Assembly: GCA_027306595.1 (NCBI GenBank)
Contig: DAHUZI010000129.1
Span: 1 to 36,610 of the forward strand
DNA from: Candidatus Dormiibacterota bacterium
Lineage (GTDB): Bacteria; Chloroflexota; Dormibacteria; Aeolococcales; Bog-877
Reading direction: 5' to 3'
Length of the DNA stretch: 36,610 nt
Numbering within the stretch: position 1 is the first letter of the stretch; the number at the start of each line of letters is the position of its first letter. Positions 1-36,610 of this stretch are shown piece by piece. A program made the position numbers and the translations under genes. Under the pieces are notes generated by a model that ran no database searches, was not told where the DNA came from, and was given only the letters and a program-made list of their open reading frames with translations.

Positions 1-102
1 CGCGGCGGCGTCCTCCATGCCGTCGCCCGCCTCAAGGCCTCGCCTGCGCTGGTGCTCGGGTTTTTCCGCGATCCCGACCTGGCCTACATCTACTGCGGGT
101 GA
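1..102 (+). CDS. 3' end of an unidentified protein (partial)
   Basis: An open frame enters from the left edge and ends at a TGA at 100-102, giving the last 33 residues of a protein. The tail ends in a hydrophobic, aromatic stretch (ALVLGFFRDPDLAYIYCG). I do not recognise the family and too little is visible to assign a role. Codon use is GC-rich like the genuine genes here. The reading as coding rests only on the uninterrupted frame and its protein-like composition. Confidence 0.4.
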   Translation, partial: RGGVLHAVARLKASPALVLGFFRDPDLAYIYCG

Positions 103-739
103 CCGCCAGCACTTGTCCCGTAACCCGCTTGCTTCTTAGTACCTCTGCCGTTTCCGCCTCAGGTGGGGCCAGATAACTCTGCCGAACCCAGCCCCCAGGC
201 GTCCCAGCTCACCCAGCCGCTCCCCGGTGCCGCCCCCCGCCGCCAGCACCCCGGCGATGGCCGCCTCTCGGGTCACGCTGGGCGCTACTCTTATCCCCAC
301 GGCGTAGTCCTCCTCGGTGGACGTCCAGACCTACCGCTGGAGCCTACGCCGCTCCTCTTTTACAGCGCTACCGGGACGCTACCAGGGCGCACCCTCTGCC
401 GAGGAGGTGGCCACCCACAGGTCCGTGTCGTGGCTGAGACGGTGCTCGGTGTCCCGGCGGCGCTCGGCCCGGGAACGCGGTTCGGCGGTCATGCCCGAGG
501 TTCAGCAACCCTGGAGCAGTCACGGCGGCCACCCGAGATGACGCGCCTTCTGCCCCCCCGCGTCCGTCGGTCCCCCAGGCACACCGGTGATGAAGACCAT
601 GGCGGCACAGGCAGTGCGCTCACCCTCAGCTGACCGCCTACTCGACCACCTTGGCTACCTTCGCCTCATAGGCCAGCGTCAGTTCCATGAGCGCGAATGA
701 ACCTCGTCTCCATCTTGAAGCGGCTGTCTGGCCAGCTAC
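103..739. other. gap without a recognisable gene
   Basis: About 640 bases between the partial left-edge gene and the VOC gene. Plus-strand frames are open (for example 163-633), but their translations are rich in Pro, Arg and Gly and show no family motif. The base composition is slightly less GC-biased than in the real genes. It could hold a decayed gene, but nothing specific can be supported. Confidence 0.4.
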
Positions 740-1159
740 TCAGCGCAGTTCCCTGATGCGGACCAGGTTGCCGGCGGGGTCGCGGAATGCACAGTCACGT
801 TCACCCCAAGGCTGCTCGCTCGGCTCTTGCACGACCTCGGCACCACTTGCCTGCACTCGCTCGAAGGTGCCGTCGAGGTCCTTGGTGGCCAGCATGATCC
901 AGCCGAAGGTGCCCTTCGCCATCATCTCGGCGATGGTGTGGCGTTCGTCGTCGGTGATACCGGGGTCGGCCGCCGGCGGCGCCAGGAGGATCGACGTGCC
1001 AGGCTGGCCCGGCGGCCCGACAGTGATCCAGCGCATCTTGCCGGAACCGACATCCTTGCGGACCTCGAAGCCGAGGACGTCGCGGTAAAAGGCCAGCGAG
1101 GCGTCGGGGTCGGTATGGGGAAGGGGCGTTGTATCGATGCTCAGGTCCATGGTGGTCAT
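740..1159 (-). CDS. VOC / glyoxalase-bleomycin resistance superfamily protein
   Basis: A 139-residue single-module vicinal-oxygen-chelate protein. The opening pattern, substrate-like strand then DPDASLAFYRDVLGFEV, and the closing FRDPAGNLVRIRE are hallmarks of the glyoxalase/dioxygenase fold. Such proteins are usually metal-dependent lyases, isomerases or dioxygenases, or antibiotic-binding proteins; the substrate cannot be read from sequence. I chose the ATG at 1159 because it overlaps the stop of the upstream regulator as ATGA, implying translational coupling. A longer frame to 1228 exists but lies inside the regulator gene. An AraC-type regulator directly upstream of a VOC gene is a recurrent arrangement in high-GC bacteria, so this is probably its regulated target. 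Family assignment is firm; the specific function is unknown. Confidence 0.88.
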   Translation of the reverse strand: MTTMDLSIDTTPLPHTDPDASLAFYRDVLGFEVRKDVGSGKMRWITVGPPGQPGTSILLAPPAADPGITDDERHTIAEMMAKGTFGWIMLATKDLDGTFERVQASGAEVVQEPSEQPWGERDCAFRDPAGNLVRIRELR

Positions 1160-1983
1160 GGTAGGAGTAGCGAGGCGGCAGGGGCTTCTCGATTCCTGAC
1201 CGGTCTTGACACCTGTTTGGCTATGCACGGTGGGATCCCTGGTGAGACGCGCCTAGCTTGGCGCCGGTAGGCGCCCGGTGACATGCCGACCAGCTCGGTG
1301 AAGCGGGTGGTGAACGTGCCAAGTGACGACCAGCCAACAGCGAGGCACACCTCGATCACGCTCTGGTCGCCACGGCGCAGCAGCATCATCGCACGCTCGA
1401 TGCGCCGGGTCATCAGGTAGCTGTATGGCGACTCGCCGTAGGCGGTCTTGAACTCGCGCGAGAGGTGCCCAGCCGACATGTGCGCGCCGCGCGCGAGCGC
1501 TTCCACATCGAGACGGTGCGCGTAATCTCGGTCGATCCGATCGCGGACGCGCCGCAGCCGGGCCAAGTTCCCCAGGCACTGCACGGCAGTAGGGGGATCC
1601 GGCTTCGCCGTGGGAAGCCCTGTTCGAGATCCGCTGGCCTTGTGCCTGGCTGGCAGGACCGCGTCGAACTCAGCACGAAGATGCCCGCAGCGGAGCACGT
1701 CGCCGCTCGGGCAGGCGAGGGCGTGGGTGAGACCCGACTCGAGCGCCCGGAGGACCACGATCCGCGCATGCACCTCCGCCTGCTTGGCCCGGAGCAGATC
1801 GTCCGATACGGGTTCGCCTTCCGTGGTCAGGAGTTGAGCGATCTCTTCGAGCCAAAGCCCGGCTCGTTGGCAGAGCGCTATAACGGCCAATCGGTCGATG
1901 GTCTCGGCTTCGTATAGGGCCTCCTCTCCACTCCGGAGAGGTTCACCACGGGACATTGATCTCGGGATTGGAGGCTCAGCCAC
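1156..1983 (-). CDS. Hybrid transcriptional regulator: MerR effector-side segment fused to AraC HTH domain
   Basis: About 275 residues from a GTG at 1983. Residues ~24-110 (ALYEAETIDRLAVIALCQRAG, then LEEIAQLL and a helical stretch ending in ALACPS) resemble the second half of a MerR-family protein: the end of the HTH plus the dimerisation helix. The first ~30 residues of a normal MerR HTH are missing. Residues ~140-245 form a complete AraC/XylS double HTH (LDVEALARGAHMSAGHLSREF, then SYLMTRRIERAMMLLR and GWSSLGTFTTRF). The AraC half could also be translated alone from an internal GTG at 1584, leaving 1585-1983 as a MerR remnant. The stop overlaps the VOC start as ATGA. An IS5-type element ends 24 bases upstream of the GTG, so the native promoter was probably displaced. 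The AraC part is certain; whether the fusion is functional is not. Confidence 0.8.
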   Translation of the reverse strand: MAEPPIPRSMSRGEPLRSGEEALYEAETIDRLAVIALCQRAGLWLEEIAQLLTTEGEPVSDDLLRAKQAEVHARIVVLRALESGLTHALACPSGDVLRCGHLRAEFDAVLPARHKASGSRTGLPTAKPDPPTAVQCLGNLARLRRVRDRIDRDYAHRLDVEALARGAHMSAGHLSREFKTAYGESPYSYLMTRRIERAMMLLRRGDQSVIEVCLAVGWSSLGTFTTRFTELVGMSPGAYRRQARRVSPGIPPCIAKQVSRPVRNREAPAASLLLP

Positions 1984-2006
1984 GGGATCCGGTCAGATTA
2001 CTCTTA

Positions 2007-2911
2007 GAGCATATCCCGAAAGCCTCGCGACCCGGCTGAACAGCAGCTGGGCGAGGGCCAGAGGCACGAACGCGAGATAGGGCTCCCGCTTCTTCGCCCA
2101 TCGCACCAAGCCGCGCCGCGACCGGTTGCGCCGGTGGGCGGGCGCTCCCCCACCCACCGGCGGGGACGATCGCCGGGCCGGTGCCGCCGCCCGAGAGGGG
2201 CTGCGCCGCGGCGACTGAGGTCGCCGCTGTCGCCGCGGACGTCGACGGCGTCGTCGAGGTCCGCGTAGGCGTACTCCGTGTCCAGGCACCGGGGCTGGGG
2301 CGGGCGGCCACTCGGGGCCGGCCGGGCGATCACGATCGCGTCGAGGGGGGCCGCCAGCCACGGGGTGGCATGGGCGGTGGCGCCCGCGGCCACCCCTGCG
2401 AGGGGCACCCCATCGGCCGCGGTCAGCCGGCTCCGCTTCACCCCCTGGTGGCCGCGGTCCGTGGGGTTCGGGCCGACCGCGGCGTCGGCGCAAAGGCCCT
2501 TCCGCGGCGCCGGCGTCATCGCCCCATCCCGCGCCTGCCACGCCCAGCCGATCCCCCGCACCGCGTCGTACTCCAGCAGACCCGCCTCCCACCGTCGGCG
2601 GAAGAAGCCGGCCTGTTCCCGCGCGTGGCAGCGGCGGTGCGCGGGGCTGCTGCTCCACCACGCCCGCGGGATGGCGGTCCCCTGGGCCCCGGTGCGGAGG
2701 CCATAGACCATGGCGCCGACGATGCGGCGGTCCTCGGCCCGCGGCCGCCCCGGGCGCGGGCCCGGCGGGCCCGGCAGGAGGCGCGGCTTCACCCGCTCCC
2801 AGAAGGCGTCGTCGACTTCCCAGGGACCAGGACGCAGGGCCGCACGCCTGGGTCAGGGGGAACGCGATCGCCTTCAGCCTCCCGCCAATCGCAGGCTTTC
2901 GGGATAAGCTC
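2007..2911 (-). mobile_element. IS5-family insertion sequence, 905 bp
   Basis: Bounded by 19-base terminal inverted repeats, 2007-2025 (GAGCATATCCCGAAAGCCT) and the reverse complement of 2893-2911 (GAGCTTATCCCGAAAGCCT), which differ at one base. Both ends are flanked by TA (2005-2006 and 2912-2913), consistent with a 2-bp target duplication. Size and the transposase inside match IS5-type elements. The transposase is frameshifted, so the copy looks inactive unless complemented. The left end sits 24 bases upstream of the MerR/AraC hybrid gene. Confidence 0.88.
2015..2840 (-). pseudogene. IS5-family transposase, frameshifted
   Basis: Reading on the minus strand, the product starts around PWEVDDAFWERVKPRLLPG and continues through RTGAQGTAIPRAW, LLEYDAVRGIGWAWQARDGAM, GPNPTDRGHQGVKRS and CLDTEYAYADL to RRWVGER. 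The catalytic-type D, D and E positions are all visible. Near 2133-2146 the frame must change by one missing base to recover the conserved C-terminal segment (NRSRRGLVRWAKKREPYLA). No good ATG precedes the homologous N-terminus; an in-frame TGA lies shortly upstream, so the start is also uncertain. It lies inside the element bounded by inverted repeats. An IS5 transposase is a confident call. The frameshift could be real or a base-calling error. Confidence 0.82.
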
Positions 2912-4485
2912 TAAGCACCCCGACGGCCTTCCCGCCCTTATCAACCCCCTCACCGAAGGCCTCGCCGCCTGATGCCCAAGCCCCGAATCCCGTCTGCAAT
3001 CTCCACCACGTCCCGGGACTTGACTAGCGACGGCTGCACCCGGCCCGGGACACCGCGGTCGCAACTCTAAGGCGCATCTCAGGCCAAGCCGGGCGGCCGG
3101 GGGTACCGTGGCGGCATCCGCGGTGCCGACCACTCGGCACCGCGCCGGATCGGACCCCATCCCCATGCCCAAGCTCCCAACCCGCCTCCTCGACCGGTCC
3201 AACCTTCGCCCGTGCCTGTGCCCGAACTGTCGTGCCGCGGAGACCGTCGATGAGCGCCGGCTGGGGGCCCGGCTGGCCACGGTTCGGCTCGAGATCGAGC
3301 GGGCGCGCGGCGCTGGCAGCTCCGCCCGCGCCCCCCAGGGGCCATCGCCGGTCGTCCTCGGAGGTGGCGCGTCCGCTCGGACCGTTGGTGACGGCCAGCA
3401 GTCCGGCGGCTGGCACCTGCGGGGCTCCGAGCAGGGGAGGCGACCCGCCAGCCCGGAGGCGACCCGGCTGCAGGTCCGCTGGCGACTCGCTCCCGCGGAT
3501 CGCCGACTCGCCGAGCGAATCCGCGAACGCGCCCGGCTGTCGCCGCGCCCCTCGCGCTGATCCGCCGGTCGACCGGAGCCGGAGGCCGGCAGGCTCAGCG
3601 AGTCGCGGCCGGCCCGGCCCGGCCCGGGCTAAGACGACGGCGCGACGCGCCGGAGCTGCCGTCCCCACGGGCCAGCGACGGACGGCAGGTGCCCTCCCGA
3701 AGGTGGACCTGGCAGGACGCCACGGAGGACGTGGCTCCCCCGGCACCGGCCGCCACCGGACAGCGAACGGACGCGGCGGCGCGGAGGGCCTCCTGGGGAT
3801 CGAGCCACGCCACCGACATCCCGGTTGAGAGTGGAGGGCCAACCGGCCGAGGGGGCCGGCGCGGGGGCGCGGGCGATCCGAAGTCACGACCGCCCCGGTG
3901 CGACCCCGCCGTTGGCGACCCCGCCGTAGGTGGCCCCGTCCTGACCGACACGGCTGACGGGCGCGCGGACGACGAGGCTCCCACGGTCGGTCGGCGCTGC
4001 GATCGCGGGGTTGATCTGCGGTTCGGCGCGACCGCGATGTCCGTGACGAGGGAGTCGCGCGCCGGGCGATCGTTCCCTCAGTCGGGACGGACTCGAAGGC
4101 CTTGTCGCGCGGTGGGCGTGCCAGGGACCGGGGGAGACGCCGGCGACCGGGAACCGCCGATGAGCTCGCGGGGGGCATGCGGTCGGTGGGCGGGAGTGGT
4201 GACTCGCCCGGAGGCGGGCTGACCGCGGTCTCGAGCGCAACGCCAGCAGCGATCCCGGCCGGGGCGTCGTCGTCGCCCGAGGACGATCAGTTCGGGTGGG
4301 CTGGCCGGTGAGGGCATGCGGTTCCGCCCCTGGCGCCGAAGCCGGGGCCCGGCGGCGGTTCGCTGGCGGGCGAGCGCCGCGAGGTCCCGAGGTCGTAGCC
4401 TCGGCCGTGTCCATCGGTCCAGCGCCGCGGGTCGCACGGCCCGGCCCCGCGGCCTGCCGCCGGTTTGGCACAGGGAGGGCAGCGG
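2912..4485. other. 1.6 kb gap without a recognisable gene
   Basis: Open frames exist on both strands (for example 3108-3560 plus and 3024-4178 minus). Their translations are dominated by Arg, Pro, Gly and Ala, with no hydrophobic-core pattern or family motif. I found no RNA gene, no repeat beyond the IS end and no convincing start. A Cys pair (CLCPNC) in the 3108 frame near 3222 is the only protein-like hint. It may be decayed accessory DNA. Confidence 0.45.
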
Positions 4486-5319
4486 GTGAGGGCGACCGGA
4501 CGGATCCTGATCTCGGTCGACATGGAAGGCATCGCCGGTGTCGCCGTTGGCTCGGACGTGACGCCGGGCACCACCGAGTACGAGCAGAACCGCCGCCTGA
4601 TGACCGCCGAGGCCAGCGCCGCGGTCCGCGGCGCCCTGGCGTGGTCCGCCGATCTCACCGTCGCGGTGGCCGACGCCCACGGGCCGTTCTGCAATCTCCT
4701 CGCCGACGCGCTCGACCCGCGCGCCCTGCTGGTGCGGGGCCGGCCCCGCCCCCTGGGGATGGTGACAGATGTCGGCCGCGCCGACGCGCTGATCTGCGTC
4801 GGATACCACGGCCGCGCCGGGACCGCCACCTCGGTACTGTCGCACACCATCGCGAGCAGCTGCATCGCCGACGTGCGCTGCAACGGGCGCTCGATCGGCG
4901 AGATCGGACTCAACGCGGGGCTCGCCGGCCACCACGGGGTGCCGACCATTTTGGTCTGCGGCGACGATACGGTGGCGGCCGAGGCCCAGGCCCTGATCCC
5001 CGGCGTCGCCACCGTCTCGGTCAAGCGCGCGCTCGGCGCCAGCGCCGCCGAGTCGCTCCACCCGACCGAGGCCGGCCGGCGGATCGAGGCGGCGGTCCCC
5101 GAGGCCCTCGAGCGGGCGGGCGAGCTGGACCCGCTGCGGTTCCCGGGCGCGATCACGCTCGAGATCGACCTCCTGCGCGAGGGGATGACCGAGCAGCCCC
5201 TGCTCGTCCCGGGGCTCGATCGGATCGGGCCGCGGACGGTCGCCTACCACGCCCCCGACTTCGCCACCGCCGCGCAGGTGGTGCGGGCGGTCGCCATCCT
5301 CGCCAGCCCCCGGGGCTGA
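4486..5319 (+). CDS. dppA: M55-family zinc D-aminopeptidase (DppA-like)
   Basis: A 277-residue cytoplasmic protein of peptidase family M55. Its characterised member, Bacillus subtilis DppA, releases N-terminal D-residues such as D-Ala from short peptides. The zinc-ligand pattern is complete: D12 and E14 in SVDMEGIAG, H65 in DAHG, H108 in GYHGRAG and E139; H120 matches the catalytic histidine of DppA. Spacing follows the Bacillus enzyme within a few residues. I chose the GTG at 4486 because a purine-rich ribosome site (AGGGAGGG) ends about seven bases upstream and the N-terminus then matches the family; a TTG at 4465 is less likely. It stands alone, convergent with the TDT carrier gene. A role in recycling peptides fits the peptide-type SBPs downstream, but that link is inference. 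Confidence 0.93.
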   Translation: MRATGRILISVDMEGIAGVAVGSDVTPGTTEYEQNRRLMTAEASAAVRGALAWSADLTVAVADAHGPFCNLLADALDPRALLVRGRPRPLGMVTDVGRADALICVGYHGRAGTATSVLSHTIASSCIADVRCNGRSIGEIGLNAGLAGHHGVPTILVCGDDTVAAEAQALIPGVATVSVKRALGASAAESLHPTEAGRRIEAAVPEALERAGELDPLRFPGAITLEIDLLREGMTEQPLLVPGLDRIGPRTVAYHAPDFATAAQVVRAVAILASPRG

Positions 5320-5446
5320 TCCCGGACGCAGCAGCCCGGCCCACGGCCGCCGGCCCCCGGCCGATCCGCGGGCCGCGCCCCCGGACCCAGCCAGCGCTCG
5401 AGGGGTGTGGTCGCCGGGACGGCCGGGGTAGGTGCAGCGGCGCCGG

Positions 5447-6640
5447 CTACAGCTCGACGGCGACCGGCGCGGGCGGCAGGAGCAGGCGACCGGTGACGCT
5501 GCCGTGGGCGGTGCGGATCGCGACCACGAGCCACGCGAGCACCAGCCCCAGGTAGGAGATCAGCGCCCCCACCCCGAGCAGGGCGGAGCCGGTGATGAGG
5601 GCGAGGGCGGAGGCGCCGGTGACGCAGGTTCCGACCGGGAAGGTGAACGACCACCAGGTGAGGGAGAAGGGCAGGTGGTCCCGGGCGGTCCGCAGGGTGA
5701 TCGCGGCGGCGATCACGGACCACAGGAGGGCGAAGCCGAGGACGGGCACACCGTAGAGGACGCCGGCCGCCTTGAAGATCCCGGCCTCGGTCGCCGGCAG
5801 CGCGAGGTGGGCGGCGACCCCGAGCAGGTTGGCGGCCGTGACCGACTGCCCCAGCGGCCCGAGCACGATCCACAAGGTGGGGATCAGCCGGGCCTCGTCC
5901 GTCTTGTACAGGGCGAGCCGCTGCCAGATGAGCGTGATCACGACCGCCGAGGCGACGAGCGCGACGCCGAACATCGCGTAGCAGCCGAGCACGAAGTCGA
6001 GCCGCAGCTGCCCTGCGGGGACAAACGGGATCAGCAGCGCGCCGGTCGACGCCGACACCATGGGCGGGACGATCGGCATCAGCCAGCCGCCGAACGCGCT
6101 CTCCGGGCGGACGATGTGGCGGGTGAAGGTGAGGTAGGGCAGGCTCGCCGCGGTCGCGATCCCGCTCACGGTGCCGGCGAGCCAGAGCACCCAATCGACC
6201 TCGACGGCAAGGTGCCGTCCGATCACGTCGCTGCCGACCAGGAGCGTGGCGGCCCCGACCGTGAGCAGGGCCATCGGCACCGCTCCGAAGAAGTGGGCCA
6301 TCACCTGGTCCTGGACGTGGCGTCGAGCCCTGGCCGGGTGCCGGGCCCAGCTTGCGATCGCGGCGCCGCCGAGCGTGGCCAGGAGGGCGGCGGCCAGAGC
6401 CCAGACCAGGATGGCGGCGCCCCGAAGCCCGGGGAGCTGCACGGGGAGGCGGGCGGCCGCCACCGCGACGATCCCGGTGCCCATGACCGCGGCGAACCAG
6501 TTCGGGGTGAGCCCAGCCACCGGCTCACGCTCGAAGAGCTCCCGCGATCCCGCGGGCCGCCGATCCGAAGCGTTCGCGGCAGCACGGGGCGGGGACGGGA
6601 GCGCTCGGGGGCCGAGCTCGGTGCCGACCGGCAGGTCCAT
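5447..6640 (-). CDS. TDT-family transporter (TehA/SLAC1-like)
   Basis: A 397-residue integral membrane protein with about ten hydrophobic segments, of the telluride-resistance/dicarboxylate transporter family (TehA, Mae1, SLAC1 anion channels). The first transmembrane motif (LTPNWFAAVMGTGIVAVA) and the late WWSFTFPVG motif are typical. Members move C4-dicarboxylates, sulfite or other small anions; the substrate is not readable here. ATG at 6640 gives a short soluble N-terminus (about 45 residues) before the first helix. The frame stays open further upstream but there it overlaps the divergent LysR gene. The two genes share a 75-bp intergenic region, so LysR control is likely. A second, broken TDT copy lies at ~19.65-20.76 kb. 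Confidence 0.9.
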   Translation of the reverse strand: MDLPVGTELGPRALPSPPRAAANASDRRPAGSRELFEREPVAGLTPNWFAAVMGTGIVAVAAARLPVQLPGLRGAAILVWALAAALLATLGGAAIASWARHPARARRHVQDQVMAHFFGAVPMALLTVGAATLLVGSDVIGRHLAVEVDWVLWLAGTVSGIATAASLPYLTFTRHIVRPESAFGGWLMPIVPPMVSASTGALLIPFVPAGQLRLDFVLGCYAMFGVALVASAVVITLIWQRLALYKTDEARLIPTLWIVLGPLGQSVTAANLLGVAAHLALPATEAGIFKAAGVLYGVPVLGFALLWSVIAAAITLRTARDHLPFSLTWWSFTFPVGTCVTGASALALITGSALLGVGALISYLGLVLAWLVVAIRTAHGSVTGRLLLPPAPVAVEL

Positions 6641-6715
6641 GAGATCCAGCCTTGCCCAAGCGGGCTGGGACCGGTAGGGGCCGTAGACTTGCTGGGATAC
6701 AAGGTTGATTGGTGA
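6641..6715. promoter_or_regulatory. shared intergenic region of divergent LysR and TDT genes
   Basis: 75 bases separate the two divergent starts. The stretch near 6697-6711 (GATACAAGGTTGATT) is the only AT-richer segment and is the likely site of promoter and LysR contacts. I could not define a clean -35/-10 pair or a symmetric T-N11-A box. The assignment rests on the gene layout. Confidence 0.45.
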
Positions 6716-7741
6716 GTGAGGCCCACCGTGCTCAGCCCCCGGATGCCCGCGCTGACGGCGCTCGAGGTGTTCGTGACCGTGGCCGGGGCCGGCAGCCTCA
6801 ACGCGGCGGCGGCCGAGCTCGGCGTCAGCCAGCAGGCGGTGTCCGCGCGGATCGCCTCGCTGGAGCGTCAGGTCGGGGTGCCCCTCGTCTCGCGCACGCC
6901 ACGGGGCTCCTCCCTCACGGCGACCGGCGTCCTCGTCTCGGAGTGGGCCGACCGGCTGCTCGCGGCGGCCAAGGAGGTCGACTCCGGCCTCGCCGCCCTG
7001 CGCTCGCACCGGCAGACGACGCTTCGGGTCGCCGCCAGCCTGACGATCGCCGAGTACTGCTTGCCCGAGTGGCTCGTCGACCTGAACGCGGACGCCAAGC
7101 GGCGCGGGCGGCCGCCGGTCACAGTGGACCTCGTGGTCGCCAACAGCACGACGGTCGCCCGGTTGGTGCAGCAGTCCGAGGTCCACCTCGGGTTGGTCGA
7201 GGGGCCCGCCCCGCCGAGGGGGGTGCGCCATCGGACGATCGGCCACGACCGCTTGGTCGTGGTGGCGGCCGCGGCCCACCCGTGGGGTCGACGGCGCACA
7301 GCGGTCACCGCGACCGAGCTGGCGCGCACGCCGCTGGTTTCGCGCGAGCCCGGATCCGGCACCCGCCAGGCGCTCCTGGCGGCGCTGCGAGGAACACTCG
7401 GGCCCGACGTCCAGCTCGCAGAGCCCGCCCTAGCGCTCCCCACCACCGCCGCCGTGCGCAGCGCCGTCATCGCCGGCGCGGGACCCGCCGTCGTCAGCGA
7501 GCTGGCGGTGGCCGATGACCTCGCCGCCGGCCGGCTGCGGTGCCTGGAGGTCGCCGGCCTCGATCTCCGGCGCCAGTTCCGAGCCGTTTGGATCGGAGCA
7601 CCCCAGCCCGCGGTCGGCCCGGCACGAGACCTGGTCAGCCTGGCCCGGCGCTGGGACGCCGCCCTCCAGGTGGGAGGCCCAGCGGTCGGCCCCTCCAGGA
7701 CCCAGACGTGCTCGACCGACACGTTCATGCCCGTCGACTGA
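6716..7741 (+). CDS. LysR-family transcriptional regulator
   Basis: About 341 residues. The N-terminal winged HTH (LTALEVFVTVAGAGSLNAAA, then LGVSQQAVSARIASLERQVG) is a textbook LysR DNA-binding domain. The remainder matches the periplasmic-binding-protein-like effector domain (for example DLVVANSTTVARLVQQSEVHL and SREPGSGTRQALL). Starts are GTG 6716, GTG 6728 or ATG 6743; all keep the HTH intact. It diverges from the TDT transporter gene across a short shared promoter region, the classical layout for a LysR protein controlling its neighbour and itself. The C-terminal ~30 residues beyond the effector domain are of no recognised type. Effector unknown. Confidence 0.93.
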   Translation: MRPTVLSPRMPALTALEVFVTVAGAGSLNAAAAELGVSQQAVSARIASLERQVGVPLVSRTPRGSSLTATGVLVSEWADRLLAAAKEVDSGLAALRSHRQTTLRVAASLTIAEYCLPEWLVDLNADAKRRGRPPVTVDLVVANSTTVARLVQQSEVHLGLVEGPAPPRGVRHRTIGHDRLVVVAAAAHPWGRRRTAVTATELARTPLVSREPGSGTRQALLAALRGTLGPDVQLAEPALALPTTAAVRSAVIAGAGPAVVSELAVADDLAAGRLRCLEVAGLDLRRQFRAVWIGAPQPAVGPARDLVSLARRWDAALQVGGPAVGPSRTQTCSTDTFMPVD

Positions 7742-8236
7742 TCCCGCGTCGCGCTCCCCACCACGGAGGAGCTGAGCCGCGGTGTCCAGTGGCGTTGGAG
7801 ACCTGCTCGGCCGCAGCCCCCTGGCACGGTCCAGTGGGCCGGTGCGGCGGCGCAGGGACCGCGTCCCCACGGATTCGAGTGGGGCGACGCCGACCGTGGG
7901 TCGAGGTCGCCTTCGAGCGGGTCCACCTCTCCGCCGCGCCCCGCCGCCGTTGCGGGCGATGGCTGCCGTGCCCGGTCGTCGATACTGAACCGACGTGGGC
8001 GAGCTGACCGCGTCCGAGTGCCCCCTGGGCGCTGGCGCGCCCCCCCGCCAGCCCGATCGACCCAGACGGGGTGGCCTCAGCCCCGCAGCCGCGCCCCCGG
8101 CCGCCCCGAGCCGGCCCCCCGGCAACGTCGAGGCCCGCCAGGGCGGCGCGGCCCTGCGAGTGCCCGGTGGCCGAGGGCAGCGCCGCCTCGGGTTAACCAG
8201 ATCCGCCAAGCCGTCGCCCCGGGGGAGCGGGCCGCT
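7742..8236. other. gap without a confident gene
   Basis: About 495 bases between the LysR gene and the small thioredoxin-fold gene. A plus-strand frame at 7995-8240 (81 codons, GTG start) overlaps the next start as GTGA. However, it has no family motif, is Pro/Arg/Gly-rich and lacks a ribosome site, so I do not call it. No terminator or RNA is evident. Confidence 0.4.
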
Positions 8237-8488
8237 GTGAGGATCGAGCTGCGGTGCGCGCCAGACTGCCCAAACGTCGCGGCCACCCGCCGGCTCCTCC
8301 AGGCCTGCCTGGTCGAAGCCGGGCTGACGGCGATGGTCCGCGAGCGGGAAGGAGCCTGGCCGTCGCCCACGCTGCTGGTCGACGGCCGGGACGTGATGGG
8401 CGCCCCTCCCACCCGCAAAGCCTCCTGTCGTCTGGACGTGCCCACCCGGGAGCGCATCCTCGCCGCTCTGCAGGGGTTCGCGGGATGA
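8237..8488 (+). CDS. small thioredoxin-fold protein, alkylmercury-lyase-associated type
   Basis: An 83-residue protein. The opening pattern, a short strand then CAPDCPNVAATRRLL, followed by a helix, resembles the small proteins annotated as thioredoxin-like or alkylmercury lyase family (xxCPNxxxTRxLL), found in many high-GC genomes. Here the cysteines are CxxxC (CAPDC). The last half (SPTLLVDGRDVMG) matches the strand that follows in thioredoxin-fold proteins. The GTG at 8237 is preceded by a GGGGGAGCGG ribosome-site-like run. Mercury or other thiol chemistry is plausible but unproven. It precedes the ChrB-domain gene by 99 bases in the same direction. Confidence 0.72.
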   Translation: MRIELRCAPDCPNVAATRRLLQACLVEAGLTAMVREREGAWPSPTLLVDGRDVMGAPPTRKASCRLDVPTRERILAALQGFAG

Positions 8489-8587
8489 GCGGGCGGAGTC
8501 TGCGGGCCGCCAGCACCCGTCCGTGATTGCCGCAGCGGGGCTCCGCCTGCTGGCGAGCGCACGGCCCTGCGGACCGAGGGGCCTCCC

Positions 8588-9025
8588 GTGAGGTGGGTCA
8601 CGCGGGAGCATCCCCACACCGATCGGGTCGCGTGTCCGTGGCTCATCCGACGGTTCATCGATCCCGACGCCGAGATCCTGTACGTTCCCCGCGAGGATGT
8701 CCGGGAGGTCGCCGCCCGCGAGGGGGCGCTCAGCTTCGATGCCCCCGGCGCCCGGTACACCCACCGAGACGGGCTCTGCACCTTCGAGGTGCTGATCCAC
8801 GAGCATGGGATGACCGGCGATGCGGCGCTCGCCCGGATGGCGCGGGTCGTCCACGGCGCCGACATCGCGGAGGAGCGCGACGCCACCCCGGAGTCACCCG
8901 GGCTCGACGCCATCGCCCGTGGCTTCATGGCCCTCGGCCTCACCGACCAGGAGCAGCTCCGTCTCGAGCTGCCGGTCTACGACGCACTGTACGCCTGGGC
9001 CCAGGAGCAGGTGTCCGGGGCCTGA
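8588..9025 (+). CDS. ChrB C-terminal-domain protein (chromate resistance-associated)
   Basis: A 145-residue protein made only of the domain found at the C-terminus of ChrB. It begins WVTREHPHTDRVACPWLIRR and continues FIDPDAEILYVP, both diagnostic; a later HGADIAEERDATPES segment is also typical. In chromate operons ChrB senses or helps handle chromate. Stand-alone versions are widespread and poorly characterised, and there is no chrA transporter in this window, so a direct role in chromate resistance is not supported by context. Start is GTG 8588 directly before the conserved WVTRE motif. The upstream small thioredoxin-fold gene could be co-transcribed. Confidence 0.85.
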   Translation: MRWVTREHPHTDRVACPWLIRRFIDPDAEILYVPREDVREVAAREGALSFDAPGARYTHRDGLCTFEVLIHEHGMTGDAALARMARVVHGADIAEERDATPESPGLDAIARGFMALGLTDQEQLRLELPVYDALYAWAQEQVSGA

Positions 9026-9272
9026 TCCGCCTGCGGCCGCAGGCGCGCGACGGGCGGGGGGCAGTCCCTTGGGCGCCGGGCCTCGTGGCCGGTGCCACCG
9101 CGGAGCGCCAGCCGTCCCCGGCGGGAAGTCGAGCGAGCGTCGGTGGCGGGTCCCGCCTCCCCCCCACCGGCGGCCCGCGGCTGAGGGCTTGGGCGTTGCC
9201 AGCACCGGGCGCCGTGCCCCCCCGATCAGGCGGGAAGGGACAGCTCGCCCGACCTGGTCCCCCTGCCAGGCA

Positions 9273-9283
9273 GGTTGACAACC
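9273..9283. promoter_or_regulatory. palindrome over the -35 box, candidate GntR operator
   Basis: GGTTG-A-CAACC is a perfect 5+1+5 inverted repeat that covers the -35 hexamer. FadR-subfamily regulators often bind short GT-N-AC type palindromes, so the regulator encoded just downstream may repress its own operon here. Inference from position and symmetry. Confidence 0.45.
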
Positions 9284-9303
9284 AGCCGGGTGGCGGCTAT
9301 ACC
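9275..9303 (+). promoter_or_regulatory. sigma-70-type promoter of the gntR-thrC-SBP operon
   Basis: A perfect -35 box TTGACA at 9275-9280, a 17-base spacer and a -10 box TATACC at 9298-9303, followed by the regulator ATG 35 bases later with its own ribosome site. This is one of the two best housekeeping promoters in the window. Predicted from sequence only. Confidence 0.75.
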
Positions 9304-9337
9304 TGGGGCGGCTCCAGACGCTTCGAGAGGGGAATTG

Positions 9338-10216
9338 ATGGCGGGTCTGAAGCTGGTCGCGCGCGAGCCACCGGTCGCTCGTCGTGTGGTGGACCAGCTC
9401 CTCGACGGCATCCGGGACGGCCGGTATCCGGTCGGGGGGCTGCTCCCCAGCGAGCAGGAGATCGCCCAGCTCTGCGGCGTGAGCCGGCCCTCGGTCCGGG
9501 AGGCGCTGAGCGCCCTCCAGTTCGCCGGGTACGTCGAGGCCCACAAGGGCACGGGGACCGTCGTGGTCCGCTCGGAGCCCGAGCCGCCCCGGGCCGAGGA
9601 CCCGCCCCGCGACGAGGGGGCGACCGCTCTGCTCGCCAGGCTGGAGGCGCGCCTCGTGCTCGAGCCGGAGGTGCTGGCGCTGGCCGCGGCGGACCCCGAC
9701 CCGGTCGCGCTCGACGCCGCAGCCGAGCTTGTCGACGGGATGGGCGTCGCGATCGCCGATCCCGACCTGCGGGCGCGGACCGATCGCGGCCTCCACGCGG
9801 TGATCCTGGCCAGCTGCCGGAACGCCGTCCTGCGCGAGCAGGCGCTCCAGCTCCTCGACGTCGCGACCCACCCCCACTGGCGGGTGGCGCGGGAGCGGGC
9901 CTGGGCGGGCGGCGACCTCCCCGCCCTGTGGGCCCAGCACCATCGCCGGATCGTCGAGGCCGTGATCGCCGGCGACCCGGCGGCGGCAGCGGGCACGGCC
10001 CGGGCGCACCTGGAGTCGGTCGCCGCCAACCTGCGCGACCAGGGCGACCTTCCGGCCTCCGAGCGCCGGGAGCTGACCGCCGTGCTCGAGCGCTCCGCGC
10101 GGCGGCGGGCGCCAGCCGGGGGTGTCCCCGGCGACCACGAGACCATCGTCCCGCGGCCCCCGGCCGCCACCGCGCCCGGTCAGGCGCGGACTGCTCACGG
10201 AGAACAGTTGGCATGA
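9338..10216 (+). CDS. GntR/FadR-family transcriptional regulator
   Basis: 292 residues from ATG 9338, which has a GAGAGGGG ribosome site ending six bases upstream; the open frame to 9275 overlaps the promoter and is not used. Residues ~12-75 form the GntR winged HTH (LLDGIRDGRYPVGGLLPSEQ, LCGVSRPSVREALSALQFAG, then KGTGTVV). Residues ~105-235 match the all-helical FCD effector domain, with the expected Asp/His-type positions (GLHAVILASC and QHHRRIVEAVIAGDP). The C-terminal ~50 residues are disordered-looking. Its stop overlaps the start of the threonine-synthase-like gene as ATGA, so the two are translationally coupled. FCD proteins usually sense carboxylic acids or amino-acid catabolites, consistent with control of an amino-acid/peptide operon. 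Confidence 0.93.
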   Translation: MAGLKLVAREPPVARRVVDQLLDGIRDGRYPVGGLLPSEQEIAQLCGVSRPSVREALSALQFAGYVEAHKGTGTVVVRSEPEPPRAEDPPRDEGATALLARLEARLVLEPEVLALAAADPDPVALDAAAELVDGMGVAIADPDLRARTDRGLHAVILASCRNAVLREQALQLLDVATHPHWRVARERAWAGGDLPALWAQHHRRIVEAVIAGDPAAAAGTARAHLESVAANLRDQGDLPASERRELTAVLERSARRRAPAGGVPGDHETIVPRPPAATAPGQARTAHGEQLA

Positions 10217-11451
10217 CGGACCGGCACAGCTACCTCGAGCGGCTCCGCTGTCCCCGCTGCCGCGAGACGCACGACGCCTCGCGGCCGCACAACCTGTGCG
10301 CCTGCGGCTCGCCGCTGCTCGCCGAGTACGACCTCAGCCAGCTCGGCCGCGCCCTCGACCCCCGCGAGCTCGTCAGCCGCCCGTACGAGCTCTGGCGCTA
10401 CCACGAGCTCCTGCCGGTCGAGGACGCCGGCGCCGAGGTGCGCCTGGGCGAGCCCGTCACCCCCCTGGTCCCGCTGGCCGTCCTCGGGGCGGATCTGGAC
10501 CTGCCCGGACTCCTCCTCAAGGACGAGGGCTACCTCCCCACCGGCACGTTCAAGGCCCGGGGCGCCGCCGTCGGGGTGAGCCGGGTCGTTGAGCTCGGGA
10601 TCGACCGGATCGCCATGCCCACCAACGGCAACGCCGGGGCGGCGTGGGCCGCGTACGCCGCCCGGGCCGGCCTGCCGTGCCTCATCGTGATGCCCGAGGA
10701 CGCCCCCGACATCACCCGACGGGAGTGCGTCGTCACCGGTGCGGACGTCTTCCTCGTGAACGGCCGGATCAACGATGCCGGCCAGACGGTGGCCAAGGTG
10801 GTGGCCGACGGGGCAGCCTTCGACGTGTCGACCCTCAAGGAGCCGTACCGCCTCGAGGGCAAGAAGACACTGGGACTCGAGATCTTCGAGCAGCTCGGCT
10901 GGCGGGCGCCCGACGTCATCGTGTACCCGGCCGGCGGCGGGGTCGGCCTGCTGGGGATCTGGAAGGCGGCCAAGGAGCTCCAGCAGCTGGGCTGGCTCAC
11001 GGGCTCGCTGCCCCGCATGGTCGCGGTCCAGGCGACCGGCTGCGCCCCGCTCGTCCGCGCCTTCGATGCCGGGGCCGAGGTCTCCGAGCCCTGGGTCGGC
11101 GCCAACACCATCGCGTTTGGCATCACGGTGCCCAAGGCGATCGGCGATCGGCTGATCCTGGAGGCGGTGCGGGAGAGCCAGGGCTGCGCCGTCGCGGTGG
11201 ACGACCCCGCCATTCTCGCCGCCCATGCGCAGATCGCGCGCCGGGAGGGCCGCTTCATCTGCCCGGAGGGCGCCGCCACGCTGGCCGCGGCGCAGGTGCT
11301 CCGGGCCTCGGGCTGGCTCGGTCGAACCGAGCGGGTCCTCCTCATCAACACCGGGACCGGGCTGAAGTACCCCGGCACCGTGTCCGCCGACCTGCGTACG
11401 CTGGAGCCGGGCCAGGCCATCACCTGGCCCCAGGGGAGGGATCGAGCATGA
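10213..11451 (+). CDS. thrC: threonine synthase-like PLP-dependent enzyme
   Basis: 412 residues of the fold-type II PLP family. The internal-aldimine lysine is K114 in GTFKARG, preceded by LLKDEGYLPT. The phosphate-binding loop is represented by PTNGNAGAAWA, and a glycine-rich segment (VYPAGGGVGLLGIWKA) follows. The N-terminus has a CPRC...CACG cysteine set, as in many threonine synthases with a small zinc-ribbon-like start. Threonine synthase converts O-phospho-L-homoserine to threonine. Related enzymes deaminate threonine, serine or diaminopropionate, and context does not favour biosynthesis: no hom or thrB nearby, and it is translationally coupled both to a FadR regulator and to a solute-binding protein (ATGA at both ends). 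A catabolic ammonia-lyase-type role is therefore a real alternative. Confidence 0.87.
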   Translation: MTDRHSYLERLRCPRCRETHDASRPHNLCACGSPLLAEYDLSQLGRALDPRELVSRPYELWRYHELLPVEDAGAEVRLGEPVTPLVPLAVLGADLDLPGLLLKDEGYLPTGTFKARGAAVGVSRVVELGIDRIAMPTNGNAGAAWAAYAARAGLPCLIVMPEDAPDITRRECVVTGADVFLVNGRINDAGQTVAKVVADGAAFDVSTLKEPYRLEGKKTLGLEIFEQLGWRAPDVIVYPAGGGVGLLGIWKAAKELQQLGWLTGSLPRMVAVQATGCAPLVRAFDAGAEVSEPWVGANTIAFGITVPKAIGDRLILEAVRESQGCAVAVDDPAILAAHAQIARREGRFICPEGAATLAAAQVLRASGWLGRTERVLLINTGTGLKYPGTVSADLRTLEPGQAITWPQGRDRA

Positions 11452-13265
11452 TCCGGTTGCGACGTCTTACCAGCCTCGGGGCCGCAGCGGCGGCGGTCGC
11501 GGCGCTGGTGGCCGCGGGCGGCGGGGCGGGCGCCCAGCTGTCCAAGACCCTCGCCTACCGGGGGACGGTCACCTACGCCCAGCCCCCCGGCGGGGCGCCC
11601 AACTTCATCTTCCCCCTCTACCCGCTCGCCTACTACTCGGGCACCAACATCCACATGTTCCAGCAGATGATGTACCCGCCCCTGTACTGGTTCGGGAAGA
11701 GCGGGCAGCCAGTGGTCAACTACCGGCGGAGCCTGGCGGGACCGCCGGTGTACTCCAACCAGGGCCGCACCGTGACCATCACCCTCAAGCATCAGGTGTG
11801 GTCGGACGGCCAGCCGATCACGACCCGCGACATCCAGTTCTGGATGAACCTGCTCATCGCGAACAAGGTCAACTGGGGCGCCTACGTCCCCGGCGCCTTC
11901 CCCGACAACGTGACCAAGATCGCCTATCCCTCGGCCACGACGTTCCAGCTGACCTTCAACCGCGCCTACAACCCGGGCTGGCTGCTCTACAACGAGCTGA
12001 GCCAGATCACCCCCATCCCCCAGCACGCCTGGGACAAGACCTCCACCAGCGGGCGGATCGGCAACTACGACCGCACCCACCGAGGGGCGGTCGCGGTCTA
12101 CACCTACCTCTTCGGGCAGGCCAAGAACCTCAGCACCTACGCCACCAACCCGCTCTGGAAGGTGATCGACGGCCCCTTCCGCCTGTCCGCCTTCCAGCCT
12201 GCAACCGGCTACACGGTCTTCGTGCCCAACACCCGCTACGACGGCGCCGATCGCCCCCATATCGCCAAGTTCATCGAGGTCCCCTTCACCAACGACACCG
12301 CTGAGTTCAACGCCCTGCGGGCGGGCCAGCTCGACTACGGCTACCTGCCGGTGCAGGACCTCCCCCAGCGCCAGCTGATGGCGGCCCGCGGCTACCGGCT
12401 CGACCCCTGGATCCTGTGGGGGATCAGCTACTTCCCGATGAACTTCACCAACCCCACCACCGGCCCGATCTTCCGCCAGCTCTACATCCGCCAGGCGATG
12501 CAGCACCTCATCAACCAGCCCCAGTACGTCAAGGACATCTTCAAGGGCTATGCGGTGCCCACCTACGGGCCGGTGCCGATCCGGCCCGCCAACCCCTTCG
12601 TCACCGCCTACGAGAAGGACAACCCGCTGCCGTTCAGCGTCTCGACGGCCCGCACCCTGCTGCGCACCCACGGCTGGAAGGTGATCCCCAACGGCGCCTC
12701 GGTCTGCGAGACCGCCGGCACCGGGCCCAACGCCTGCGGGGCCGGCATCCGCAAGGGAACGGCCCTCAGCTTCACCCTCATGTATGCGGCCGGGGTCGTC
12801 ACCGTGGCGGAGGAGATGCAGGCCCTCAAGTCGACGTTCTCGGCCGCCGGCATCGCCATCGCCCTCATCACCGCCCCGACCAACACCGTAATCGCCGACG
12901 CCACCCCCTGCAACCGCAAGACCGGCAGCGGCTGCCACTGGGACTTCCTCAACTGGGGCGGCGGCTGGGGGTACTCGATCGACTACTACCCCTCCGGCGG
13001 TGAGATCTTCGCCTGCGGCGCCAGCTCCAATCCCGGCGACTACTGCAGCGCCACGACCGATCGCTACATCCAGCAGACCCACGTCGGGCTGGGCACCCAG
13101 TCGATGGCGACCTACGAGAACTGGCTGGCGAACCAGGTCCCGGTCCTGTGGTCCCCGACCGAGTCCATCCAGCTCTCCGAGATCAGCAACCGGCTCCACG
13201 GAGCGGTCCCGCAGCCGGCCGTCCGCTACGAGATCACCCCCCAGGACTGGACCATCAGCGGCTAG
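11448..13265 (+). CDS. secreted family-5 solute-binding protein (peptide/OppA-like), paralogue A
   Basis: 605 residues from the ATG overlapping the upstream stop as ATGA. Residues 1-29 are a Sec signal (RLRR, then an Ala/Val core ending in GAGA) with no lipobox cysteine. The body matches SBP_bac_5: VTITLKHQVWSDGQPITTRDI, VIDGPFRL, RQAMQHLIN, YGPVP and AARTLL-type segments in the usual order. Four cysteines (about C420, C430, C488 and C496, in CETAGTGPNACGAG and CNRKTGSGC) recur in the other SBPs of this window and may form disulfides. Such proteins bind oligopeptides or similar solutes outside the membrane for an ABC importer, but no permease or ATPase is present. A strong hairpin follows the stop. 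Confidence 0.93.
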   Translation: MIRLRRLTSLGAAAAAVAALVAAGGGAGAQLSKTLAYRGTVTYAQPPGGAPNFIFPLYPLAYYSGTNIHMFQQMMYPPLYWFGKSGQPVVNYRRSLAGPPVYSNQGRTVTITLKHQVWSDGQPITTRDIQFWMNLLIANKVNWGAYVPGAFPDNVTKIAYPSATTFQLTFNRAYNPGWLLYNELSQITPIPQHAWDKTSTSGRIGNYDRTHRGAVAVYTYLFGQAKNLSTYATNPLWKVIDGPFRLSAFQPATGYTVFVPNTRYDGADRPHIAKFIEVPFTNDTAEFNALRAGQLDYGYLPVQDLPQRQLMAARGYRLDPWILWGISYFPMNFTNPTTGPIFRQLYIRQAMQHLINQPQYVKDIFKGYAVPTYGPVPIRPANPFVTAYEKDNPLPFSVSTARTLLRTHGWKVIPNGASVCETAGTGPNACGAGIRKGTALSFTLMYAAGVVTVAEEMQALKSTFSAAGIAIALITAPTNTVIADATPCNRKTGSGCHWDFLNWGGGWGYSIDYYPSGGEIFACGASSNPGDYCSATTDRYIQQTHVGLGTQSMATYENWLANQVPVLWSPTESIQLSEISNRLHGAVPQPAVRYEITPQDWTISG

Positions 13266-13271
13266 CGCGAC

Positions 13272-13307
13272 GGGCGGGGCGGGGCGCCGAGGCGCCGCGC
13301 CCCGCCC
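13272..13307 (+). terminator. GC-rich hairpin between the two SBP genes
   Basis: Seventeen-base arms, one mismatch, two-base loop: a GGGCGGGGCG-type arm and its complement ending CGCCCCGCCC. There is no U-run, so it may act as an mRNA-stabilising or partial-termination structure. Paralogue B starts 86 bases further on with its own ribosome site. Confidence 0.5.
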
Positions 13308-13392
13308 ATCCGGTTCCGAACCCTCCAACCGCCGTCGGAGAACCACCAGGGCGTGGGCGCCGGGGCCGCCCACCGCCAACTCGGGAGACACC

Positions 13393-15213
13393 ATGATCGG
13401 TCGCCACCCGCCTCGCGACGCAGCCCGCTGGCTGCTGCCCCTCGCGCTCACCGGTGTCCTGGTCGCCTCGGCGCTCGGCGCGATGTCCGCCCAGGCGGCC
13501 TCCGCGAGCGGCACGGTCCGCTTCGCCCTCCCCCCCGCCACCACCCCCAACTACATCTTCCCGATGATGCCGGGGGCCGACTCCAGCAACGCCAACTCGT
13601 TCAACCTCCAGCAGCTCCTGTTCCGGCCGCTCTACTGGTTCGGGAACGGAGCCAGCCCGGTGATCAACTACAAGCTCAGCCTCGCCGGCCCCCCCGCCTT
13701 CTCCCAGGGCGGCCGGACGGTGACGATCCACCTCAAGCCGTACCGCTGGTCCGACGGCAGCCCGGTCACCAGCCGCGATGTCGCCTTCTGGATGAACCTG
13801 CTGGTCGCCAACAAGCAGCAGTGGTTCGCCTACGTGCCCGGGGCGTTCCCCGACAACGTGGTCCGGACCAGCTACCCGAACGCCTCCACCGTGGTGATGA
13901 CGTTCAACCGCGTCTACAACCCGCAGTGGATCCTCTACAACGAGCTGAGCCAGATCTCGCCGTTGCCCCAGCAGGCCTGGGATCGGGAGCGGGCCTCGGG
14001 TCCGGTCGGGAACTACGACGAGACCCCAAGCGGGGCCGTCGCCGTCTACAAGTTCCTCAACGTCCAGTCCACCACCCTGTCCACGTACGACACCAACCCC
14101 CTGTGGAAGGTGGTGGACGGCCCCTTCCGGCTGGTGCCGGGGAGCGGCTTCGACCCCACCAACGGCTACACGGTGTTCGAGCCCAACCCCAGCTACTCGG
14201 GGCCGGTGCGGCCCCGGATCCGCCGCTTCATCGAGGTCCCGTTCACCAGCGACACGGCCGAGTTCAACGCCCTGCGGGCGGGAACCCTCCAGTACGGCTA
14301 CGTCCCCCAGCAGGATCTCTCCCAGCGCGGCTACCTGGCCAAGCAGGGCTACGCCATCTCGCCCTGGTACTTCTGGGGCTTCGACTTCGTGCGCATCAAC
14401 CTCACCAACACCCGGGTGCCCTACGTCCGCCAGCTCTACTTCCGCCAGGCGATGCAGCACCTCATCAACCAGTCGTCGATCATCCACGACGTTTACAAGG
14501 GGTACGCCTACCCCACCTACGGGCCGGTCCCGACCCAGCCCCCCAACCCGTTCGTCAGCCCCTTCGAGAAGGACAACCCCTACCCGTACAGCGTCAAGGC
14601 GGCCCGCCAGCTCCTCACCGCCCACGGCTGGACGGTCCGCTCCTCCGGCACCAGCACCTGCAGCCAGCCGGGGACCGGTCCCACCGACTGCGGCGCCGGC
14701 ATCCGCCGGGGCCTTCCCCTCACCCTGACGATCCAGTACGCGACCGGGACGGTGACCGCGGACCAGGAGATGCAGGCGGTCGAGTCCGCCTTCTCGCTGG
14801 TCGGCATCCGGGTCACCCTGCGACCGGTCCCCTTCGACCAGAGCGTCGCGATCGCCCCCTGCAACCCCAAGACCGGCAACAACTGCCAGTGGGCTTTGGA
14901 CTGGGACGGGGGCGGCTGGTCGTACTCGCCCGACTTCTACCCCACCGGGGGCGAGATCTTCCTCACCGGCGCCGGCGCCAACAAGGGCGGGTACAGCAGC
15001 CGCGTCAACGACCGCAACATCATCGCGACCCACGACAGCCGCAGCGCCAAGTCCCTCTACACCTACGAGAACTACCTGGCGGTCCAGCTGCCCGCCTTGT
15101 GGCTGCCGACGGCGGCGGTCCAGCTGTCGGCCATCAGCCGCAAGCTGGTGGGGGCGACCCCCCAGAACCCCAACCTCAACATCACCCCGGAGGCCTGGTC
15201 CCTGCGCGCCTGA
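13393..15213 (+). CDS. secreted family-5 solute-binding protein, paralogue B
   Basis: 606 residues, clearly duplicated from the upstream SBP: shared FRPLYWFGNG-type, SDGSPVTSRDVAFWMNLLVA, LYNELSQISPLPQQAWD, PFTSDTAEFNALRAG and RQAMQHLINQ segments. Residues 1-36 form a signal peptide (RWLLPLALTGVLVASALGAM, then AQA) with no lipobox cysteine. The four conserved cysteines are present (CSQPGTGPTDCGAG and CNPKTGNNC). ATG 13393 follows GGGAGA with normal spacing. Likely in the same transcript as paralogue A, separated by 127 bases with a hairpin. Expected role is extracytoplasmic capture of peptides or amides for an importer encoded elsewhere. Two tandem copies with diverged binding regions suggest different ligands. 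Confidence 0.93.
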   Translation: MIGRHPPRDAARWLLPLALTGVLVASALGAMSAQAASASGTVRFALPPATTPNYIFPMMPGADSSNANSFNLQQLLFRPLYWFGNGASPVINYKLSLAGPPAFSQGGRTVTIHLKPYRWSDGSPVTSRDVAFWMNLLVANKQQWFAYVPGAFPDNVVRTSYPNASTVVMTFNRVYNPQWILYNELSQISPLPQQAWDRERASGPVGNYDETPSGAVAVYKFLNVQSTTLSTYDTNPLWKVVDGPFRLVPGSGFDPTNGYTVFEPNPSYSGPVRPRIRRFIEVPFTSDTAEFNALRAGTLQYGYVPQQDLSQRGYLAKQGYAISPWYFWGFDFVRINLTNTRVPYVRQLYFRQAMQHLINQSSIIHDVYKGYAYPTYGPVPTQPPNPFVSPFEKDNPYPYSVKAARQLLTAHGWTVRSSGTSTCSQPGTGPTDCGAGIRRGLPLTLTIQYATGTVTADQEMQAVESAFSLVGIRVTLRPVPFDQSVAIAPCNPKTGNNCQWALDWDGGGWSYSPDFYPTGGEIFLTGAGANKGGYSSRVNDRNIIATHDSRSAKSLYTYENYLAVQLPALWLPTAAVQLSAISRKLVGATPQNPNLNITPEAWSLRA

Positions 15214-15226
15214 GCCGCAGCCCTTG

Positions 15227-15256
15227 GCGGGGGCGGGCCCGCGCGCCCGCCCCCGC
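15227..15256. terminator. bidirectional hairpin between convergent genes
   Basis: Twelve-base perfect arms GCGGGGGCGGGC and GCCCGCCCCCGC around a six-base loop. It lies exactly between the stop of SBP paralogue B and the stop (15257-15259) of the minus-strand dimethylformamidase-like gene. No T-run is present. The position suggests a shared terminator. Confidence 0.6.
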
Positions 15257-17460
15257 TCACCCCACCGGCTCGCCCTCGTCCTGGGGCATCGCGAACGGCT
15301 GGGGGTCGGCGAACCGGCGCAGGACGTTGGCGGTGATCCGGGCGACGGGGTTGGCGTAGCCGCGGTGGGGCAGGGCGTCGCACCACCCGATCGACCCCAC
15401 GGAGAACACCGCCCCGCCCCCATCGGTCTCGAAGAAGACCAGGTCCGCCTGCACCGTGCCCCGCTGGTCCATCGCCGTGTATCCGCGAAACCCGGTCGCG
15501 CTGGCGAGGCGGAGCGCGTGGAGGGGGGTCCCGGAGGTGCAGTCGACCCCGTCGACCTCATAGGCGGCGCAGCCACCGGGCCAGGGCCCGAAGTCGCCGA
15601 CGACCTCGTCGTCGACCCCAGCGAAGACGAACGCGGCGCGGGGGTCGTGGCGGTCCGGCGCGACCCGGTAGGGGCGGCCACCGGCGAAGCCCATCCGGGT
15701 GATGTCGACGCCGAGCAGCTCGCGGGTCCGCGGCCGGCGGTGGCGCCATAGGCCGCCGGGCTCCCCGGTGCTGGCCAGGTGGTCCTCGCCCGGCGCCCCG
15801 TCCCACAGGCCTGCACTCGGCGACCGGCGCCGGTGCTCGATCGCGCTGGGGGCGTCAGGTGGGACCCCGACCACCCCGGAGCAGCCGTTGCCCCCGAGGT
15901 AGGCGAGGCGGCCGCCCCCCTCGAGGAAGGCGGAGACCGCCTCGATGCCCGCGCTCGACCAGTACTCCGGGTGGGAGCCGGTCACCAGGGTCCGGTGCGG
16001 GCGCAGAAGGCCGGCCCCCTCCTGGTGCAGGTCGTGATCGGTGATGACGGTGTAGGGCAGCCCCAGGTGGTCGAGGAAGGCCAGCAGCTCGAGGTCCGGT
16101 CCGAGGCCGTGCGGGCGCCCCGTCAGCCAGTAGCGGTAGCCGGGTCGAAGGTTGAGGAGCGGGCGCCGCCAGTCTGCGTAGGTGACCCCGCTGCCGTCGC
16201 GGTGCCAGTTGTAGAGGCTGAGCAGCCCGGCCTCCCGCGCATAGCGGTCGGCGCGGGCGCCACGGTGCGGGCGACGTGCGGGGGGAACGGCGGCTCGTTG
16301 GCGTAGGCGAGGTAGGTGAATGTGGGGAGCAGGACGGCCAGCGGGCCGCGACTCGGGCCTGACGCGGCGCGGACCACGAACGGGACCCAGTCCCTCGCGC
16401 CGGACAGCGCGGTCAGCTCCAGCGCGTGCACACCTTCCTCGCACCCGGGGGGGATCGGCAGCTCGACGGCGGCCGGCCAGCCAGCATCGCCCAGATCGTC
16501 GCTGTGGAGGTGGACGGCGCCGTACTCCTGAGGGGCCGCCCGCCAGTCGTGGGTCCGCCCGGTCCAGTTGTGCCCGGTCACGGCCCGCACCGGTCGGTTG
16601 ACGACCCGGCCGGGGGCACGCCCCATCGCGTCGGCGACCTGGGAGTCGCCGGGCGAGCGACCGAGCTCCCAGCGGCAGAGCGGATCGATCCTGATCGGTC
16701 GGTCCGCCGCCAGCGAGTCGCAGTCCGCCGGAAGGAGCGCCGCTCCCCAGGCGGCCGGCTGGTCGACCTTTCCGTCCCAGGGCCCAACGATCTCGCCATC
16801 GGCCTCGATCCGCGCGCCCATCACCCATGGGGGGGCGAGGACCTCCCACCCGCCAGGGAGCGGCCAGTTTCCGGAATCGGCCGCCCCCCGCAGCGACCGC
16901 TGCTCCAGGCGCACCTGGGCCCGGTCGGGGTCCAGGCTCAGCGCGACGAAGGTCCACCGCCGCCGAGGGAGCGGCGCGCCGAGCCCGCCGACGGCGACCG
17001 GGCCGGTACCCGCCCGCCGCTCCACTGCGAGCCGGCAATCGGCCCGCAACGTCACGACGAGTCCGGCGGTCGACGATCCGGTGGCGAGCACGGTCGCGGC
17101 CTGCCCGACGCCACCTGTCGGGTAGAGCCAGAGGGAGAGCGCCCGGGCCGGGGGCGCAGGGGGACTCCCGGCCCCGTCGACCACCAGGTACGATCCCTGC
17201 CGGAACCGGTGCGGCGCGGCCGGACCCGAGGCGGTCGGTGCCCCCGCAACCGGCTCGATGATCGGGTGCGGGTGATCGGGGTGCCCCCCGAGGTGGCGCA
17301 GCCGGACCAGTCGCACCGCATAAGGCTCCGACGCGCTCACCCGAATCGGCACGCGCTCCCCGGCGCGGACGGACGGCCAGTCCGTGTAGCCGAGGAGGCG
17401 ACCGCACCCCCGCGCGCCCGGCGGGTGGCGACGCCCTCGAGGCGGCGTCCGACCCGCCAC
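15257..17460 (-). pseudogene. N,N-dimethylformamidase large-subunit-like gene, one frameshift
   Basis: Two overlapping minus-strand frames together make one protein of about 734 residues. The upstream frame, from GTG 17460, gives LLGYTDWPSVRAGERVPIRV, a LamG/concanavalin-like module (ALSLWLYPTG and RRRWTFVALSLDPD) and ends its homology at PTFTYLAYANEPPFPPHVAR. The downstream frame resumes with DRYAREAGLLSLYNWHRDGS and runs through TGSHPEYWSSAGIEAVSAFL, GGRLAYLGGNG and NPVARITANVLRRFADP to 15257. The frame changes by one missing base near 16250-16265. This order matches the large (beta) subunit family of N,N-dimethylformamidase, which hydrolyses dimethylformamide and, for wider members, unknown amides. 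The small alpha subunit is not visible. A truncated SBP lies 28 bases upstream. The gene may be intact if the shift is an error. Confidence 0.8.
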
Positions 17461-17488
17461 GCTGTCGGCTCCCGTCCCTCCGCCCAGC

Positions 17489-18175
17489 CTAGCTCGCGAT
17501 CGTCCAGCCCTGGGGATTCAGCAGGATCAGCGGCGACTGGGGCGTGGCCCCGTGCAGTCGCGTCGAGATGGCCGAGATCTGGTACGGGGGGAGCGGCTCC
17601 CAGAACACCGGCAGCTGAAGGGCGAGGTAGGCAGCATAGCGGTGCATGGGCTGGTAGCCAGTGCGCTCGAGCACCGATCCCATCAGCTGGTCGGCGGTGG
17701 GATTGGAGTAGGCACCGAGGTTCTCGAGCGCACCCGTCGCGAAGAGGACGTCACCGGATGGAAAGGCGCCGAAGGCGTAGGTCCAGCTCGGATAGCCCCA
17801 GTCGGCCATGCCCCACTTGCAGCCGACCCCGGTCTTGGCATCGCAGGGGAGAACCTGGGTGAACAGCGTGTTGTAGGGCGTCTGGACCAGGGCGAGCTGA
17901 ATCCCAACCTGCCCCAGCGCCGACTTGAAGGCTTCCATCTGCTGGGCCAGGCTCAGGTCACCGGTGGCGTAGACCATCGTGAATGCCAGCGAGTCCCCGG
18001 CCTTGATGCCGGTGCCGCACCGTCCGCGCCCGCTCCCTGGGTGGAGGCAGCGGTCCGTGCCGCCGCTGGTCAGCGACCAGCCGTGGCCGCGGAGCAAGCC
18101 CCTCGCGGCGGCCAGGCTGGACGGGTAGGGGTTGCGCTGCTCGCCGCTGCCGGCGAAGGGGTTGGCGGGCTCGCG
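17489..18175 (-). pseudogene. 5'-truncated family-5 solute-binding protein, paralogue C
   Basis: Only the C-terminal third of an SBP remains. Homology to paralogues A and B starts at PANPF and continues through NPYPSSLAAARGLLRGHGW, CLHPGSGRGRCGTGIKAGDS, MVYATGDLSLAQQMEAFKSA, CDAKTGVGCKWG and YAAYLALQLPVFWEPLP to a normal end. The first ~390 residues, including the signal peptide, are missing; upstream of ~18175 the frame is unrelated sequence. The four characteristic cysteines are kept. It ends 28 bases before the dimethylformamidase-like gene, so an SBP plus amidase operon probably stood here before deletion. An ATG/GTG at 18229 keeps the frame open but cannot produce a complete binding protein. 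Confidence 0.85.
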
Positions 18176-18255
18176 GGGACCGGCCCGCCGGGCCTGGCTG
18201 TTCTCGGAGCTGCCCGGCGGCGTCGGCACATCGAGGGCTCGCCCGGGTCCCCGGG

Positions 18256-18717
18256 TCAGGCGGGGGGCGGCAGCTCCTCGCCGGGGAAGCGGCTGATGAC
18301 GACCAGGTAGTAGAGGACGGCGAGGACGATCAGCCCGGGGAGGGCGTTGCTGACCGAGTAGTAGCCGATCCCGACCACGACCTCGCCGAGGAAGCCGATC
18401 GCCAGGGCGTAGATGACGAGCGGCTTGCCGGTCCCGTCACCCTGGGACATGCGCCAGCCCCCGGCCAGGGCCATGCCGGTGGCGATCAGGTTGATGGCGA
18501 GCCCGACGAAGGCGACGCCGGCGACCCCAGCGAACCCGGCGGCGGCGTAGAAGGCGCCGACCGAGAGCACGCCGAGGACGCCAACCACCTCGAGGAGGAG
18601 GCCGATCCCGGCGAGGATCGCTACCACCAGCCCGAGGGTGCGGGCGTTCACGTTCATCTTGATCGGCGGGTCCTTGGCGAACGCGGGGTCGGTCAGCATG
18701 GTGCGAAGAGGTTCCAT
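18256..18717 (-). CDS. small integral membrane protein of unknown function
   Basis: 153 residues from ATG 18717, with an excellent AGGAG ribosome site seven bases upstream. After a 30-residue soluble N-terminus (LTDPAFAKDPPIKMNVNART) there are four hydrophobic segments: LGLVVAILAGIGLLLEVVGV, a Gly/Ala-rich pair near residues 55-85, LVIYALAIGFLGEVVVGIGY and LPGLIVLAVLYYLVVISRF. The C-terminus ends in a short acidic/proline tail. I do not recognise a named family. Codon use and the ribosome site make it a real gene. It lies 26 bases upstream of the residual SBP frame in the same direction, without evidence of a functional link. Confidence 0.75.
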   Translation of the reverse strand: MEPLRTMLTDPAFAKDPPIKMNVNARTLGLVVAILAGIGLLLEVVGVLGVLSVGAFYAAAGFAGVAGVAFVGLAINLIATGMALAGGWRMSQGDGTGKPLVIYALAIGFLGEVVVGIGYYSVSNALPGLIVLAVLYYLVVISRFPGEELPPPA

Positions 18718-18927
18718 CGCGATCTCCTGATGGGGCGCACCGAGCATGCGCCCAAGCTGGCTGGAGTTGCGGCGATTCTGGGCGCCGCCGGTCCCAAGCG
18801 CAATGGGGTGTCGTTCTCGATCCCGGGCCGATCCGCCCCCGCGGTCGGGCCGGGCTGCTCCGAGACCCCTTGGCCGACGCCGGTTCCCGCTGACCGGGTC
18901 GCCGCTTCGGTGCGGGCGGCCCTCGCG

Positions 18928-19290
18928 CTTGCCGACACCTCCGCCCCCAGTGCGCATAAGGTGGCGCTCGTTCCGCGATCCCCCGACGGGTGGTGGTGCC
19001 GGCGATCACCCTGGGCGAGCCTCGGCTCGGGGTCCTCACCGCGCTGGATACGACGACGCGGCCCCGCCTTGAGACCCTGACCCCGGTCGAGCGGCTCGAT
19101 TCCACCGCAATCGACCCGTCGGTCGCCGCCGCCCGGAGAACGCTTCGCCTCGCGCCCCGAGGCGCCGGCCGCCGGACGCCCCTCAATGATGCCTGGATCA
19201 CGGCGACCGCGCTAGCGCACGCGCTGTCGATCATCACGCAGGTCGCCGTCTGCGACGGCGGGTCCGGCCTGGCGGTGATCGCGATTGGAT
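18928..19290 (+). pseudogene. VapC-type PIN-domain toxin remnant
   Basis: Minimal PIN-domain order is visible across two frames. ADTS (first acidic motif) lies at ~18931-18942. After a one-base shift near 18975-18990 come VVVPAITLGEPRLGVLTA (second acidic motif), TPVERLDSTAIDP, then RTPLNDAWITATALAHALSI (third acidic motif) and GLAVIAI. The family's usual acid after DTS has changed, and the final ITQ-D-D motif reads ITQVAV, so at least one active-site acid is lost. VapC toxins are Mg-dependent RNases neutralised by a VapB antitoxin; no antitoxin frame is recognisable upstream. Most likely a dead toxin copy. Confidence 0.65.
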
Positions 19291-19640
19291 CGCACGCGCG
19301 TCGTGGGGCCCGGGCGGCGGGGAGCGCTCAACCGGGCGGTCGGCGGCGCCCGGCGGCGCCCGAGCATGGGCCCCGGGTGCCCGCCGGCCCCCGTTGCGGG
19401 AGGATGGCGGCACCCGCCGCCGGATCGGGTGGAATCGCCCAGCTCTAGCCGGCGGCGCCCACCCCGCGGCGGCGCGACCCTGGGACCGTGACCAACCCGC
19501 TCTTGGCCCACTGGGGCCCCGCCGCGACTGTCCCTGTGGCCGGCGGCCAGGCGCCGCTCGCCAGCGGCCGACCCGGCTCCCACCGCCTCCCAGCCCGCGC
19601 GGATCGGGGCCGGCCGCTCACCGCCCCGGGGCCGGCCGGC
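19291..19640. other. gap without a recognisable gene
   Basis: About 350 bases between the VapC remnant and the TDT pseudogene. Open frames give Arg/Pro/Gly-rich translations without motifs. The 5' end of the TDT gene may extend into the right part, but I cannot place its start. Confidence 0.35.
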
Positions 19641-19649
19641 GCCGGGGCC

Positions 19650-20757
19650 CTGCCTCCGGTGCTTCCACCCCGGCTGGTTCGGGGCGGTGATGGCAACCGC
19701 AATCGTCGGGGTCGACGCCTCGCTCAACCCCGGCCACGCCAGCCCGCTCGCGGGGATCGCCCAGGACGTCGCCCGCGCCATGTCCGCGCTGGCAGCCGTG
19801 CTGGCCATCGTCCTCGGCGTCCCCTCCGTCGTGCACGGATCCGCTATCCCTCCGACGCCGCTGTCGACCTGCACGACCCGCTGCTGAGCCCGCTGTATGC
19901 CACGGTCCCGCCGGGCTCCTGGTGGTCGCCGTGGCGGCCGCCGCGATCGGGCCTGAGCTCCTCCGCCGAGGCGTCGCCGACCAGCTGGTCCTCTGACGCG
20001 CCTGGGTGGCGATCCCGCTCACGTTCGTGGTCAGCATGCTCATCGCCCACCTGCTGTTCGCGCACCGGAGCCTGGTGCTCGAGTCGGTGAACGGCGCCTG
20101 GATCATCCCCCCAGTCGCCACCATCATCGTGCCGGTGGTGCTCGCCTCCCTCCTGCCGGGGACCGCCCCCGCCACTGGCCGACTGCTGCTCCCGATCGGG
20201 TACGGGTTCTGGGGGATGGGCTTCCTGCTCTTCCTGCTCATCCTCGGGCTGCTCCACGACCGGCTGGTGCTCCACCCCCTCCCGGGGGCCGCGCTCGCTC
20301 CGTCGCTGGTGATCCCGCTCGGCCCGGTGGACGTGGGGACCGTGGCCCTGCTGAAGCTCACGGCGGCGGGCGGCGCGCTCTGGCGCCCGCTGGCCCCGAC
20401 GGTGGGTGTCGTCTCCACCGTGGGCGGCACCGCCCTGTGGGGCTTCGGCTTCTGGTGGCTCGCCTCCACCCTCTCGCTCCTCATGCGCTACCTGCGCAAC
20501 GGGCGGCTCCCCGACCGCCAGGGCTCGTGAGCCTCCACCTTCCCCGTCGGCGCCTACACGGTCGCCACCCTCGCGTTGGCGCAGGCCTGGCGGCTGGGTG
20601 TCCTGGAGGATGCAGGCGCGGCCCTCTTCGGGCTGCTGGTTCTCCTCTGGCTGGTGGTCGCCGGGCGCACCCTCCGCGCCGCCCAAACCGGAGAGGTCTG
20701 GGCGCCGCGCCTGCGACCCCGGACCGCGCCCGCCGCCGCCCCCGCCCCCGCCGCCTG
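19650..20757 (+). pseudogene. second TDT-family transporter, broken by frameshifts and two TGA codons
   Basis: The homologous N-terminus (HPGWFGAVMATAIVGVDA) starts at ~19666. The frame shifts by one base near 19820-19845 to give RIRYPSDAAVDLHDPLLSPL, then again near 19905-19920 to give LVVAVAAAAIGPELLRRGVA. This last frame runs to 20757, through hydrophobic helices such as VAIPLTFVVSMLIAHLLF and FWGMGFLLFLLILGLLHD, except for in-frame TGA at 19994 and 20528. Both TGA codons align with tryptophans of the intact TDT protein at 5447-6640 (VLW and WWSFTFPVG). A shorter frame 20006-20530 codes several helices but not a whole carrier. The family is sure; functional status is doubtful. Confidence 0.8.
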
Positions 20758-21016
20758 ACTGGGTGCGGCCCCGACCTCCGCCCGCCTGCCAAGGCCGCAC
20801 CCCGCCACGTGCGGTCGTAGACGATGTGCCCTCCGGACCCGTCGTCGGGCCGGACGGCCAGGTCCACCGGAGTGCCACAGCCCTCGTCGGGGGTCCCGGA
20901 GGCGTATGGCAGCCCAGGTCGGTCCGCCCCCGGGCCGGGACCGGGAATATCGCCGCCCCTTGACGGCCCCGTTGGATCCTTGTCCGAGGGGACGGAGCCT
21001 CCGCGAGCGAGGTACC
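20758..21016. other. short gap before the IS256-type element
   Basis: About 260 bases between the TDT pseudogene and the left end of the insertion element. No gene, promoter or repeat recognised. Confidence 0.35.
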
Positions 21017-22381
21017 GTCAGGAGTTGTGGAAACTGCCGGCGAGGACCCGCTGATGGCGGGGACGATGGCGGCGTAGCCTCCAGGGTGAGGTACCAACTC
21101 AAGGCCCCGGCAGTCGAGGTCACCTGGAGGCCACGCCGTGTTTCGGCAACGCTATCAGGTTCTCGACCCGACGGCCCCGGTGCCGGTGCCCGACGATCGG
21201 CTGGAGCAGCTGGTGCGCCGGGGGGTACAGCGCCTCCTGCAAGCCGCCCTGGCGGAGGCGATCGCCGACGACCTCGGCCGCGGGCGCGCTGAGCGCCGGC
21301 GGGCGTTCCGCGGGCGGGTGAGCGACGTCCCCGCGGGCCAAGCGCCCTTCCAGTCGGCCGTGGTGAGCCGGTGGCAGCGCCGCTCCCGGACCCAGGAGTG
21401 GCGGCTGGTGCGGCTCTACCTCGAGGGACTGGCCAGTGGCGACTTCGAGCCGGTGTTCTGCGCCCTGGTGGGCGAGACGGCAGCCCTGTCGCCGACCAGC
21501 ATCGCCCGGCTCCAGGCGGAGTGGCAGGCGGAGGACGACGCCTGGCGGCAGCGTCCGCTGCCCGAGCACATCGTCTACCGGTGGGCCGACGGGTTCTATC
21601 TCAACGCCGGCCCGGAGCGCGACACCCTCGCCGTCCTGGTCGTCCTCGGCGGGCATGGGGACGGTCGCAAGGAGCTGCTGGCGATGGCGGAGGGCTATCG
21701 CGAGGACACCCCCAGCTGGGCCGACGTGCTGCGGGACCTGAAGACCCGCGGGCTGACCGAGCCTCCGCTGGTTGCGGTTGGCGATGGCGCGCTCGGGCTC
21801 TGGGCGGCGCTGGACCAGGTGTATCCGACCACCCGGCACGCTCGGTGTTGGAATCATCGAGCCTTGAACCTGTGGGCCAAGCTCCCCCAGTGGCTGCCCG
21901 CGCGCGCCCGGGCGGCGCTCCGGGCCATGTACGAGGCGCCGACGCGAGCCGCCTGCACCGAGCGGCGGGACGCCTCCGCGGCCGAACTCCGCGGCCAGGG
22001 CTACCCGGAGGTCGCGGCCTGGCGGGCGCGGGACTGGGACGACTTCACCGCCTTCTCCGACTTCCCCGAGGAGCCCTGGCGCCATCTGCGCACCAGCAAT
22101 CCGATCGAGTCGGTGTTCAGCGGGGTGCGCCTGCGGACCGACGCCGCCAAGCGGCACAAGGTCCGTGCACACGCCCTCTACCTGACGTTCACGCTCGTGC
22201 TGCGCCTGAGCGCCAACTGGCGGCTCCTCGACGGGCCCAACCCGCTGCAGCTCCTGCTGCTGGAACACCGGTTTATCGACGGCAAGCTCCAACTCGCTCC
22301 CCCGCCATCAGCCCAGGAAGCCTCCGCCTACCACCACCCCACCGCATCCCTTCCCTTGAGGAAATTCCACTGGTCCTTGAC
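21017..22381 (+). mobile_element. IS256-family insertion sequence, about 1.37 kb
   Basis: Candidate imperfect terminal inverted repeats are 21017-21038 (beginning GTCAGGAGTTGTGGAAA) and the reverse complement of 22360-22381 (beginning GTCAAGGACCAGTGGAA). They match well only with a gap, so the ends are approximate, and no 8-9 bp direct repeat is obvious. The element holds one intact IS256/mutator transposase. The right repeat is well defined; the left is less sure. Confidence 0.7.
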
Positions 22382-22511
22382 AAGACCTCCCGTCGAGCAG
22401 GCGGTTGGGGGCGAAGGCACGGCCACTGGGCAGATCATGCCGGCCACGCCCACCAAGGTGATCGATGGGGGCCCGAGCCTGCCGCCGCGGCAACCGAGCC
22501 GTGGGTCGTGA
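21138..22511 (+). CDS. IS256 (mutator)-family transposase
   Basis: 457 residues from GTG 21138, preceded by TGGAGG at good spacing. The DDE catalytic residues are visible as D151 (YRWADGFYLN), D216 (VAVGDGALGLW) and E324 (TSNPIESVFSG), with the usual ARCWNHRALNLWAKLP segment between. The N-terminal part carries the expected DNA-binding region and GRAERRRAFRG. The body is uninterrupted, so the enzyme may be active. The last ~50 residues after about residue 408 lack homology: the frame reads through the predicted right inverted repeat and stops at 22511, in flanking DNA. This suggests that the normal stop near the element end was lost or that the tail comes from the insertion site. Confidence 0.92.
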   Translation: MFRQRYQVLDPTAPVPVPDDRLEQLVRRGVQRLLQAALAEAIADDLGRGRAERRRAFRGRVSDVPAGQAPFQSAVVSRWQRRSRTQEWRLVRLYLEGLASGDFEPVFCALVGETAALSPTSIARLQAEWQAEDDAWRQRPLPEHIVYRWADGFYLNAGPERDTLAVLVVLGGHGDGRKELLAMAEGYREDTPSWADVLRDLKTRGLTEPPLVAVGDGALGLWAALDQVYPTTRHARCWNHRALNLWAKLPQWLPARARAALRAMYEAPTRAACTERRDASAAELRGQGYPEVAAWRARDWDDFTAFSDFPEEPWRHLRTSNPIESVFSGVRLRTDAAKRHKVRAHALYLTFTLVLRLSANWRLLDGPNPLQLLLLEHRFIDGKLQLAPPPSAQEASAYHHPTASLPLRKFHWSLTRPPVEQAVGGEGTATGQIMPATPTKVIDGGPSLPPRQPSRGS

Positions 22512-22540
22512 TTGGCATTGGGGCGCAGACTCGGGCTCGA

Positions 22541-23060
22541 GAAGGATCGCCGTTGTCGGCGGGACCGGCACCGGGGGTCCGTACGTTGCCGAGGCGGGAC
22601 GGGCCGCCGGCCATGAGATGGTGGTGCTCAGCCGGGCAGCGGGATCGACGTGGGGCCCCGCCAGCGAGCCGGCTCTCACCTGAGCGCTCGGCCGGCGCAG
22701 TCGTCGAGTGACGTCATCGACGGCGCGACTGGCGGGGGCTCGGGCCAGGGTGTGGGGATCGGTGACGTCGATGACGACCTGCACCGGGTCGCTTCGGCCA
22801 AGGGCGTCGGCCCTCTCCTGACCCTCTTGGTCATCGGCTCGGACGGGATGCCGGGCTTCGACTGCCACGACGCCCAGCCGCACCATGCAGCGGTCAGCCG
22901 CGGCGGCCCCGTGCCGGCCACGATCAGCCAGGCCACCCAGCTCCACGAGCTGGCGGCCGCGTTCCCTCGCCGCGCCCGCTTCGGACCGCTGGGCTTCCGC
23001 CTCGCCATGTGCTCGCAGCCGATTGCGGCGCGCGACGCCGGGGCCGACTCGCGAAGGTCC
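22541..23060 (+). pseudogene. NmrA-like / extended SDR NAD(P)-binding oxidoreductase remnant
   Basis: A dinucleotide-binding start is clear: RIAVVGGTGTGGPYVAEAG, then GHEMVVLSR. After a one-base shift between ~22650 and 22700 the family pattern resumes with KGVGPLLTLLVIGSDGMPGF, a QATQLHELAAAF segment (compare the usual RATQFHE) and IAARD near the C-terminus. The first frame ends at a TGA at 22681. The usual YxxxK-like segment (RAKLAQE) is eroded to HDAQ. Such proteins are small NAD(P)-dependent reductases or redox sensors. It lies between the IS256-type element and the CocE genes. I could not define a start or stop; it is almost certainly nonfunctional as read. Confidence 0.6.
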
Positions 23061-23137
23061 CGCGCCCGGCGAGTCCGGCACCTTCCAGGCCCGAGGGTGG
23101 ATTCTGGTCCGAGCACCCTTCACCATCCCCGACCCGC

Positions 23138-24859
23138 CTACGGAACAATCGGCACCAGCAGCCAGCTCGGATGTGCGGGTCCGCTTCCGATCGTGGTCGT
23201 CCCCGCATAGCGCTCGGCCGCTCGACTGCCCACGTCGCCATGCACGAAGGTCCACCGGTTCGGAGTTCCTCGCAGCGCATCGCGGCCGCTCACCACCAGC
23301 TCGAGCCACGAGCCCACAGGCATGATGATGCAGGTTGGCCAGACCTCGACCTCCACCGCATGCATCACGGTCGGAACCAAAGGCTCCTCACACTGATGGG
23401 CATGGTACGGACGGTCCTCCCGCGACCGGGTGGAGTCAAGCCGCCTGTGTGACGCGCGCAGCCAGCCCTGGGCGAGCGGCGCCTCCGGGTCGTTGGCCCC
23501 CTGGAAGGTGATCTCCGACCCATCGGGACGGCGCCCGCGCACCACCACGAACAGGTCCGCATCCGCCGTGGACGACGCCACCTCGAGATGGAGAGCCAGG
23601 GGACCGGTGATCTCGGTGGCCACGGGAAACGGGTCCGTGCGAAACGCAACCCCGTCTCCGCGCGCGCCGAAGGCGATGGGGGCATCCTGCTCCGCGGGCT
23701 CCTGGCGAATCGCCAGTTCCGCGCCATGCACGTGATAGCGCACCCACCGTGTGCGTGCCAGCGGCCACTCGTGCTCGCGACGCAGCACCGTGCTCCCATC
23801 CGCGTGGCGCACGTTGAGAAAGACCTTCGGCTCACTGTCCCACCCGTTGGGCTGTCCCTTGAGGAAGAAGTCGAAGAACCGTAGCTGAAGCTCCAGCGCG
23901 TACCCGAGGTAGAACGCCTCGTCGTGCCGGCCGGTGTGAACCTCGAGCCACTTGTGCTCAGACCCCGAAGCCGTGAACCCCTCGATGTTGCCCCGTGCGT
24001 GACGGCCAATGCCGCCCCAATTCGCTGCCGAGAGGAGCGGCACCCGGATCCTGCCATAGTCCGCGGACCGTGATCGGTGCCATTCATCGTCAAACGGATG
24101 GCGGAGGACTTCGTCGTGAAAGTCCACACGGTTCGCCGCCAGCTCCTCGGGGGGCAACGACTCCGGTCCGGTCGCCGGCTCGTTCAGCCAGGGATCCCAC
24201 GGGCCACGAGCACCCAGCCCATGCTGAAGGGAGAGGACCTGGTCGGTGAACCACGCCTCGGTGAAGCCGCTAAGGAGGATGCCGCCGTGGTACGTGCGCT
24301 CTCGATAGAGGTCGCCTGACCCCTCCCACGGGATGATCGCGGCGAGGTGGGGCGGGTTGAGCGAGGCGACCAACCACTGGTTGATGGCGTAGTAGGAGAT
24401 TCCACACAGCCCCACCCGCCCGCTGCACCATGGACGCGTCCCCGCCCACTCAATGGCCTCGGCGTAGTCCTGGACCTCGCGCGCCGAGTAGCAGTCCAGG
24501 ATCCCGCTCGAGCGACCGGCGCCCCGCGAGTCCACCCGAACCACGGCGTACCCTCGGGGCACCCAGCGCTCGGGGTCAACCGTCTCCCATGTCAGATAAC
24601 GGCAGGTCGACCCCTCGAGGACCTCAGGGTGCCGCTCGACCAGCCACGCCCACTCCTCCGCATACTTGTCCTGATACCGCACCCCTTTCCCATATGGACC
24701 GAGCGTCATGATCACCGGCACCGGGACCGCTGCCGGACGAAACACGTCGGCACGCAGGACGACCCCGTCGCTTGTGGGTATGGGAACGTCCCGCTCGATC
24801 ACCATCGGGACCGCTGGACGGCCATGACTGTTCAATGAGTGGATTCCCATGCTAACCAT
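23138..24859 (-). CDS. CocE/NonD-family serine hydrolase, paralogue 1
   Basis: 573 residues of the X-Pro dipeptidyl-peptidase (S15)/cocaine-esterase superfamily. The N-terminal alpha/beta-hydrolase part has IPTSDGVVLRADVFRP, GYAVVRVDSRGAGRS (oxyanion region) and the nucleophile elbow CGISYYAINQW with Ser155. The histidine region is LEVHTGRHDEAF. The C-terminal part is the jelly-roll domain (ADADLFVVVRG and SHRRLD). The position where many CocE enzymes have GWxD reads SAANWGGIGRHARGN, so the catalytic acid is not obvious. It follows paralogue 2 on the same strand, downstream of a solute-binding protein gene. Substrates in the family are acyl esters or amides. ATG 24859 is used; a second ATG at 24850 is possible. 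Confidence 0.92.
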   Translation of the reverse strand: MVSMGIHSLNSHGRPAVPMVIERDVPIPTSDGVVLRADVFRPAAVPVPVIMTLGPYGKGVRYQDKYAEEWAWLVERHPEVLEGSTCRYLTWETVDPERWVPRGYAVVRVDSRGAGRSSGILDCYSAREVQDYAEAIEWAGTRPWCSGRVGLCGISYYAINQWLVASLNPPHLAAIIPWEGSGDLYRERTYHGGILLSGFTEAWFTDQVLSLQHGLGARGPWDPWLNEPATGPESLPPEELAANRVDFHDEVLRHPFDDEWHRSRSADYGRIRVPLLSAANWGGIGRHARGNIEGFTASGSEHKWLEVHTGRHDEAFYLGYALELQLRFFDFFLKGQPNGWDSEPKVFLNVRHADGSTVLRREHEWPLARTRWVRYHVHGAELAIRQEPAEQDAPIAFGARGDGVAFRTDPFPVATEITGPLALHLEVASSTADADLFVVVRGRRPDGSEITFQGANDPEAPLAQGWLRASHRRLDSTRSREDRPYHAHQCEEPLVPTVMHAVEVEVWPTCIIMPVGSWLELVVSGRDALRGTPNRWTFVHGDVGSRAAERYAGTTTIGSGPAHPSWLLVPIVP

Positions 24860-24903
24860 CGTTTCCCGCGATCACGCCGCAACCGAGGGGCTCGCCGTTC
24901 CGC

Positions 24904-26604
24904 TCACGGGATTACGGGCAGCACCAAGCACGAAGGGTGGGCGGAACCCGTGTAGAGCGTCGTTGTGCCGCCGAAGATCGATGCCGGCCGGTCGTGTGGA
25001 TCGTCGTGCGTGAACGGCCCCGACCCCTGCATGACCCACACCGGATCAGGCTTGGTCTCCTCGCGTCGGAAGTCGCGCCCCGCCACGACCACCTCAAACA
25101 CGGCGCCCTCCGGCAGCACGATGCAGGTTGGCCAAAGTTCGATCGCCAGCTCGTAGACGGCGCCGACCTCGAGCGGCTCTGGCTGGCGGTGGGAGTGGTA
25201 CGGTCGATATGGGCGTGACCGCACCGGGTCCAGCCGGCGGTGGGACGCCCGCAGCCATCCCTGGGTCAACGGGGTCCGCGGGTCGTTCGCTCCCTGAAAC
25301 GCGACCTCGACTCCGTCCGAGGTGAATGCCCGCAGCGTCAAGAACAGATCGGCGTCGCTCGTCGACGAGGCCACGAACAGCCGGGCGGCCACGGGCCCCG
25401 TGACCTCGATCGACCGCTCCAGGGGGGCGGTTCGAAGGCGTACATCCGTCGACAGCGCCGCGAAGCCCACATCCGCGTCCGCCCCCGGCCCATCCCAGTC
25501 GAGCCGGCCCGCGGCAGCCTGGAGGTAGAGCTTGGACCACATCGTCCGAGTCAGGGGCCACTGATCCTCGGATCGACGCACGACGCTCCCATCGGCATGC
25601 CGAATATGGAGTTGGACCCGGGGTTCGTTGTCCCAGCCGTTGTCCTGCCCCATTAGGAAGTGGTCGAAGAAGCGTCGCTGCAGCTGCTGCCCGTAGGGCA
25701 GATTGAACCATTCGTCATGACGGCCCACGTGAACCTCGAGCCACTTCTGACGTGACGCGCTCTCCGTGAAGCCCTCGAAGTTGCCCCTCGCGTGCAGCCC
25801 AATCCCTCCCCAGTTGCCCGATGAGAGAAGCGGCACGGTCACCTTCTCGAAGTCAGCCGATCGCCCACGGAAGTACTCGTCGTCCAGCGGGTGGGAGCGC
25901 ATGCCGCCCAGCAGGTCCACCCGAAGCCGGTCGAGCTCCGTTTGAGGGAGCGACTCGGGACCCGTGGCTCGTTCATCCAGCCAGGGGTCCGTCGGGGCCC
26001 CCTCCTCGCGCCCGTGCTGAAGCGTCTCCACCTGGGCCGGGAACCACACCTGAGTGAAGTGATTGCTGAGGATGCCGCCGTGGTAGGCCCACTCCCGGTA
26101 GAGGTCCGAGCACCCCTCCCAGGGAATCATCGCAGCCAGGTGCGGAGGCTCAAGGCCGGCCACCAGCCACTGGTTGATCGCATAGTACGAGATCCCGCAG
26201 AGCCCGACCATGCCTGAGCACCACGCCTGGGTCGCCACCCACTCGATGGCCTCGTAGAGGTCGCGGACCTCGCGCGGGGAGAAGCAGTCCAGCGTCCCCG
26301 GCGAGCGCCCAGCTCCCCGAGAGTCCACCCGCACGCATGCGTAGCCGGCCGGCACCCAGACGTCCGGATCGACGGTCTCCCAGACTGCGTAGCGCCCTGT
26401 GCTCTTGGCCAGCACCTCGGGATGGTGGCCGACCAGCCAGTCCCATTCCTCCCGGTAGAAGTCCTGATACCGCACCCCCTTCCCGTAGGGGCCAAGGTTC
26501 ACGATCGCGGGGCATGGAACGCCGTCGTCCGACGGTCGGAACACATCACAGCGCAGGGTGACATCGTCCGACATCGGGATGGCAACTTCCCGCTCGATCC
26601 TCAT
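24904..26604 (-). CDS. CocE/NonD-family serine hydrolase, paralogue 2
   Basis: 566 residues, close paralogue of the next gene downstream: same IPMSDDVTLRCDVFRP start, VRVDSRGAGRSPGTLDCFSP, nucleophile elbow CGISYYAINQW (Ser139), SSGNWGGIGLHARGNFEGF and LEVHVGRHDEWF. The jelly-roll C-terminus carries SDADLFLTLRAF and ASHRRLDP. As in its neighbour, the expected acid of the triad is replaced by NWGG. The gene lies 40 bases downstream of the solute-binding protein, 44 bases upstream of paralogue 1, all on the minus strand, so the three are probably one transcript. There is no signal peptide, so the hydrolases are likely cytoplasmic and act on what the SBP helps import. Confidence 0.93.
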   Translation of the reverse strand: MRIEREVAIPMSDDVTLRCDVFRPSDDGVPCPAIVNLGPYGKGVRYQDFYREEWDWLVGHHPEVLAKSTGRYAVWETVDPDVWVPAGYACVRVDSRGAGRSPGTLDCFSPREVRDLYEAIEWVATQAWCSGMVGLCGISYYAINQWLVAGLEPPHLAAMIPWEGCSDLYREWAYHGGILSNHFTQVWFPAQVETLQHGREEGAPTDPWLDERATGPESLPQTELDRLRVDLLGGMRSHPLDDEYFRGRSADFEKVTVPLLSSGNWGGIGLHARGNFEGFTESASRQKWLEVHVGRHDEWFNLPYGQQLQRRFFDHFLMGQDNGWDNEPRVQLHIRHADGSVVRRSEDQWPLTRTMWSKLYLQAAAGRLDWDGPGADADVGFAALSTDVRLRTAPLERSIEVTGPVAARLFVASSTSDADLFLTLRAFTSDGVEVAFQGANDPRTPLTQGWLRASHRRLDPVRSRPYRPYHSHRQPEPLEVGAVYELAIELWPTCIVLPEGAVFEVVVAGRDFRREETKPDPVWVMQGSGPFTHDDPHDRPASIFGGTTTLYTGSAHPSCLVLPVIP

Positions 26605-26644
26605 GATCTATCGGGCCGTCGCTGACCGGACCCGCCAGCCCCGG

Positions 26645-28456
26645 TCACCACTGCTCCGGATAGATGCCGAGGTAGGGGTCCTGAGGGATGGTGTGGCGCA
26701 GCGCGCTCTTGACCGCGGACACGCGCAGGTCCTGCATCGGTAGGAAGATGACCGGTTGCTGGCGAGCCATGTAGTTCTCGTACTGGTGCAGCGCGCTGAC
26801 GCCCGACCGCAGGGTCGCGTTGATGAGTCGGTCGGTCGTCGGATCGCACCAGTTCTGGTCGTTGGCGAACGACCCGCATTCGAACGCCAGCTGGCCGGTG
26901 GGATAGAAGGAAGGCGCCGAGAAGGGCCAAAACTCCCGTCCCAGGAAGATATCCCACGGGCACGTGGCCTTGCCTACGCAGGCTCCCGACTCGGCGAGAG
27001 CCGACGCGCCTACGCCCTGCGTGATCTGGGTCTTGATCCCGACCCGACTCCAGGCCGACTGCTCCGCCTCGATGATCTGCACCAGCTGGGGCGTTCCGAC
27101 CACGACCAGCGCGCGCAGAATCAACGGCAGCCCGGCCCGGATGCCGGCACCGCACTCGGTCGCGCCGGTTCCCGGCCTTGCGCACGTGGACTCGCCGCCA
27201 GGGCGCACGGTCCACCCGTGGCTCTTCAGCAGGGCCACGGCCCTGGCGGGATTGTAAGGGTAGGGGTCCGTGCGCTCAAAGGCGGTGACCAGAGGGCTGT
27301 GACCGCCTGGATCCGGAACAGGCCCAGACGCGTACGAGGCGTAGCCGTGCCAGAGCTTGGAAATCCCACCCATGTCGGTGAGATAGGTCAGGACCTGGCG
27401 GATGTACAGCTGGTGGAGCACGGGCCCCATCGCGTCCTTTCGCGCGTACTGCAATACCAGCCCGTTCCAGGTCATCTGCGGCCAGCCGGAGATTCGGAAC
27501 CCACTCTTCCGCAGGCGTCCGATCGTGGTGAGGTCGGTGTAGGGCACGTAGCCGTAGTCCACCTGGCCGGCGAGCAGGGAGTTGAACTCGGCCGTGTCGC
27601 TGGTGAAGGGCAGCTCCACAAGCCGGGCAAAGCGTGGTGCGTTCGGACCTGAGTACGACTTGTTCCGCACCAGCGACGCATAGCTGGTGGTCGGCACGTA
27701 GGACTGGACCTTCCATGGCCCGTCCACCGTCTGCCACAGGGGATTGCTCCCGTACGCGGAGAAGTCCTTGGCCTGCGAGACCAGGAAGTTATAGACGGAT
27801 CGGGCACCGGATGGAGTCAGGTCGTAGTTCTTGATGGGTCCGCCCGCGGACGTCCGATCCCAGGCCTGCTGCGGAAGTGGCGTGATCAGGCTGAGTTCGG
27901 CGAGCTCAAGCCATTGATGGCTGTACGTACCGTTGAACGTCACCCGGAAGGTCTTCGGCGACAGAACCGCCAGGCTGGTGACATTGTCGGGATACTCGCC
28001 AGGGACATAGTTGGCGTAGTTCGTCTTGTTGGCCTTGAGGAGGTTCTCCCAGAACTCAACATCGCGTGTGGTGACGGGTGCGCCATCCGACCACTTGTAG
28101 TTGCGCATGGTGATGGTGGCCACAGTGTGCCCCGAGGCACTGGTGGACCAGACTGGCGGATTCGCCAGGCTCACGTCAGGGTTGAAGTTGGTGGTGCCCC
28201 GGTATCCTGCCCAGTAGAGAGGTCTCCACATGAGGTATTCCCACCAGGCCTGATTGGGGAAGAACGAATAGGCGCCCGAGTAGAAGGGAAGGATCCACGT
28301 CGGCCCGGCGTCCGTCAGTGACGCGAAGGTGACGGTTGATGTCGAGGTCTGGGCGGCAGTCGCAGAGCCCGCGAGAGCAGCGGACGTGGCGGCCAATGCG
28401 ATCAGCGCACTTCCCACCACTGCCGCAGCCCGCCGTCTGATCATACGGATCCGCAT
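26645..28456 (-). CDS. secreted family-5 solute-binding protein, paralogue D
   Basis: 603 residues from ATG 28456, which sits behind a strong GAGGAGG ribosome site; the longer frame to 28522 is not needed. Residues 1-39 form a signal peptide (RMIRRR, Ala/Val core, SATAAQ) without lipobox cysteine. Shared SBP_bac_5 landmarks include YKWSDGAPVTTRDVEFW, SLITPLPQQAWDRT, LPFTSDTAEFNSLLAG, YIRQVLTYLTD and PVTAFERTDPYPYN-like sequence. The cysteine pattern is kept (CARPGTGATECGAG and CVGKATCPW). It is more diverged from A and B than they are from each other. It leads an apparent operon with two CocE-type hydrolases. A consensus promoter lies about 250 bases upstream. Ligand unknown; esters or amides are suggested by the neighbours. 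Confidence 0.93.
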   Translation of the reverse strand: MRIRMIRRRAAAVVGSALIALAATSAALAGSATAAQTSTSTVTFASLTDAGPTWILPFYSGAYSFFPNQAWWEYLMWRPLYWAGYRGTTNFNPDVSLANPPVWSTSASGHTVATITMRNYKWSDGAPVTTRDVEFWENLLKANKTNYANYVPGEYPDNVTSLAVLSPKTFRVTFNGTYSHQWLELAELSLITPLPQQAWDRTSAGGPIKNYDLTPSGARSVYNFLVSQAKDFSAYGSNPLWQTVDGPWKVQSYVPTTSYASLVRNKSYSGPNAPRFARLVELPFTSDTAEFNSLLAGQVDYGYVPYTDLTTIGRLRKSGFRISGWPQMTWNGLVLQYARKDAMGPVLHQLYIRQVLTYLTDMGGISKLWHGYASYASGPVPDPGGHSPLVTAFERTDPYPYNPARAVALLKSHGWTVRPGGESTCARPGTGATECGAGIRAGLPLILRALVVVGTPQLVQIIEAEQSAWSRVGIKTQITQGVGASALAESGACVGKATCPWDIFLGREFWPFSAPSFYPTGQLAFECGSFANDQNWCDPTTDRLINATLRSGVSALHQYENYMARQQPVIFLPMQDLRVSAVKSALRHTIPQDPYLGIYPEQW

Positions 28457-29336
28457 CCCATCCCTCCTCAAGTGCGCCCCGTGCAACGGGTGCGAGGCTG
28501 CCTTCCAGGCCGCAAAGCCCATGAACCAAGGGCAGACACAGCAGCTTCCGACCAGGAGCCGGCGCGCGCCAACACCTCACGGATGGTCACCAGTGCCCCC
28601 CCGCACCGCCCTGCGCCTCCACCGATCGCGACGGGCGGCGACGCGTTGCGCCCCAGGGAAACGGGACCTCACTGGCCCGCTCCGCGATCGCGCGCCACAG
28701 CTGAAACCGTAGCATTTCTCTGCGCAGGTGTCAACCGGCTCGACACGATCGCGCGTGTGCCGCGTGCCGCGCGTCAGGCGGTGTCCGCACCACCGCTGCA
28801 GCATCTGCGCGATGGGTTGGTCGATCGGCTGGTGGGCAGCGTGGCGCGACGGCGAAGCCGCGCGACGCCGCGTCATCGGATGCGAAACGCGTGAGCCGGG
28901 CGGGTCACCCCTCACGTGAGGACTCCTGGTGCCCGGATCGTCCGTGTGCGACCACGCCAGCCGAATGTCGTCAACCTGGCGTGCCTGGGCCTTGGACCGC
29001 AGGCGGGTGCGGACCCGCCCGAAGCGCCGTGTCGGCCGGCGGTGCAACGGCCTCGGCGACGCTGGAGCGCGCAGCCGCCGCCGAGAGGTCGCATCCTCGG
29101 GTGGGCTGGCCCTGCGCGACGCCCCATCGGCCGTGCGGGGCGGCGGCCTGGATGCCGGCCCACCGCGGCTACCCTGCGGCCATCTCGCAACGGCCCGCCA
29201 ACCGGCAGTGTCGGCGGCGTCCATCGCGGGTGACGGTGCCGGCCTGAGCCTGGGCGTCGTCCGAGTCCGGCCCTCGAGGCATGCGCGGCAGGCTGGAGCC
29301 GACCGCATCGGCGCCACCAGCGCCGCCCCCGCCCCC
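28457..29336. other. 880-base gap: leader, promoter and unassigned DNA
   Basis: Contains the ribosome site and leader of the SBP-D gene and the promoter at 28706-28734. From ~28740 to 29336 the open frames on both strands give motif-less Arg-rich translations. A run around 28770-28880 with lower GC bias might once have been coding, but I recognise nothing. Confidence 0.4.
28706..28734 (-). promoter_or_regulatory. sigma-70-type promoter of the SBP-D/CocE operon
   Basis: On the minus strand: TTGACA (28734-28729), a 17-base spacer and TACGGT (28711-28706). The predicted leader before the ATG at 28456 is about 240 bases. A long leader could carry post-transcriptional control, but I see no recognised riboswitch in it. 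Confidence 0.68.
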
Positions 29337-30050
29337 CTACCAGTCCACCGGCTGGCGGTCGAGGAAGAGGCGCCCCGTCGGTCCGTCATCGGGCAGGGTC
29401 GCCAGGTACGCCACGGTGTCGGCGCCCTCGTCGGGGGTTCTGGGCGCGTCGGGGCCGCCCATGTCGGTCCGCACCCAGCCCGGGTCGGCGCAGTTCACCA
29501 GCACCCCCGTCCCCCGGAGCTCCGCCGCCAGCTGGGCGGTCAGCATGTTGATCGCGGTCTTGGAGACGCTGTAGGCGGGACTGCCCAGCTCCATCGCGGT
29601 GAATCGGCTGAGCCCGCTGGACAGGGTGACCACCCGGCCGTAGCCGCGCTCGACCATTCCCGGGACCAGGGCTCGGATCATCCGCCAGACGCCGACGACG
29701 TTCACCGCCAGCGTCGCCTCCAGCACCGGGTCGTCCACGTGGAAGACGGTCAGGCCGTCGTCGGGGAGGACCCCGGCGTTGTTGACGAGGACGTCCACCC
29801 CCCCGAGCCGCTCCCGGCACACCGCGGCGCAGCGCTCGACCGACCCCAGGTCGGTGACGTCCAGCGCCACCGGCACCGCCCGTCCGCCGGGGCAGGCGCT
29901 CGCGACCGCCTCGGCGGCGGCCAGCTGGCGGGCCGCGACCACGGTGGTCAGGCCCCGCTCCGCCAGCTGCCCGGCGATCGCGCGGCCGATCCCGCGGCCC
30001 GCCCCGGTGACCAGGGCGACCCGCGGTCGCACCTCGCTGATCGTGCTCAT
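29337..30050 (-). CDS. short-chain dehydrogenase/reductase (classical SDR)
   Basis: 237 residues. All classical SDR marks are present: cofactor motif TGAGRGIG at residues 16-23, NNAG at 90-93, and catalytic S145, Y160 and K164 (LSSGLSRF and YSVSK). An arginine after the second strand (VVAARQ) suggests NADP(H) preference, tentatively. The ATG overlaps the true-frame stop of hyuB as ATGA, so it is the last gene of the operon that starts beyond the right edge. SDRs reduce or oxidise carbonyl/alcohol groups; here it may process a product of ring opening. Substrate unknown. Confidence 0.93.
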   Translation of the reverse strand: MSTISEVRPRVALVTGAGRGIGRAIAGQLAERGLTTVVAARQLAAAEAVASACPGGRAVPVALDVTDLGSVERCAAVCRERLGGVDVLVNNAGVLPDDGLTVFHVDDPVLEATLAVNVVGVWRMIRALVPGMVERGYGRVVTLSSGLSRFTAMELGSPAYSVSKTAINMLTAQLAAELRGTGVLVNCADPGWVRTDMGGPDAPRTPDEGADTVAYLATLPDDGPTGRLFLDRQPVDW

Positions 30051-31722
30051 GACGTCCTCCTCATGGGGCGGGCGGCGCGAGCGCGCCGCCCTGGCCCGGG
30101 TGCACCATCGGTCCCATCGCGTTCGTCAGCGGCGTCCGCGCGCCGCAGCCGGGCCGACCGGCGGCCCGCGGGGCCGTATCCGCCGCCGCCGCTGGTCTCG
30201 ACCCGCAGCACCGTGCCCGGGGCGAAGGTCGCGGTCCCCTTGCTGGGGATGGGGCTCTGCCGGCCGTCGGGCTCGATCCGGAGCAGCCGGCCGGCCGGAA
30301 CCGGGGATCGGTCTGCTCCGCGTAGTAGGTGACGGTCTGGGGGTGGTCGAGGATCTCGTAGTCGCGGCGGAGCCCGAGACCGCCGCGGTAGCGGCCCCGC
30401 CCCTGCGAGCCGGGGATCAGCTCGGTCCGTCGGATCCGGACCTGATACTGGCTCTCCGCCACCTCCACCGGCATCAGTCCGACGTTCGACAGGTAGGTGT
30501 CGACCCCGTCGAGGCCGTCCCCGGCCCGGTGGGCGCCGGTGCCGCCCCCGACGACGTCGGCTAGGACCGCGGCCCCGCCGTGGACCGGCGAGCGGCTGCC
30601 GATGTTGACGGCGAAGAACGCGGTCGAGCTGCTGGCGACCGCCCGCTCCGGCCAGAGCGCGGAGAGCGAGCGGATCAGGACGTCGGCCAGCCGTTGGCAG
30701 GTGTTGTGGCGCACCGACACCGCCGCCGGGAAGCAGGGGTTCAGCACCGACCCCTCGGGGCAGACGAGGGTGACCGGCTCCAGGAGCCCGTCGTTGACGT
30801 GGGTGTCGGGCTGGACCATCGCCCGCACCGCATAGACGACGGCCGCCCGGGTGCTGGCCCAGGGGACGTTGATCGCCCCCGCCACCTGCGCCGCCGAGCC
30901 GGACAGGTCGATGCGCAGCCGGGCCCCGCGCTTTTGGATCTGGGCGTGGATCCGGGTGGGCGGCCCCTGGCGCCCGTCGTCGTCGCAGAAACCCTCGCTG
31001 ACGGCGACGCCGTCGGCGAGGTCACGGAGCGCCGCCCGGGTCGCCCGCGCGCTGGCGGCGAGCGCCTCGGCGAGGGCAGCCCGCACCCGAAGGGCCCCGT
31101 GGCGCGCGACCAGCTCCTGGAGCCGCGCCGCCCCGAGCCGGCACGCGGCCCGCTGGCCCCGCAGGTCCGCGATCGTGCTCCCGGGATCACGGACGTTGGC
31201 GGCGAGGATCCGGACCAGGTCCTCCAGCTCGGCGCCCCGCCGGTCGAGGTGCACCGGTGGGAGCAGCAGCCCCTCCGCATACACCTCCTGGAGGGCCGGT
31301 CCCTCGGTCCCGGGATTGACGCCCCCGACATCGAGGTGGTGGGCGGCGGTCCCGGCCCAGGCGAGGAGGCGGCCCTGGTGGAAGACCGGGCGGATGACGT
31401 TGAGGTCAGGGGTGTGCATCGCCCCGAGGTAGGGGTGGTTGGCGAGGAAGACGTCGCCGTCGGCGAGCGTGGGCCCCCATCGGGTGAGGATGCTGCGGAC
31501 CACGAGCCCCATCGCCCCCAGCTGGGCGGGGATGTAGTCGGCCTGGGCGGCCAGCGCGCCCTCGGCCGTGAAGAGGGCGCAGGAGAAGTCCTCCATGTCC
31601 CGGATGATCGGGCTGTAGCTCGAGCGCTTGAGGACGCCCCCCATCTCCTGGGCCGCCGCCACCAGCCCCTGGTGGATGAGCTCGAAGGTGATCGGGTCGA
31701 GGCGGGCCGGCCCCGCGCTCAT
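30047..31722 (-). CDS. hyuB: hydantoinase/oxoprolinase B subunit, frameshifted near its end
   Basis: About 558 codons in the reconstructed frame. The protein starts DPITFELIHQGLVAAAQEMG, continues DMEDFSCALFTAEG, DGDVFLANHPYLGAMHTPD, TAAHHLDVGGVNPG, RIDLSGSAAQV and VGGGTGAHRAGDGLDG, which is the HyuB/oxoprolinase B signature. With HyuA it forms an ATP-dependent amidohydrolase that opens hydantoins, oxoproline or similar rings. At ~30286-30302 (a CCGG-CCGG-CCGG run) the frame as read turns into a nonsense tail ending at 30061. Supplying one base (or one CCGG unit) restores RIEPDG, IPSKGT, VLRVETSGGGGYG and a stop that overlaps the next ATG as ATGA. The conserved GGGGYG lies in this tail, so the frameshift matters. 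It starts as ATGA over the hyuA stop. Confidence 0.88.
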
Positions 31723-33815
31723 CGGCCCGGCGCCTCACGCAGCCAGAGGGTGCCCTGCGGGTCCAGGACGAGCACCTGCCCGGCGAGCGCCAGGGTGGTG
31801 GCGTCCATCTGCTCGAGGAGCGCGGGGCCGCGCAGCCGCGCCCCCGGCCGCAGCTGCTCCCTTCGGTGGACCGGAACCCAGACCGCCCGGCGGGCCAGCG
31901 GCAGGCGGACCCGGCGGCGCTCGACCGGGACCGGGCTGGGCGCCCGCCGCGACGCAGGCGCGGGCGAGGGCGCCGGGGCCGGAAGCGGCCCGAGGGCCGC
32001 CAGCCGCAGGGTGACGAGCTCGACCGGCTCCTGCGGGCTGGCGTGGCCATAGGCGGCGAGGTGGGCCGCGTCGAACGCCGCCCGCAGCCCGCCCAGGTCG
32101 GCCCGGCTCCCGGAGCCCAGGGGGATCCCCAGCGCATAGCCCTGCCCCCGATAGCGGCAGTCCGCGCGCCAGCGCAGCCGCACCCGCCGGCGGTCGACGC
32201 CGTCCGCCGCCAGGGCCTGGGTGAGCGTGTGGGCGGCCTCCCGATACCAGCTCGCGGCGGCGGCGAGGACGGCCGGTTCGAGCGGCCACAGGACCGTCTG
32301 GGCCTCGTCCATGCGCACGTCGGACGCCACGAGCCCGGCGGCGGCGAAGCAGCCCGGCTCGGGCGGGATCGCGACTTGGCGCAGCCCCATCTCCCGAAGG
32401 AGGAGGCCGGCGTGGAGCGGGCCGGCCCCGCCGAAGGCGACCAGGGTGTAGCCCCTGGGGTCGAGCCCGCGCTCGACCGAAACCCGGCGGATCGCGCCCG
32501 TCATCTGGGCGAGGGTGACCGCGAGGATCCCGGCGGCGGTCGCCTCGGGGTCCAGCCCCAGGGCCCGGCCGACGCGGGCGACCGCCTCCCGGGCGGCGGT
32601 CGGGTCCAGCCGGAGCCGACCCGCCAGGCGGGTGTCAGCGCCGAGCGTCCCCGCCACGACGTGGGCGTCGGTGACGGTGGCCTCGGTCCCGCCCCGGCCG
32701 TAGGCGGCCGGGCCGGGCCGGGCGCCGGCGCTGGCGGGCCCGACCCGCAGCCGCCCGGCCCGGTCCACCCGGACCAGGCTCCCCCCGCCGGCGCCGATCG
32801 CGACCACGTCGACCGACGGGCAGAGGATCGGATGGCCGCCCACCGTCTGCTCGGGCCGGACCGGGGGCACGCCGTCGTCGATCAAGCAGACGTCCAGGGA
32901 GGTGCCGCCCATGTCCATCGAGATCAGCCGGTCGAGCGCGTGCCGCCGACCGAGGGCGGCCGCGCCACTCACCCCGCCGGCCGGGCCCGACACGACCAGC
33001 CGGTGGGCCTCGCGCTCCGCGCGCGGGGCGGCGACGGTCCCGCCGCTCGACTGCATCACGACCAGCCGACCGGTCGTCCGTCGCGCCTGGAGCTGGGCGT
33101 CCACGCGGAGGAGGTACTGCCCCACCACCGGCCGGAGCGCGGCGTTCAGCGCCGCGGTGGCGGTCCTGGGGTACTCCCGGTACTCCCTGGCGCACGCGGC
33201 CGACCGGGTGACCGGAATCCCCGGGAGCCGGCGCTCGATCGCCCGGGCCAGCCGCCCCTCGTGGGCGTCGTTGCGGTAGCTGAACAGGCATGCGACCACG
33301 ACCGCCTCGGGACCGCGAGCCGCCACCGCCTCCGCGACCCGGCGGACCTCGTCGTCGGTGAGGGGGATCAAGACCCGGCCGGCGTGGTCGAGCCGCTCGA
33401 CCGCCTCCAGGCGGTCGCAGCGCGCCACGAGCTCGAGCGGGGGCGCGGGCTGGAGGCTGTAGAGGTCGGGCCGGCTTCCGCCGCGATACCCCAGGAGGTC
33501 GCGGAACCCCTGGGTGATGACCAGGACGACCCGCGCCACCCGCTGGGCGACCAAGGCGTTGGTCGCCACCGTCGTGCCGTGGGCGATCAGCCCGATCGAC
33601 GCCGGCACGAACCCCATCGCCGCCAGCTCGTCGAGCGCGGCAAGGAACCCCTGGGCCGGGTCGTCCGGGGTCGAGGGGACCTTGGCGACGTGGCGCCCAC
33701 CCGCGCTGCCGACCGCCACCGCATCCGTGAACGTGCCGCCGACATCGACGGCGACCGTCCACCGCTCCGCCTCCGGGCGCCGTGCCGCGGCCCGGCCCCT
33801 ACCCGCCGGCGTCAC
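31719..33815 (-). CDS. hyuA: hydantoinase/oxoprolinase A subunit (ATP-binding)
   Basis: 698 residues of the actin/hexokinase-fold HyuA family. Phosphate loop 1 is VDVGGTFTDAVAV near residue 23 and phosphate loop 2 is SMDMGGTSLDVCLID near residue 300. ITQGFRDLLGYRGGSRPDLY, HGTTVATNALVAQR, RVSVERGLDPRGY and VAFGGAGPLHA are all family signatures. The C-terminal domain (from ~540) is shorter in motifs and Arg/Pro-rich. It supplies ATP phosphorylation chemistry for amide-ring cleavage with HyuB. The GTG start overlaps the stop of the LLM gene (GTGA) and its stop overlaps hyuB (ATGA), so it is translationally coupled on both sides. The exact ring substrate (hydantoin, 5-oxoproline or another lactam/imide) cannot be told from sequence. 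Confidence 0.93.
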   Translation of the reverse strand: MTPAGRGRAAARRPEAERWTVAVDVGGTFTDAVAVGSAGGRHVAKVPSTPDDPAQGFLAALDELAAMGFVPASIGLIAHGTTVATNALVAQRVARVVLVITQGFRDLLGYRGGSRPDLYSLQPAPPLELVARCDRLEAVERLDHAGRVLIPLTDDEVRRVAEAVAARGPEAVVVACLFSYRNDAHEGRLARAIERRLPGIPVTRSAACAREYREYPRTATAALNAALRPVVGQYLLRVDAQLQARRTTGRLVVMQSSGGTVAAPRAEREAHRLVVSGPAGGVSGAAALGRRHALDRLISMDMGGTSLDVCLIDDGVPPVRPEQTVGGHPILCPSVDVVAIGAGGGSLVRVDRAGRLRVGPASAGARPGPAAYGRGGTEATVTDAHVVAGTLGADTRLAGRLRLDPTAAREAVARVGRALGLDPEATAAGILAVTLAQMTGAIRRVSVERGLDPRGYTLVAFGGAGPLHAGLLLREMGLRQVAIPPEPGCFAAAGLVASDVRMDEAQTVLWPLEPAVLAAAASWYREAAHTLTQALAADGVDRRRVRLRWRADCRYRGQGYALGIPLGSGSRADLGGLRAAFDAAHLAAYGHASPQEPVELVTLRLAALGPLPAPAPSPAPASRRAPSPVPVERRRVRLPLARRAVWVPVHRREQLRPGARLRGPALLEQMDATTLALAGQVLVLDPQGTLWLREAPGR

Positions 33816-34855
33816 CCGGTGCGGGTGAGCAGGGGCAGGACGCGCTCGCCCAGGCAGGCGAGCGTCTCCCGCTGGACCCCGGGGTCGAGCCCCGGCCAGT
33901 AGCCGCGAGCGACCAGGTGGACCGGGCGGCCCGCCGCGGTGGCGTAGGCGGCCAGGCCCTCGGCCACCTGCTCCGGCGAGCCGGCGAGGATCGTGGAGCG
34001 CAGCCGCTCCGTCTCCGAGGCGTCGGGGCGCGGCGGGGCCAGCTGACGTCGGTCGGTCCCGTAGGCGCGGACCTCCATGTCCTGGTACTTCCAGTCCACG
34101 TACTGGTGGAACGGGAGGATCCGCTCAAAGGCGTTCGGTCCCTCCCAGGGGAAGACCGACACGATGGCGCCGACGGCGAGCGTTGCGGGATCGCCCCCAC
34201 TCTGGGCGCGGGCCTCCAGCGCCCAGCCCACCTGCTCGGCGAACGCGGCCGGCGACGCCTCGGTCGCCAGGAAGCCGTCCGCAAGCCGGCCCGCCCGCCG
34301 CACCGCCCCCTCGCCCATCGCCCCGACCCAGATCGGCGGCCCGCCCGGGCGGGCGGGCCCGGGGGTGACGAGCACCTCCGGGTAGCACACGCCCGCGCCC
34401 CCCCTGGTCGGCTGGCCGCTCCAGCCCTGGCGCAGGGTGGCGATGGTGTCGCGGAGTCGCCGGACCCGGTCGGCGGGGGCGACGCGCAGCGCCCGGAGCT
34501 CCTCGGTCCTCCAGCCCAGCCCCAGCCCGAGGAGGAGGCGCCCGTCGCTGAGGCAGTCGACGACCGCGGCGTCCTCAGCGATCCGGACCGGCTCGTGCAG
34601 GGGCGCGAGCAGGAGCCCGGTCGCGACCGCGCAACGCTCGGTCCGCGCCGCGATCGCGGCCGCCAGGGGAAGCAGCGACGGGCAGTAGCCGTCATCGACG
34701 AAGTGGTGCTCCGACACCCACACCGAATCGAGCCCGAGCTGATCCGCCTGGGCGGCGAGCTCCAGCGCCTGGCGGTAGCGCTCGGTGTCCGGTCGACGGT
34801 CGTCCGGGTGGTGCTGGCAGGTGATGAGCCCGAACCCCAGCCTGGTTGCGCTCAC
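33812..34855 (-). CDS. LLM-class flavin-dependent oxidoreductase
   Basis: 347 residues of the luciferase-like monooxygenase superfamily. It starts SATRLGFGLITCQHHPD; then the family pattern LGLDSVWVSEHHFVDDG, SDGRLLLGLGLGWRTEEL, GGPPIWVGAMGEGAVRRAGR and LADGFLATEAS is clear. These enzymes use FMN or F420 for monooxygenation or dehydrogenation; RutA, which opens the uracil ring, is one member. The GTG at 34855 is chosen because it overlaps the upstream acyltransferase stop as GTGA; a longer frame to 35179 exists but is antisense-free filler over that gene. Its stop overlaps hyuA. In this operon it could oxidise a heterocycle before ATP-dependent ring opening. FMN versus F420 cannot be decided here. 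Confidence 0.92.
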   Translation of the reverse strand: MSATRLGFGLITCQHHPDDRRPDTERYRQALELAAQADQLGLDSVWVSEHHFVDDGYCPSLLPLAAAIAARTERCAVATGLLLAPLHEPVRIAEDAAVVDCLSDGRLLLGLGLGWRTEELRALRVAPADRVRRLRDTIATLRQGWSGQPTRGGAGVCYPEVLVTPGPARPGGPPIWVGAMGEGAVRRAGRLADGFLATEASPAAFAEQVGWALEARAQSGGDPATLAVGAIVSVFPWEGPNAFERILPFHQYVDWKYQDMEVRAYGTDRRQLAPPRPDASETERLRSTILAGSPEQVAEGLAAYATAAGRPVHLVARGYWPGLDPGVQRETLACLGERVLPLLTRTG

Positions 34856-36006
34856 CGGGCGAGCGCCGCCGCTGGCTGACGGGGTGGGGCGCCCGCGCCC
34901 AGGAGGGCCGCGTAGTCGAGCCGACGGTATGCGGCGGTGCAGGGCGGCCCGTCGGCGAGCCAGAGGACGCCGGCATCGAGGTCCATCAGCACCGAGGCCA
35001 CCGTCGCCCCCTGGTCCACCTCGGCGGCACGGGGATCCGGGTGGGCGCAGACGGAGAAGGGATGGCAGGCATGGTCGCTGAGGACTGCCCGGAAGGTGTC
35101 GAGCGAGCAGCGGGGGCCGGCGGCGAGGACCGCCTCCTGGAGCCGCACGAGCCGGGTCGGACTGTCGGGCATCGCCCACACCGAGACGTCCGTCCCCCGA
35201 AAGCGGGGAGCGAGGAAATGGTTGGTGTGGAGACAGATCCCGTCGGCGGGAAGGAGGACGTGGACGTCGCCGTATCCACCGGGCGCGGCCTCGACGTCGC
35301 AGGCGACCCCGTCCCGGTGGGCGATCAGGTAGTTGGCCGAGGACGAGCGCCGCTGGGCCTGCAGGCAGGTCAGCGCCTCGGGCACGGTGGCCTCCCCGAG
35401 CAGGGCCCGCAGGAGCACGTGGTAGGGGACGCCGGGAACGCCCCGGTCCTGGTCGGTGACCAATGCGTTGGTCGCCACCCCCAGGCCGCAGGCGTTCATC
35501 CCCACCTTGGCGAGGAGCCCGGCCTCGACCACGGTGACGAACGCCGGCCCGTCGTCCGGCTCCGCCTCGAGGACGACCACGGTCTCGAAGGCATGGGGGA
35601 GCCAGTCCCAGTTCTGCCCGACCAGGGTGTGGCCGTCAGCGCTCCGGCGGGGCAGGACCGCGAAGGCGCTGCAGCCATCCTGGGTCTGACGACGGGCGTC
35701 GCGGGCGGTCGCCGCGAACATCACCTCGGTGCGGACGTTGAGGGCGAGGATGTCGTCGCGGTCGACGCCGGCACCGGCGGCGAGGCCGGCCATCTCCTCG
35801 AGGATCGCGGGCCGGAAGGCTCCGATCGGCTCGGCGTAGCGCCGGGCCTCGCCGAGAACGGTCGGCCAGTCCCAGCCGCAGCGGCTGAGGAACACCGTCC
35901 GGTAGGCAAGGAGCGAACGGGCGACCCGGTCCCGGGCCGCGGCGCCGTATTGGCGCCCCCGCTCGAACGCCGGGCCGGCAACGCGCACATGGGGAAAGGT
36001 CGTCAT
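34852..36006 (-). CDS. C45-family autocatalytic N-acyltransferase/amidase
   Basis: 384 residues of the isopenicillin-N acyltransferase-like (peptidase C45) Ntn-hydrolase family. The predicted self-cleavage site is G111/C112 (QTQDGCSAFAVLP), followed by GHTLVGQNWDWLP, VVVLEAEPDDGP, EAGLLAKVGMNACGLGVATN and HTNHF, the standard order of this family. After cleavage, Cys112 would be the nucleophile of the beta chain. Known members transfer acyl groups on 6-APA or hydrolyse N-acyl amides. No signal peptide is visible. The ATG is seven bases from the stop of the SDR upstream in the operon, and its own stop overlaps the LLM start (GTGA). It fits release or transfer of an acyl group during use of an N-acylated compound. 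Confidence 0.92.
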   Translation of the reverse strand: MTTFPHVRVAGPAFERGRQYGAAARDRVARSLLAYRTVFLSRCGWDWPTVLGEARRYAEPIGAFRPAILEEMAGLAAGAGVDRDDILALNVRTEVMFAATARDARRQTQDGCSAFAVLPRRSADGHTLVGQNWDWLPHAFETVVVLEAEPDDGPAFVTVVEAGLLAKVGMNACGLGVATNALVTDQDRGVPGVPYHVLLRALLGEATVPEALTCLQAQRRSSSANYLIAHRDGVACDVEAAPGGYGDVHVLLPADGICLHTNHFLAPRFRGTDVSVWAMPDSPTRLVRLQEAVLAAGPRCSLDTFRAVLSDHACHPFSVCAHPDPRAAEVDQGATVASVLMDLDAGVLWLADGPPCTAAYRRLDYAALLGAGAPPRQPAAALAR

Positions 36007-36013
36007 CGGTCCC

Positions 36014-36610
36014 TCACAGAATGCTGAGCCCGCCGTCGACGGGGAGCACCGCCCCGGTCACATAGCTCGCCGCGTCGGACAGGAGGAAGCAGATCACCTC
36101 GGCCACCTCGTCGGCCCGGCCCAGCCGGCGCAGCGGCACCTGGGTGCCGACCACCCGGGCGCCGCGCGCGGGGTCGTCCATGAGCCGCAGCATCGGCGTC
36201 GCGATGTAGCCGGGGGCGACGGCGTTGACCCGGATGCCGTCGGCCGCCCACTCCGCCGCCATCTGCCGGGTGAGCGCCAGGACCCCGGCCTTGCTGGCGG
36301 CGTAGGCGGCGCTGGGCTCATCGGCGTCGGCCAGCGCCGCCGCCACCGAGCTGAGGTTGACGATCCCGCCCGGGCAGCGGGCGGCGACGCAGCCGCGGGC
36401 GACCGCGCGCCCGACCAAGAACGTCCCCCGAAGGTTGGTCGCGACCACCGCATCGAAGTCAGCGGCGGCGGTCGACACCAGGGGGGCGATGCGATAGACC
36501 CCGGCGGCGCTCACCAGGCAGTCAGGCGGCCCCCCCAGCTCGCTGGCGGCGGCCGCGAGGGCCGAGTCGACCGCGGCCTCGTCCTCGACGCGGCACGGGA
36601 TCCGGTCAGG
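36014..36610 (-). CDS. short-chain dehydrogenase/reductase, 5' end off the window
   Basis: The last 198 residues of a classical SDR run off the right edge. Visible marks: CLVSAAGVYR at the NNAG position, ATNLRGTFLVGRA, LSSVAAALADADEPSAAYAA with the YAASK catalytic pair, RVNAVAPGYIATPML, and the C-terminal FLLSDAASYVTGAVLPVDGG. The N-terminal TGxxxGIG cofactor motif is outside the window. Stop at 36014-36016, seven bases before the C45 gene. It probably leads or belongs to the operon that continues to 29337, which therefore has two SDRs. Reading from a GTG at 36514 would lose the cofactor site, so the frame is taken to the edge. Confidence 0.9.
   Translation of the reverse strand, partial: PDRIPCRVEDEAAVDSALAAAASELGGPPDCLVSAAGVYRIAPLVSTAAADFDAVVATNLRGTFLVGRAVARGCVAARCPGGIVNLSSVAAALADADEPSAAYAASKAGVLALTRQMAAEWAADGIRVNAVAPGYIATPMLRLMDDPARGARVVGTQVPLRRLGRADEVAEVICFLLSDAASYVTGAVLPVDGGLSIL

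Follow-up and report, generated by a model that had tools for sequence, protein, structure and literature searches.

Gene order and active-site residues point to a probable amide-degrading C45–LLM–HyuAB operon shared by uncultured soil and groundwater bacteria

Most HyuAB-type enzymes carry annotations that name no substrate, and few functions are known for bacterial C45 enzymes. The closest described counterparts of the HyuAB pair considered here are the caprolactamase CapAB of Pseudomonas jessenii, the oxoprolinases and the N-methylhydantoinases, with which it shares the two-subunit arrangement, the ATP aspartates and an Asp-His-Asp-His metal site; mutation has shown that these aspartates and metal-site residues matter for caprolactamase activity (PMC8453981). 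The C45 protein resembles the fungal isopenicillin N acyltransferase in its Gly/Cys autocleavage site, its HTNH and QNWD motifs and its fold (TM 0.8–0.9), but the two are only about 24% identical and the context of the C45 protein is bacterial and predicted to be catabolic. The luciferase-like (LLM) protein belongs by family and fold with bacterial luciferase, PuwE and the TIGR03619 group. C45, LLM, short-chain dehydrogenase (SDR) and PuuE-like genes have not been described as neighbors of the caprolactam system, which sets the present locus apart from it. The conserved operon has its own importer, to which relatives add a paralogous sensor, and so gives a direct handle on the roles of HyuAB and C45: the importer's binding protein can be screened for a ligand, the ligand would name the pathway, and the pathway would tell which nitrogen compounds feed uncultured soil and groundwater bacteria.

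The window, a stretch of 36,610 nucleotides, is the whole of one contig (C25) from a Dormibacterota MAG of 2.6 Mb (149 contigs, 76% complete). An earlier sequence-only reading had placed six genes on its minus strand, and the open reading frames lie at those positions, with Pfam and NCBIfam scores bearing out their families. In gene order, these encode a classical short-chain dehydrogenase, SDR1 (36014–36610; adh_short_C2, 4.4e-50), of which the 198-amino-acid 3′ part is present; the C45 autoproteolytic Ntn acyltransferase/hydrolase (34852–36006; 384 amino acids, nucleophile Cys112); the LLM flavin- or F420-dependent oxidoreductase (33812–34855; 347 amino acids; Bac_luciferase, 6.9e-58); HyuA, the predicted ATP-binding subunit of an ATP-dependent cyclic-amide hydrolase (31719–33815; 698 amino acids; Hydantoinase_A, 8.8e-84; Hydant_A_N, 2.7e-46); HyuB, its metal-site subunit (30061–31722; 553 amino acids as open; Hydantoinase_B, 2.7e-146); and a second short-chain dehydrogenase after hyuB, SDR2 (29337–30050; adh_short, 1.7e-46). 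Seven bases separate the end of SDR1 (36014) from the start of C45 (36006), and the overlaps reported for C45/LLM (GTGA, 34852–34855), LLM/hyuA (GTGA, 33812–33815) and hyuA/hyuB (ATGA, 31719–31722) are all present.

The downstream end of the cluster needed revision. Compared with the same-genus relative L033, hyuB in the window lacks 34 bases between positions 30292 and 30291, so the proper register is lost from about residue 477 onward and the final ~75 residues no longer resemble HyuB. This frameshift near the end of the gene means that the ATGA overlap reported between hyuB and SDR2 exists in the shifted frame only (stop at 30047) and is lost in the hyuB frame open from 31722 (stop at 30061); as a sign of coupling, it is unsupported. 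The 34-base gap could be a true deletion or an assembly fault. The idea of two flanking SDRs held for one side. An SDR1 orthologue lies immediately 5′ of C45 in at least 12 loci, but no SDR2 follows hyuB in L033 or the Actinomycetota loci, and SDR2 is therefore placed outside the conserved set. A DMF-amidase-like gene, CocE hydrolases and SBPs elsewhere in the window showed no sign of co-conservation and were excluded as parts of the operon.

The operon is genuine and extends beyond the window. The end of the window and the end of another contig (C17) share an exact 141-base overlap, as expected of two adjoining contigs from one assembly, and C17 carries the upstream genes. SDR1 is truncated at the window's contig end and its 5′ part sits on C17, which contributes four features on one strand: an SBP_bac_5 gene, a gene for a PuuE-like polysaccharide-deacetylase protein, a further dehydrogenase gene (SDRa) and the beginning of SDR1. 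Together the two contigs give the order SBP, PuuE-like deacetylase, SDRa, SDR1, C45, LLM, HyuA and HyuB, with stop/start overlaps of mostly 4 bases (GTGA for SDRa/SDR1; TGATG for PuuE/SDRa). The second SDR of the operon, SDRa, is thus upstream and not downstream of hyuB.

A scan of genome contigs with C45 returned 33 loci. Besides the window, 13 loci have C45 next to LLM (L033/L039, counted once, L040, L041, L042, L044, L045, L046, L047, L050, L051, L052, L064 and L069), and in eight of these (L033, L040, L042, L045, L046, L050, L052 and L069) C45, LLM, HyuA and HyuB follow one another, the co-occurrence that the sequence-only reading had proposed to look for. These relatives are mostly Actinomycetota MAGs at about 50–70% protein identity. 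In L047 and L051, contig ends were reached before the HyuA-HyuB order could show; in L041, HyuA and HyuB lie on the opposite strand, past transporter genes; and in L044 and L064, transporter genes follow C45-LLM before the sequence ends. L050/L051 and L046/L047 are near-copies, so the independent lineages are fewer than the loci counted. The nearest relative, G386 (L033/L039), has the same gene order, with C45, LLM, HyuA and HyuB 88–94% identical at the protein level, and carries a class-III aminotransferase farther upstream. PuuE-SDRa-SDR1 stands 5′ of C45 wherever a locus covers the upstream side, and the 4-base C45/LLM overlap of the window recurs in 11 of the 13, the exceptions being L046 and L047 with gaps of 5–6 bases. 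Pairwise protein distances correlate between operon members (r 0.50–0.95; LLM/HyuA 0.95, PuuE/C45 0.94, C45/HyuA 0.90). Order kept across such divergence excludes chance, and the orthologues stay together across taxa.

The operon is shared by uncultured soil and groundwater bacteria of several lineages. In the C45 tree, its members cluster yet do not form one clade (five label changes), which indicates that the gene set came together, or fell apart, on more than one occasion; operon and non-operon members are mixed in this tree, and C45 also works without LLM and HyuAB elsewhere. A search with LLM through 297 genomes from the class of L069 matched L069's own genome only, so the operon is rare among the sampled species. 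In a set of 400 genomes from the same phylum as the window, LLM or HyuA was found beside C45 only in the same-genus genome (30 loci inspected).

HyuA and HyuB carry the Hydantoinase_A and Hydantoinase_B domains in adjoining subunits. HyuA D24 and D301 correspond to the ATP-site aspartates D11 and D295 of CapA, and HyuB D45, H103, D106 and H128 to the CapB metal ligands D41, H99, D102 and H124; both sets are invariant in 10 sequences. The pocket differs from that of caprolactamase (L38 to D42, a variable position; I62 to A66; Y136, the acid/base residue of CapAB, to E140; T336 to H339; M339 to C342; P408 to T409), and the vicinal disulfide of caprolactamase is missing. The pocket as a whole is more polar than in caprolactamase, which suggests a more polar ligand. 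Identity with caprolactamase was rejected: the scores, 425 and 214 bits, fall far short of the equivalog cut-offs of 1000, and the hydrophobic caprolactam pocket is replaced.

The C45 protein scores 268.7 bits against NF040521 (cut-off 85). Cys112, the autocleavage nucleophile, is invariant in 24 sequences and is preceded by Gly111 in the window protein, which aligns to isopenicillin N acyltransferase 2x1d and has 2x1c as its best Foldseek match (E 8.6e-27). The LLM protein lies well inside the Bac_luciferase family (196.9 bits against 27.9) but reaches the cut-off of none of the 25 NCBIfam models listed, TIGR03619 included (139.9 bits against 166.9), and falls in no named subfamily; unlike the described LLM oxidoreductases that it resembles, it has its own conserved motifs, SEHHFxDD and WKYxDM. 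Its structure model (pLDDT 88) is nearest in fold to FMN monooxygenases, and F420 enzymes rank only slightly lower. The F420 gene cofG is above cut-off in the window's own genome. No flavin reductase was recognized among the annotated ORFs of the clusters. Neither the LLM nor the C45 structure model narrowed the choice of substrate.

Uptake genes accompany the operon, and their type varies with taxon (Liv, SBP_bac_5 or Pot), which could mean different substrates. Most Actinomycetota loci have a branched-chain-type ABC transporter, PBP6-LivG-LivF-LivH-LivM, 5′ of PuuE-SDRa-SDR1; in the Dormibacterota copies, SBP_bac_5 proteins are found upstream instead. AmiC/LivJ-type systems combine a Peripla_BP_6 binding protein, a Liv transporter and a sensor that uses the binding protein's domain. 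A similar combination is seen in several Actinomycetota loci that cover this end, where a divergent LuxR-PBP6 regulator is present; it differs from AmiC/LivJ in that the relatives' sensor is predicted to be soluble and is fused to a DNA-binding domain of the LuxR type, and it is absent from the window. In the L069 regulator, a Peripla_BP_6 domain is combined with a GerE (LuxR) DNA-binding domain, and a simple hydropathy scan shows no hydrophobic segment. Over 381 residues, the sensor part of this regulator matches the binding protein of the transporter at 35% identity; both are nearest to 3h5l, a putative branched-chain amino-acid binding protein; importer and regulator would thus appear to recognize a common ligand. 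Amidohydro_3 follows HyuB in L040, L042, L045, L050 and L069, and L050, like L033, has a class-III aminotransferase near the operon.

We consider it fairly probable that the operon is catabolic and breaks down a small, polar amide, either cyclic (lactam, imide or hydantoin-like) or N-acylated, to an amine or amino acid that enters central metabolism. The substrate would be imported by the dedicated transporter. The SDRs and LLM, the latter with FMN or F420, may then oxidize the carbon skeleton or a ring carbon, after which HyuA would activate the ring amide with ATP for hydrolysis at the HyuB metal. The remaining amide bonds would be cut by autocleaved C45 (Cys112) and the PuuE-like enzyme, together with the amidohydrolase in Actinomycetota, and the freed amine would pass to a transaminase. 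The substrate class, the order of the steps and their direction are what we infer from the gene content, gene order, conservation and residues observed in the sequences. The sequence-only reading had already suggested a pathway for a cyclic or N-acylated amide. The proximity of the orthologues, the lactamase ATP and metal residues, the C45 cysteine and the importer are all in keeping with it, but the downstream SDR has to be dropped as a member. Counting against the proposed pathway, the C45, LLM, SDR and PuuE-like families are each broad, the operon C45s do not group as a single clade, the transporter type changes between taxa, the annotated ORFs of the clusters include no recognized flavin reductase, and hyuB is frameshifted in this genome. 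Formation of a formamide by LLM followed by deformylation by Amidohydro_3 was also considered, as speculation.

Other readings of the same genes were weighed. The cluster might be a variant of pyrimidine, ureide or hydantoin degradation in which a RutA-like LLM, HyuAB and PuuE open rings and C45 or Amidohydro_3 finishes the breakdown. The PuuE-like protein does match PuuE allantoinase structures, but it is closer to 3rxz, and the L069 protein reaches only 72 bits against the allantoinase cut-off of 425, so that identity was rejected. The permease resembles UrtB (158.7 bits, under the cut-off) and a urease alpha gene is found close to the L040 cluster, while L062 has a clustered homologue, but urease is near these two loci only and a carbamoyl hydrolase is not a constant member. 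A haloarchaeal plasmid on which HyuA, Liv genes, LLM, a class-III aminotransferase and a Zn-dependent hydrolase occur in proximity would also fit this variant. Orthology of LLM with RutA was rejected on a weak match (E 4.4e-5), RutA not being among the 25 best NCBIfam models listed, and this distance adds to our view that the variant is unlikely. We give a similarly small chance to co-transcription of at least two separate pathways, with PuuE-C45 as an older amide module and LLM and HyuAB serving another substrate. PuuE-C45 pairs without LLM or HyuAB do occur in L054, L061, L066 and an S. cadmiisoli plasmid (L082), PuuE and C45 diverge in step, and the mixed C45 tree is what such a module would leave. 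The strict common order and the stop/start overlaps across large divergence argue against the separation, as does Peribacillus (L067), where HyuA, HyuB and C45 are found together.

A biosynthetic or tailoring cluster, in which C45 acts as an acyltransferase and LLM and the SDRs decorate a small natural product, would account for the best solved relative of C45 being an acyltransferase and for the tailoring enzymes PuwE and RslO1 among the fold neighbors of LLM. It is nevertheless very unlikely: no scaffold-making enzyme was seen in any annotated locus, HyuAB, the PuuE-like protein and Amidohydro_3 are hydrolytic, and a dedicated importer with a sensor paralogous to its binding protein points toward uptake. 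HyuAB might also be an ATP-dependent carboxylase of the acetone/acetophenone type acting on a ketone supplied by the SDRs and LLM, given that SDRs make ketones and that HyuA scores 241 bits against ApcC and 162 against ApcA. These values are far below the cut-offs of 1250–1500 (acetone/acetophenone carboxylase identity was rejected at 241 and 97 bits against 1500), no further carboxylase subunit stands beside HyuAB, amide hydrolases surround the pair, and the nearest PDB relatives are N-methylhydantoinase and caprolactamase/oxoprolinase, which together make a carboxylase highly improbable.

Catabolism of a small amide remains our preferred reading. Open-access literature on hydantoinase, LLM, C45, SDR, deacetylase, caprolactamase and related enzymes held no description of the gene set, nor of the same gene order characterized for a known substrate, the finding that would have told against the sequence-only reading; because the search covered open-access sources, novelty is provisional. 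A more detailed version, which we regard as possible but doubtful, is an undescribed pathway that both inheritance and transfer have distributed among uncultured Actinomycetota, Dormibacterota and other groups. There, an LLM oxygenase would activate a polar N-heterocycle, HyuAB would open the ring with ATP and autocleaved C45 would free the acyl part, and in many carriers control would lie with a soluble LuxR regulator whose sensor is a borrowed transporter binding domain.

Distant C45 genes on Rhizobium and Tistrella plasmids adjoin a class-III aminotransferase and a succinate-semialdehyde dehydrogenase. These neighbors, and the PuuE-C45 pairs and HyuA-HyuB-C45 group noted above, support, by association only, amide hydrolysis feeding amino-acid catabolism. 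Plasmid matches to LLM, mostly from haloarchaea, are ~40% identical and lie in other gene contexts.

SBP_bac_5 solute-binding proteins gave 47 matches in the genome that contains the window (2.6 Mb, 76% complete) and 41 in the same-genus genome, compared with 1–23 per genome in 19 other relatives, and the family is thus strongly enlarged in these two genomes. BPD_transp_1 permeases numbered just 18 and 14, respectively; because of this disparity, numerous SBP_bac_5 proteins must lack a permease of their own. In the window, SBP_bac_5 genes lie at 11736–12908 and 13696–14907 on the plus strand and at 17492–18229 (a fragment) and 26645–28522 on the minus strand. An SBP_bac_5 gene adjoins two tandem CocE/NonD-type hydrolase genes (23138–24859 and 24904–26604, minus strand). 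An N,N-dimethylformamidase beta-subunit-like gene (15257–17460, minus strand) is split between two frames and is probably frameshifted.

The end of hyuB is out of frame because of a 34-base gap at window positions 30291–30292 relative to the same-genus locus L033, which may be a true deletion or an assembly fault. The window appears to be rearranged, as indicated by a Mutator-type transposase, an IS4/5-type transposase fragment, and a SLAC1 fragment accompanied by a second, complete SLAC1 elsewhere in the window; the coordinates of these marks are 21138–22508 (+), 19997–20527 (+), 5447–7279 (−), and 2004–2792 (−).

Among C45 loci elsewhere, L069 encodes a regulator in which a LuxR-type DNA-binding domain is fused to Peripla_BP_6 (945–2765, minus strand), with equivalents in L041, L044, L045, L050, L057, and L064. 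Its Peripla_BP_6 domain is a paralogue of the binding protein from the adjoining transporter, and a search for a hydrophobic segment in the regulator found none. L048, from a Gemmatimonadota chromosome assembly, carries two C45 copies in inverted orientation (8220–11107), separated by SDR1 pieces that match each other; the pair may be an assembly palindrome. In L040, a urease alpha-like gene (8174–9877, minus strand) adjoins the operon, and a clustered homologue lies close to C45 in L062.
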